Source of the DNA: Clostridia bacterium
GTDB lineage: Bacteria; Bacillota; Clostridia; Oscillospirales; Acutalibacteraceae
Direction: 5' to 3'
Assembly: GCA_017474045.1 (NCBI GenBank)
Contig: JAFUHX010000013.1
Location: forward strand, 1 to 44,547
Length of the DNA stretch: 44,547 nt
Shown: positions 1 through 44,547 of the stretch, one piece after another
How positions within the stretch are numbered: position 1 is the stretch's first letter
How the letters are laid out: each line of letters opens with the position of its first letter
Translations under genes and position numbers: made by a program
Notes under the pieces: model-generated
Told to the model about the DNA's origin: nothing
Databases searched by the model: none
Seen by the model: only the letters and a program-made list of their open reading frames with translations

Positions 1-224
1 CTGCGTTGACTACGGGTGATTTTTTTGCTCTAAAAGCCGTAGTGGAAATAGTAAGGTTCTTCCTTTTTTGTCTTCCATTGGGGTCAACTGCCGCGGAGAC
101 TTCTGTTTATATATCTCTTTAGGCATAGCCCTGCTTTTCAACAGCCGTTCTAAGTGTAACAGCCGTTGCCCTGTGGTTGCGGTTTTTGCTTTGGGTGTTT
201 AGGAAGGTTGCTTTGGTTGCTTAA

Positions 225-440
225 TTTCCCTTGGGGGAAATGGCTTAAAAGGCTTCAGCCTTTTAAGCCAAAGGGGGAATAGTGCCTTCCGGAAGGTTGG
301 GGGCGGCGGCGCCGACTTTGTCGGCGTGGCAGAGTCGTTGACTCTGCTTGAAAAACGGCGACTGCAAACCGTATGCACTAAGAGAAAATTTAAAATTACA
401 ACTTTCCGTCAGTTACCAACATAAAACTCACGCCGTTTTT
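225..440. repeat. Cluster of nested hairpins (REP/MITE-like mosaic)
   Basis: Consecutive palindromes are visible: TTTCCC-ttg-GGGGAAA at 225-240; a 13 bp stem at 241-253/258-270; CCTTCCGGAAGG at 285-296; GCCGA/TCGGC at 311-325; an 8 bp stem GCAGAGTC/GACTCTGC at 329-347; and AAAAACGGCG (351-360) pairing with CGCCGTTTTT (431-440). The first one is the reverse complement of the core found in the repeats at 14846 and 18341, so these belong to a dispersed repeat family. Whether it is transcribed is unknown. Confidence 0.6.
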
Positions 441-500
441 CCCGCCGCCCCCTCGAAGCGTAAAATTTTTGTATCTGTAAATTGATGTCCGCTTCGCAAA

Positions 501-639
501 ATGTTGTTGCTCGGTAGAGCTGTGAATTTATTTTCGAAGTCTGAAACGGCCAGTGGTGTCGCCCTGCGACTGCTGTTGCTCGGCAACGCTATTAATTTTT
601 GTCCGCAGTTTAAAGCGGCCATTGGTGTCGCCTTGCGAC
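501..639. repeat. Two tandem copies of a ~70 bp repeat
   Basis: Copy 1 (about 501-570) and copy 2 (about 571-639) share the order GTTGCTCGG, an AT-rich centre, a CGGCCA element, TGGTGTCGCC and a terminal TGCGAC, with many substitutions between them. A more degenerate third copy may precede them (about 455-500). The repeat ends 12 bp before the -35 box of the next gene. Confidence 0.55.
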
Positions 640-651
640 CCTTGCCGCCGG

Positions 652-680
652 TTGACCTGAAAAGGAAAAGACTGTATAAT
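652..680 (+). promoter_or_regulatory. Sigma-A promoter for the 709 gene
   Basis: TTGACC at 652-657, a 17 bp spacer and TATAAT at 675-680. A ribosome binding site AAAGGAG follows at 694-700, 8 bases before the GTG start at 709. Confidence 0.85.
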
Positions 681-708
681 ATATAAAATTTTCAAAGGAG
701 ATGTTTTT

Positions 709-3195
709 GTGGAATATAAGGTTCATGTGGGCTTTGGTTTTCATGTTAACTGCTATCATTCATACAGGGGCGACACTAACGACAACTTAGGCTTTGGCTC
801 AGACATCAGAATTATCAGAAAAACCCTTGATATTTTAACTGATTTCAATGAAAAGGGAATTGCAGTCAAAGGAACATGGGATAGTGAAAACTTTTTTTCT
901 CTTGAAAAAATTCTTCCTCAGTTTGCTCCTGATATAATTGAAAAAATGAAGCTGAGAACAGAAAAATATGGCGACGAACAAATTATAATGGGCTACAGCA
1001 ACGGCGCCTTAGGTGCTATGACCGAAGAAGAGCTGGAGGCTTCCATTGAGCTTGCCGTTTCCAACAAAGAAAAAAGCGGACTTGCCGATATTTTTTCTTC
1101 TTTTGAAAAAATTGTCAGACCTCAGGAGGTTATGTTTTCTCCTTCTCAGGTTTCGGTTTATAACCGACTGGGTGTGAAGGCGCTTTGCCTTTATTATTCC
1201 TGCGTACCCTTTGACGCATTCAGAACCATTGTTCCGAAATTGCCCGATGAGCTTGCTTTTAATCCGCTGACCTACAGCTATAAAAATGAAACGATGACAA
1301 TTTTGCCCACCTACAGCAATTCAGATGTCTGCGATGCAGGCTGTTTGAGAGCGTGGGTAAAAGAGCTTCACAAAAAGCAGGAAACAGGCGAAATTAACCA
1401 CGATGTTTTTATTTTTATAAACATGGACGCCGATGCAGTTTTTTGGGAAAGCATGAATCTTCCCGTTGTTAAAAATAAAATTGCCAACACCGACGGGATT
1501 CACGGTTTGGTTGAAGAAATTTCAGATTTACCCTATGTTGTTTTTAATACTCCGGGCGGCTATCTGAAAGACCATAAGCCTTTGGGTAATATAGACTTTA
1601 CCCACGACACCGCTGACGGAAACTTTACCGGCTATGCCTCATGGGCAGAAAAACCCTTCAACAGAAAAATCTGGACAGCGGTTGAACGCTCAAGAGCCAT
1701 GGCAAAGGTCAACGCAAAAAGCGACTTTGATTCGCCTTCATTTAAAGAGAGAGTTCTTCTTCTTTCAACAACTCATTTCGGTCTGGCAACTCCTGTTTTG
1801 AATATTCAACGAGAAAAAAAGGCAAATGAGCTTGCAGAAATTATTGTTGAAAAAGAAAAAGAAGCTCTTCCAAAAGGGGAAAAGCTTACTCTTTATAATA
1901 TTTCCGGCTCCTCTTTTCTTAGCCTTCAGCTTAAGCTGAATATTGAAGCTGAAAGCGTTTCACAGCTGAAGTTTTCATCGAAGGACCTTTCTTCCTATGC
2001 GGTGGTTCCCTTTGACGAAGAAAGTGTTTTCGCTTTCTTCAAATTTAAAAGAGTAAAAAAGAAATATGTTGTTGATTTTTGTTTGAAAGAGAAAGAAGAA
2101 AAAGGTCTTTGCCTCAATTTCGAAACGAAAGACCTTCAGATAAAATTCGATACAGACGCAAACATTCAGAAGGTCAGAAGCTTCGGAAGAGAAATTGGCA
2201 ACAAAGACTTTTTAAAAAGCTTTTTAACCTATGGAAAAGAAAGCTTCTTTTTCGAAAAAACTGCTGTCAGCTCTTTGGACTGTGCAGGAGACTGCAAGGG
2301 TATCAGAATTTCAGGCGAAATTCATCTTCCTAAAGAAATTTCAAAGGGAGAATTTGCTTATGACTTTTTCAAGGTAGGCTTTTCAGAGGGCGTTTATGTC
2401 AAAACCTATGTGAAATATCCTTACACGCCTGAAACGACCTCAATTTCAACAGAAAATTCTGCCCTCGGAAGATATAGCGACATGGAATGGAAGGAAGCGG
2501 CACCTTTTGAAATAACGCCTTGCTTTAAAGGTGATGTTTCTGTTGTCAAGCGAAACTTTATGGGTGATGTTTCTTCTTTCAGAACCCAGTCTTTTCCTGA
2601 GTGTGACGAAAAAAACAAAAAGGTTGATTCCTTTAACCATCAGCTCACAGGCGGCTTTGTTGGTCTGACCGACGGTGTTTCGGGTCTTGTTGTTGCCAAT
2701 GCAAGACAGGTTTTGTCTTCAATGGCCCATTGTCCCATGAGACTTGATGAGGATAAAACCGTTCACATGAATGTTTTCGGAACATACTACGGAAAGCAGC
2801 GTCACCATTTCGGAAGAGCCAAGGACCAGATTCTTTCAACCTATAACTTTGTTGCGGCTCAGGGAAAGCCTTTGGCTCCTTCTTATAATGGAAACACAGA
2901 AAGAGCGCTTCTTGGACTTTTTGCGTTTGAGGGTGCCAAGCCCGAGGGAGAAAAGCTTGAAGAAATAATCAGTTTTTCAGACGGCTGTGTTGCTTCCTGC
3001 GAAGAGAATTTTGCTGTTTCGGCTTATTACGGAAACAATGCCCGTTTTGCAGAGACAAAAAAAGACTCAATTAAAGAGGAAAAGCTTAAAAATCCGGTTA
3101 TGACGGGACTTTATAAAAACCTTGGAAGCTACGCAGTTAAAGGATTGAGAGCTATTTCGCATATTATAATTACTCAGCTTAAAAGCAGAAACTAA
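709..3195 (+). CDS. Large cytoplasmic protein, possible glycoside hydrolase/deacetylase-type barrel
   Basis: This 828-residue protein has no signal peptide or membrane segment. The N-terminal part reads like the (beta/alpha)7-barrel glycoside hydrolase/deacetylase superfamily (GH38/GH57-like): an opening GFGFHVNCYHS segment, then GTWDSENFF near residue 60, and a later WTAVERSRA helix near residue 325. The C-terminal half is beta-rich, as in GH38-like enzymes. I cannot place catalytic acids with confidence, so the enzyme class is inference. The GTG start at 709 is chosen because AAAGGAG lies 8 bases upstream and a consensus promoter sits at 652-680. The ATG at 701 is in another frame. It is transcribed alone and ends in front of a convergent gene. 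It could equally be an uncharacterised carbohydrate-related protein. Confidence 0.5.
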   Translation: MEYKVHVGFGFHVNCYHSYRGDTNDNLGFGSDIRIIRKTLDILTDFNEKGIAVKGTWDSENFFSLEKILPQFAPDIIEKMKLRTEKYGDEQIIMGYSNGALGAMTEEELEASIELAVSNKEKSGLADIFSSFEKIVRPQEVMFSPSQVSVYNRLGVKALCLYYSCVPFDAFRTIVPKLPDELAFNPLTYSYKNETMTILPTYSNSDVCDAGCLRAWVKELHKKQETGEINHDVFIFINMDADAVFWESMNLPVVKNKIANTDGIHGLVEEISDLPYVVFNTPGGYLKDHKPLGNIDFTHDTADGNFTGYASWAEKPFNRKIWTAVERSRAMAKVNAKSDFDSPSFKERVLLLSTTHFGLATPVLNIQREKKANELAEIIVEKEKEALPKGEKLTLYNISGSSFLSLQLKLNIEAESVSQLKFSSKDLSSYAVVPFDEESVFAFFKFKRVKKKYVVDFCLKEKEEKGLCLNFETKDLQIKFDTDANIQKVRSFGREIGNKDFLKSFLTYGKESFFFEKTAVSSLDCAGDCKGIRISGEIHLPKEISKGEFAYDFFKVGFSEGVYVKTYVKYPYTPETTSISTENSALGRYSDMEWKEAAPFEITPCFKGDVSVVKRNFMGDVSSFRTQSFPECDEKNKKVDSFNHQLTGGFVGLTDGVSGLVVANARQVLSSMAHCPMRLDEDKTVHMNVFGTYYGKQRHHFGRAKDQILSTYNFVAAQGKPLAPSYNGNTERALLGLFAFEGAKPEGEKLEEIISFSDGCVASCEENFAVSAYYGNNARFAETKKDSIKEEKLKNPVMTGLYKNLGSYAVKGLRAISHIIITQLKSRN

Positions 3196-3244
3196 AAAAG
3201 GCGGACTGTGACGCCGAGTTCCCCTTTTTTCATGCCACAAATAA

Positions 3245-3279
3245 AAACGCAGGTATTGTCTTTGACAATACCTGCGTTT
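3245..3279 (-). terminator. Terminator for the minus-strand secreted protein gene
   Basis: Perfect 16 bp stem AAACGCAGGTATTGTC with loop TTT. Read on the minus strand it ends in a T-run (3247-3243 region), so it suits the 3306-3806 gene; it may also stop transcription from 709-3195. Confidence 0.85.
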
Positions 3280-3305
3280 AATTTCAGATTTAATGCTTCG
3301 AAAAA

Positions 3306-3806
3306 TTAATCAAAAATTGTGAAGAAATATTCGAAGATGAGGTTGAGTCTGTAGAAAATAGACTGAATGAACTGGAAGAAGGTCTGGTTTCCGCTAACGT
3401 CTTCAGAGCTGTAAACTGCGATGTATGTAACATTTCCGCTGACGAGGGGAAGAGAATTCTGATGATAATAAACTGAGTCATCATAAACATAGTTGCCTTC
3501 AGAGTCGGTTCCTGTAACAACAGCCCAACCCTTCCAGGTGTATCTTGTTTGTTCTCTGTCAACGCCGTTGATTTCAGCGTAGTCAGATTCTCTTGTGGGG
3601 TTGGCGGGAGCCTTGATGATGTCGCCTTCAGCAGCTTCAACGCTGTTGCCGATTTTGTTTCCGTCAACATCAACGAATTCAATGGGAGAGCCGTCCCAGT
3701 CAATAAAGGTTGCGGTGTAGGTTGTTCCTTCAGCAGCTGCAAGCATTACGCTGCAAACAGAAAAAATCATAAGAACTGAAAGAAGAACAGAAATTGTTTT
3801 TTTCAT
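3306..3806 (-). CDS. Small secreted protein with aromatic amphipathic C-terminal tail
   Basis: This 166-residue protein has a classical signal peptide (MKK, hydrophobic stretch to about residue 23, AAAEG cleavage region). A beta-rich domain of about 110 residues follows (TYTATFIDWDGSPIEF, then a WKGW motif near residue 90). The WKGW and following YIAVYS pattern resembles the InlB B-repeat/bacterial-repeat fold of Firmicute surface proteins. The last 24 residues (from FFQFIQSIFYRL) form a strongly aromatic amphipathic helix without a positively charged stop-transfer end. Similar tails occur in the peptide at 7444 and the protein at 35056. It has a TTGACA-17-TATAAT promoter, AGGAGG 10 bases before ATG, and its own terminator, so it is monocistronic and probably well expressed. 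Role unknown; surface or membrane association is inferred. Confidence 0.75.
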   Translation of the reverse strand: MKKTISVLLSVLMIFSVCSVMLAAAEGTTYTATFIDWDGSPIEFVDVDGNKIGNSVEAAEGDIIKAPANPTRESDYAEINGVDREQTRYTWKGWAVVTGTDSEGNYVYDDSVYYHQNSLPLVSGNVTYIAVYSSEDVSGNQTFFQFIQSIFYRLNLIFEYFFTIFD

Positions 3807-3868
3807 AAGTGGTATTCCTCCTTAAATTTATGTGGGAAAACAAAAATTGTTTCCACGAATACATTTTG

Positions 3869-3897
3869 ATTATAGAGCATCTTTAACAATTTGTCAA
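3869..3897 (-). promoter_or_regulatory. Consensus sigma-A promoter for the secreted protein gene
   Basis: On the minus strand TTGACA (3897-3892), 17 bp spacer, TATAAT (3874-3869): a perfect consensus. Confidence 0.88.
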
Positions 3898-3983
3898 TGA
3901 TTGAAATAAATTTTTTGTGTTTATAAAGAACTTGTAATTTTTAAAGTATAATGAAAGAGGGATAATATATAATCTTTACAGAT

Positions 3984-4012
3984 TTGACTTTTTGTGATAG
4001 AATGTTTAAAAT
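3984..4012 (+). promoter_or_regulatory. Sigma-A promoter for the sugar transferase operon
   Basis: TTGACT at 3984-3989, 17 bp spacer, TAAAAT at 4007-4012. A short CTGATT/AATCAG hairpin lies in the leader (4021-4037). Confidence 0.6.
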
Positions 4013-4085
4013 TAATGGGGCTGATTGTAAAAATCAGGCATTTTCAGATTGAAAAGAGAGATAACAAAATAAGGATGGAGTTATT

Positions 4086-5477
4086 ATGTATAAAAAGAGA
4101 TATATAAAGGAAAAGCTGGTGCTTTATTTTTTTAAGGTATTGATCACAGCTGTTTTTTCGGGAACAATGTATTACACATGGGTGAACTTTTATAACCCCT
4201 TTGTTCCCACACCCTTCTTTAAGCTTGGCAACTATTTTCTGGCTTTTTTGTTTGTTGTTGTTTATGTAAGCTTTGTTGGCGTGTTCGGCGGCTTTATGGT
4301 GGGAACGTCATCAATTTCTGATCTGATTTTTTCTCAGGTAATAGCCATAGCCTTCCTTCAGGGAATTTCTTATGTAATTTTTTCTCTTCTCAGCTATAGG
4401 CTGATTTCTGTTTGGCCTTTTGTGGCTTTGATTCTGGCTTTTTCTGTGTTTGCGGCAATCTGGGTGGTTGTTGTTGACGCAATTTATTTCAAGCTTCACG
4501 CTCCGAGAAAAACAATTGTTGTTTTCAACAACGTTGATTCATATCTTTCTTTAAAGGGAATCAGAAGCATGGATAAGCGCTTCACCGTTGTCAGAACCAT
4601 CAATTCTGAAAAAACTCCCCTTGAAGAGCTTTTCGGCTATATGAAAAGCGTTGAAGCGGTTTTCCTTTGCGGCGTTCCTTCGGATTATCGAAACGAGGTT
4701 GTTAAAAAATGCATCGCTACCGGAAAAATTGCCTATGTTAAGCCGAAAATTTCAGACACCATAATCAGAGGCGGAAAAACAATTCAGCTTATGAATGTTC
4801 CCGTTTATCGCTGCAAGAGAAGCAACGCAAGCCTTGCTTATTCTGTTCTTAAAAGATTGGGCGACGTTCTGATTTCTCTTTTGGGAATAATTGCTTTAAG
4901 TCCGGTTATGGCACTGGTTGCCGTTGCAATCAAGCTTGAAGACCGCGGCCCTGTTTTTTATAAGCAGACAAGACTGACCTTAAACGGAAAGCAGTTTAAG
5001 GTAATCAAATTCAGAAGCATGAAAATTGACGCCGAAAAAGACGGCGTTGCAAGACTTGCCTCTGAAAATGACGACAGAATTACAAAGGTCGGAAAAATCA
5101 TAAGAAAGCTTCGTCTTGACGAAATTCCGCAGCTTTTCAACATTCTTTCAGGCTCAATGTCTATTGTGGGACCGCGTCCGGAAAGACCGGAAATTGCCGA
5201 AGAATATGAAAAAACAATTCCTGAATTTGCTCTGAGACTTCAGGTTAAAGCCGGTCTGACGGGCTACGCTCAGGTTTACGGAAAATATAACACACCACCC
5301 TACGACAAGGTTCAGATGGACCTTATGTATGTTGCAAATCAGTCTGTTATTGAAGACATCAGATTGATTCTTATGACAATTAAAATAATGTTTGTTCCTT
5401 CAAGCACTGAGGGCGTTAAGGAGAATCAGAAGAATGCGCTGAGGTCTGAGGGAAAACAAAAAAAATCAGAAAAATAA
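4086..5477 (+). CDS. Polyprenyl-phosphate sugar-phosphate transferase (WcaJ/PssY-like)
   Basis: This membrane enzyme is predicted to move a sugar-1-phosphate from a nucleotide sugar to undecaprenyl phosphate, the first step of exopolysaccharide or glycan repeat-unit assembly. The 463 residues start with about four hydrophobic segments (residues 11-135), followed by a small Rossmann-like region (142-240). The C-terminal catalytic domain begins at KRLGD (256-260) with its re-entrant helix, and contains KFRSM (308-312), the DE dyad at 345-346 (RLDEIPQL), the GPRPE motif (362-366) and KAGLTGYAQ. This is the bacterial sugar transferase family (PF02397). No glycosyltransferases lie beside it, so the glycan cannot be named. 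It starts an operon with the CPBP protease and tadA. Confidence 0.9.
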   Translation: MYKKRYIKEKLVLYFFKVLITAVFSGTMYYTWVNFYNPFVPTPFFKLGNYFLAFLFVVVYVSFVGVFGGFMVGTSSISDLIFSQVIAIAFLQGISYVIFSLLSYRLISVWPFVALILAFSVFAAIWVVVVDAIYFKLHAPRKTIVVFNNVDSYLSLKGIRSMDKRFTVVRTINSEKTPLEELFGYMKSVEAVFLCGVPSDYRNEVVKKCIATGKIAYVKPKISDTIIRGGKTIQLMNVPVYRCKRSNASLAYSVLKRLGDVLISLLGIIALSPVMALVAVAIKLEDRGPVFYKQTRLTLNGKQFKVIKFRSMKIDAEKDGVARLASENDDRITKVGKIIRKLRLDEIPQLFNILSGSMSIVGPRPERPEIAEEYEKTIPEFALRLQVKAGLTGYAQVYGKYNTPPYDKVQMDLMYVANQSVIEDIRLILMTIKIMFVPSSTEGVKENQKNALRSEGKQKKSEK

Positions 5478-5501
5478 ACTATTTTCAGAAGGTGAATTTT
5501 T

Positions 5502-6557
5502 TTGTCTGAATTTAACGGTCAATATGGCGGCTTTAACGGTCAATATGACCCGAACGGAAATTATCAGAACGGATATTATGAAAACTACGGCTATATGCGC
5601 CGCCTTGAAAAAAAGAAAAACGAAAAAAAGAAAATCAGAAAGCTGGGTCTTCTGACCGGCGGAGCGATTTTAACAAATCTTCTTCTTCAGAATGTTTTTA
5701 TTATTGCTTTGAATGTGTTGGGTTGTTATGAAAGATATCTGGACAATCCCGTTTTCCAGATCGGAGCAGACATAATTTTTTCTGTTTCATGTATGCTTGT
5801 TCCGTTTTTGCTTTTTGGAAACGCCATGAAAAAAGAGGCGGGAATTGAAGATTTTATCAGGCTCAATCCTTCTCATGATTTTATTCTTTCTCTTCTTGCC
5901 ATTCCTGCAGGGCTTTGCTTCTGCATGGCGGCTAATATTGTTACATCTTATGTTGTAATTTTTCTTGAAGGCTTCGGAATAACTCTTTCTTCCCCTGAAA
6001 TAGCCAACCCCGAGGGAGCCTTCGGCTTCTTCCTCAGCGTAATGAGAGTTTCGGTTGTTGCTGCCCTTGTGGAAGAGCTTGCCTTCAGAGGCTGTTTAAT
6101 GCAGCCGCTGAGAAAATTCGGCGATGGCTTTGCTGTGGCAATGGCTGCCTGCGCCTTCGGACTTATGCACGGAAATCTTATTCAGGCGCCCTTTGCCCTG
6201 ATTTCAGGTCTGGGACTTGGCTATATTACGGTTAAATGCGGCTCAGTCTGGCCGGCTGTTGCGGTTCACGCAATTAATAACTTTATTTCCACCGTCGCTT
6301 CCTATGCTCTCGACAGTCAGATGGATGAAAAAGCAGTTAATCTTTTATATACTCTTTTTGTTTACGGAGTTGTTGCTGTCGGCGGATTTTGCGCTTTTCT
6401 GTTTTATATGAGGGCGAAAAGATATAACACCAACATTGCCCAAGACAGCGTCCTTCAGACTAAAGAAAAGGTTTCGGCATATATTCTCAATCCCACCATG
6501 CTCATTGCCATTGCGATAATGCTTTATTACACCTCTCAATATATTGCGGCGAGCTGA
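5502..6557 (+). CDS. CPBP-family intramembrane metalloprotease
   Basis: This 351-residue multi-pass membrane protein belongs to the CPBP (CAAX protease and bacteriocin-processing/immunity, Abi) family. The catalytic signature is present in full: EE-x3-R as EELAFRG (E191, E192, R196), a second-motif histidine in LMHGN (H223), and the third motif HAINN (H256, N260). The N-terminal 30 residues are rich in Gly, Asn, Gln and Tyr and are probably disordered, followed by a charged KKK cluster before the first membrane helix near residue 50. Start TTG at 5502 is supported by AAGGTG 8 bases upstream. Its stop codon overlaps the tadA start by one base (TGATG), so the two are translationally coupled. 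Substrate unknown; roles in immunity to bacteriocins or maturation of lipidated or secreted peptides are possibilities from the family. Confidence 0.85.
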   Translation: MSEFNGQYGGFNGQYDPNGNYQNGYYENYGYMRRLEKKKNEKKKIRKLGLLTGGAILTNLLLQNVFIIALNVLGCYERYLDNPVFQIGADIIFSVSCMLVPFLLFGNAMKKEAGIEDFIRLNPSHDFILSLLAIPAGLCFCMAANIVTSYVVIFLEGFGITLSSPEIANPEGAFGFFLSVMRVSVVAALVEELAFRGCLMQPLRKFGDGFAVAMAACAFGLMHGNLIQAPFALISGLGLGYITVKCGSVWPAVAVHAINNFISTVASYALDSQMDEKAVNLLYTLFVYGVVAVGGFCAFLFYMRAKRYNTNIAQDSVLQTKEKVSAYILNPTMLIAIAIMLYYTSQYIAAS

Positions 6558-7003
6558 TGAAAAGCGTTTATTTTATGAAAGAGGCGCTGAAGCTTGCCGA
6601 AGCTGCGGCGGCAAACGGCGAGGTTCCCGTCGGTGCGGTTATTGTTAAAAACGGAGAAATAATCGCACGGGGAAAAAATGAATGTGAAAAAGGAAAAAGC
6701 GCCGTTTTTCACGCTGAAATTCAGGCGATAAAAGAAGCGGGAGAGGCTCTTGGTGGATGGAGGCTTTCCGATTGCGAAATGTATGTTACTCTTGAGCCTT
6801 GTGCCATGTGTGCCGGGGCAATTATCAACAGCCGTCTTTCAACGGTGGTCTTCGGTGCTTACGACGAAAGGGCAGGAGCTTGCATAAGCAGGCTAAGCCT
6901 TTTTGAAGAGGGTCTCGGTCAGAAGGTTCAGCTAATCGGCGGCTTTATGGAAGAGGAATGTTCTTCTGTTCTTAAAAGATTTTTTGAAGAAAAACGAAGA
7001 TAA
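6557..7003 (+). CDS. tadA: tRNA-specific adenosine deaminase
   Basis: Deaminates adenosine-34 to inosine in the anticodon wobble position of tRNA-Arg(ACG), allowing it to read CGN codons. The 148 residues match the usual family length. The zinc site and catalytic acid are intact: HAE (H52, E54) and PCAMC (C82, C85), with the TLEPCAMCAGA context typical of TadA rather than cytidine deaminase. It is the last gene of the sugar transferase - CPBP - tadA operon, with a one-base overlap to the preceding gene, and is followed at once by a strong terminator. The early start in the family often carries a few more residues, but the ATG here aligns well. Confidence 0.95.
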   Translation: MKSVYFMKEALKLAEAAAANGEVPVGAVIVKNGEIIARGKNECEKGKSAVFHAEIQAIKEAGEALGGWRLSDCEMYVTLEPCAMCAGAIINSRLSTVVFGAYDERAGACISRLSLFEEGLGQKVQLIGGFMEEECSSVLKRFFEEKRR

Positions 7004-7050
7004 AAGAGCTTTTTCAGGTTTATCACTCTGAAAAAGCTCTTTGTTTTGTT
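7003..7050 (+). terminator. Rho-independent terminator after tadA
   Basis: 15 bp stem AAAGAGCTTTTTCAG (7003-7017) pairing with 7028-7042, followed by TGTTTTGTTTG. It overlaps the tadA stop codon. Confidence 0.85.
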
Positions 7051-7091
7051 TGGGTTTATAGAATAAACCGCTGTTTTTTCACTTTCTTAAT

Positions 7092-7186
7092 GTTTTAGAC
7101 TCATAAATGTTAAAAGGTTTCTTCAAATTTTGTAATCTGAAGAAACCTTTATGTTGTTTAGGTTTATGCGGTCTGCGCTTTTTTTA
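7092..7186. repeat. 95 bp direct repeat, copy 1
   Basis: Nearly identical to 7343-7438. It contains a hairpin (AAAGGTTTCTTCA at 7113-7125 pairing with 7138-7150) and ends in GTCTGCGC plus a T-run. Copy 2 forms the 3' end of the small peptide gene at 7444, so copy 1 may be the remnant of a duplicated gene end. Confidence 0.8.
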
Positions 7187-7342
7187 GAAGCCTCAAGAGG
7201 CGAGGAAAAAAAGATGCAGAATAAGCAAACTGAGCAAAAATGAAGCTTCTGCTTCGTTTTTGGCTACCCGAAGGCGTACAAAGGTACGCCGAGAGGCGAA
7301 GTTTGCTTATAGCATGAACCATGATATTTTTACGATCTAAAA
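7187..7342. repeat. Structured spacer element between the 95 bp repeats
   Basis: An outer inverted repeat ATAAGCAAACT (7221-7231) / AGTTTGCTTAT (7300-7310) encloses two further hairpins, GAAGC/GCTTC (7242-7255) and GGCGTAC/GTACGCC (7273-7290). GCCTCaaGAGGC lies just outside (7190-7201 region). The layout is a multi-branched stem-loop of about 90 bases. A 52-codon frame on the minus strand runs through it but lacks a ribosome binding site and follows the repeat, so I do not call it a gene. Confidence 0.6.
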
Positions 7343-7438
7343 GTTTTAGACTTATAAATGTTAAAAAGGTTTCTCCAAATTTTGTAATCTGAAGAAACCT
7401 TTATGTTGTTCAGGTTTATGCGGTCTGCGCTTTTTTTA
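7343..7438. repeat. 95 bp direct repeat, copy 2 (terminator of the 7444 peptide gene)
   Basis: Same sequence as 7092-7186 with few changes. The hairpin 7365-7374/7393-7402 is followed on the minus strand by T-rich sequence and starts shortly after the stop codon at 7444, so it works as a terminator for the peptide gene. Confidence 0.75.
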
Positions 7439-7443
7439 CCGTC

Positions 7444-7539
7444 TCATTCGACTTTGCCGACCATACCGGCACCAAGCTTTGCAAAAATTGAATAAAGAAA
7501 ATCATAAATCATTTTAAATAACTGTTCAATGGGACTCAT
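7444..7539 (-). CDS. 31-residue amphipathic peptide gene
   Basis: The peptide reads MSPIEQLFKMIYDFLYSI then FAKLGAGMVGKVE, a single amphipathic aromatic helix with a short Gly/Lys-rich end. The gene is short but its signals are excellent: TTTACA-17-TATAAT promoter (7597-7569), AGGAGG 7 bases before ATG, and a terminator hairpin just after the stop. The sequence pattern (F-K-x-I-Y-D-F-L-Y-S-I-F) resembles the C-terminal tails of the secreted proteins at 3306 and 35056. It has no signal peptide. A small membrane-active or membrane-associated peptide is a reasonable guess; no function is known to me. Confidence 0.7.
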   Translation of the reverse strand: MSPIEQLFKMIYDFLYSIFAKLGAGMVGKVE

Positions 7540-7568
7540 AATATTACCTCCTGATAAAGTGTGTTAAT

Positions 7569-7597
7569 ATTATATATCGGAAAGTCAAACTTGTAAA
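7569..7597 (-). promoter_or_regulatory. Promoter of the 31-residue peptide gene
   Basis: Minus strand TTTACA (7597-7592), 17 bp, TATAAT (7574-7569). Confidence 0.75.
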
Positions 7598-7663
7598 CAA
7601 AATTTTAACGAATTGTAACCAATAAAAACTTTTTTTATTTCAGAATTAATCATAGTTTACTTA

Positions 7664-7692
7664 TTGAATATGTTTTTTGAATAATATATAAT
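7664..7692 (+). promoter_or_regulatory. Promoter of the GH27 gene
   Basis: TTGAAT at 7664-7669, 17 bp, TATAAT at 7687-7692; AAAAGGAGAG ribosome binding site follows at 7711-7720. Confidence 0.8.
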
Positions 7693-7728
7693 CACAAAAA
7701 AAGACCTGTTAAAAGGAGAGAAACAAAA

Positions 7729-9024
7729 ATGGATAAAAATAAGCTTGCCAAAACTCCGCCTATGGGCTGGAACAGCTGGGACTGCTACGGTGCCGCAGTT
7801 AACGAAGAGCAGCTTCTGGGCAACGCCGAATATATCAGAGACAACCTGAAAGATCTGGGTTACAGCTATGTTGTTTGCGACATTCAGTGGTATGAACCGA
7901 CAGCTCACTCAAATAACTATAACAGCTTTGCTGATTTGTGTATGGATGAGTTTTCCCGTCTTATTCCTGCAGAAAACCGCTTCCCTTCAAGTGCGGGCGG
8001 AAAGGGCTTTAAGCCCATTGCCGACAAAATTCACGCCATGGGTCTTAAATTCGGAATTCATATTTTAAGAGGAATTCCCCGCCAGGCTGTTCACAGAAAT
8101 ACGGCAATAAAGGGCTGCGACAAAACAGCAAGACAAATTGCCCACCCGTTTTCCGTCTGCTCCTGGAACACAGATATGTATGGTGTTCGCTCAAACGCCT
8201 CGGGAGCTCAGGAATATTATAACAGCCTTTTTGAGCTTTATGCCTCATGGGAGGTGGATTTTGTCAAGGTTGATGATATTGCAGTAACAGAATTCAGCCC
8301 GTGGAATCCATACAGCGCAAAAGATGAAATTGAAATGATCAGAAAAGCCATTGACTCTTGCGGAAGAGAAATGGTCCTGAGTCTTTCACCCGGCCCGGCA
8401 CCTCTTGACAGGGCAGAGCATCTTAGCGAAAACGCAAACATGTGGCGCCTGACCGGCGACTTCTGGGATAAATGGGACAGACTTCGTTCAATGTTTGAGC
8501 GCTGCGAAAAGTGGCTGCCTTATGTGAAAGAAGGCTGCTGGCCTGATTGCGATATGCTTCCTTTGGGAAGAATTTCAAAAAACAGCTCTTATGAGGGCGA
8601 CAAGGACCGCTATTGCGCTTTCAGCTTTGATGAACAAAAAACAATGTTTACTCTTTGGTGCATTTTCCGTTCGCCCTTGATTCTGGGCGGAGAGCTTCGG
8701 GAAAACCGCCCCTGCGACGAAGAGATTATAAAAAACAAAGAGTTGATTGACCTTAACCGCTTTTCAACAAATAACCGTCAGATAATAAGAAACGAAAAAT
8801 TTGTTGTCTGGGCGTGCGTGGATAAAACCGGAAAAGATGTTGTTGCAATTTTCAATCTTTGCGACGAAGAAAGAAGTTTTGATATTGCCCTTGATTTCTG
8901 CGGAATTGAAAAGGGCTCCTCTGCCTTTGAGCTCTGGAAGAAAAAAGAAGAAAAAATCCTTGAAAACACTCTCAGCGTTAAGGTTGCTCCTCACGGCGTC
9001 TGGGTAGCAAGGATTGAGAGATGA
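7729..9024 (+). CDS. GH27 alpha-galactosidase family protein
   Basis: This is predicted to release terminal alpha-linked galactose (or N-acetylgalactosamine) from oligosaccharides. The 431 residues open with the family hallmark PPMGWNSWD. The nucleophile lies in VDFVKVDD (D182 or the adjacent D183 of the YxKxD-type motif) and the acid/base in LTGDFWDKWD (D244). The GIHILRGIPR segment marks the branch common in gut Firmicutes and Bacteroidetes. A C-terminal beta-sandwich follows from about residue 345. There is no signal peptide, so the substrate must be imported. The gene is monocistronic with its own promoter. Together with lacZ at 25460 it points to use of galactosides or mucin-derived glycans. 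The exact sugar cannot be set from sequence. Confidence 0.88.
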   Translation: MDKNKLAKTPPMGWNSWDCYGAAVNEEQLLGNAEYIRDNLKDLGYSYVVCDIQWYEPTAHSNNYNSFADLCMDEFSRLIPAENRFPSSAGGKGFKPIADKIHAMGLKFGIHILRGIPRQAVHRNTAIKGCDKTARQIAHPFSVCSWNTDMYGVRSNASGAQEYYNSLFELYASWEVDFVKVDDIAVTEFSPWNPYSAKDEIEMIRKAIDSCGREMVLSLSPGPAPLDRAEHLSENANMWRLTGDFWDKWDRLRSMFERCEKWLPYVKEGCWPDCDMLPLGRISKNSSYEGDKDRYCAFSFDEQKTMFTLWCIFRSPLILGGELRENRPCDEEIIKNKELIDLNRFSTNNRQIIRNEKFVVWACVDKTGKDVVAIFNLCDEERSFDIALDFCGIEKGSSAFELWKKKEEKILENTLSVKVAPHGVWVARIER

Positions 9025-9166
9025 AAGATTTAAACATTTTGCTTTCATAAAGGCTTTTTTAAAAACTTTTTTGAAAATTGCAAACGAGCAAAACACATAA
9101 AAAACGAAGAAAAACGAAGAAAATCAAAGCTTTGGAAATCTAAATTAAAAAAATCAAAATTAGCTA

Positions 9167-9195
9167 TTGACAAAGCTTTTTTCCTGTGGTAATAT
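9167..9195 (+). promoter_or_regulatory. Promoter of the rplM-rpsI operon
   Basis: TTGACA at 9167-9172, 17 bp spacer, TAATAT at 9190-9195. Confidence 0.82.
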
Positions 9196-9236
9196 AGCAA
9201 GGCAAATTTAAAGAATTAATGTTTGGAGGAAAAGTT

Positions 9237-9665
9237 ATGTCAACTTATATGCCCAAAGCCGGCGACATCACTCGCAACTGGTATGTTATTGACGCAGCAG
9301 GTAAGCCTCTCGGTAAGGTTGCTGCAAAAGCCGCAGATCTTCTTCGCGGTAAGCATAAGCCCACATTTGCTCCTCACGCTGATTGCGGCGATCATGTTAT
9401 CATCATCAACGCTGATAAGATCGTTCTCACAGGTAAGAAGCTTGATCAGAAAATGTATTATCATCACACAGGTTACATCGGTAACATGAAGAAGGTTAAA
9501 TACAGCACTCTTCTCAAAAACAAGCCTGAATTCGTTATGACAAAGGCTGTTAAGGGAATGATTCCTGACACAGTAATTGGTCGTCAGGCTCTCACAAGAC
9601 TTCGTGTATATGCCGGTGCTGAGCACACTCATGCAGCTCAGAAGCCCGTTGCTATCGAACTTTAA
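9237..9665 (+). CDS. rplM: 50S ribosomal protein L13
   Basis: L13 is an early-assembly protein of the large ribosomal subunit. The 142 residues are the standard length and show the family opening STYMPKAGDITRNWYVIDA, the GKHKP motif and the HHTGYIGNMK segment. An in-frame ATG 18 bases upstream exists, but GGAGGA at 9225-9230 lies just before the ATG at 9237, and the family N-terminus begins at that Met, so 9237 is chosen. It is followed after 18 bases by rpsI, the universal bacterial pairing. Confidence 0.98.
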   Translation: MSTYMPKAGDITRNWYVIDAAGKPLGKVAAKAADLLRGKHKPTFAPHADCGDHVIIINADKIVLTGKKLDQKMYYHHTGYIGNMKKVKYSTLLKNKPEFVMTKAVKGMIPDTVIGRQALTRLRVYAGAEHTHAAQKPVAIEL

Positions 9666-9683
9666 TAGAAGGAGGAAACAGAC

Positions 9684-10082
9684 ATGTATGAAACAACACC
9701 GTTCTTCTATGGAACAGGCCGCAGAAAGAAATCAGTAGCAAGAGTTCGTGTTTACGCAGGAACAGGCAAAATTACTATCAACAACAGAGACATCGACGAC
9801 TATTTTGGTCTTGAAACTCTTAAACTCATCGTTCGTCAGCCCCTCAACCTCACCGGAACAACCGAAAAGTTTGACATCGTTGTTCGCGTAACAGGCGGCG
9901 GCGTAACAGGTCAGGCAGGTGCTATCCGTCACGGTCTTTCAAGAGCTCTCGTTCAATACGATGAAGAACTCCGTGCTGAACTTAAGAAGGCAGGATTCCT
10001 CACTCGTGACCCAAGAATGAAGGAAAGAAAGAAATACGGTCTCAAAGGCGCTCGTCGTGCTCCCCAGTTCTCAAAGAGATAA
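9684..10082 (+). CDS. rpsI: 30S ribosomal protein S9
   Basis: S9 contacts the P-site tRNA through its basic C-terminal tail. The 132 residues contain the typical [14 protein letters not shown] opening, the [14 protein letters not shown] signature and the conserved end RRAPQFSKR, all intact. AAGGAGG lies 9 bases before ATG. Co-transcribed with rplM; a terminator follows directly. Confidence 0.98.
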
Positions 10083-10107
10083 TCAGTATTATTTCGAAGA
10101 TTACAAA

Positions 10108-10148
10108 AACCCCGAAACCATCACGGTTTTCGGGGTTGTTATCTTTTT
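10108..10148 (+). terminator. Terminator of rplM-rpsI
   Basis: Stem AACCCCGAAACC (from 10108) pairs with GGTTTTCGGGGTT (to 10137) with one bulge, followed by GTTATCTTTTTT. Confidence 0.85.
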
Positions 10149-10204
10149 TGTTTGTTGAGAGGTGTTAAGTCGGTGTCAGGTCAGATTAATTGTTCCTTCC
10201 GGAC

Positions 10205-10573
10205 TCAGATTTCAAAAGCAATTTTGCCTTCGTTGCGTTTTCTGAAAAGCTCAAAAATCTTTTTAAGGTTCTTTTCGTTTTCAACGGGAAGATATTGGGC
10301 TTCGCCGCTTTCGTCTTCAACATATTCAAGAATAAGAACCTCGCCGTTTTCAATTTCGGCTTCTTCAAGAAGAACAACATAGCTTCGGTTTTTGAAATCG
10401 ATCATGTCGAGAAGAACGAAGTTTACTGCTTTGCCTTTCTCATCAAAAAGAACAATGATTTCGGCTTCGTCTCCTTCTTCAATGTCGCTTTCATCTTCAA
10501 ATGTATAGTTGGAAATATCAGCCTCAGCCTTTATTTCTTCTTTTCCCTTTGAGAAAAAATCAAAAAATCCCAT
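10205..10573 (-). CDS. DUF1292-family protein (YrzB-like)
   Basis: This 122-residue acidic protein carries the DUF1292 domain widespread in Firmicutes. The N-terminal helix MGFFDFFSKGKEE is followed by the EAEIIVLFDEKGKAVNF strand pattern, then RSYVVLLEEAE, and a C-terminal helix ENEKNLKKIFELF. Function is not established for the family. It lies 9 bases downstream of the DtxR-type regulator on the same strand and is probably co-transcribed with it. The pairing is not one I recognise as functionally meaningful. Confidence 0.82.
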   Translation of the reverse strand: MGFFDFFSKGKEEIKAEADISNYTFEDESDIEEGDEAEIIVLFDEKGKAVNFVLLDMIDFKNRSYVVLLEEAEIENGEVLILEYVEDESGEAQYLPVENEKNLKKIFELFRKRNEGKIAFEI

Positions 10574-10582
10574 AATAACTCC

Positions 10583-10945
10583 TTATTTGTTTGTGTGTTT
10601 TTTAATTGCTTCAAGTGAAGCGTCACTTATGCAATGCTCAATTTTGCAGGCATCGTTTGCTGCTGTTTCTTCATCAACGCCCAAAGAAATGAAAAAGCTT
10701 GTCAGAATTGTGTGGCGCTCATAGATTTTTCCGGCAACGGTGGAGCCTTTATCAGTTAAAAAGAGAAAGCCGCTTTTGTCAGAATAAACATAGTTTTCAG
10801 ATTTTAAAAGGCTGATTGCTCTGCTGACACTGGGCTTTGAATAGCCAAGATAGTCGGCAACATCGATTGAACGAACGCAGCTGCTGCTTTTTGAAAGAAC
10901 ATAAATGGCTTCAAGATACATTTCGCCTGATTCGTGAATAGCCAT
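10583..10945 (-). CDS. DtxR/MntR-family metal-dependent regulator
   Basis: A 120-residue metal-sensing repressor-type protein. A winged helix-turn-helix fills residues 1-65 (IDVADYLGYSKPSVSRAI is the recognition region). The helical dimerization/metal domain follows, with ERH near residue 77 and DACKIEH near residue 99-105. Met9 in GEMYLEAIY sits where DtxR has metal ligand Met10, whereas MntR has Asp; this suggests an iron-type rather than manganese-type site, though that is inference. It lacks the SH3-like third domain, as in short clostridial members. GGAGGTGA precedes the ATG and a TTGAAT-17-TAAAAT promoter lies upstream. Targets are not visible in the window. Confidence 0.88.
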   Translation of the reverse strand: MAIHESGEMYLEAIYVLSKSSSCVRSIDVADYLGYSKPSVSRAISLLKSENYVYSDKSGFLFLTDKGSTVAGKIYERHTILTSFFISLGVDEETAANDACKIEHCISDASLEAIKKHTNK

Positions 10946-10974
10946 GCTTTCACCTCCGAAATTTCAGTTAAATT

Positions 10975-11003
10975 ATTTTAACATAAAAGAGAAAAAAATT
11001 CAA
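10975..11003 (-). promoter_or_regulatory. Promoter of the DtxR-type regulator operon
   Basis: Minus strand TTGAAT (11003-10998), 17 bp, TAAAAT (10980-10975). Confidence 0.7.
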
Positions 11004-11094
11004 CAGAAATGCCCTTTGTCGAAAAAACTTCAGGAATATGGAAAAAGAAGAAATATTTTATCGGAAAAAATCAAACATTTTCCCTTTTTGTGTC

Positions 11095-11123
11095 TTTACA
11101 ATTAAGGTTTTTAGTGATAAAAT
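11095..11123 (+). promoter_or_regulatory. Promoter of nifJ
   Basis: TTTACA at 11095-11100, 17 bp, TAAAAT at 11118-11123, giving a leader of about 65 bases. Confidence 0.75.
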
Positions 11124-11194
11124 GTACGGTGACAGTTTGCGTACTTTACAAACTGAACCTAAACTCAGTATATATTTTAAGGAGGATAAATTCT

Positions 11195-14100
11195 ATGGCA
11201 AGAAAAACAAAAACCATGGACGGTAACAACGCTGCGGCTCACGTTTCTTATGCGTTCACCGAAGTTGCTGGTATTTACCCCATAACACCGTCCAGCCCTA
11301 TGGCAGACTATGTTGATCAATGGTCAGCTCAGGGACTCAAAAACATTTTCGGAACAAAAGTTAAGGTTGTTGAAATGCAGTCAGAAGCCGGTGCTTCAGG
11401 TACTGTTCACGGCTCTCTTGCAGCCGGCGCTCTCACCACAACCTACACAGCATCTCAGGGTCTTCTTCTTATGATTCCCAACATGTATAAAATCGCCGGC
11501 GAGCTTCTTCCCAGCGTTTTCCATGTTTCAGCCCGTTGCGTAGCTTCTCATGCGCTCAATATTTTCGGTGACCATTCAGACGTTTATGCCTGCCGTCAGA
11601 CAGGTTTCGCAATGCTTGCCGAAACAAACACTCAGGAAGTTATGGACCTTTCTGCTGTTGCTCATCTTGCAACAATCAAGAGCAGAGTTCCCTTCATCAA
11701 CTTCTTTGACGGATTCCGTACTTCACACGAAATTCAGAAAATCGAAGTATGGGATTTTGATGACCTTAAAGATATGTGTGATATGGACGCTGTTGAAGCT
11801 TTCAGAAAGAGAGCTCTCAACCCCGAACGCCCCGTAATGCGCGGCTCACACGAAAACGACGACATCTTCTTCCAACACAGAGAAGCCTGCAACAAATATT
11901 ATGATGCAGTTCCCGGCATTGTTGAAGAATACATGGGTAAGGTTAACGAAAAGCTCGGAACAAACTATCAGCTCTTCAACTACTACGGTGCTCCCGACGC
12001 TGAAAAAGTTATTGTTGCCATGGGTTCAGTTAACGACGTTGCTGAAGAAGTTATTGATTACCTCACCGCTAAGGGCGAAAAGGTTGGTCTTGTTAAGGTT
12101 CGTCTTTACAGACCCTTCTCAGCTAAACATCTTGCTGCTGCAATTCCTGCAACCTGCAAAAAAATTGCTGTTCTCGACAGAACAAAGGAACCCGGCTCTC
12201 TCGGCGAACCTCTTTATCTTGATGTTGTTGCTGCTCTTTCAGCTGAAGGCAGAACAGACATTAAGGTAATCGGCGGTCGCTACGGTCTCGGTTCAAAAGA
12301 TACTCCTCCTTCAAGCATTTTTGCTGTATATAACGAGCTTTCAAAAGATGCTCCCAAACATCAGTTCACAATCGGTATTGTTGACGATGTTACAAACCTT
12401 TCACTTGCTGAAACAGAAGCTCCCAACACTGCCGCAGAAGGAACAATTGAATGTAAATTCTGGGGTCTTGGCGGCGACGGAACTGTTGGCGCAAACAAGA
12501 ACTCAATCAAAATCATCGGTGACCATACAGACAAATATGTTCAGGCATATTTCCAGTATGACTCAAAGAAAACCGGTGGTATCACCATTTCTCACCTTCG
12601 TTTCGGCGACAAGCCCATCAAGAGCCCCTATTACATCAACAAGGCTGACTTCGTAGCCTGCCACAACCCCTCTTATGTTGACAAGGGCTTCAAAATGGTT
12701 AACGACGTTAAGCCCGGCGGCGTATTCCTCATTAACTGCCAGTGGAGCGACGAAGAGCTTGATAAGCACCTCAACGCTGAAGCAAAGAGATATATTGCTA
12801 AAAACAACATTCAGCTTTATACAGTTAACGCTATTGACCTTGCTGTTTCAGTTGGAATGGGCAAGAGAACAAACACAATTCTTCAGTCAGCTTTCTTCTC
12901 ACTTGCAAAGGTTATGCCCGCTGAAGAAGCAGTTCAATATATGAAAGACGCTGCAACAAAATCCTATTCAAAGAAGGGTCAGGATATCGTTGACGCTAAC
13001 CACAAGGCTATTGACGCCGGTGCAACTGCATTCCACAAGGTTGAAGTTCCTGCTTCATGGGCAGAGGCTGTTGACACCTCAGAGGTTGCTCTTTCAGAAG
13101 GTCCTGCAAAGCTTACTAAAATGGTTGACAACATTCTTAAGCCCGTTGGCAGTATGAATGGTTATTCACTCACCGTTTCAGACTTTGAAGACCACGTTGA
13201 CGGAACCTTCGAACAGGGTGCATCTGCTTATGAAAAACGCGGCGTTGCAGTTCTCGTTCCTGAATGGGACAGCACAACCTGCGCAAAATGTAACAAATGT
13301 GCTTTTGTTTGCCCCCACGCAACAATCCGTCCCTTCGCTCTCAGTGAAGAAGAAGTTGCTGCTGCTCCCGCAAACATGAAAAAGGCTCCCAAACCCGTTG
13401 TTAAAACAAACTATACCTATACTCTTGCTGTTTCTCCCATGGATTGTATGGGTTGCGGCGTTTGTATCGGCGTATGTCCCACAAAATCTCTCAAGATGGT
13501 TGCTCGTGAGTCACAGCTCGACGAACAGAAGGTATTTGACTATTGCGTAGCTAATGTTACAGAAAAGCCTGAAACAACAGCTGTTATTAATGCAATTTCA
13601 AGCCAGTATAAGAAACCCCTTCTTGAGTTCTCAGGTTCATGTGCAGGTTGCGCAGAAACCTCTTATGCCCGTCTCATCACTCAGCTCTTCGGTGACAGAA
13701 TGTATATTTCTAACGCAACAGGCTGTTCTTCAATCTGGGGCGGCCCCGCTGCAACATCACCCTATACCGTAAACGCAAAGGGTCACGGTCCTGCATGGGC
13801 AAACTCATTGTTTGAAGACAACGCTGAACACGGTCTCGGAATGTTCTATGGTCAGAAGGCCATCAGAGACAGACTTATTGACGAAGTTAAAGAAATCGCT
13901 GCTTCTGAAAAGGCAAGCGCAGACGTTAAGGCTGCTGCCGAGGCATACCTCGCTTCAACAGAGGACGGCGAAAAGAATACCGCTGCAACAGAAGCTCTTG
14001 TTGCTGCTATTGAAGCTGCAGGCGCAGACTGCGCTCTTTGCAAAGACGTTCTTGCAAACAAAGAATATCTTTCAAAGAAATCTGTTTGGATCTTCGGTGG

Positions 14101-14734
14101 CGACGGCTGGGCTTATGATATCGGTTACGGCGGACTTGACCACGTTCTCGCTTCAGGTCAGGACGTAAACGTTATGGTATTTGACACAGAAGTTTATTCA
14201 AACACCGGCGGACAGGCTTCCAAGGCTTCAAACATCGGTCAGGTTGCTCAGTTTGCTGCTGCAGGTAAAGAGATTGCAAAGAAATCTCTTGCCGAAATCG
14301 CAATGAGCTATGGTTATGTTTATGTTGCTCAGATCGCTATGGGTGCAGACATCAACCAGACTCTCAAGGCTATTCGTGAAGCTGAAGCATATAACGGTCC
14401 TTCACTTATCATCGGCTATTCACCCTGCGAAATGCACTCAATCAAGGGCGGCATGATGAACTGTCAGGAAGAAATGAAGAAGGCTGTTGAATGTGGCTAC
14501 TGGAACCTTTATCGCTTCAATCCTGCTCTCAAGGCAGAAGGCAAGAATCCCTTCTCACTTGACTCAAAAGAACCCAACGCAGACTACCAGGCATTCATCA
14601 AGAATGAGGCCCGTTACACAAGACTTATGCGTGAGTTCCCCGAAAGAGCAGAAGTTCTCTTCAAGAAGAGCGAAGAAGCTTCCAAGGCAAGATATGAACA
14701 TCTTCTCAAGCTCAAGGAGCTCTACGGAAACTAA
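11195..14734 (+). CDS. nifJ: Pyruvate:ferredoxin (flavodoxin) oxidoreductase
   Basis: Oxidatively decarboxylates pyruvate to acetyl-CoA and CO2 and reduces ferredoxin, the central step of anaerobic fermentation. The 1179-residue single chain has the family order: TPP-pyrimidine/pyruvate domain I (YPITPSSPMAD near residue 30), domain II, the gamma-type domain III (GLGGDGTVGANK), a 2[4Fe-4S] ferredoxin domain with CAKCNKCAFVCP (from C696) and CMGCGVCIGVCP (from C751), and the C-terminal TPP-binding domain with GDGWAYDIGYGG (969-980). The frame stays open upstream, but AAGGAGG at 11179-11185 and the conserved ARKTKTMDGNNAAAHV N-terminus fix the ATG at 11195. It is monocistronic with its own terminator and shows optimised codon use, as expected for a highly expressed gene. 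Confidence 0.98.
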   Translation: MARKTKTMDGNNAAAHVSYAFTEVAGIYPITPSSPMADYVDQWSAQGLKNIFGTKVKVVEMQSEAGASGTVHGSLAAGALTTTYTASQGLLLMIPNMYKIAGELLPSVFHVSARCVASHALNIFGDHSDVYACRQTGFAMLAETNTQEVMDLSAVAHLATIKSRVPFINFFDGFRTSHEIQKIEVWDFDDLKDMCDMDAVEAFRKRALNPERPVMRGSHENDDIFFQHREACNKYYDAVPGIVEEYMGKVNEKLGTNYQLFNYYGAPDAEKVIVAMGSVNDVAEEVIDYLTAKGEKVGLVKVRLYRPFSAKHLAAAIPATCKKIAVLDRTKEPGSLGEPLYLDVVAALSAEGRTDIKVIGGRYGLGSKDTPPSSIFAVYNELSKDAPKHQFTIGIVDDVTNLSLAETEAPNTAAEGTIECKFWGLGGDGTVGANKNSIKIIGDHTDKYVQAYFQYDSKKTGGITISHLRFGDKPIKSPYYINKADFVACHNPSYVDKGFKMVNDVKPGGVFLINCQWSDEELDKHLNAEAKRYIAKNNIQLYTVNAIDLAVSVGMGKRTNTILQSAFFSLAKVMPAEEAVQYMKDAATKSYSKKGQDIVDANHKAIDAGATAFHKVEVPASWAEAVDTSEVALSEGPAKLTKMVDNILKPVGSMNGYSLTVSDFEDHVDGTFEQGASAYEKRGVAVLVPEWDSTTCAKCNKCAFVCPHATIRPFALSEEEVAAAPANMKKAPKPVVKTNYTYTLAVSPMDCMGCGVCIGVCPTKSLKMVARESQLDEQKVFDYCVANVTEKPETTAVINAISSQYKKPLLEFSGSCAGCAETSYARLITQLFGDRMYISNATGCSSIWGGPAATSPYTVNAKGHGPAWANSLFEDNAEHGLGMFYGQKAIRDRLIDEVKEIAASEKASADVKAAAEAYLASTEDGEKNTAATEALVAAIEAAGADCALCKDVLANKEYLSKKSVWIFGGDGWAYDIGYGGLDHVLASGQDVNVMVFDTEVYSNTGGQASKASNIGQVAQFAAAGKEIAKKSLAEIAMSYGYVYVAQIAMGADINQTLKAIREAEAYNGPSLIIGYSPCEMHSIKGGMMNCQEEMKKAVECGYWNLYRFNPALKAEGKNPFSLDSKEPNADYQAFIKNEARYTRLMREFPERAEVLFKKSEEASKARYEHLLKLKELYGN

Positions 14735-14754
14735 AACAAAAAACAATAAATTTT

Positions 14755-14788
14755 CTACCGCTTTCCATTCGGAAGGCGGTAGTTTTTT
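14755..14788 (+). terminator. Terminator of nifJ
   Basis: 12 bp stem CTACCGCTTTCC (14755-14766) with one G-U pair to 14771-14782, loop ATTC, then TTTTTT. Confidence 0.9.
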
Positions 14789-14845
14789 ATGTAAAGCAAA
14801 AAGATAAATCTCTACCAAAAAAATATAGAGATGAGAGGGGGGAGA

Positions 14846-14910
14846 GGGTTTCCCCCAAGGGAAAGTCGCGAAGTTCATTGGTGAACACTTCATTTTGCTG
14901 TTGGAAACCC
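14846..14910. repeat. Palindromic repeat element, copy flanking the cassette on the left
   Basis: The outer arms GGGTTTCC (14846-14853) and GGAAACCC (14903-14910) are inverted repeats. The inner core CCAAGGGAAAGTCGCGAAG and an imperfect hairpin around GTTCATTGGTGAAC follow. The 46-base core matches 18341-18387 in the same orientation with about two differences. Its TTTCCCCC-aa-GGGAAA part is found inverted at 225-240. Confidence 0.8.
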
Positions 14911-14935
14911 CCGAGCGATTTTTATAAAAAGATAC

Positions 14936-14964
14936 TTGACAAACTTTATTGACATTGATATAAT
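14936..14964 (+). promoter_or_regulatory. Perfect sigma-A promoter of the five-gene cassette
   Basis: TTGACA at 14936-14941, exactly 17 bp, TATAAT at 14959-14964. Transcription would start near 14971, which argues against using the ATG at 14971 and for the one at 15004. Confidence 0.9.
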
Positions 14965-15003
14965 ACATATATGAAATTTAGATATGTAATTAGTGGTGAT
15001 AAT

Positions 15004-15390
15004 ATGAAGCTGTTAATTGAAGAAAAATTTTCTGAAATTTATACGCATTTTAGGGAATTTCAGGAGAATAAAGAATATGAACCATATTGGAATAAATGCA
15101 TGGAAGCTGTTTGTGACGCGCAGCTGCTGTCTCACATAGTGTTTTGCAACGATGTGTTTTGTATTCCGCCTGTTAAAACTTTTCTGACTTATTATAAAAA
15201 TGATTTTATTGAGCTAACAGGTAAAAGTAACGCAGAGATTCCTCTCTTTGTAAAGAAGAGCATTGGTGCTTTTTGGGGTATGGTATTTAAGTTTTGTCTT
15301 GGATACAATGGACAAAAGAGTGTTTCTGTTTCAATGAACGAGTATTTTAAGGTAAAAACTGCTACCTATTTTATGAAAAGTGAGGGGTAA
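15004..15390 (+). CDS. Uncharacterised protein, first gene of the cassette
   Basis: I do not recognise this 128-residue protein. It is predicted mostly helical, soluble and mildly Cys-rich (Cys in NKCMEAVCDAQ, FCNDVFC and FKFCLG). No signal peptide or membrane helix is present. The ATG at 14971 is in frame but coincides with the expected transcription start and has no ribosome binding site. The ATG at 15004 has a weak GGTGAT 3-8 bases upstream and is preferred. The stop lies 2 bases before the next start. Its position as promoter-proximal gene of a nuclease-containing operon suggests a partner, sensor or regulator of the nuclease, which is inference. Confidence 0.65.
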   Translation: MKLLIEEKFSEIYTHFREFQENKEYEPYWNKCMEAVCDAQLLSHIVFCNDVFCIPPVKTFLTYYKNDFIELTGKSNAEIPLFVKKSIGAFWGMVFKFCLGYNGQKSVSVSMNEYFKVKTATYFMKSEG

Positions 15391-15392
15391 AT

Positions 15393-16088
15393 ATGGGTTA
15401 CACAAGAAAGGAAATTCGAGATCTATGTGAAACCGCTTTTAAGAAAAAGAATACATTTTATAAAAAAGGTTTTGTCAACTATCGGGGAAGAACTTCTGAC
15501 ACAAAGGAGTATTACACAGAGGTTGTTGCTGAGTTTCTGTGTGAGAACATAAATGATTATGCAAATGGATTTGAAACCATTTCACGAAGAAGCTCTTATA
15601 AGGTGGAAGGACACGATGGAATATTTAATCCTCACTCTAACCGAGAGGAAGAAAAAATAGCCATGCTGATATTTAATCAAAGCAGGGAAAACGGAGCTTT
15701 TGATCTGATAGGTAAGATTGAGGATTATCAAACGCCTTTAAAATCAATTGAAGATGATGAAGTGGGGAAAATAGACCTTCTCTCTTTCGACGGTCAGGTT
15801 ATGCGTATTCTGGAATTAAAAAAGCCGGATAGTAAGGAAACAATGTTGCGGTGCGTTTTAGAGGGATTCACCTATATGAAAATCGCAGATTGTTGCAAAC
15901 TCATTTCTGATTTTGGGTATGATCCCCAAAATGTTGTAATAAAATCAAGTCCATTTGTTTTCTATGGCGGCGAGCAGCATAAGGAAATGTTGCAACAAAG
16001 ACCCCATTTGAAAAAGTTGATGGCTTTGTTGGATAGTAAACCATATTACATTATTGAGAACAAAAAATATATTGTTGTGGAGGGCTAA
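15393..16088 (+). CDS. PD-(D/E)XK nuclease-like protein
   Basis: This 231-residue soluble protein shows the core of the PD-(D/E)XK nuclease fold. A Glu-rich helix NREEEKIAMLIF lies at residues 83-94 (candidate motif I Glu). It is followed by KIDLLSFDG with D128 at the end of a strand, and by RILELKKPD with E141 and K143 forming the E-x-K motif. A helix LRCVLEGFTYMKI sits where the family's post-catalytic helix belongs. The N-terminal 75 residues are basic (RKEIRD, KKK, SRRSSYK) and may bind nucleic acid. AGGGGTAAAT precedes the ATG. The family includes restriction and defence nucleases and also repair enzymes. No methyltransferase is present, so a simple restriction system is unlikely. Confidence 0.65.
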   Translation: MGYTRKEIRDLCETAFKKKNTFYKKGFVNYRGRTSDTKEYYTEVVAEFLCENINDYANGFETISRRSSYKVEGHDGIFNPHSNREEEKIAMLIFNQSRENGAFDLIGKIEDYQTPLKSIEDDEVGKIDLLSFDGQVMRILELKKPDSKETMLRCVLEGFTYMKIADCCKLISDFGYDPQNVVIKSSPFVFYGGEQHKEMLQQRPHLKKLMALLDSKPYYIIENKKYIVVEG

Positions 16089-16091
16089 AGA

Positions 16092-16742
16092 ATGAGAGAT
16101 TATTTTAAGAAAATTGAAAAAGAAACTTTGTTTGCCGGTGTGTTCGGGTTGGTTGCTCTTGTTGCAATTGCCTTTGAAATGTTCTTTGCCGGTTTTGATT
16201 CTTCTTCTGTTGCAGGTGCAATTAAGGATATAGCAGGAACGGTATTAGATGTTGTTATGCTTGTGATTGCACTTAATGTATTCAGACCTAAGAAGAAGGC
16301 AATCGGTGGTTTTGAAGAAAGATTCAATGAAGAAATGGAAAAGATTATTTCAAAATATAATCCTTTGATACAAAAAGATATTTCAGTAAAAGGTCGATAT
16401 AATATAGCGGATGATATGGCTATTTTGTATCAGAACATTGATTGCAAATATCACAGATTGTTTGATTTTGACGGAAAGAGAGAGATTTCTTTTGTCGTTA
16501 GTAAAACCTTATTTATGGGAAAATCTAAAGATGATTTTTCTCAACAACAGAAAATTATTATTGATTCTGTTGCGGCCAAAGTAATCAATGAATATTCTGT
16601 TCTCAATGATAGGTATAAAGTAACACAGGATGGATTTAAGCTCACATTCAATCAGGAGTTAACAACTCCTGAAGACGCCGTAAAGGTAGCAGAAGTGATT
16701 GATAAAATTATTCTTCTTTACATAGTGGAATACAAAAAATAA
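16092..16742 (+). CDS. Two-helix membrane protein with cytosolic domain
   Basis: Residues 12-34 (LFAGVFGLVALVAIAFEMFF) and 46-65 (AGTVLDVVMLVIALNVF) form two membrane helices with a short outer loop. A cytosolic domain of about 150 residues follows the RPKKK stop-transfer cluster. That domain alternates helices and strands (MEKIISKYNPLIQ, MAILYQNIDCKYHRLFDF, EISFVVSKTLFMG) and has no motif I can name. It starts 3 bases after the nuclease stop, and its stop overlaps the next ATG by one base (TAATGG). As an anchored component it could be the sensor or effector membrane arm of the cassette, which is inference. Confidence 0.7.
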   Translation: MRDYFKKIEKETLFAGVFGLVALVAIAFEMFFAGFDSSSVAGAIKDIAGTVLDVVMLVIALNVFRPKKKAIGGFEERFNEEMEKIISKYNPLIQKDISVKGRYNIADDMAILYQNIDCKYHRLFDFDGKREISFVVSKTLFMGKSKDDFSQQQKIIIDSVAAKVINEYSVLNDRYKVTQDGFKLTFNQELTTPEDAVKVAEVIDKIILLYIVEYKK

Positions 16743-17923
16743 TGGAAATATATATTCACCGAGGACAGAATCAAATTGGTGGAAATATTGTTGAAATTTC
16801 TACTGATAGAACAAAAATACTGTTAGATGTTGGACTTGAGCTTGGAGATGATGAAGGTCAAGCCCTGCCGAAAATTCAGGGATTGTTTGACTTTGCCGGT
16901 TATGATGCAATTTTTATTTCGCACTATCACGGTGATCACCTCGGTCTCGCATACTACGCACATAAAGATATTCCTCTCTATATTGGGAAAGCCGGTTATA
17001 ATATAATTAAGGAGTCAGATATCTATAAAAAGAAAAAAACGATTACACCGAAAGATTTTCTGAAGCATAAGCAGACGATTGTTGTTGGAGATATTTCGGT
17101 TACTCCTTATCTTTGCGATCACTCAGCTTTTGATAGCTATATGCTGTTTTGCGAAGCGGATGGTGAAACAGTTCTATATACCGGAGATTTTCGTTCCAAT
17201 GGCAGAAAATCCTTTGACAAACTTCTGAAATCGTTACCTAAAAATGTGGATAAGTTATTGTGTGAAGGCACAACGCTGTCTCGTGGAAGCCATACCAATA
17301 TCACAGAGGAAGAATTGGAAAAGAAGGCGACAGAATTGTTTCGTAATTCAGTCGGTCCCATTTTTGTTCTTCAAGCTTCTATGAATATTGACCGAATTGT
17401 AACAATGTATCGCGCAGCAAAACGAAGTGGCAGGATTTTCTTAGAAGAAGTTTATATGGCGAATATTGCAACTGCAGCAGGAACAAGCATACCTAATCCG
17501 AATTTTGAAGATGTATATGCTTTTATTACCACTGCGTCAAAATTCAAAGAACTTTCAAAGTATAAACATCGTGCAGGCAAGTTGTTTATATCACGAAAAC
17601 CCTTTGTTATGTGTATAAGAAATTCCATGCTCCGATATCTTAAATCTCTTGCAAACAAGATGTCTTTTGAAGGAGGACTTCTTATCTATTCATTTTGGAG
17701 TGGATATCGCGAAACGGAAAGAATGAGAATTTTTCTGGCAGAGTGCGAAAAGTTAGGGTTGCAGGTTGTTACTTTGCATACCAGCGGACACGCAGATGAA
17801 AATACGATAAAGAAATTGATAGAAACTGTAAATCCAAAAGAGTTGATTCCGATTCACACGGAAAATGCTTATAGGTTTAGAGAAATTTTTCCCGATTTTT
17901 CATGGAAAAACAGTGAGGTTTAA
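16742..17923 (+). CDS. Metallo-beta-lactamase/beta-CASP protein, RNase J-like
   Basis: This 393-residue protein has the complete metallo-beta-lactamase set. HYHGDH (H61, H63, D65, H66) is motif 2; DHSAFDSYML (H127) is motif 3; YTGDFR (D149) is motif 4. The beta-CASP region follows with TSGHADE (H350) and IPIHTENA (H372), as in RNase J and CPSF-like nucleases. It opens HRGQNQIGGN, like RNase J, but is about 160 residues shorter because the RNase J C-terminal domain is missing. It is therefore probably a Zn-dependent RNA (or DNA) nuclease. It shares a one-base overlap with the membrane gene before it. A cellular RNase J would not be expected in such a cassette, so it is likely a dedicated effector or processing enzyme. 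Confidence 0.88.
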   Translation: MEIYIHRGQNQIGGNIVEISTDRTKILLDVGLELGDDEGQALPKIQGLFDFAGYDAIFISHYHGDHLGLAYYAHKDIPLYIGKAGYNIIKESDIYKKKKTITPKDFLKHKQTIVVGDISVTPYLCDHSAFDSYMLFCEADGETVLYTGDFRSNGRKSFDKLLKSLPKNVDKLLCEGTTLSRGSHTNITEEELEKKATELFRNSVGPIFVLQASMNIDRIVTMYRAAKRSGRIFLEEVYMANIATAAGTSIPNPNFEDVYAFITTASKFKELSKYKHRAGKLFISRKPFVMCIRNSMLRYLKSLANKMSFEGGLLIYSFWSGYRETERMRIFLAECEKLGLQVVTLHTSGHADENTIKKLIETVNPKELIPIHTENAYRFREIFPDFSWKNSEV

Positions 17924-17925
17924 AA

Positions 17926-18297
17926 ATGGGAAACATGTTGATTTTTGCTTTCTTGTTGATCGGGCTGACAGTCTCATTTAAAAAAGTTACGGAATGGTTT
18001 CAGTATAACAAGAATATCAATATAATTCCTGCTGCGCTTATTGAAATGATAGCGGTAATTGTTTTTATGTTTAACTATGGAAGTGAATACACCGATGATG
18101 TTGTTTTGATGTGGCTCTCTGTTGTGCTTATTCTGGCAATTACAGTATTCAACGTGGTTAAATATGGAATAAAAGACGGTGTTTTGGCAAGTCTTGCAGA
18201 ATTGGTTTTCAGCATATCTTCTGCAATCTTAGTTGCCTATATTCTCGTGACCGGCGGTAAGAAAGCACGCAAGAAATCAAGCTACAGAAGAAAGTAA
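17926..18297 (+). CDS. Small multi-pass membrane protein
   Basis: This 123-residue protein has about four hydrophobic helices: 4-18, 30-48, 59-76 and 84-106. It ends in a strongly basic tail (GGKKARKKSSYRRK), so N- and C-termini are probably cytoplasmic. No family recognised. It starts 2 bases after the RNase J-like gene and is the last gene of the cassette; no clear hairpin terminator follows before the right flanking repeat. It may pair with the membrane protein at 16092. Confidence 0.7.
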   Translation: MGNMLIFAFLLIGLTVSFKKVTEWFQYNKNINIIPAALIEMIAVIVFMFNYGSEYTDDVVLMWLSVVLILAITVFNVVKYGIKDGVLASLAELVFSISSAILVAYILVTGGKKARKKSSYRRK

Positions 18298-18340
18298 AAC
18301 AGAAAGAAGGATTTTTTCAAAAGTCCATTTGTAGGTTTTG

Positions 18341-18400
18341 TTTTCCCCAAGGGAAAGTCGCGAAGTTCATTGGGAAACACTTCATTATGATGCCTTGAAA
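18341..18400. repeat. Palindromic repeat element, copy flanking the cassette on the right
   Basis: The core TTTCCCCAAGGGAAAGTCGC then GAAGTTCATTGGGAAACACTTC repeats 14849-14896 in the same orientation. Weaker similarity continues to about 18400. The outer arm is degenerate compared with the left copy. Confidence 0.75.
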
Positions 18401-18419
18401 ATTCACACAATAAAAAATC

Positions 18420-18444
18420 AGCCATTGCAATTATAGCAATGGCT
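18420..18444 (-). terminator. Terminator of the glmU-like/pth operon
   Basis: Stem AGCCATTGC/GCAATGGCT with 7-base loop, 4 bases after the pth stop on the minus strand, followed there by GATTTTTTATTG. Confidence 0.85.
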
Positions 18445-18448
18445 ATTT

Positions 18449-19054
18449 TTATGAATTATATTTGCTCATAGCGTCGTCAATTTTTCCCTCAATAATCAGC
18501 TCAAGTGCGCTGCAGGCGTTGTCGCAACAAGAGCGAAGGTCTTTAAGCTCGCTGTTTGAAAAAGGCTTAAGTACCCAGTCTGCAAGGTCATAATCAGGGT
18601 GGGGCTTCTGACCGACGCCGATTTTTATCCGCGGAAATTCGTTGCTTGAAAGGTGATAAATAATGCTTTTAATTCCGTTGTGGCCGCCGTCTGAGCCTTT
18701 TCTTCTGATTCTCATTCTGCCGATATCCAGACTGACATCATCAAAAACAACAACAATTTTTTCCGGCGGAATTTTATAGAAGCTCGCTGCTTCTCTGACT
18801 GCTTCTCCGCTGAGATTCATAAAGGTTTGCGGCTTCATAAAAAGGCAACGGTGATCTTTGATTTTAACATCTGCAAGAAGTGCTTTGAATTTAAGCCGGT
18901 CGATTTTAAAGCTGTTTTTTTCAGCAAAAAGGTCAGCGCAGAGAAAGCCGGCGTTGTGCCTTGTGAATTCATATTTCTTTCCGGGGTTTCCAAGCCCCAC
19001 TATCATGTATTCATAGGTGGCTGAATCGCTTTGAACTGTCTTTTTAAAAATCAT
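18449..19054 (-). CDS. pth: Peptidyl-tRNA hydrolase
   Basis: Releases tRNA from peptidyl-tRNA that drops off the ribosome. Family motifs are intact: VGLGNPGKKYEFTRHNAG with the catalytic His in TRHN, MKPQTFMNLSG, VVFDDVSLDIGRMRIR with the catalytic-site Asp, and KGSDGGHNG. An in-frame TTG at 19072 would add 6 residues but has no ribosome binding site and sits 5 bases after the upstream stop. ATG at 19054 gives MIFKK and is preferred, leaving about 17 residues before the core, as in other Clostridia. It is co-transcribed with the GlmU-like acetyltransferase; glmU-pth proximity is a known Firmicute arrangement. Confidence 0.96.
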   Translation of the reverse strand: MIFKKTVQSDSATYEYMIVGLGNPGKKYEFTRHNAGFLCADLFAEKNSFKIDRLKFKALLADVKIKDHRCLFMKPQTFMNLSGEAVREAASFYKIPPEKIVVVFDDVSLDIGRMRIRRKGSDGGHNGIKSIIYHLSSNEFPRIKIGVGQKPHPDYDLADWVLKPFSNSELKDLRSCCDNACSALELIIEGKIDDAMSKYNS

Positions 19055-19076
19055 TTTGTTTCTCGCTTTCAAGGGT

Positions 19077-19784
19077 TTACATATTTTTATAGGGCTTCTT
19101 TTCCTTTACCCAGTTTTCTTTGTTAACTTGTCTTGCTCTTGCAATTCCCAATGCATCTTCGGGAACATCCTGAGTGATGGTTGAACCTGCGGCGGTATAG
19201 GCAAAGTCGCCGACTTTAACGGGGGCAATGAGGTTGGTGTTGCAGCCGATAAAGGCGTTGTTTCCAACGGTTGTTCTGTGCTTTGCTTTTCCGTCGTAGT
19301 TAACGGTAACACAGCCACAGCCGAAGTTAACATTTTTTCCGACGTCGCTGTCGCCGATATATGTCAGGTGAGAAACCTTTGTGTCGCAGTCGATAGTTGA
19401 GTTTTTAACTTCAACAAAGTTGCCCAGGTGAACGCGGTCAGAAATTTCGCTTCCGGGTCTGATGTGAACAAAGGGTCCGATGTCTGCACCTTCGGCAATC
19501 TTGCTGTCGTATGCCTGAACGCTGTTTAAAGATGTACCTTCGCCTACCGAAACATTATAAAGCCATGTGTTCGGTCCGATGTGGCAATTTTTTGAAACAC
19601 AGGTGTTTCCTGTTAAAACGCTTCCGGGAAGAATAACGCAGCCACTTTCGAGCCTGACGTTTTCACCAACAAAAATTCCGCTTTCTATGGGGAATAAAAC
19701 GCCGTTTTCCTTGTGGCGCATGATGATTTCTTTTTGTTTTTCTGAGCTTAAAGAGGTGATTTCACCGACAATTTCTTTTCTCAA
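19077..19784 (-). CDS. Stand-alone GlmU-type left-handed beta-helix acetyltransferase
   Basis: The protein is the C-terminal half of GlmU without the uridylyltransferase domain. Hexapeptide repeats run from about residue 35 to 210. The acetyltransferase signature is clear: GPFVHIRPGSE, RVHLGNFVEVKNS (its His matches the catalytic His of GlmU), SHLTYIGDSDVG, NYDGKAKHRTTVG and the end NKENWVKEKKP. It would acetylate glucosamine-1-phosphate for UDP-GlcNAc synthesis if a partner makes the nucleotide sugar. An ATG at 19799 is in frame, but GGAGG at 19796-19792 overlaps it and lies 7 bases before TTG at 19784, so TTG is the likelier start (235 residues). It lies directly upstream of pth in one operon. 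Confidence 0.85.
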   Translation of the reverse strand: MRKEIVGEITSLSSEKQKEIIMRHKENGVLFPIESGIFVGENVRLESGCVILPGSVLTGNTCVSKNCHIGPNTWLYNVSVGEGTSLNSVQAYDSKIAEGADIGPFVHIRPGSEISDRVHLGNFVEVKNSTIDCDTKVSHLTYIGDSDVGKNVNFGCGCVTVNYDGKAKHRTTVGNNAFIGCNTNLIAPVKVGDFAYTAAGSTITQDVPEDALGIARARQVNKENWVKEKKPYKNM

Positions 19785-19818
19785 AATAAAAACCTCCATG
19801 GGTAATTTTGTTTGTTAT

Positions 19819-19847
19819 ATTATGCCAAGAAAGCTCAAAAGTTTCAA
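19819..19847 (-). promoter_or_regulatory. Promoter of the glmU-like/pth operon
   Basis: Minus strand TTGAAA (19847-19842), 17 bp, CATAAT (19824-19819). Confidence 0.65.
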
Positions 19848-19916
19848 GTCTTTTTTTCTTTTTGTTAAGAAAGTCGGATTTAAGGTTATTTTAATAAAGT
19901 ATTTTAAAAATAAATA

Positions 19917-19945
19917 ATGACAGAACAGATATTTTATGATATAAT
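19917..19945 (+). promoter_or_regulatory. Promoter of rlmB and possibly the following genes
   Basis: ATGACA at 19917-19922, 17 bp, TATAAT at 19940-19945. Confidence 0.7.
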
Positions 19946-20017
19946 AAATCGGTATATTTAATTTTCAGAAAAAACTAAGAAATATAGCAGAAAGGTCAAA
20001 ATTTTTTGGTGTGAAAT

Positions 20018-20776
20018 ATGGATAAAAAAGTCGGTGACGAACAAAAAGAGCTTCTTATCGGAAGAAACGCTGTTTCAGAAGCTCTGAGAAGTTCAAGAGA
20101 AATTAACGCCGTTTATGTAACAAGAGGCGAAAAAAACGGCTCAATCGGAAGAATTCTTTCTGAATGCAAAGAAAAGAAGATTTTAATTAAAGAGGTTGAC
20201 AAAAAGAAGCTTGATTTTATGTGCGGTCAGGGCAACCATCAGGGAATTGCCGCCCATGTTGCCGCCCATGAATACGCTGAGGTTGAAGATATTCTTGCCT
20301 TAGCCGAAGAAAGAAACGAGCCTCCCTTTGTTATTGTCTGCGACGAAATTGAAGACCCCCATAACCTCGGCGCAATAATCAGAACGGCTGAATGTGCCGG
20401 AGCTCACGGTGTAATCATTCCCAGAAGACACGGCGCGGCTTTAACCTGGGCTGTTGGAAAAGCAGCTGCAGGGGCACTTGAATATATGCCCGTTGCAAGA
20501 GTGGGCAACCTTGTTTCAACTCTTGAAGAGCTTAAAGAAAAAGGTCTTTGGGTCTATAGCGCAGATATGGATGGAAAACCCTGGTGTGAAACAGACTTTT
20601 CAGGCGGAGTTGCCCTTGTAATCGGCTCTGAGGGACGAGGCGTTTCAAGGCTTATTAAAGAAAAAAGTGATTTTGTTGTTTCGCTTCCCATGAAAGGAAA
20701 AATTTCTTCTCTTAACGCTTCTGTTGCGGGAGGAATTTTAATGTATGAGGTTTCGAGACAACGCCTTAAAAAATAA
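20018..20776 (+). CDS. rlmB: 23S rRNA (guanosine-2'-O-)-methyltransferase, SpoU/TrmH family
   Basis: A 252-residue SPOUT methyltransferase predicted to methylate the 2'-O of a 23S rRNA guanosine (G2251-type). The N-terminal substrate-binding domain begins LIGRNAVSEAL (13-23) and includes GNHQGIAA. The trefoil-knot catalytic domain has DPHNLGAIIRTAE (motif 1), LVIGSEGRGVSRL (motif 2) and SLNASVAGGILMYE (motif 3), all intact. Family members differ in rRNA or tRNA target, so the exact nucleotide is inferred. It lies 68 bases upstream of the acidic membrane protein on the same strand, without an evident terminator. Confidence 0.93.
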   Translation: MDKKVGDEQKELLIGRNAVSEALRSSREINAVYVTRGEKNGSIGRILSECKEKKILIKEVDKKKLDFMCGQGNHQGIAAHVAAHEYAEVEDILALAEERNEPPFVIVCDEIEDPHNLGAIIRTAECAGAHGVIIPRRHGAALTWAVGKAAAGALEYMPVARVGNLVSTLEELKEKGLWVYSADMDGKPWCETDFSGGVALVIGSEGRGVSRLIKEKSDFVVSLPMKGKISSLNASVAGGILMYEVSRQRLKK

Positions 20777-20844
20777 GTTAAAAAACAGACAGATTTTATA
20801 AAAATATTTTTTAGAAAGGATGCCCTTCAGGGCGGAGGAAAAAC

Positions 20845-23800
20845 ATGGCTGAGAATAAAAACGATCCTTCAAACCTTTATGACGAAGAGTTTATGAGAAA
20901 AAGAGAAGAGATGTTTGGTGCCGCTTCGGCAGCAGACGAAATTTCTTCAGGAAGAGAAGATGAGGACGATTCTTTTGACGAAAAAGATGAAGACGCTTTT
21001 AAAGAAGGCGGACTTTTTTCAAAGTTCAAGCGCTCTTCAAAAAACAAAAAGAAAAACAAGCATCATCAGGAGCCTGAACATGAAGAAAAAGAGGGCTATG
21101 ATATTTTTGATCTTGAAATAGAGCCCAGAGAAAAAGCGGCTGAAAAGAAAGAGAAGACAGAAGCGAAAAAAGAAAAATCTTCAAAGACTGAAATTTCTCT
21201 TGAAGAAATGGCGGCAAGAGTTCTTGAAGAAGCTTTTGATTCAGGCGAAGACGACTTCGACCTTGAAAACGAAAACAAAGAGGTTCTCCTTTTCTTCGGT
21301 GATGAAGCGGAAAAAGAAGAAAAAGCAGAAAAAGAGTCTTTTGAAGCCCCGGAATTTTTCGATGAAATTGAAGAAGCTTCAGCTGATATTTCTGAGGAAG
21401 AAAAGGCTGAAGAAAAAGAAGCTGCTGAGGTTCAGAAAGACGGCGAAGAAGCTTTTGAGGTAACAGAGGCTGACACGGCTGAGGAAGAAAAGGCGGAAGA
21501 AGCTGAAGAAGAGCTTTCTGAAGCTGTTGAAAGCGAAAACAGTGCTGAAGTGAATTTTTCAAAAGAGGAAACAGCCGAAGAAGAAAGCGAAATGTTTTAT
21601 ATCGGTGAAGATCTTGACGACATAAATGCTCTTCTTGAATCTGTCGGAATTATGCCCTTAGGAAGCAATGATTCCAAAGAAAAAAAGGAAGAAGGAAAAA
21701 AAGAAGCTTCTTCTGCTTCAGATGAAGACGACAGCGACATGAAAATTGCTCAGCCAAAAAAATCCGGAGGTGTTGCCGCCAAGGCTGACGAAAAAACAAG
21801 ACACTTCGGTTCACTTAAAACAAAATCGGCTTCTTCAGCCCAAGGAGAAAAAACCGAACAGCTTATTCTTGAAGGCTATGTTGACGAGGAGCCTTTTGAA
21901 AACACCTCTGAAGAAGAGGTTGAAGCTAACTTGAAATCAACCAGAAAAAGATTAATTGATAATTTCAGAGTTTTATCTAAATCAACGGAAGACAGAACCA
22001 TTCTTGAAAGAGAAGGCGAAGGAAAGGCTGACTCAAGCATTACAGAAAATGTTGAGGTTGCCGAGGGCGAAGGAATTTTTGAGGCTATAGACAAGGCCGG
22101 AAAAAAGGTCGGTGCCTTCTTGAAAAAAGGCGAAAGAGTTGTTAAATCAGCTCAGCAAAAAGCAAAAAAAGAAAAGAAAAAAGAACAGATTATAAGCGTT
22201 CAGGCTCTTGGCAAAAAGGCTAAAGACCAGAGTCAGAAAAAGGTAAAGCAGCTGATTGCTTTGGTTGTTTTAACAGCTTTAATGATTCTTCTCGGACTTC
22301 TGAGCAAGGCTTATAACCCCGGCGGAGCTCTTGATTTCCTTTTTGGCTTCGGAGCCAGAACCTATAGCGCAATAAACCTTGTTTTAATGGCACTTTGCGT
22401 TGTTTTCTCCTTAGACGGCTTTAAGAAAACCGTTGAAGCCTTTAAAGAGCGTTATTTAGACGAAGGAGCCGGCGTTTTCTTTATTACTGTTTGCGCCGCA
22501 ATTCAGACACTTGTTGCCTTAATCGGCGGACTCAACGAAGAAAAAGGCTTCACTCTTTACACCGCCTTTGCAGGCTTTTCAATGATTTGCTATCAATATG
22601 GTGAATTAAGCGGACTTTCTCTTCTTCAGAAAAATTTAAAAATGATTATGAGAGCCGGTTCTCTTTCGGGAATTCAAAGCGTTTCAAACAAGGCAGACTC
22701 TGCCGCTTTGGGTCAGGGAATGGACAAAAAGGGCGAACCCAACATTCTTTATGCTACTGATATGAACGTTCCGAAAAATGCTCTTTCTCTTTCTCAGAGC
22801 AAGGTTTCAGACGAAAAGTTCTATACTTTCAGCAGCGTTGCAATTATTCTGGCAGGCTTTGTTTTCAGTCTGGTTTTCAGTATTGTCAAAAAAGAAGCCT
22901 CTTCCTTTGCAACTGTTTTTGCAGGCTTTGTTTGCCTTTGTATGCCAATTGCACGAAAGGTGGTTATAACAAAGCTTCAGGAGGATGTTAACTTTTCTCT
23001 TGCCTCTCATGGCGGCGTTGTTATGGGCTTTGATGCCTGCGACAACGTTGGCAAAGCCAGCGCAATTGCCCTTGATTGCAGCGATGTTTTTGAGGCGGGC
23101 GTTTCAAAATTCAGAGTTGTTCCCGGAAGCAAAATGGCTCAGAGCGATGCCGTTGTTTTTGCGGCGGCAACACTTAAAGGAACCCGTTGCCTTTTATCCG
23201 GATGCTTTGATGATTTTATCAGAGAAAGCGGAATCAGACTTCCCGAGGCAGAAGACGTTCAATATGAAGAAAGACTTGGCTATTCAGCCTGGGTTGCCGC
23301 AAGAAAGGTTCTTGTGGGTAACAGAGAAATGCTTAAAGCTCACAGCATTGAATGTCCTTCAGAAGAAGACGAAAAACGCTATTCAAAGGGCAGACCTGTT
23401 TTATATGTTGTTGTTGAAGGCAAAATTGCCGCAACTTTCATCGTAAACTATGCCGCAACGGCTGAAACCAGAAAAAGCGTTCAGACCTTCAGCAAAACCG
23501 GCCTTGTTTTAATGCTTAACTCTGCTGAACCCTCTCTTGACGAAGCCTTTGCCGCAAAAAAACTCGGCGCAGACATAACCACAGTTAAAATTATCAGCTC
23601 TAAAGGCGGCGAAATTTTAACCGGCTATAAAAACAATCCCCTTATCAGAGAAGACAACGGACTTCTTTGCTCAAAAAAACAAAAAAGTCTTGTTCAGCTG
23701 GCTAACGCCGCCCATAATCTCTGTTTGGCTGAAAAGCTTGCGCTTGTTTTGGAAATAGTGGGAATTATTCTCGGTGTAGCTACACTTGTTTTCTGCGCAG

Positions 23801-23901
23801 CGATGAATGTTTCAGCCGCATTTGCTGTTTTAACCATTATCATTATGCAGAGCATCTGGGCTGTTGCGAACTATTATGTTTCAAAAACCAGACTTAAATA
23901 A
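20845..23901 (+). CDS. Acidic membrane protein with degenerate P-type ATPase core
   Basis: This 1018-residue protein falls into two parts. Residues 1-460 are extremely rich in Glu, Lys, Asp and Ser (low complexity, probably disordered, with coiled-coil stretches). Residues 460-1018 have paired membrane helices (VKQLIALVVLTALMILLGLL, then three more before residue 610, two around 660-710, two at the C-terminus) and a soluble domain at about 715-960. That soluble part aligns by eye to P1B-type ATPases: VGKASAIALDCSDVFEAG matches the phosphorylation segment but has DCSDVFE in place of DKTGTLT (D744 retained), and LVLMLNSAE replaces the TGDN region. KVLVGNREML matches the N-domain/P-domain stretch, and the GDGxND hinge is missing. 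It is therefore probably an inactive pseudo-pump. GGAGG lies 7 bases before ATG. Confidence 0.72.
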   Translation: MAENKNDPSNLYDEEFMRKREEMFGAASAADEISSGREDEDDSFDEKDEDAFKEGGLFSKFKRSSKNKKKNKHHQEPEHEEKEGYDIFDLEIEPREKAAEKKEKTEAKKEKSSKTEISLEEMAARVLEEAFDSGEDDFDLENENKEVLLFFGDEAEKEEKAEKESFEAPEFFDEIEEASADISEEEKAEEKEAAEVQKDGEEAFEVTEADTAEEEKAEEAEEELSEAVESENSAEVNFSKEETAEEESEMFYIGEDLDDINALLESVGIMPLGSNDSKEKKEEGKKEASSASDEDDSDMKIAQPKKSGGVAAKADEKTRHFGSLKTKSASSAQGEKTEQLILEGYVDEEPFENTSEEEVEANLKSTRKRLIDNFRVLSKSTEDRTILEREGEGKADSSITENVEVAEGEGIFEAIDKAGKKVGAFLKKGERVVKSAQQKAKKEKKKEQIISVQALGKKAKDQSQKKVKQLIALVVLTALMILLGLLSKAYNPGGALDFLFGFGARTYSAINLVLMALCVVFSLDGFKKTVEAFKERYLDEGAGVFFITVCAAIQTLVALIGGLNEEKGFTLYTAFAGFSMICYQYGELSGLSLLQKNLKMIMRAGSLSGIQSVSNKADSAALGQGMDKKGEPNILYATDMNVPKNALSLSQSKVSDEKFYTFSSVAIILAGFVFSLVFSIVKKEASSFATVFAGFVCLCMPIARKVVITKLQEDVNFSLASHGGVVMGFDACDNVGKASAIALDCSDVFEAGVSKFRVVPGSKMAQSDAVVFAAATLKGTRCLLSGCFDDFIRESGIRLPEAEDVQYEERLGYSAWVAARKVLVGNREMLKAHSIECPSEEDEKRYSKGRPVLYVVVEGKIAATFIVNYAATAETRKSVQTFSKTGLVLMLNSAEPSLDEAFAAKKLGADITTVKIISSKGGEILTGYKNNPLIREDNGLLCSKKQKSLVQLANAAHNLCLAEKLALVLEIVGIILGVATLVFCAAMNVSAAFAVLTIIIMQSIWAVANYYVSKTRLK

Positions 23902-23934
23902 AAATCGATTATTTATTTGAAGGTGGCGTTATAA

Positions 23935-24636
23935 ATGAATAATATTATTACTGTTTCTTCGCTGAAAAAATCCTATGGCAGCAAGGTTGTTCTTGACGGA
24001 GTTGATTTTACTGCTCCTGCAGGTCAGATAATCGGGCTTCTCGGTCCTAACGGCTGCGGAAAAACAACCCTAATTAAAATTTTAACCGGTCTGATTAAAG
24101 ACCATAGCGGAACGGTCAGAATCGACAACGAAGAGCCGGGTGCCTACACCAAGGGAATTGTTGCCTATCTTCCCGAAAAATCCTATCTTCCCGACTGGAT
24201 GAGACCGGTTGACGCCATTGACTATTTTTCTTCGTTTTATAAAGATTTTGACAAGGCCAAGGCTGAGGAAATGGTTGTTAAATTTGGTCTTGATTCAAAA
24301 CAGAAGCTCAAGACCATGTCTAAGGGTCAGCAGGAAAAGCTCAACCTTATTCTTGTAATGTGCCGTCAGGCAAGGCTCTATGTTCTTGATGAGCCCTTAG
24401 GCGGCGTTGACCCTGCCGCAAGAAGCGCAATTTTAGACCTTATTATGAATAACTACGCCAAAGACGCAACGGTTCTTCTTTCAACCCACCTGATTAACGA
24501 TGTTGAATATATTTTTGACCGCGTTCTGATGATAAGTGGAGGAAAGCTTATTGTTGACTCTCATATCGACGAAATTCGCCAGAAGGGCAAAAGCGTTGAA
24601 GACGTTTTCAAGGAGGTATTCAGCTATGTTTGGTAA
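23935..24636 (+). CDS. ABC transporter ATP-binding protein
   Basis: A 233-residue ATPase subunit with Walker A GPNGCGKTT (residues 36-44), the signature MSKGQQEK in place of LSGGQ, Walker B LYVLDEP, the D-loop GGVDP and the H-loop STH. The signature variant and length fit the YtrB/BcrA-type group (exporters, antimicrobial-peptide or GntR-linked transporters). It overlaps the permease start by 11 bases. AAGGTGGCG lies upstream of ATG. A GntR-family regulator often found beside such pairs is absent here. Substrate unknown. Confidence 0.92.
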   Translation: MNNIITVSSLKKSYGSKVVLDGVDFTAPAGQIIGLLGPNGCGKTTLIKILTGLIKDHSGTVRIDNEEPGAYTKGIVAYLPEKSYLPDWMRPVDAIDYFSSFYKDFDKAKAEEMVVKFGLDSKQKLKTMSKGQQEKLNLILVMCRQARLYVLDEPLGGVDPAARSAILDLIMNNYAKDATVLLSTHLINDVEYIFDRVLMISGGKLIVDSHIDEIRQKGKSVEDVFKEVFSYVW

Positions 24637-25447
24637 GCTTCTTAAATATGAAATCAAACATTCCTCAAGATATGTTTTGTCAATTTATATCTGTGCGGCT
24701 GCCGCCGCGGCATTCATGCTGCTGGGAATGCTTGCCAAAGTAACATGGATCAGCGTTTTAGGCTCCATTGTTTTATACACAGTGGGCTTTGCTGTTGTTA
24801 TTATGACTCTCGTTTCAGTAATCAAGAATTTCTATGATTCCTTATATGGCGCTCAGGGCTATCTCAGCTTCACTCTTCCCGTAAAATGCTCAAGCCTTCT
24901 TTTTTCAAAGGTTGTTGTTTCGTTTTTCTGGATAATTCTTTCCTGCGTTGCTCTTGCGCTGATGTTCGTTTTGATTTTTCTTAACGCAAAAGCCCAGTCA
25001 GGTTCTTCATTCACCGGAATTTATGACGCGATGAAGATAAGCGGAATTTTAGATATGCTTCCCTCGGGGGCAATGATTGTTAAATTTTTAATTATCATGG
25101 GTGTTCTTGCCCTTCTCAATATTCTTGTTTTTGTTGGCTTTGTTTATTTTGCTGTTACTCTTGCCAACACAAGAGCCCTTCAGAAGCATCCGAAGCTTTT
25201 CGGCTTTTTGATTTTCGCCGGAACCTATGGGTTCTCAAATTCACTGAGCGCAAAGCTTACAACTTCAATTCCTCTTTCTGTTGAGATAACAACAGAAAAA
25301 GTCAGCATCGTTTTTTCTTCAATGGACAGCGCAGGTCAGGCTCTTGCCTCCTTCGGAATTGCAGGAACAATTTTTATGGCTCTTGTTGCAACCGGACTTC
25401 TTGTTGCAACCGGTTGGATTATGGAACACAAGGTTAATATAAAATAA
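24626..25447 (+). CDS. ABC transporter permease
   Basis: This 273-residue membrane protein starts MFGKLLKYEIKHSSRY, the usual amphipathic N-terminus of ABC-2-type permeases. About six hydrophobic segments follow (residues 17-40, 47-73, 96-125, 150-180, 195-215, 240-265). The frame is open 90 bases upstream, but AAGGAGG at 24610-24616 sits 9 bases before the ATG at 24626, inside the end of the ATPase gene. Translation of the two is coupled. It works with the preceding ATPase; the transported molecule is unknown. lacZ follows after 12 bases and may be co-transcribed. Confidence 0.88.
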   Translation: MFGKLLKYEIKHSSRYVLSIYICAAAAAAFMLLGMLAKVTWISVLGSIVLYTVGFAVVIMTLVSVIKNFYDSLYGAQGYLSFTLPVKCSSLLFSKVVVSFFWIILSCVALALMFVLIFLNAKAQSGSSFTGIYDAMKISGILDMLPSGAMIVKFLIIMGVLALLNILVFVGFVYFAVTLANTRALQKHPKLFGFLIFAGTYGFSNSLSAKLTTSIPLSVEITTEKVSIVFSSMDSAGQALASFGIAGTIFMALVATGLLVATGWIMEHKVNIK

Positions 25448-28504
<3,057 letters not shown>

Positions 28505-28522
28505 GAAACGGAGGAAATCTTT

Positions 28523-28633
28523 ATGAAAAAAACACAAAGCAATCCCGTTGCGGCTCTTTGCGCCGTTACAACACTGATTATTCTTCAGTTCGCAGCAAGA
28601 CACTGCATGAAAAAATATGGCAGACGCTCATAA
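28523..28633 (+). CDS. 36-residue single-helix membrane peptide gene
   Basis: The peptide starts MKKTQSNPVAALCAV and continues into a hydrophobic helix (TTLIILQFAA) flanked by a basic end (KKYGRRS). GGAGG lies 8 bases before ATG, 18 bases after the lacZ stop, and a terminator hairpin follows, so it reads as the last gene of the ABC-lacZ operon. No homolog comes to mind. A small membrane protein regulating transport or the transporter is a guess from position only. Confidence 0.6.
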   Translation: MKKTQSNPVAALCAVTTLIILQFAARHCMKKYGRRS

Positions 28634-28657
28634 GCTGAAAGAATAAAAAGAAAGGCA

Positions 28658-28698
28658 GGAGAGAGAAAAGAAATCAGGCGATTTAACTCTCTCCTTTT
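28658..28698 (+). terminator. Hairpin between the small peptide gene and rlmD
   Basis: GGAGAGAG (28658-28665) pairs with CTCTCTCC (28687-28694), then TTTTG. It ends only 11 bases before the rlmD ATG and so occupies the place where a ribosome binding site should be. Confidence 0.6.
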
Positions 28699-28708
28699 GT
28701 TTATAAAA

Positions 28709-30154
28709 ATGGAAAAGAAAAACAGCAACAGAAAAGGAAAGGGCAACGGTTGCGCTTTATATAAAAAATGCGGCGGATGTCAGCTTCAGAACATGACCTA
28801 TGAAGAGCAGTTAAGCTATAAACAGGCAACCTGCATAAAAACTCTGGGAAGATTTGGCTTTGTGGAAGAGATTATAGGAATGAAAAATCCCTATCACTAC
28901 AGAAACAAGGTTCAAGCTGCCTTTGGGATGACCCGCGGCGGAAAAATAATTTCAGGGGTATATCAATCTTCAAGCCACAATATTGTTTTGGTTGATAGCT
29001 GCATGACTGAAGACGAAACCGCAGACAAGATTATTGTTGACATAAGAAAAATGCTGCCCTCGTTCAAGCTTTTTCCCTATAACGAAGACACGGGCAAGGG
29101 CTTTCTTCGCCATGTTCTTGTTAAAAGGGGCTTTTCAACCAATCAGGTTATGGTGGTTCTTGTAACCGGTTCTGCGCTTTTTCCGAAGAAGAATGAGTTT
29201 CTCAAAAAACTTCTTTCTCTTCACAGCGAAATCACAACAGTGGTCCAGAACATAAACGGCTCGAAAACCAGCCTTGTTTTAGGAGAAAGAGAAATTGTTC
29301 TTTACGGTGAGGGTTATATAGAAGATGTTCTTTGTTCAAAACGCTTCAGAATTTCTCCCAAGTCTTTTTATCAGATTAATCCCACGCAAACCGAGGTGCT
29401 TTATAAAACGGCGGTTGATTTTGCCGGACTAAGCGGAAAAGAAACAGTTCTTGATGCCTATTGCGGAATCGGAACAATCGGACTGGTTGCCGCTGAAAAT
29501 GCAGGTCAGGTAATCGGCGTTGAGCTTAACGCTGACGCTGTGGCTGACGCAAAAATCAACGCAAGGCTGAACAAAACAAAAAATATCCGCTTTTTCTGCG
29601 CTGATGCCGGAAAATTCATGGTGGAGGCGGCAAAGGAAAACGAAAAAATCGACGTTGTTTTTATGGACCCGCCGAGAGCCGGCAGTGACCTGAATTTTTT
29701 AAGAAGCCTTGTTACCCTCGGACCCGAAAAGGTGGTTTATATCTCCTGCAACATTGAAACTCAGGCAAGAGATTTGTTGTATCTTTGCAAAAACGGCTAT
29801 AAAGTCAAAAAAATTCAAGGCGTTGATATGTTTCCCCACACTAAGCATATAGAGACGGTTGTTCTTTTGTCCCAACGCAGACCGGACACACATATCGACA
29901 TAAAGTTTGACCTTTCAGAGCTTGATATTACTGCCGCCGAAACAAAGGCAACATATCAGGAAATCAAGGATTATGTGCTTGATAAACACGGTCTTAAAGT
30001 GTCAAGTCTTTACATATCACAGGTTAAGGCTAAGTGTGGTATCATTGAAAGAGAGTGTTATAACAAGGGTGAAGGCAAAAGCCGAGTGCCGCAGTGTCCG
30101 AAAGAAAAAGAAAATGCTATAATGGATGCGTTAAAACATTTCAGAATGATATAA
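28709..30154 (+). CDS. rlmD: 23S rRNA (uracil-C5)-methyltransferase with extra C-terminal domain
   Basis: Predicted to make 5-methyluridine in 23S rRNA (RumA/RlmCD family). The N-terminus lacks the TRAM domain and begins with the Fe-S cysteines CALYKKCGGCQLQ. The core has FYQINPTQTEVLY, the SAM motif DAYCGIGTIGL, DPPRAG, and the catalytic Cys in YISCN (C347). The methyltransferase would normally end near HTKHIETVVLL (about residue 390). About 90 more residues follow, with a DITAAETKATYQEI segment and KCGIIERECYN, and end KHFRMI. This tail looks like a small winged-helix-type domain supplied by an integrated element. Start: TTG 28697 is in frame, but ATG 28709 is preferred although no Shine-Dalgarno is present. 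Confidence 0.9.
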   Translation: MEKKNSNRKGKGNGCALYKKCGGCQLQNMTYEEQLSYKQATCIKTLGRFGFVEEIIGMKNPYHYRNKVQAAFGMTRGGKIISGVYQSSSHNIVLVDSCMTEDETADKIIVDIRKMLPSFKLFPYNEDTGKGFLRHVLVKRGFSTNQVMVVLVTGSALFPKKNEFLKKLLSLHSEITTVVQNINGSKTSLVLGEREIVLYGEGYIEDVLCSKRFRISPKSFYQINPTQTEVLYKTAVDFAGLSGKETVLDAYCGIGTIGLVAAENAGQVIGVELNADAVADAKINARLNKTKNIRFFCADAGKFMVEAAKENEKIDVVFMDPPRAGSDLNFLRSLVTLGPEKVVYISCNIETQARDLLYLCKNGYKVKKIQGVDMFPHTKHIETVVLLSQRRPDTHIDIKFDLSELDITAAETKATYQEIKDYVLDKHGLKVSSLYISQVKAKCGIIERECYNKGEGKSRVPQCPKEKENAIMDALKHFRMI

Positions 30155-30169
30155 TTTTATAAAATTTTC

Positions 30170-30208
30170 ACCCCTCTGTGTGGTTTTATCCCAACAGAGG
30201 GGTATTTT
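30170..30208 (+). terminator. Terminator after rlmD
   Basis: 10 bp stem ACCCCTCTGT (30170-30179)/ACAGAGGGGT (30194-30203), followed by ATTTTCATT. Confidence 0.85.
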
Positions 30209-30392
30209 CATTATGTACTAATATGATGATTTGAATATTTTTATTCTGGGTATTTTGTATATACGTTTTGCACAAATGCAATTGCCTAAAATTAGATGTT
30301 TTTACAAATTCGACTTATTCTTACTTTTTTTGTGTTACTTTTTTAGATATTTATAACTTATATTATACAGAACATAAAAAGGAGAAAAACTA

Positions 30393-32024
30393 ATGAATTA
30401 CAAGTATTTATCATCTATTCCCAAACCATTATTAAAAGATTTTATTAATAATAGAGTCATACCAATTATCGGAGCAGGTTTTTCCAAGAATGCAGATATA
30501 CCTCAACATCTTTATATGCCCGATTGGAAAGAATTAGGTAGAATTGCAGCTAGTGAAATCCCTGACTATACATATGATAACGACGCTGTGGATGCACTTT
30601 CATACTATGAAGTATTATATTCTCGTGTTAAACTTGTAGAAATGCTTATGAAAGAACTTCATTTTGGAAAAATACAACCTAACAATACTCATAAAGCCTT
30701 TTGTGAATTATTCACAGGTACAATTTGTACAACAAACTTTGATTCGTTAATTGAAGATACAATGACTCAATTACATCGTCCTGTTTCGGTTGTTGTAACC
30801 AAAGATAGATTAACAATTGGTTGTAATGATGAAAGTAAAATTGTAAAATTACATGGTGATTTTAATCATCCTGAAAGAATGGTTATTACAGAACATGATT
30901 TTGATGTTTACTTGGATAAAAACCCAATTTTTGCAACATATATTGCAAATCTCTTCATTACAAATACTATGTTATTGATAGGGTATAGTTTGGATGATAA
31001 TGATTTCAGATGTTTGTGGCAAATTATCAACAGTAGATTAGGCAATCTCTCGCAACCAGCTTATTGCTTAACCGTTGGCGCTTCTCCGGAATCTATAGCT
31101 AAATATAAACGGAGAAATATACGAGTTATAAATCTTGATGGTAATAAAGAAAATTACAAAACTATATTGTGTGACTTTTTCACTGAAATGAAAGATTATC
31201 TTGACAACGAAAAAGATAAGAGAATAAAAAGTACAGATGAAAGAATAAATGAACAAATGGTAATACCGGCAGAAGATAATAAGCTTTGCTTTTTGTCATG
31301 TGCTATGTCCCGCATTGCACAACTTTCAGATTTGATTTACCCTATATTAGGTGAATTGGGAATAACACCAATACGTATAGATGATATGTTGATGCCTGGA
31401 AATAATTGGGTTGATATTTCACGTGCAGCAATTAGAAAATCAAAAGCAGCGATAGTAGATTTATCTAAAGCTTCACCAAATGTAATGCTTGAATTCGAAA
31501 TAATCAAATCGATGAAACAAGCTGATAATGTATTGCTGTTATGTGAAAAAGGAAAGGATTTACCTGTTTCATTAACAAACCAAGATGTTGTTTTTTATAC
31601 ATACGATGTTTCAGATGAATTGGTTAATCAAGCCTTTATTACCAGGTTCAAAGAATGGTGCTGCGCAACATTTTGCTGTGATATTACAGATAATAAAATC
31701 AGTACAAAACAAAAGTATTTCATAGAGGCATATAGATTGTTTGATAAAGGTGAATACTCAGCCTGTATTGTTTCTGCGTATTCTGAATTGGAATATATAA
31801 TCAGATTAAATAGTAAGAATCTCAATGAAAAATATAAAAACACAAGTAGAAAAATGTTATCTCTCAGAGAATACTATTTTGAAGGTCATAAGAAAGCAGG
31901 AAACGAAGTTTATGGAATAATAGAACTTCGCAACAAAATTGTACATAACAGATATCAGGCCACAAAAAAAGAAGCGAGTGATTTTCTAAGATTTGTGGAG
32001 AAAGTGAAAGATGGTATAATTTGA
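30393..32024 (+). CDS. SIR2 - TIR-like - HEPN triple-domain defence protein
   Basis: 543 residues in three parts. Residues 1-275 form a SIR2-like domain (SIR2_2 type): IIGAGFSK (25-32), CTTNFDSL with N115, KLHGD with H154, and LLIGYSLDDNDFR. N and H match the catalytic pair of NAD-consuming SIR2 defence proteins. Residues 297-410 resemble a TIR-like/nucleoside deoxyribosyltransferase-like Rossmannoid: CFLSCAM, IVDLSKASPNVMLEFE with E367 as candidate catalytic Glu. Residues 435-543 are helical with RNKIVH (R513, H518), the HEPN-type R-x4-H motif. AAAAGGAG precedes the ATG. The GHKL-nuclease gene follows after 67 bases. Likely an abortive-infection effector acting through NAD depletion and/or RNA cleavage; this is inference from the domain families. 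Confidence 0.8.
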   Translation: MNYKYLSSIPKPLLKDFINNRVIPIIGAGFSKNADIPQHLYMPDWKELGRIAASEIPDYTYDNDAVDALSYYEVLYSRVKLVEMLMKELHFGKIQPNNTHKAFCELFTGTICTTNFDSLIEDTMTQLHRPVSVVVTKDRLTIGCNDESKIVKLHGDFNHPERMVITEHDFDVYLDKNPIFATYIANLFITNTMLLIGYSLDDNDFRCLWQIINSRLGNLSQPAYCLTVGASPESIAKYKRRNIRVINLDGNKENYKTILCDFFTEMKDYLDNEKDKRIKSTDERINEQMVIPAEDNKLCFLSCAMSRIAQLSDLIYPILGELGITPIRIDDMLMPGNNWVDISRAAIRKSKAAIVDLSKASPNVMLEFEIIKSMKQADNVLLLCEKGKDLPVSLTNQDVVFYTYDVSDELVNQAFITRFKEWCCATFCCDITDNKISTKQKYFIEAYRLFDKGEYSACIVSAYSELEYIIRLNSKNLNEKYKNTSRKMLSLREYYFEGHKKAGNEVYGIIELRNKIVHNRYQATKKEASDFLRFVEKVKDGII

Positions 32025-32091
32025 TTTTATTCAAAAGTAAATCATATAAATGATTAATTATCCAAAACTTTTTATTGGGAGGTTATAAATA

Positions 32092-34002
32092 GTGGATCAG
32101 AGCGCAATTTTATTTGAAGAAAATTATATATTTAGAAACTATAAATCAATAACTTCGAATAATGATGTAGCACTTACAGAGTTTGTAGCCAATGCTTGGG
32201 ATGCCGGGGCTCATAATGTTGTTATTACAATTCCAACAGAAGAACATGAGAAAATCATTATTGAAGATGATGGCATAGGAATGAGTGATGAAGAATTTCG
32301 AAATAGATGGATGACACTAAACTATGATCGTCAAAAAAGGCAAGGGAAAGAAGTAACCTTCCCATGTGATGTTGAAAAATCAAAAAGAATTGCGTATGGA
32401 AGAAATGGTGTAGGAAGACATGGTATGTTGTGTTTTTCGGACACCTATACGGTTGAAACATGGAAGGATGGAATATGTAATATATATAATATTTCTATTT
32501 CTAAAGGTGAAGCACCATTTAAAATTATCAGCCATCTTGCTATGGAAAAAATTGGACATGGAACCAAATTGTATACCTTTGTAACTAGGCATTTGCCCGA
32601 TGCAGATGCAATGACCGACATTTTGTCTGCTAGATTTTTATATGATCCAAATTTCTCGGTAAAAATAAATGATAAAAAGATTGATTTATCAGAACATAAG
32701 GGAGTCGTCTTTACAAAAGACTTTGTTACATCTGCAAATGCAAAACTAAGTATGATATGTATTGATTCCGAAAAAACAGCAGCAAAATCACAACAACATG
32801 GTATTGCTTTTTGGGTTTCAGGCAGATTGGTTGGGCAACCATCTTGGTCATACGGAAAAACAACTTTTCTTGATGGAAGATTTAGAGCAGCAAAAAGATA
32901 TACAATTATTATAAAAACTGATGATCTTATTGATGATGTATTGCCAGATTGGAGTGGATTTGTAGATTCTGGCAACATGAAAAGTCACTACGAAAGTATA
33001 AAACAGGAAGTAGATTCCTTTATTAAATCAGTGATGAAGGATCATATTAATGAAATTAGATATGATGTTATAAGAGAATCACGAGATGATTTAGAACCAC
33101 TAAATATTAAAGGAAAACGAACCATTGCAACTTTTATTGAGAAAATAACTGAATTAAATCCAATAATTACTCCAGATTATTTAAAAAGTTCAATTGATGC
33201 TTTGATTTCCATAGAAAAGGCGAGTAAAGGTGAAATGCTTTTGTCTCAACTGAGTCAAATGACTCCAGAGCAACTTGATAAATTAACAGACATACTGAAT
33301 ACATGGGATGTTGATGATATTGCAACTGTTATAGGGGAAATTGATAAAAGAGTAGTGGTTGTTGAAGCAATACAACGGTTATACAATGATAGAGCAACAG
33401 AAGAGTTGCACACGTTACATCCATTAGTACTCAATTCCAGATGGTTATTTGGACCACAGTATGATTCTCCAATGTTCGTTTCTAATTCAGCTTTAACAAC
33501 AGTTATCAACAGTTTGTTTAACAAAGAAGACATAGATATTGATTCTATAGATAATCCTAAACGCAGACCGGATATTGTTTGTTTGAAAGATTTTTCTCTA
33601 AAAGCTGTTTGTACGGATAGGATAGATTTGACAGCAGGAGAAATAATGAAGCCCGATCAAGTTTTGATAGTGGAAGTAAAACGAGGTGGATTTGAAATTA
33701 CAGACAAAGAGATCAATCAAATTGAATATTATGTAAGACAAATAAGAAAATCAGCAATTCTACATAGTTCGGCTACAATAGATGCATATATTGTTGGTGC
33801 AAAACTTGGAGATATTGATCAAGAGAAAGAAACAACAAGCGGTAGAATTCATGCGGTTACATATGGGCAATTAGTGGATACTGCAAATAGCAAATTGTTT
33901 AGATTGAGAGATACTTTACAAGAACACTATGACTTGATGGGTCAAGAAAGCATAGTAGAAAAAGCGTTAAAAGAATCCACTCAATTAAAAATGAAAATAT
34001 AA
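32092..34002 (+). CDS. GHKL (Hsp90-like) ATPase fused to PD-(D/E)XK nuclease domain
   Basis: The 636 residues begin with a GHKL ATPase like those of MORC/Hsp90/MutL: ALTEFVANAWDAGA (E30, N34), EDDGIGM (58-64) and GRNGVGRHGM (103-112). A transducer-like middle region follows. The C-terminal 150 residues carry a PD-(D/E)XK-type nuclease: RPDIVC (D494), then LIVEVKRGG (E528, K530) and a helix EINQIEYYVRQI, resembling Shedu-type and restriction nucleases. Start GTG at 32092 is supported by GGGAGG 12 bases upstream. It sits between the SIR2 protein and a 97-residue protein in one A/T-rich transcription unit. Sensing or cutting phage DNA is a reasonable inference. Confidence 0.82.
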   Translation: MDQSAILFEENYIFRNYKSITSNNDVALTEFVANAWDAGAHNVVITIPTEEHEKIIIEDDGIGMSDEEFRNRWMTLNYDRQKRQGKEVTFPCDVEKSKRIAYGRNGVGRHGMLCFSDTYTVETWKDGICNIYNISISKGEAPFKIISHLAMEKIGHGTKLYTFVTRHLPDADAMTDILSARFLYDPNFSVKINDKKIDLSEHKGVVFTKDFVTSANAKLSMICIDSEKTAAKSQQHGIAFWVSGRLVGQPSWSYGKTTFLDGRFRAAKRYTIIIKTDDLIDDVLPDWSGFVDSGNMKSHYESIKQEVDSFIKSVMKDHINEIRYDVIRESRDDLEPLNIKGKRTIATFIEKITELNPIITPDYLKSSIDALISIEKASKGEMLLSQLSQMTPEQLDKLTDILNTWDVDDIATVIGEIDKRVVVVEAIQRLYNDRATEELHTLHPLVLNSRWLFGPQYDSPMFVSNSALTTVINSLFNKEDIDIDSIDNPKRRPDIVCLKDFSLKAVCTDRIDLTAGEIMKPDQVLIVEVKRGGFEITDKEINQIEYYVRQIRKSAILHSSATIDAYIVGAKLGDIDQEKETTSGRIHAVTYGQLVDTANSKLFRLRDTLQEHYDLMGQESIVEKALKESTQLKMKI

Positions 34003-34026
34003 TTAAAAATAAGGAGATAAATTTAT

Positions 34027-34320
34027 ATGAGAATTAATCACAGTGATGCAATCGTTTTAGAAAGCATAGTAAGAAATGTTTTTAGCTGTAATCGCTCTGG
34101 TATGGGTGGTTACATAGATGCTGACCATTTTGAGTCGGAACCTTTTGATGCTGCACTCATTGCCCTTGCTCCATTATGGCAAAAAGGTGACTTTCATGAA
34201 ATCGAAGATTTTTTGTTTAAATGGGAACACTCTTTGCGAAAAAATAGTGATGAAAACGTAAGTATTGAGAATTTCATAAATGAACTTGATGGCATTGTAA
34301 CTGTTTTAATAAATAGATAA
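34027..34320 (+). CDS. Uncharacterised 97-residue protein in the SIR2 operon
   Basis: A small acidic helical protein (MRINHSDAIVLESIVRN..., then SRNxx-free GMGGYIDADHFE and a Trp-containing helix FLFKWEHSL). AAGGAG lies 9 bases before ATG and 24 bases after the GHKL gene, so it is co-transcribed with it. No family recognised. In position it could be a third system component or an immunity/regulatory partner. Confidence 0.6.
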   Translation: MRINHSDAIVLESIVRNVFSCNRSGMGGYIDADHFESEPFDAALIALAPLWQKGDFHEIEDFLFKWEHSLRKNSDENVSIENFINELDGIVTVLINR

Positions 34321-34351
34321 TACAGCATTTACAATCCACACATTCGACAAG

Positions 34352-34402
34352 GCCTCCTTTAATTTGTACAATGAAGCTACAAAATTAAAGGAGGCTTTTT
34401 TT
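34352..34402 (+). terminator. Terminator whose right arm contains the tnpV ribosome binding site
   Basis: GCCTCCTTTAATTTGTA (34352-34368) pairs with TACAAAATTAAAGGAGGC (34378-34395), then TTTTTTT and the tnpV ATG at 34403. The paired arm includes AAAGGAGG. Confidence 0.8.
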
Positions 34403-34768
34403 ATGTCAAACAAAAATTCTATCAGTTACCGTCAGGTTGGCGACTATTTAATCCCTAACCTCATTATCCCGCCCGAAGAAGCAAGTATCACCCTCGGCAA
34501 ATGGGGAATGATGCGCAAGAGCTATCTTGAAAAGCATAAGAAGGTGTTATTTACAACACTGCTTACCCAGGGTAAACTTTATCAGCACTGTGCCGAAATA
34601 GAAAATCAAGCACAAGATATGTTTGATGTTCTTATTGAGCAGATGAAAGAGGCTGAGGGCGTCACAGAGCAGCTGAAAGAGGAAAATCAGCTTGAGTGGG
34701 TGTGCCGTATGGGGAATATTGAGCAAAGAGCAAGAGAGGTTGTCTGTGCTGAGCTTATCTATAACTGA
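34403..34768 (+). CDS. tnpV: TnpV family transposon-encoded protein
   Basis: This 121-residue protein matches the TnpV family of Tn4451-type elements: ISYRQVGDYLIPNL opening, LGKWGMMRKSYLEKHK, then TLLTQGKLYQH and a C-terminal helix. Family function is unknown; it travels with large serine recombinase elements. An in-frame ATG at 34364 precedes the terminator hairpin, but AAAGGAGG at 34388-34394 places the start at 34403. It is followed by a terminator shared with the convergent zinc-ribbon gene. Confidence 0.9.
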   Translation: MSNKNSISYRQVGDYLIPNLIIPPEEASITLGKWGMMRKSYLEKHKKVLFTTLLTQGKLYQHCAEIENQAQDMFDVLIEQMKEAEGVTEQLKEENQLEWVCRMGNIEQRAREVVCAELIYN

Positions 34769-34774
34769 AAAAAT

Positions 34775-34806
34775 CAGGGATATACGGCTTTTTCCGCATA
34801 TCCCTG
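34775..34806. terminator. Bidirectional terminator between tnpV and the zinc-ribbon gene
   Basis: 13 bp stem CAGGGATATACGG (34775-34787) with one G-U pair to CCGCATATCCCTG (34794-34806), lying between the stops of two convergent genes. Confidence 0.85.
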
Positions 34807-34809
34807 TGT

Positions 34810-34953
34810 TTACTTTTTCAGGCTTATGGTTACCACTTGTCTGCAGTGGGGGCATTTGATTTCAATAACTGCTTCATCTGCAGGGTGCTTTACGATGTCA
34901 AAGATGCGTTTTTGACATATCGGGCATTTTATTGTTTCCTTTGTGCTTGTCAT
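34810..34953 (-). CDS. 47-residue zinc-ribbon protein
   Basis: The peptide has two CxxC knuckles, KCPICQKR (from residue 9) and KCPHCRQV (from residue 33), 20 residues apart, a classical zinc ribbon. GGAGG lies 6 bases before ATG, and a TATAAT box is visible at 34979-34974 with a weak -35. Proteins of this kind (Com-like or Cys-rich KTR type) are common in Clostridia mobile elements and phages. It may bind nucleic acid or act as a translation regulator; that is family-level inference. It converges on tnpV. Confidence 0.75.
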   Translation of the reverse strand: MTSTKETIKCPICQKRIFDIVKHPADEAVIEIKCPHCRQVVTISLKK

Positions 34954-34980
34954 TTCAACCTCCGTATTTCTTCATTATAC

Positions 34981-35016
34981 ACCAAATCCCCGAACGGTCA
35001 GTGTCCGGGGATTGGT
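34981..35016 (-). terminator. Hairpin after the large secreted protein gene
   Basis: ACCAAATCCCCG (34981-34992) pairs with CGGGGATTGGT (35006-35016); on the minus strand it lies 40 bases beyond the stop at 35056. The tail is not T-rich, so the terminator role is moderate. Confidence 0.55.
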
Positions 35017-35055
35017 GCTTTCATTAAGAAGTATAAACAGTTGGGTAAGATAGTT

Positions 35056-36969
35056 TTACGTTCTGTCGCCGATGCCGCGGAAAAGGCTGATAATTGTTTC
35101 GATAATATTCTTGATGAAATCAATTATGTTGTTGAAAATATTAATAATGGGATTGTCGCTGTCGCCTTCCGTAAGGTCACCGAGGTCACCGAAAATGTTA
35201 TCAATATCAAGACCGCCGTTATCGTCAGCAGGCTCGTCTTTCTGATACATTGCCTCAACAAAGAGGTCATAGTCGGGCATTGTGAAGGTGATTTCTGTTG
35301 CCGTAAGGTCAGCTATACCAAGGTCAACCTCGTTGCCGCTTGCATCAGTAATTTTCCAGCCGAGGAAAGCAACACCGCCGAAGGTTGAAAGCTCAATTGT
35401 GTCACCGAGCGTTGCAATGGGTGTTCTTTCGTCGCCGTTGATTTTGTGGTTTACGGCTGACGGGTCGGCATAAGTGATGCTTCTTCTGATTTTTGCAGTT
35501 ACAACCTTTTCAAAATCAACCATTGAATAGGGGTCATTTTCGGTGGGGTTGTAAACAACCTTGATGGTGTAATCACCTGTAGCGGGGATGGGATAATCAA
35601 CGGACCATTCGTTATTGGCGCCTCCTGCCTTGATATCATCGGCAACAAGCTTTCCGTCAACAAAAACATCCAATGTTCCCTTAGCCTCGTGGCTGAGTTT
35701 TCCTTTGATTACGCCGTTTGTGCCCCATGAAGCTGTTGTCGTGATAATAACAGGCTCAATTGTGAGAATGAACTGAAGGTCTGTTACATTGTAGTTGCTG
35801 GTGCCACTATTGTAAGGTCTTACACGCACATTGTATGTGTTTGTGCCAACGGGAGCAACTGTTTTATAATCACCGGCTTCAAAGATGAGAGAGCCGACAA
35901 TATCAACACCGCTGAGCTCATCATAATCTTTGATAAAAGCCTTAAGTGAATTGCCTAATAAGTCATTCTGGTTAAAGGTTGTGCCGTAGGGCAGTGTGAG
36001 TTCAGGAACAATTTCTTCACCGTTTTCGTTAACGAACTTGTAGTTACCTTTGGTAACGGTTACTACGGCTGTGCCTTCACAAGGAGCATACTTTTCAAGG
36101 TCATCGGGTGTGAAAATTACTTTAAGTGAGTATTCACCAACGGCAGGCTTTGTGGTACTTGTTGATTTGCGTGTAAAGGTACCGCTGACCTCTGTGTCGC
36201 CTGCCATAACCTTTCCGCCTTCAAACAACACTACCTCATTCCAAGCTGTGCCGTATTCTATTGTTGCTGTGGGAGCTTCAACTATTGTTGTTGCTTCTAT
36301 GTTACTCTCAACTTCAATATAAACCGGAACTACAAAATCATTAAAATCATCTTCCGGTGCACTCGAAACAGCATCATAATATCCACTCTCAGTAACTACG
36401 AGGCTTGTATCCTTCCAGCTCCAAGATGCATTGCTGAGATATGTGTTTGAAGTAGGATTCTGAACATTATAAAGTCCACCGCCTGTTATTCTTATATCTG
36501 AAATTGCTGTTCCACTCGGCACTGCCTCTGTCGTTCTCGGATAATCGTTTTCTGCATCAATAAGAGCAACATCGGCTTTTTCAACTACTATTGTAAATTC
36601 ATCTACAGTGATACGATTTTTATTAAATGATGTATATGCCTCTGTGTCATCAGGCAAAAAAGTGATGTTCAATCTTTTGACAACTGCTTCACCGGCATCA
36701 TAAGCAACTGCATTTCTTACTACAAAATGTCCTGCAACCTGATTACCTGCAGCATCTACAACTACTTCATCGTCAGCAATTGTAAAGAGTTTATCCGGAT
36801 AAGTTCCGGTGTAAAGCTTTACAGCACTAAGATCATTAACGGTTATCGTGGGAAGTGTCTGAATGTTTGAGGCGGTCAGAGTCTCTGCCGCCGCACTTGC
36901 ATAAAACGGCACAACTGACAACATCATCATAAGTGCCAATAAGATTGATAATAATTTCTTTGTTTTCAT
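35056..36969 (-). CDS. Large secreted protein with Ig-like/MBG-type repeats
   Basis: 637 residues beginning with a signal peptide (MKTKKLLSILLALMMMLSVV, cleavage near ASAAA). Several beta-sandwich modules follow, with repeating patterns TIEYGTAWNEVVLF, LPYGTTFNQNDLLG, GEYSLKVIFTPDD and GDYTIKVVYNPTE. These resemble MBG/YDG and Ig-like repeats of bacterial surface proteins. There is no LPxTG anchor. The C-terminus is an acidic linker (DEPADDNGG) and an amphipathic helix INIFNNIIDFIKNIIETI, like the tails at 3306 and 7444. Start ATG follows AAAGGAAG. A LytTR-type site and promoter lie upstream, pointing to control by the divergent two-component system. Probably a surface adhesin or signal-controlled exoprotein; function unknown. 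Confidence 0.82.
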   Translation of the reverse strand: MKTKKLLSILLALMMMLSVVPFYASAAAETLTASNIQTLPTITVNDLSAVKLYTGTYPDKLFTIADDEVVVDAAGNQVAGHFVVRNAVAYDAGEAVVKRLNITFLPDDTEAYTSFNKNRITVDEFTIVVEKADVALIDAENDYPRTTEAVPSGTAISDIRITGGGLYNVQNPTSNTYLSNASWSWKDTSLVVTESGYYDAVSSAPEDDFNDFVVPVYIEVESNIEATTIVEAPTATIEYGTAWNEVVLFEGGKVMAGDTEVSGTFTRKSTSTTKPAVGEYSLKVIFTPDDLEKYAPCEGTAVVTVTKGNYKFVNENGEEIVPELTLPYGTTFNQNDLLGNSLKAFIKDYDELSGVDIVGSLIFEAGDYKTVAPVGTNTYNVRVRPYNSGTSNYNVTDLQFILTIEPVIITTTASWGTNGVIKGKLSHEAKGTLDVFVDGKLVADDIKAGGANNEWSVDYPIPATGDYTIKVVYNPTENDPYSMVDFEKVVTAKIRRSITYADPSAVNHKINGDERTPIATLGDTIELSTFGGVAFLGWKITDASGNEVDLGIADLTATEITFTMPDYDLFVEAMYQKDEPADDNGGLDIDNIFGDLGDLTEGDSDNPIINIFNNIIDFIKNIIETIISLFRGIGDRT

Positions 36970-37168
36970 ATTTTTCTTCCTTTCTGTAATTTATATTGTC
37001 GGGTCGCTGTGGGCAACGATCCTTACAAAATCTGATTTTCGTTAAGTGGTAGGGGGCGACGCCCACGGCGCCCCACTTCTCATTTCATTTTCGCTCACCC
37101 TTGTGAGCCGCGGTGCATAAGTATCAGACCCCCTTTTAAATGCAGAATAAAAATTTCAATGTAATATG
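36970..37168 (-). promoter_or_regulatory. Long structured leader of the secreted protein gene
   Basis: Between the predicted -10 (37169) and the start codon lie about 190 bases with strong hairpins: AAGTGG...GGGGCG/CGCCCC-ACTT at 37044-37079 and GCTCAC/GTGAGC at 37093-37108. No known riboswitch class was recognised. Confidence 0.45.
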
Positions 37169-37198
37169 ATTTTAAAACACTGCAAAAACAATTATCAA
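37169..37198 (-). promoter_or_regulatory. Promoter of the secreted protein gene
   Basis: Minus strand TTGATA (37198-37193), 18 bp, TAAAAT (37174-37169). Confidence 0.6.
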
Positions 37199-37210
37199 CG
37201 GCAAAAACAC

Positions 37211-37246
37211 AACTGCACATTTTAAAGACAAAACTGCACATTTTTA
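37211..37246 (-). promoter_or_regulatory. LytTR-type operator: two direct repeats 21 bp apart
   Basis: AACTGCACATTTT occurs at 37211-37223 and 37232-37244, a 21 bp period as in AgrA-like sites. Read on the minus strand each half is TGCAGTT, resembling the ACAGTT-type LytTR half-site, and the pair ends 12 bp upstream of the -35 box of the secreted protein gene. A LytTR regulator is encoded next door. Confidence 0.7.
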
Positions 37247-37260
37247 CCGTCTTATAAGGT

Positions 37261-37290
37261 TTGACCGTTAACTTAAAGGTATGCTATAAT
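37261..37290 (+). promoter_or_regulatory. Promoter of the LytTR two-component operon
   Basis: TTGACC at 37261-37266, 18 bp, TATAAT at 37285-37290. Confidence 0.75.
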
Positions 37291-37314
37291 AATCTTACAA
37301 GGGGGTGCAAAGCT

Positions 37315-38013
37315 ATGAAAATTGCAATATGTGATGACGAAATAAAATATGTGGAAGAAACAAAAATAAAAGTTAAAAATATTCTTGCCGAGCAAAACAT
37401 AAATGCGGAAATTGATTTGTATAACAGCAGTACCGATATCTATAACTGCGGAAAGTTTTATGATATTGCTTTTTTAGATATCGAAATGGAGCCTTATTCG
37501 GGAATTAAGGTTGCAGAAAAGCTGAAAGCAACAAATCCTTATATTGTGATTTTTATAGTTACCTCTTACGATGAATACCTTGATGATGCTATGGATCTGA
37601 ATGTTTTCAGATATATAAAAAAGCCCCTTGATGAAAGGCGGCTGAAAGCAGGTGTGTGTAAAGCACTGGAAATGATAGACAACAATGTCATAACGTTTTT
37701 TCTCAAAAGCGGAAACAACTCGGTAAGTGTTATATCAGATGATATTATTTTTGTTGAAACTGTGGGAAGAACAACACGGGTTGTTACCGTTAAGGGCGAA
37801 TATGTTTCTGAAAACAAGATGACATTCTGGAAAGAAAAGCTGTCAGCTTCCTTCTTCTTTCCCGTACACAAGAGCTTCATCATCAATATGAAGCATTTAA
37901 CGGGATATAAAAGAGACACCGTAACCCTTTCAGAAACCTACAGTATTCCCGTAGCATACCGCAAGCAGGCAAAATTCAGAAGCTATTTCTTCAATTTTGT
38001 GGGAGGTCGCTGA
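37315..38013 (+). CDS. LytTR-type response regulator
   Basis: 232 residues. The receiver domain (1-120) has the acidic pocket CDDE (D7, D8), the phosphoacceptor D55 in FLDIEM, and the conserved Lys in IKKPLD. The LytTR DNA-binding domain (about 130-232) shows FVETVGRTTRVVT, HKSFIINMKHL and the end IPVAYRKQAKFR. It belongs to the AgrA/ComE-like group. The frame runs 54 bases further upstream, but GGGGGTG 8 bases before the ATG at 37315 and the MKIAICDDE family N-terminus set the start. It is followed by its histidine kinase after one base. The direct repeat at 37211 is its probable target. Confidence 0.94.
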   Translation: MKIAICDDEIKYVEETKIKVKNILAEQNINAEIDLYNSSTDIYNCGKFYDIAFLDIEMEPYSGIKVAEKLKATNPYIVIFIVTSYDEYLDDAMDLNVFRYIKKPLDERRLKAGVCKALEMIDNNVITFFLKSGNNSVSVISDDIIFVETVGRTTRVVTVKGEYVSENKMTFWKEKLSASFFFPVHKSFIINMKHLTGYKRDTVTLSETYSIPVAYRKQAKFRSYFFNFVGGR

Positions 38014-38014
38014 T

Positions 38015-39307
38015 ATGAATACGGTAATAACCGCATTTTTATATATCGTTGAGTTTTTTATTGCAATTAACTGCTTTGACGATATTATGAATGAAAAAAT
38101 CAGAAAAACATATACAGTTTTAATCGGTATAGTTCTTTATGCTTTTGCCTTCAGCGTTCACTTTATAAATGAACATCCGATACTGAACATGGCTATCTTT
38201 TTTTCTGTTAACTTCTTTTTTGCTTTTTTGTGTTTTGACTGCAAAGCACTAAAAGCAGCACTTCTGGCATTTTTTCTTACGGCAACTATGGTGAGCACCG
38301 AATTTATTTCAATGACAGCGCTTTCATACATTTACAACGGTGATATAAACACTTACAACCAAAATATTGCCACCTATACAACTGCTATACTTCTGAGCAA
38401 AACTCTGTATTTTTTAATAACAAAGCTGCTTGTTTATTTTGGCTTTGGTATAAGTGTAAGCAAAAAAATGAAAACACCACCCTTTCTTTTTCTGTTTCCG
38501 GTTTGTTCAATAGTGATTCTTGTTGCGTTTTGGACTATTTCTTCAAACTATGAGTTGACAGGAACGCTTGATATTGTAATAACTGTTTCCAGTGTTGCTA
38601 TTTTGCTTGCGATAATCCTCACTTATGCTTTTTACGGTAAAACTACAAGAGAGCTTGACGAATTATATAAAGCTCAGCAAGAAGCTGAAAGAATCAATAC
38701 AGATATTGCATATTATTCTATTCTTGATAAACAGAACGATAAGCTCAAAACCTTTATACACGATGAAAAAAATCACCTTACGGTTATAAAAAGCCTTGCC
38801 GATAACGAAGAGGTTAATGAATATATTGATAAGATTTACGGTGAAATCGCACACCATTCAATGTTCGGAAACACAAAAAACAAAATGCTTGACCTGATGA
38901 TAAACAAATATCAGTATATTTGTGAAGCGGAAAGGATTGAGTTTTATGTGTCAATAAAAACAGCCAACCTATTATTTATTGAAAGTCCCGATTTAATTTC
39001 TATGCTTGGAAATCTTCTTGATAATGCCGTTGAAGCGGTGAAAAATTCAGCTGAAAGAAAAATTGATTTATCGATAAACAGAGTGAACGGTTTTGATATT
39101 TTAACCTGCACCAATTCCTGTGACACCTCACCGCAGGCAACAGGCAAAATTTTAAAGACAACAAAAAATGATGACGGAGTTCACGGGTTGGGTGTAAGGA
39201 GCATTAAGAGCGTTGTTAAAAAATATAAGGGCGACTTTGATTGGTCATACAACGAAAGCGCAAAAGAGTTTGCGGTGTATATAGCTTTCAGCGAAAAGCT
39301 TAATTAA
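38015..39307 (+). CDS. GHKL sensor histidine kinase (AgrC/NatK-like)
   Basis: 430 residues with about six membrane helices (residues 5-210), then a cytosolic kinase. The phosphoacceptor region FIHDEKNHL contains H249, the N-box is NLLDNAVEA, and GVHGLGVRSI is the G-box; the ATPase is the HATPase_c_5 (GHKL) type used by peptide-sensing kinases. GGGAGG 9 bases before ATG 38015 decides the start over an in-frame ATG at 37997. The multi-pass sensor domain suggests a peptide or membrane signal, but no propeptide gene of the AgrD/AgrB type is present. It acts on the preceding regulator. Confidence 0.93.
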   Translation: MNTVITAFLYIVEFFIAINCFDDIMNEKIRKTYTVLIGIVLYAFAFSVHFINEHPILNMAIFFSVNFFFAFLCFDCKALKAALLAFFLTATMVSTEFISMTALSYIYNGDINTYNQNIATYTTAILLSKTLYFLITKLLVYFGFGISVSKKMKTPPFLFLFPVCSIVILVAFWTISSNYELTGTLDIVITVSSVAILLAIILTYAFYGKTTRELDELYKAQQEAERINTDIAYYSILDKQNDKLKTFIHDEKNHLTVIKSLADNEEVNEYIDKIYGEIAHHSMFGNTKNKMLDLMINKYQYICEAERIEFYVSIKTANLLFIESPDLISMLGNLLDNAVEAVKNSAERKIDLSINRVNGFDILTCTNSCDTSPQATGKILKTTKNDDGVHGLGVRSIKSVVKKYKGDFDWSYNESAKEFAVYIAFSEKLN

Positions 39308-39320
39308 AAGATATAAAAAA

Positions 39321-39364
39321 ACAGCTACTAAAGTAGAAATCCTGAGGTAGCTGTAATAATTTTT
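39321..39364 (+). terminator. Terminator of the two-component operon
   Basis: ACAGCTAC (39321-39328) pairs with GTAGCTGT (39347-39354), followed by AATAATTTTT. Confidence 0.7.
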
Positions 39365-39553
39365 GAAGTTTTTCTGATTTCAGGAACAATTTGCACCTTG
39401 CTGTATCGTTTAATATATAGAGAGATAGAAATTGCAGAAAAGCTCGGCTACAAAACGCACTCAGCGGTACTCAAACGGATAAGAAAAATCGGCAAAGCCT
39501 ATGAGAAGTATGCAGGAGTTGATTACGGCTTTTCGGAAAAGAAAATAGTTTAA
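39365..39553 (+). pseudogene. Remnant of a sigma-70 region 4-like/HTH element protein
   Basis: The frame ending at 39553 reads RLIYREIEIAEKLGYKTHSA then VLKRIRKIGKAYEKYAGVDY. This is the C-terminal HTH segment of small sigma-like proteins common in Clostridia ICEs. There is no start codon or ribosome binding site, and the upstream part of the protein is missing, so it is a decayed gene end. A terminator follows immediately. Confidence 0.65.
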
Positions 39554-39592
39554 TACACCTATTGAATGAAAATTTGATAGGTGTATTTTTTA
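39552..39592 (+). terminator. Terminator after the sigma-like remnant
   Basis: 11 bp stem AATACACCTAT (39552-39562)/ATAGGTGTATT (39577-39587), then TTTT. Confidence 0.8.
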
Positions 39593-39684
39593 TGCCTGAA
39601 AGTCTGAATTTGGGTATATGAATACTGCGTCACATTTTATAATAACTGCCCCCCACAAATTAATTATGAAAGGAGGTTAACCTT

Positions 39685-39963
39685 ATGACAGATTATGAAT
39701 TCAATGTCAATTTTGACGATTACTGTTTCTGCGAAGAAGAAGGCACTTTCAAGGCTGTTCTTGATTTTGCACGCTACGGCAAAAAGAAAAATGTTATCGC
39801 ATATTTCACTTTTGAAGACGGCAGAAAAATTATGGCATGTGCTTGGAACAATATGAGCTATCTCGGTTTGAACAGAATCCCCATTGGTACAGAGCTTTAT
39901 CTTACTTTTGCCAAAAAGAAAAGTGACAGCTGTTATCTGCGAAATGTTGAATTCGCAGAATAA
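39685..39963 (+). CDS. Uncharacterised 92-residue mobile-element protein
   Basis: A compact, probably all-beta/OB-like protein (YEFNVNFDDYCFCEEEG, then KNVIAYFTFEDGRKIMAC and a closing strand CYLRNVEFAE). AAAGGAGG lies 8 bases before ATG. It precedes the oriT-like sequence and the mobC-relaxase operon, so it probably belongs to the transfer module. Family not recognised with certainty. Confidence 0.7.
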   Translation: MTDYEFNVNFDDYCFCEEEGTFKAVLDFARYGKKKNVIAYFTFEDGRKIMACAWNNMSYLGLNRIPIGTELYLTFAKKKSDSCYLRNVEFAE

Positions 39964-39979
39964 TGTCCTACACCGTAAC

Positions 39980-40043
39980 GAGCAGGGAACTTGTACGGCA
40001 AGTTCCAAATTTCTTTAGGGTCCCTTAATCCCTAAAATCTAAT
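39980..40043 (+). other. Candidate origin of transfer (oriT)
   Basis: Two inverted repeats lie directly upstream of mobC and the relaxase: GGAACTTG (39986-39993)/CAAGTTCC (39999-40006), and TTTAGGG (40014-40020)/CCCTAAA (40030-40036). IR-plus-nic arrangements of this kind next to mobC are typical of MobP-type oriT regions. The nic site cannot be set from sequence alone. Confidence 0.55.
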
Positions 40044-40059
40044 TGAAAGGAATGGTGAT

Positions 40060-40386
40060 ATGAACAAAACACCAAAAGCCAAAACACAAAGGCTTGAAAT
40101 CAGGGTAACTCCTGAAAACAAAAAGAAGATTGAGAGCTATGCTTCTAAATGCGGATTAAGTACAACTGAATATGTAACAAAGAGAGCATTGGGATTTACG
40201 CCGAGGACGGTGTTGCCTGATGCTTTTTTTAATTTCTACGGGAAACTCTGTGAAATCTGCAATTATGAAATGACACCCGAAACTGAAGCAAAGCTACTCG
40301 CTCTCATTGATGAAATCCACAGCGAAATGCTTTCGACGAAAAAGGAGGTGCATAACTTATTGCTACCACAGGATTCTGGCCCGTAA
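40060..40386 (+). CDS. mobC: MobC-like relaxosome accessory protein
   Basis: 108 residues with a ribbon-helix-helix N-terminus: strand RLEIRVTPE (12-20), then helices KKKIESYASKCG and STTEYVTKRALG. This is the usual MobC/relaxosome architecture, binding oriT beside the relaxase. A C-terminal helix follows. AAAGGAATGGTGAT precedes the ATG. Its 3' end overlaps the relaxase frame by 28 bases, a common arrangement that couples their translation. Confidence 0.88.
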   Translation: MNKTPKAKTQRLEIRVTPENKKKIESYASKCGLSTTEYVTKRALGFTPRTVLPDAFFNFYGKLCEICNYEMTPETEAKLLALIDEIHSEMLSTKKEVHNLLLPQDSGP

Positions 40387-41723
40387 AGAGCCGACTTAAA
40401 GAGGTAATTCAGTATGCTGAAAATCCTGACAAAACAATCGATAAAAAGTATCTCGATGAGGATTTATACCAAACTCTGCAATATGCCGAAAACGATAAGA
40501 AAACCGATGAGAAACTTTATGTATCTGCAATTAACTGTCCCGTGCAACGAGCATATGAGCACATGATGACAACTAAACTTCATTATGGAAAGTTTGGCGG
40601 TAATGTGGCGTATCATGGATTTCAGAGTTTCAAAGAAAATGAAGTAACACCCGAAGAATGTCACAGTATTGGCGTTGAAACAGCAAAACAAATGTGGGGC
40701 GCTGAATATGAGATTGTAGTTACAACACATCTTGATAAAAACCACCACCTGCACAATCACTTTGTTGTAAATTCTGTTTCTTTCAGAACAGGGAGAAAGT
40801 TTGAAAACCATATCTCTGACCATTACAAGCTCCGTGAAATTTCTGATGCTATCTGCAAGGAACGGGACAAATCCGTTCTTGAAAACGCACCGTTCTACGG
40901 TGGTGAAAAGAAAGCATATTGGATTCATAAACAAGGCAAGAAAACGCACAGGGATATGCTCAAAGAAGATATTGAGATTTGTCTTACCGTTGCCACAAGC
41001 TGGGATGAATTCAGAAGAGTTCTTGCAACTATGGGATATGAGGTTGATTACAGACGATTTACCATCAAAGCAAAGGATTGGGAAGGAGGCATCAGGGTTG
41101 CGAGCCTTGGCTATACAGTAGAAGGCATAGAGAAAAGATTTAACGAAACCTATTACAGCGGACATCACCTTGTTGATTGGAATAACTTCTTCTACGCAAG
41201 GCGCAGATACTTTCCTCTTGAATCAGTCCGAAAGAAATTGGAGTTCAGCATTGACCATGGTAAAAGACCTGAGGTTATTTATGTTGACACTTTGTTCTTA
41301 CTGATAATCTTGGTATTTCAGTTGTTAAAGGAAATAGCAGATGCAATGCTCCTGACACCTGAAATGAGACACGCAGCAAAGGACATTAAACAATATGTGG
41401 CTGATTATCATTTCCTTACCGACAACCAAATTCACACTACTGATGATTTAACAGCAACCATTGAAGAAACACAGTTAAAGATTGCCGAGCTTGAAGAAAA
41501 GCGAAGCAAGGCGGATAACAAAAAACGAAGAGCTACCAATTTCAAAGACAAGGAAAGGTATAAAGCTCTGCGTAAGGAGATTACAAAAGAAATCACGCCT
41601 TTGAGAAATAAACTCAAGCAGGCGGAAGAAATTCTTGATAAATCTCCACATTTATATGAGCTCTTACAAAAAGAGCATCAATTAGAAATTAACAAAATTC
41701 GTAAAATAGAAAGGAGCCGATAA
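40359..41723 (+). CDS. MobP-type relaxase with unusual ATT start
   Basis: Nicks oriT and pilots single-stranded DNA in mobilization. From the ATT at 40359 the protein reads (M)ATTGFWPVKSRLKEVIQYAE, the expected family N-terminus with Y19 in QYAENPDKT as candidate catalytic Tyr. The metal-binding motif is NHHLHNH (H129, H132, H134). A coiled coil fills residues 330-454. AGGAGG (40343-40348) lies 10 bases before ATT. No ATG, GTG or TTG exists in frame between the upstream stop and GTG 40542, which would remove the catalytic Tyr. Either ATT is used (rare but known, as in infC) or the gene is silenced by a start-codon mutation. It shares an overlap with mobC and is followed by the ParB-like gene after one base. 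Confidence 0.82.
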   Translation: MATTGFWPVKSRLKEVIQYAENPDKTIDKKYLDEDLYQTLQYAENDKKTDEKLYVSAINCPVQRAYEHMMTTKLHYGKFGGNVAYHGFQSFKENEVTPEECHSIGVETAKQMWGAEYEIVVTTHLDKNHHLHNHFVVNSVSFRTGRKFENHISDHYKLREISDAICKERDKSVLENAPFYGGEKKAYWIHKQGKKTHRDMLKEDIEICLTVATSWDEFRRVLATMGYEVDYRRFTIKAKDWEGGIRVASLGYTVEGIEKRFNETYYSGHHLVDWNNFFYARRRYFPLESVRKKLEFSIDHGKRPEVIYVDTLFLLIILVFQLLKEIADAMLLTPEMRHAAKDIKQYVADYHFLTDNQIHTTDDLTATIEETQLKIAELEEKRSKADNKKRRATNFKDKERYKALRKEITKEITPLRNKLKQAEEILDKSPHLYELLQKEHQLEINKIRKIERSR

Positions 41724-41724
41724 T

Positions 41725-42672
41725 ATGGCTATTAAACCAAAATCAAAAGCAACACCCTGTGATATTGAAGAAAACAATCCCACAAAAGAAACCTTATACG
41801 ACAAAGTACTGAAAGCCCGCACAGAATATGTGTGGGCTAATAAAATACCCATTGAGTATTTGCGACCTTTTGAAAATCATCCCTACAAGGTAATTGACAA
41901 TGAGGAAATGCAGAACCTTGTTGACAGTATCAATGAGCGAGGTATTCTCACACCTCTTACAGTCAGAAAAATATCCGGCACAGAATATGAAATCATTTCA
42001 GGTCACAGAAGGTTTTATGCGGCAAAGAAATTAGGCTTTGAAATGATACCCGCTTTTATTTATGAGCTCACTTATGAAGAGGCTGTTATAGCAATGGTTG
42101 ATGCTAATTTGCAGAGAGAGCACGTTTTGCCTTCGGAAAAAGCTCACGCATACAAGATGAAACTTGAAGCAATTAAAAGTCAAGGTGAAAGGACAGACTT
42201 AACTTCCCGACAAGTTGTCGGGAAGTTAGAGAGTGCCGAACTTGTTTCAGAAACCGAAAGTGGCAGACAGGTACAAAGATATATTCGTCTTACAAATCTC
42301 ATCCCAGAACTTCTTGACCTTGTTGACGAGGGAAAAATCGCTCTAACACCTGCTGTTGAGCTTTCTTATTTGAACGAAGTGGAACAAGCTGATTTGGTTG
42401 AAGAAATCCGTATCTGTGATGCTACTCCTAACTTATCTCAGGCTCAAAGGCTTCGTGCAATCAGCAGAGAGGAAGGTTTAACTCCTGAGCACATAGGTGA
42501 AATCTTGGCTGAGGAAAAGGCAAATCAGAAACCGACAGTAAAATTCTCTGTTGAACGCTTACAAAAGGTTGCTCCAAAGGTCAATGAAAGTGATCTTGAA
42601 AACTTTGTTATGAAAGCTTGTGAGCATTACTACAGATATCTTCAGCGACAGCGAAACAGGGATGCGAGGTGA
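41725..42672 (+). CDS. ParB/Spo0J-family partition-like protein
   Basis: 315 residues with the ParB N-terminal domain: IPIEYLRPFENHPYK, then GILTPLTVR and the CTP-binding arginine patch GHRRFYAAKKLG (G93-R96). A central HTH region (EKAHAYKMKLEAI, SGRQVQRYIRL) and a helical C-terminus follow. On mobile elements such proteins may help maintenance or transcriptional control; no ParA is encoded nearby. The ATG lies one base after the relaxase stop, with AAGGAG upstream. Confidence 0.9.
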   Translation: MAIKPKSKATPCDIEENNPTKETLYDKVLKARTEYVWANKIPIEYLRPFENHPYKVIDNEEMQNLVDSINERGILTPLTVRKISGTEYEIISGHRRFYAAKKLGFEMIPAFIYELTYEEAVIAMVDANLQREHVLPSEKAHAYKMKLEAIKSQGERTDLTSRQVVGKLESAELVSETESGRQVQRYIRLTNLIPELLDLVDEGKIALTPAVELSYLNEVEQADLVEEIRICDATPNLSQAQRLRAISREEGLTPEHIGEILAEEKANQKPTVKFSVERLQKVAPKVNESDLENFVMKACEHYYRYLQRQRNRDAR

Positions 42673-42678
42673 TGTGTA

Positions 42679-42909
42679 TTGATTAGCAGAATTATAGATT
42701 TATATAAAGGTATAAAGGGTAAGTTTGTAAAAACGATAAGCAACATTAAAGGTGAATGTGCTTTCAACATCCCTGATGTTTCAACCTTCACCAAAGAACA
42801 GAAAATAGCATTTGACCAAATGATAGATTTCCTTGCAGATATGATTGAGAAATACGGTGACAAGATACCGAAAAGTGATACAGAAATCAGAAGCAAGAAA
42901 ACAGCTTAA
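42679..42909 (+). CDS. Small uncharacterised protein of the mobilization operon
   Basis: 76 residues, basic N-terminal helix (SRIIDLYKGIKGKFVKTI) and an acidic helical C-terminal half. Start TTG at 42679 has GAGGTGA 7 bases upstream and lies 6 bases after the ParB stop, so it is the last gene of the operon. Function unknown. Confidence 0.7.
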   Translation: MISRIIDLYKGIKGKFVKTISNIKGECAFNIPDVSTFTKEQKIAFDQMIDFLADMIEKYGDKIPKSDTEIRSKKTA

Positions 42910-42915
42910 AAGCAC

Positions 42916-42942
42916 TGTGAGGCAGGGTTATCCTGCCTCACA
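42916..42942 (+). terminator. Strong palindrome/terminator before the recombinase gene
   Basis: 11 bp stem TGTGAGGCAGG/CCTGCCTCACA with loop GTTAT. The T-tail is weak (CATTTGTC). Confidence 0.6.
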
Positions 42943-43006
42943 CATTTGTCGAATATGCTAAAGAAAAATATAATCAAAATGAAAAATTACAAGGAGTTGA
43001 AAATAT

Positions 43007-44547
43007 ATGAAACGATTAAATTGCTATATCTATACCCGTGTTTCAACATCAATGCAGGTTGAGGGCTTCAGCCTTGATGCACAAAGAGAAAGGCTCCGTA
43101 AATATGCCGAGTATCAGGAAATGCATATTGCAGGTGAGTACAGTGATGAAGGTAAATCAGGTAAAAACATTGGCGGAAGACTTGAGTTTCAGAGAATGTT
43201 ATCAGATATTGCAAGCGGTAAAGATAATATAGACTATGTGCTTGTTTTTAAACTGTCCCGCTTCGGAAGAAATGCCGCTGATGTTCTTTCATCTTTACAG
43301 ATTATGCAAGACTACGGTGCAAATCTTATCTGCGTTGAGGATGGTATAGACAGTTCAAAAGATAGCGGTAAACTGATGATTTCCGTTTTATCTGCCGTTG
43401 CTGAAATTGAGCGTGAAAATATTCTTGTTCAGACAATGGAAGGCAGAAAACAAAAAGCAAGAGAAGGCAAATGGAACGGTGGCTTTGCACCTTACGGATA
43501 TTATCTTGAAAAAGGTGAACTGAAAATTGCTGAAGATGAGGCAGAAACAATCAGATTTATTTTTGACAAGTACATTAACACCAACATGGGTGCTAACGGT
43601 ATTGCAAAATATCTCAATCAACACGGCATAGCTAAAAAGCCAAGGCAGAACGGAACATTAGATACCTTTTCTGCACACTTCATAAAGTTGGTTATACAGA
43701 ACCCTGTGTACTGCGGAAAGATAGCTTTTGGCAGACGAAAAACAGAAAAGATTAACGGCACCCGAAATGAATATCATATAGTCAAACAGGATACCTATCC
43801 TGTTTATGACGGCATTCATGAGGCTATTGTATCTGTTGAAGATTGGGAGTTAGCTCAACAGAAGCGTAAAAAGTTAGGTGTTAAACGGGAGAAGATATAT
43901 AATCTCGATCACGAACATTTATTATCAGGATTGCTCCGCTGTCCTGTTTGCGGTGCGGCAATGTACGGTAACATTAACCGTAAGAAAAAGCCTGACGGTA
44001 CAATCTACAAAGACCACTTTTATTATGCCTGTAAGCACCGAATGAAGGTTGATGGACACAAGTGTGATTATCACAGACAATGGAATCAGACTGTTGTAAA
44101 CGGTGCTGTTGAAGAGGTAATTGAAAGGCTTGTATCTAACCCCGAATTTGAAAAGGCTTTGTGCGAAAAGATAAACACAAGAGTAAGTACAGAAGGTCTT
44201 GAAGAGGAACTTGCAGTATTCAAAAAGCAACTCAATCAGCTTGTAATGTCAAAAAGAAAACTTGCATCTCAAATGGATACCCTTGATGTAACTGACAGGC
44301 ATTATGATAAAAAGTATCAGGATATGCAAAACAGACTTTATGATTTCTATGATGAGATAGAGGTTGTAGAGGAACAAATAACGGAATTACAGTCCCGTAT
44401 AGCAAATATAAAAGAAGAAAAAATATCAGGTGAAAATGTCTATCTTTTTCTGCATTATTATGGTACAATGTACAAAGAGTTTACTGATGCTGAGAAAAAG
44501 AAGTTTCTCAATACCTTCATTGAGAGTGTTGAGATATTCAAAGAAGA
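43007..44547 (+). CDS. Large serine recombinase (partial, runs off window)
   Basis: 513 codons are visible; the stop lies beyond the window. The resolvase domain begins RLNCYIYTRVSTSMQVEG with nucleophile S13 and contains LSRFGRNAADV and AVAEIERENI. The recombinase domain (about 165-280, GFAPYGYYL onward) follows, then a zinc-ribbon (CPVCGAAM ... YACKHRM ... C) and a long coiled coil from about residue 395. This matches TnpX/TndX-type integrases that excise and insert Clostridia mobile elements. AAGGAG lies 10 bases before ATG. It probably drives integration at the rlmD end of this element. The N-terminal catalytic motifs are intact. Confidence 0.93.
   Translation, partial: MKRLNCYIYTRVSTSMQVEGFSLDAQRERLRKYAEYQEMHIAGEYSDEGKSGKNIGGRLEFQRMLSDIASGKDNIDYVLVFKLSRFGRNAADVLSSLQIMQDYGANLICVEDGIDSSKDSGKLMISVLSAVAEIERENILVQTMEGRKQKAREGKWNGGFAPYGYYLEKGELKIAEDEAETIRFIFDKYINTNMGANGIAKYLNQHGIAKKPRQNGTLDTFSAHFIKLVIQNPVYCGKIAFGRRKTEKINGTRNEYHIVKQDTYPVYDGIHEAIVSVEDWELAQQKRKKLGVKREKIYNLDHEHLLSGLLRCPVCGAAMYGNINRKKKPDGTIYKDHFYYACKHRMKVDGHKCDYHRQWNQTVVNGAVEEVIERLVSNPEFEKALCEKINTRVSTEGLEEELAVFKKQLNQLVMSKRKLASQMDTLDVTDRHYDKKYQDMQNRLYDFYDEIEVVEEQITELQSRIANIKEEKISGENVYLFLHYYGTMYKEFTDAEKKKFLNTFIESVEIFKE

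What the first reader, a model, noticed from the sequence alone, without database searches (positions are those of the whole stretch)
30393..34320. Candidate two/three-gene defence operon: SIR2-TIR-HEPN + GHKL ATPase-nuclease + 97-residue protein
The GHKL ATPase carries a C-terminal PD-(D/E)XK nuclease (D494, E528, K530), and its partner is an NADase/HEPN-type protein, all on a mobile element in a markedly A/T-rich block. A sensor (ATPase/nuclease) plus toxic effector arrangement would fit an abortive-infection system not matching the named ones I know.
Basis: inference. Interest (0 to 1): 0.82.

Follow-up and report, generated by a model that had tools for sequence, protein, structure and literature searches.

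The report
Stacked phage-defence genes on mobile element
A bacterium, probably from an animal gut, carries two probable anti-phage genes side by side in a mobile-element slot that holds a known anti-phage system in a related species; each gene belongs to a known kind and they probably work separately, not as one new system.

Summary
Three tandem ORFs lie at the stated coordinates in the most A/T-rich block of the window. The 543-aa protein has a SIR2 NADase-type domain with its key residues, a weak TIR-like part and a weak HEPN-like C-terminus. The 636-aa protein is a GHKL ATPase with a C-terminal PD-(D/E)XK nuclease pattern (D494, E528, K530), organised like the paraMORC3 family of 2008 and like VcSduA, shown in 2025 to act alone against phages. 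No SIR2 domain was found in any of 104 fetched stretches around GHKL relatives (103 distinct at most), including six with a 73-79% identical GHKL protein; three SIR2 relatives have no GHKL neighbour in the stretch held; the 97-aa protein's only relative found stands elsewhere. The block lies between a fused rlmD 3' extension and TnpV; CTn5 makes such a fusion when it inserts in rumA. In a same-genus genome that slot holds Gabija, and in another Gabija follows a second rlmD paralogue. Best reading: two independent defence genes stacked as exchangeable cargo, a restriction-like nuclease and an NAD-depleting abortive-infection protein. The SIR2-TIR-HEPN architecture is the rarer part.

The parts
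29879..30154 (+). C-terminal extension of RlmD (RumA), taken to be supplied by the inserted element: left end of the mobile unit
   Evidence: absent from 6 of 13 same-genus rlmD loci, which end near residue 394; the same extension sits on a second rlmD paralogue; CTn5 inserted in rumA makes the same kind of fusion
30175..30204 (+). terminator-like stem-loop after rlmD
   Evidence: pattern scan lists 30187-30204; the longer stem is read by eye; weak
30393..32024 (+). SIR2 (about 1-280) / TIR-like (about 295-400) / HEPN-like (about 430-543) protein
32092..34002 (+). GHKL ATPase with C-terminal PD-(D/E)XK nuclease pattern, paraMORC3-like organisation
34027..34320 (+). 97-aa protein of unknown family
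   Evidence: one distant relative, 34% identity, E=8.6e-7, standing alone
34330..34402 (+). conserved TnpV leader, right edge of the cargo slot
   Evidence: near-identical leader in L204 and L205; follows rlmD directly in L215
34403..34768 (+). TnpV, transposon-encoded protein
   Evidence: Pfam PF14198 E=1.1e-43
40542..41723 (+). MobA/VirD2-type relaxase
   Evidence: PF03432 E=1.1e-29
43007..44547 (+). large serine recombinase reaching the contig end
   Evidence: PF07508 74.3 bits at 43532-43873; ORF

Best explanation
The block is the defence cargo of a Tn1549/CTn5-like integrative element inserted at the 3' end of rlmD, carrying two defence genes that most likely act independently. (1) The 636-aa protein is a paraMORC3-like restriction-type nuclease: the GHKL ATPase dimerises on ATP, the middle region clamps DNA, and this licenses the C-terminal nuclease to cut phage DNA. 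(2) The 543-aa protein is a single-gene abortive-infection effector: its TIR-like and/or HEPN-like parts sense infection or drive oligomerisation and release the SIR2 NADase to deplete NAD+; the HEPN-like part may also cut RNA. Shown by sequence: domains, conserved residues, the cargo slot, and no linkage in the loci examined. Inferred: every biochemical step and the phage target.
For: No SIR2 domain by tblastn or profile (2862 ORFs) in 92 contig-scan stretches; the profile found 11 of 11 control loci, all of them first found by SIR2 searches and one (L006) in the model. None in 12 plasmid, phage and same-class stretches either. Six of the 92 carry a GHKL protein 73-79% identical (two of them, L065 and L066, have only 1.4-1.6 kb upstream). 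L006, L007 and L177, the SIR2 relatives with extended matches, show no GHKL gene. In the loci inspected the GHKL gene is a lone gene or stands with Dcm-DUF4928-Vsr, the pattern published for paraMORC3; a protein of the same organisation, VcSduA, protects alone. Defence role: the rlmD-TnpV slot of a same-genus genome holds GajA (778 bits) and GajB (639 bits), and a GajA (780 bits), an unscanned 578-aa partner and TnpV follow a second rlmD paralogue in another. NADase competence: G27-A-G-x-S31, N115 and H154 are invariant in 10 SIR2 proteins.
Against: The genes are 67 bp apart on one strand, share low GC, and no coding-strand terminator-like site lies between them, so co-transcription is likely. 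Only 80 of 313 genome relatives were returned; 24 of 92 stretches have under 1.7 kb on at least one side; L177 is a 6.3-kb contig with the SIR2 gene near its end. The one protein here whose record names it ParaMORC3 (phage PhiR44_1) aligns with the family only over the GHKL part, so the family name rests on organisation and. The TIR-like Glu (E367) is not kept in the Agrobacterium relative, and TIR and HEPN matches are sub-threshold. No structure model was available.
Confidence: 0.62

Rival explanations
1. The two large genes form one layered system: the GHKL nuclease recognises or cuts phage DNA, and its failure or its products trigger the SIR2 NADase as a suicide back-up.
For: Tight same-strand spacing and shared composition; both lie together in the slot that elsewhere holds one two-gene system, Gabija.
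Against: No SIR2 domain in any of 104 stretches around GHKL relatives, and no GHKL gene in 3 stretches around SIR2 relatives.
Confidence: 0.17
2. GHKL plus the 97-aa protein (or SIR2 plus it) is a two-part system in which the small protein is an inhibitor or adaptor.
For: 24-bp spacing and its own ribosome-binding site.
Against: The 97-aa protein is in 0 of 92 GHKL stretches; its one relative outside the window, in 147 other genomes searched, stands beside genes that look like housekeeping ones; none in plasmids or viral contigs.
Confidence: 0.1
3. The GHKL protein is the nuclease of a restriction-modification system (BbrUII/HgiDII-like) whose methyltransferase is missing or lies elsewhere.
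For: Best NCBIfam match is BbrUII/HgiDII, 102 bits; relatives L067 and L068 sit with Dcm, DUF4928 and Vsr.
Against: Score far under the 550-bit cut-off; no methyltransferase in the block; a relative of the L067 Dcm in only 5 of 92 stretches.
Confidence: 0.08
4. The block is decaying cargo without present function.
For: None found beyond low GC.
Against: Both large ORFs are uninterrupted with key residues kept.
Confidence: 0.03

Closest known systems
paraMORC3 (Iyer 2008, PMC2292703) and GHKL-Shedu VcSduA (PMC12137116)
   Same: N-terminal GHKL ATPase with motifs kept, C-terminal PD-(D/E)XK pattern, often a lone gene; end-to-end profile alignment (99.9%) with a GHKL protein that itself has a sub-threshold SduA_C match
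   Different: no SduA_C/DUF4263 match in 27 of 27 family members at E<=0.1; comparison with a classic Shedu protein is insignificant; a phage protein named ParaMORC3 aligns over the GHKL part only; VcSduA itself was not compared
Thoeris ThsA
   Same: SIR2 domain, best PADLOC match 102 bits over 15-270; solved ThsA chains match the same part
   Different: followed by TIR-like and HEPN-like parts; the match ends near residue 270; no ThsB among the adjacent genes
DSR2 / DSR1
   Same: N-terminal SIR2 (83.9 and 23.9 bits)
   Different: 543 aa against profiles of 1215 and 1263 positions; cut-off 1400 bits
SIR2-TIR-HEPN relatives in Agrobacterium fabrum pAt1 and Bradyrhizobium pCW1_1
   Same: about 31% identity over 97-99% of the protein; SIR2 residues and LRNKxVH kept in the Agrobacterium protein
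   Different: no GHKL neighbour; the Bradyrhizobium gene is annotated in pieces
CTn5 inserted in rumA of Clostridioides difficile 630-delta-erm (PMC4320837, passages)
   Same: insertion fuses rumA to an element-borne gene end
   Different: cargo and host differ; the right junction is not in the contig
Gabija at the same slot in same-genus genomes
   Same: position between the rlmD extension and TnpV
   Different: unrelated proteins

Membership tests
paraMORC3 / GHKL-Shedu | N-terminal GHKL ATPase with its motifs | tested here: met
   HATPase_c_3 E=3.5e-21; E30, N34, D59xGxG, GRNGxGR and GHGT present and conserved; motif assignment recalled
paraMORC3 / GHKL-Shedu | C-terminal restriction-fold nuclease with D...ExK | tested here: met
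   D494 and K530 invariant, E528 at least 90% in 30 and 27 rows; fold itself not modelled
paraMORC3 / GHKL-Shedu | S5-fold domain between them | tested here: inconclusive
   profile alignment runs through the region; no structure model
paraMORC3 / GHKL-Shedu | whole-length similarity to a protein named paraMORC3 | tested here: not met
   PhiR44_1 ParaMORC3 aligns over the GHKL part only, 98.8%
paraMORC3 / GHKL-Shedu | SduA_C (DUF4263) signature, needed for the Shedu name | tested here: not met
   no SduA_C match in 27 members; one PADLOC SduA match, E=2e-4, in 1 of 27
BbrUII/HgiDII restriction enzyme | NCBIfam score over 550 bits | tested here: not met
   102 bits
BbrUII/HgiDII restriction enzyme | cognate methyltransferase beside it | tested here: not met
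   none among the ORFs of the block
Thoeris | SIR2 followed by a SLOG/STALD domain | tested here: inconclusive
   ThsA models match SIR2 only; the middle domain's fold was not modelled
Thoeris | adjacent ThsB TIR gene | tested here: not met
   adjacent ORFs are rlmD, GHKL, the 97-aa gene and TnpV
DSR1/DSR2 | full-length match over 1400 bits | tested here: not met
   23.9 and 83.9 bits
SIR2 NADase effectors | SIR2 domain with catalytic Asn and His | tested here: met
   N115 and H154 invariant in 10 proteins; their catalytic role is recalled from ThsA
SIR2 NADase effectors | NAD+ hydrolysis on infection | not testable with these tools
   needs an experiment
rumA-inserted Tn1549/CTn5-like element | insertion fuses the rumA 3' end to an element-borne extension | tested here: met
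rumA-inserted Tn1549/CTn5-like element | relaxase and recombinase on the same element | tested here: inconclusive
   both lie to the right in the window, but the contig ends before a right junction

The most novel reading that the evidence does not exclude
SIR2-TIR-HEPN and the GHKL nuclease work as one layered system: the nuclease attacks phage DNA and, when it is blocked or overwhelmed, the SIR2 protein ends the infection by NAD+ depletion, with TIR-like and HEPN-like parts as sensor or second effector. This would be a recent, locus-specific pairing, which the neighbourhood counts cannot exclude.
Probability: 0.15. Interest if true: 0.7.

Novelty: new variant of a known kind. Interest (0 to 1): 0.38.

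Why it matters
It shows how adjacency in one genome can look like a new defence operon when it is probably cargo stacking. It points to an exchangeable slot (rlmD extension to TnpV), apparently on rumA-inserted elements, where defence modules are swapped; reading that slot across genomes would list candidates with a built-in positive control, Gabija. The SIR2-TIR-HEPN protein is a rare architecture that no model used here covers, and the GHKL branch (313 relatives in one scan, several phyla among the 80 shown) looks like a large sister of GHKL-Shedu without the Shedu signature.

Tried and rejected
Rejected: a conserved SIR2-GHKL operon; Thoeris, DSR, BbrUII/HgiDII and Shedu membership by score, signature or neighbours; a 97-aa toxin/antitoxin partner.

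Led nowhere: viral-contig scans with the single GHKL protein, the SIR2 pair and the 97-aa protein found no relatives. PDB sequence searches with the TIR-like and HEPN-like parts gave nothing significant. Searches of whole genomes with the SIR2 protein or profile gave matches to the SIR2 part, apart from one extended relative and a few matches to the TIR-like part. Literature, open-access library only: the phrases SIR2-HEPN, SIR2-TIR, sirtuin-HEPN and SIR2-TIR-HEPN gave 0 papers, which says little about other wording; searches for TnpV with phage defence and for rumA with Gabija listed nothing on point among the 10 rows shown each. Papers: PMC2292703, parts 1 and 2 of 4; PMC12137116, PMC3710099, PMC13174449 and PMC4320837, passages; all others, search listings only.

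Incomplete: PADLOC was run on 10 chosen neighbour proteins of the rlmD/TnpV loci: 6 had a hit (three of Gabija, Drt2, SpbK, and a weak 27-bit mad8 match for the L205 ATPase), 4 had none (L205 195 aa, two of L218, one of L232). Of 15 TnpV loci fetched, neighbours were scanned in 5. Further copies of the rlmD extension in G003 were not looked at.
Full report
OBSERVATION. The block 30156-34330 has GC 0.315 against 0.395 for the window, and 0 of 641 overlapping same-length windows outside it are as low. A terminator-like stem follows rlmD; no coding-strand terminator-like site lies between the three genes (5 sites found in the region, 1.7 expected from shuffles; 19 promoter-like sites, 24.2 expected, so promoters cannot be called).

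THE SIR2 PROTEIN. Residues 110-244 match SIR2_2 (E=4.8e-24); TIR_2 and HEPN matches are below Pfam's cut-offs, also when each part is searched alone (TIR_2 E=4e-4, HEPN E=0.02). G27-A-G-x-S31, T114-N115 and H154 are invariant in an alignment of 10 SIR2 proteins (the role of Asn and His is recalled from ThsA). The C-terminal LRNKIVH (R513-x4-H518; that this is the HEPN motif is recalled) is kept in the Agrobacterium relative, while the TIR-like Glu E367 is not. hhalign links the middle part weakly (71% probability) to a TIR-like part of another protein. Relatives over the whole length are rare: of 153 plasmid records with a match, 2 cover at least 80% of the protein; one same-phylum relative is a 422-aa form without the C-terminus; 391 same-class, 98 kin and 394 same-order genomes gave no other whole-length match.

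THE GHKL PROTEIN. HATPase_c_3 at 25-140; the nuclease is seen as a conserved RPD (D494) ... VEVK (E528, K530) ... Q543 pattern, D494, K530 and Q543 invariant in 30 homologues. One genome-contig scan found 313 relatives and returned 80, 37-79% identical, in several phyla by record title. Profile comparison runs nearly end to end, nuclease motif included, with a GHKL protein that itself shows a sub-threshold SduA_C match. Results against a simple family name: against a classic Shedu protein the comparison is insignificant, a phage protein whose record names it ParaMORC3 aligns over the GHKL part only, and none of 27 members shows SduA_C in Pfam at E<=0.1. Iyer and co-workers described paraMORC3 as GHKL plus S5 plus a RecB-like nuclease, partly lone genes and partly in restriction-modification neighbourhoods (PMC2292703, parts 1-2 of 4). 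VcSduA is a GHKL-PD-(D/E)XK protein; proteins of its organisation were formerly annotated paraMORC3; changes in its ATPase or its nuclease residue abolish protection, and growth data were consistent with restriction that spares the cell (PMC12137116, passages).

ARE THEY ONE SYSTEM? tblastn with the SIR2 and 97-aa proteins gave no hit (E<=0.01) in the 92 stretches of the contig scans, 80 genomic and 12 viral (7 of the 12 viral ones match only the N-terminal part of GHKL). A SIR2 profile gave no hit in 2862 ORFs of those stretches and found 11 of 11 control loci, all first found by SIR2 searches and one in the model. 82 of 92 stretches have at least 1.7 kb upstream and 68 of 92 on both sides (GHKL end taken as 7900 for most). 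12 further stretches (9 plasmid or phage, 3 same-class; four of them distant or partial relatives) also gave none. Six of the 80 carry GHKL proteins 73-79% identical to the window's. In the other direction, none of 3 stretches with an extended SIR2 match carries a GHKL gene (one is a 6.3-kb contig). In two loci the GHKL gene stands with Dcm, DUF4928 and Vsr; relatives of that Dcm occur in 5 of 92 and of one SF2 helicase in 7 of 92. I conclude that the GHKL gene is a self-sufficient module and the pairing is local.

WHERE THE BLOCK SITS. Of 13 rlmD loci fetched from genus members, six end near residue 394 (L209-L214), five carry the whole extension of about 90 residues (L204-L207, L215), one carries part of it at a contig end (L208) and one a short remnant (L217). 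The same extension, 85-91% identical in DNA, lies on a second rlmD paralogue (51-52% protein identity to the window's RlmD) in two genomes, one of them the window's own. CTn5 does this in Clostridioides difficile: insertion fuses rumA to CD1844A (PMC4320837, passages). Between the extension and TnpV, L204 holds GajA (778 bits) and GajB (639 bits); L221 holds a GajA (780 bits) and a 578-aa partner with the same beginning, which was not scanned, behind the rlmD paralogue; L205 an ATPase and a 195-aa protein on the other strand, with a truncated TnpV; L215 nothing; L207 has the extension but no TnpV in the stretch held. Two other TnpV copies stand beside Drt2 (492 bits) and SpbK (249 bits); many others stand beside genes that look ordinary by eye, so TnpV is not a defence marker by itself. 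A relaxase, a ParB-like gene and a serine recombinase lie to the right in the window, but the contig ends at 44547, so the right junction cannot be seen and it is an inference that they belong to the same element.

MECHANISM, INFERRED. GHKL: ATP-dependent clamp and nuclease that restricts phage DNA. SIR2: infection-triggered NAD+ depletion, regulated through the TIR-like and HEPN-like parts.

VERDICT. Real and probably defensive; two known kinds side by side; no evidence for a new joint system. New at the level of architecture (SIR2-TIR-HEPN) and of a large GHKL branch without the Shedu signature.

Noticed in passing
window 29879-34768; L204, L221, L205, L215: An exchangeable slot between a fused rlmD extension and TnpV holds SIR2/GHKL here, Gabija in two same-genus genomes (once behind a different rlmD paralogue), an ATPase plus a 195-aa protein in a third and nothing in a fourth.
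   Followed up: partly
L220:1038-3034, L224:916-2847: TnpV copies directly beside Drt2 (492 bits) and SpbK (249 bits) in other genus members; many other copies stand beside genes that look ordinary by eye.
   Followed up: partly
L067:890-5317, L068:2804-7899: Dcm - DUF4928 - Vsr - GHKL gene clusters, in L068 with TnpV upstream and a relaxase-like gene downstream.
   Followed up: partly
window 37261-39307: A LytTR-type response regulator followed by an AgrC-like sensor kinase (named by eye); a relative of the kinase lies near a TnpV copy in L230.
   Followed up: no
window 14971-18297: A second A/T-rich block (GC 0.34-0.37, strong GC skew) with small unknown ORFs and a 393-aa ORF that looks like a metallo-beta-lactamase-fold protein by eye; may be another island.
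   Followed up: no
L178:249-2953 and 11521-14225: Apparently identical copies of a stretch of about 2.7 kb, 11.3 kb apart, each with a 172-aa TIR-like protein bearing NPNVMYELG.
   Followed up: no
L064:4684-6693: A GHKL relative 79% identical to the window's is split into two ORFs; left as it is.
   Followed up: no
L255:7352-7666: The only relative found of the 97-aa protein (34%) stands alone beside genes that look like housekeeping ones.
   Followed up: yes
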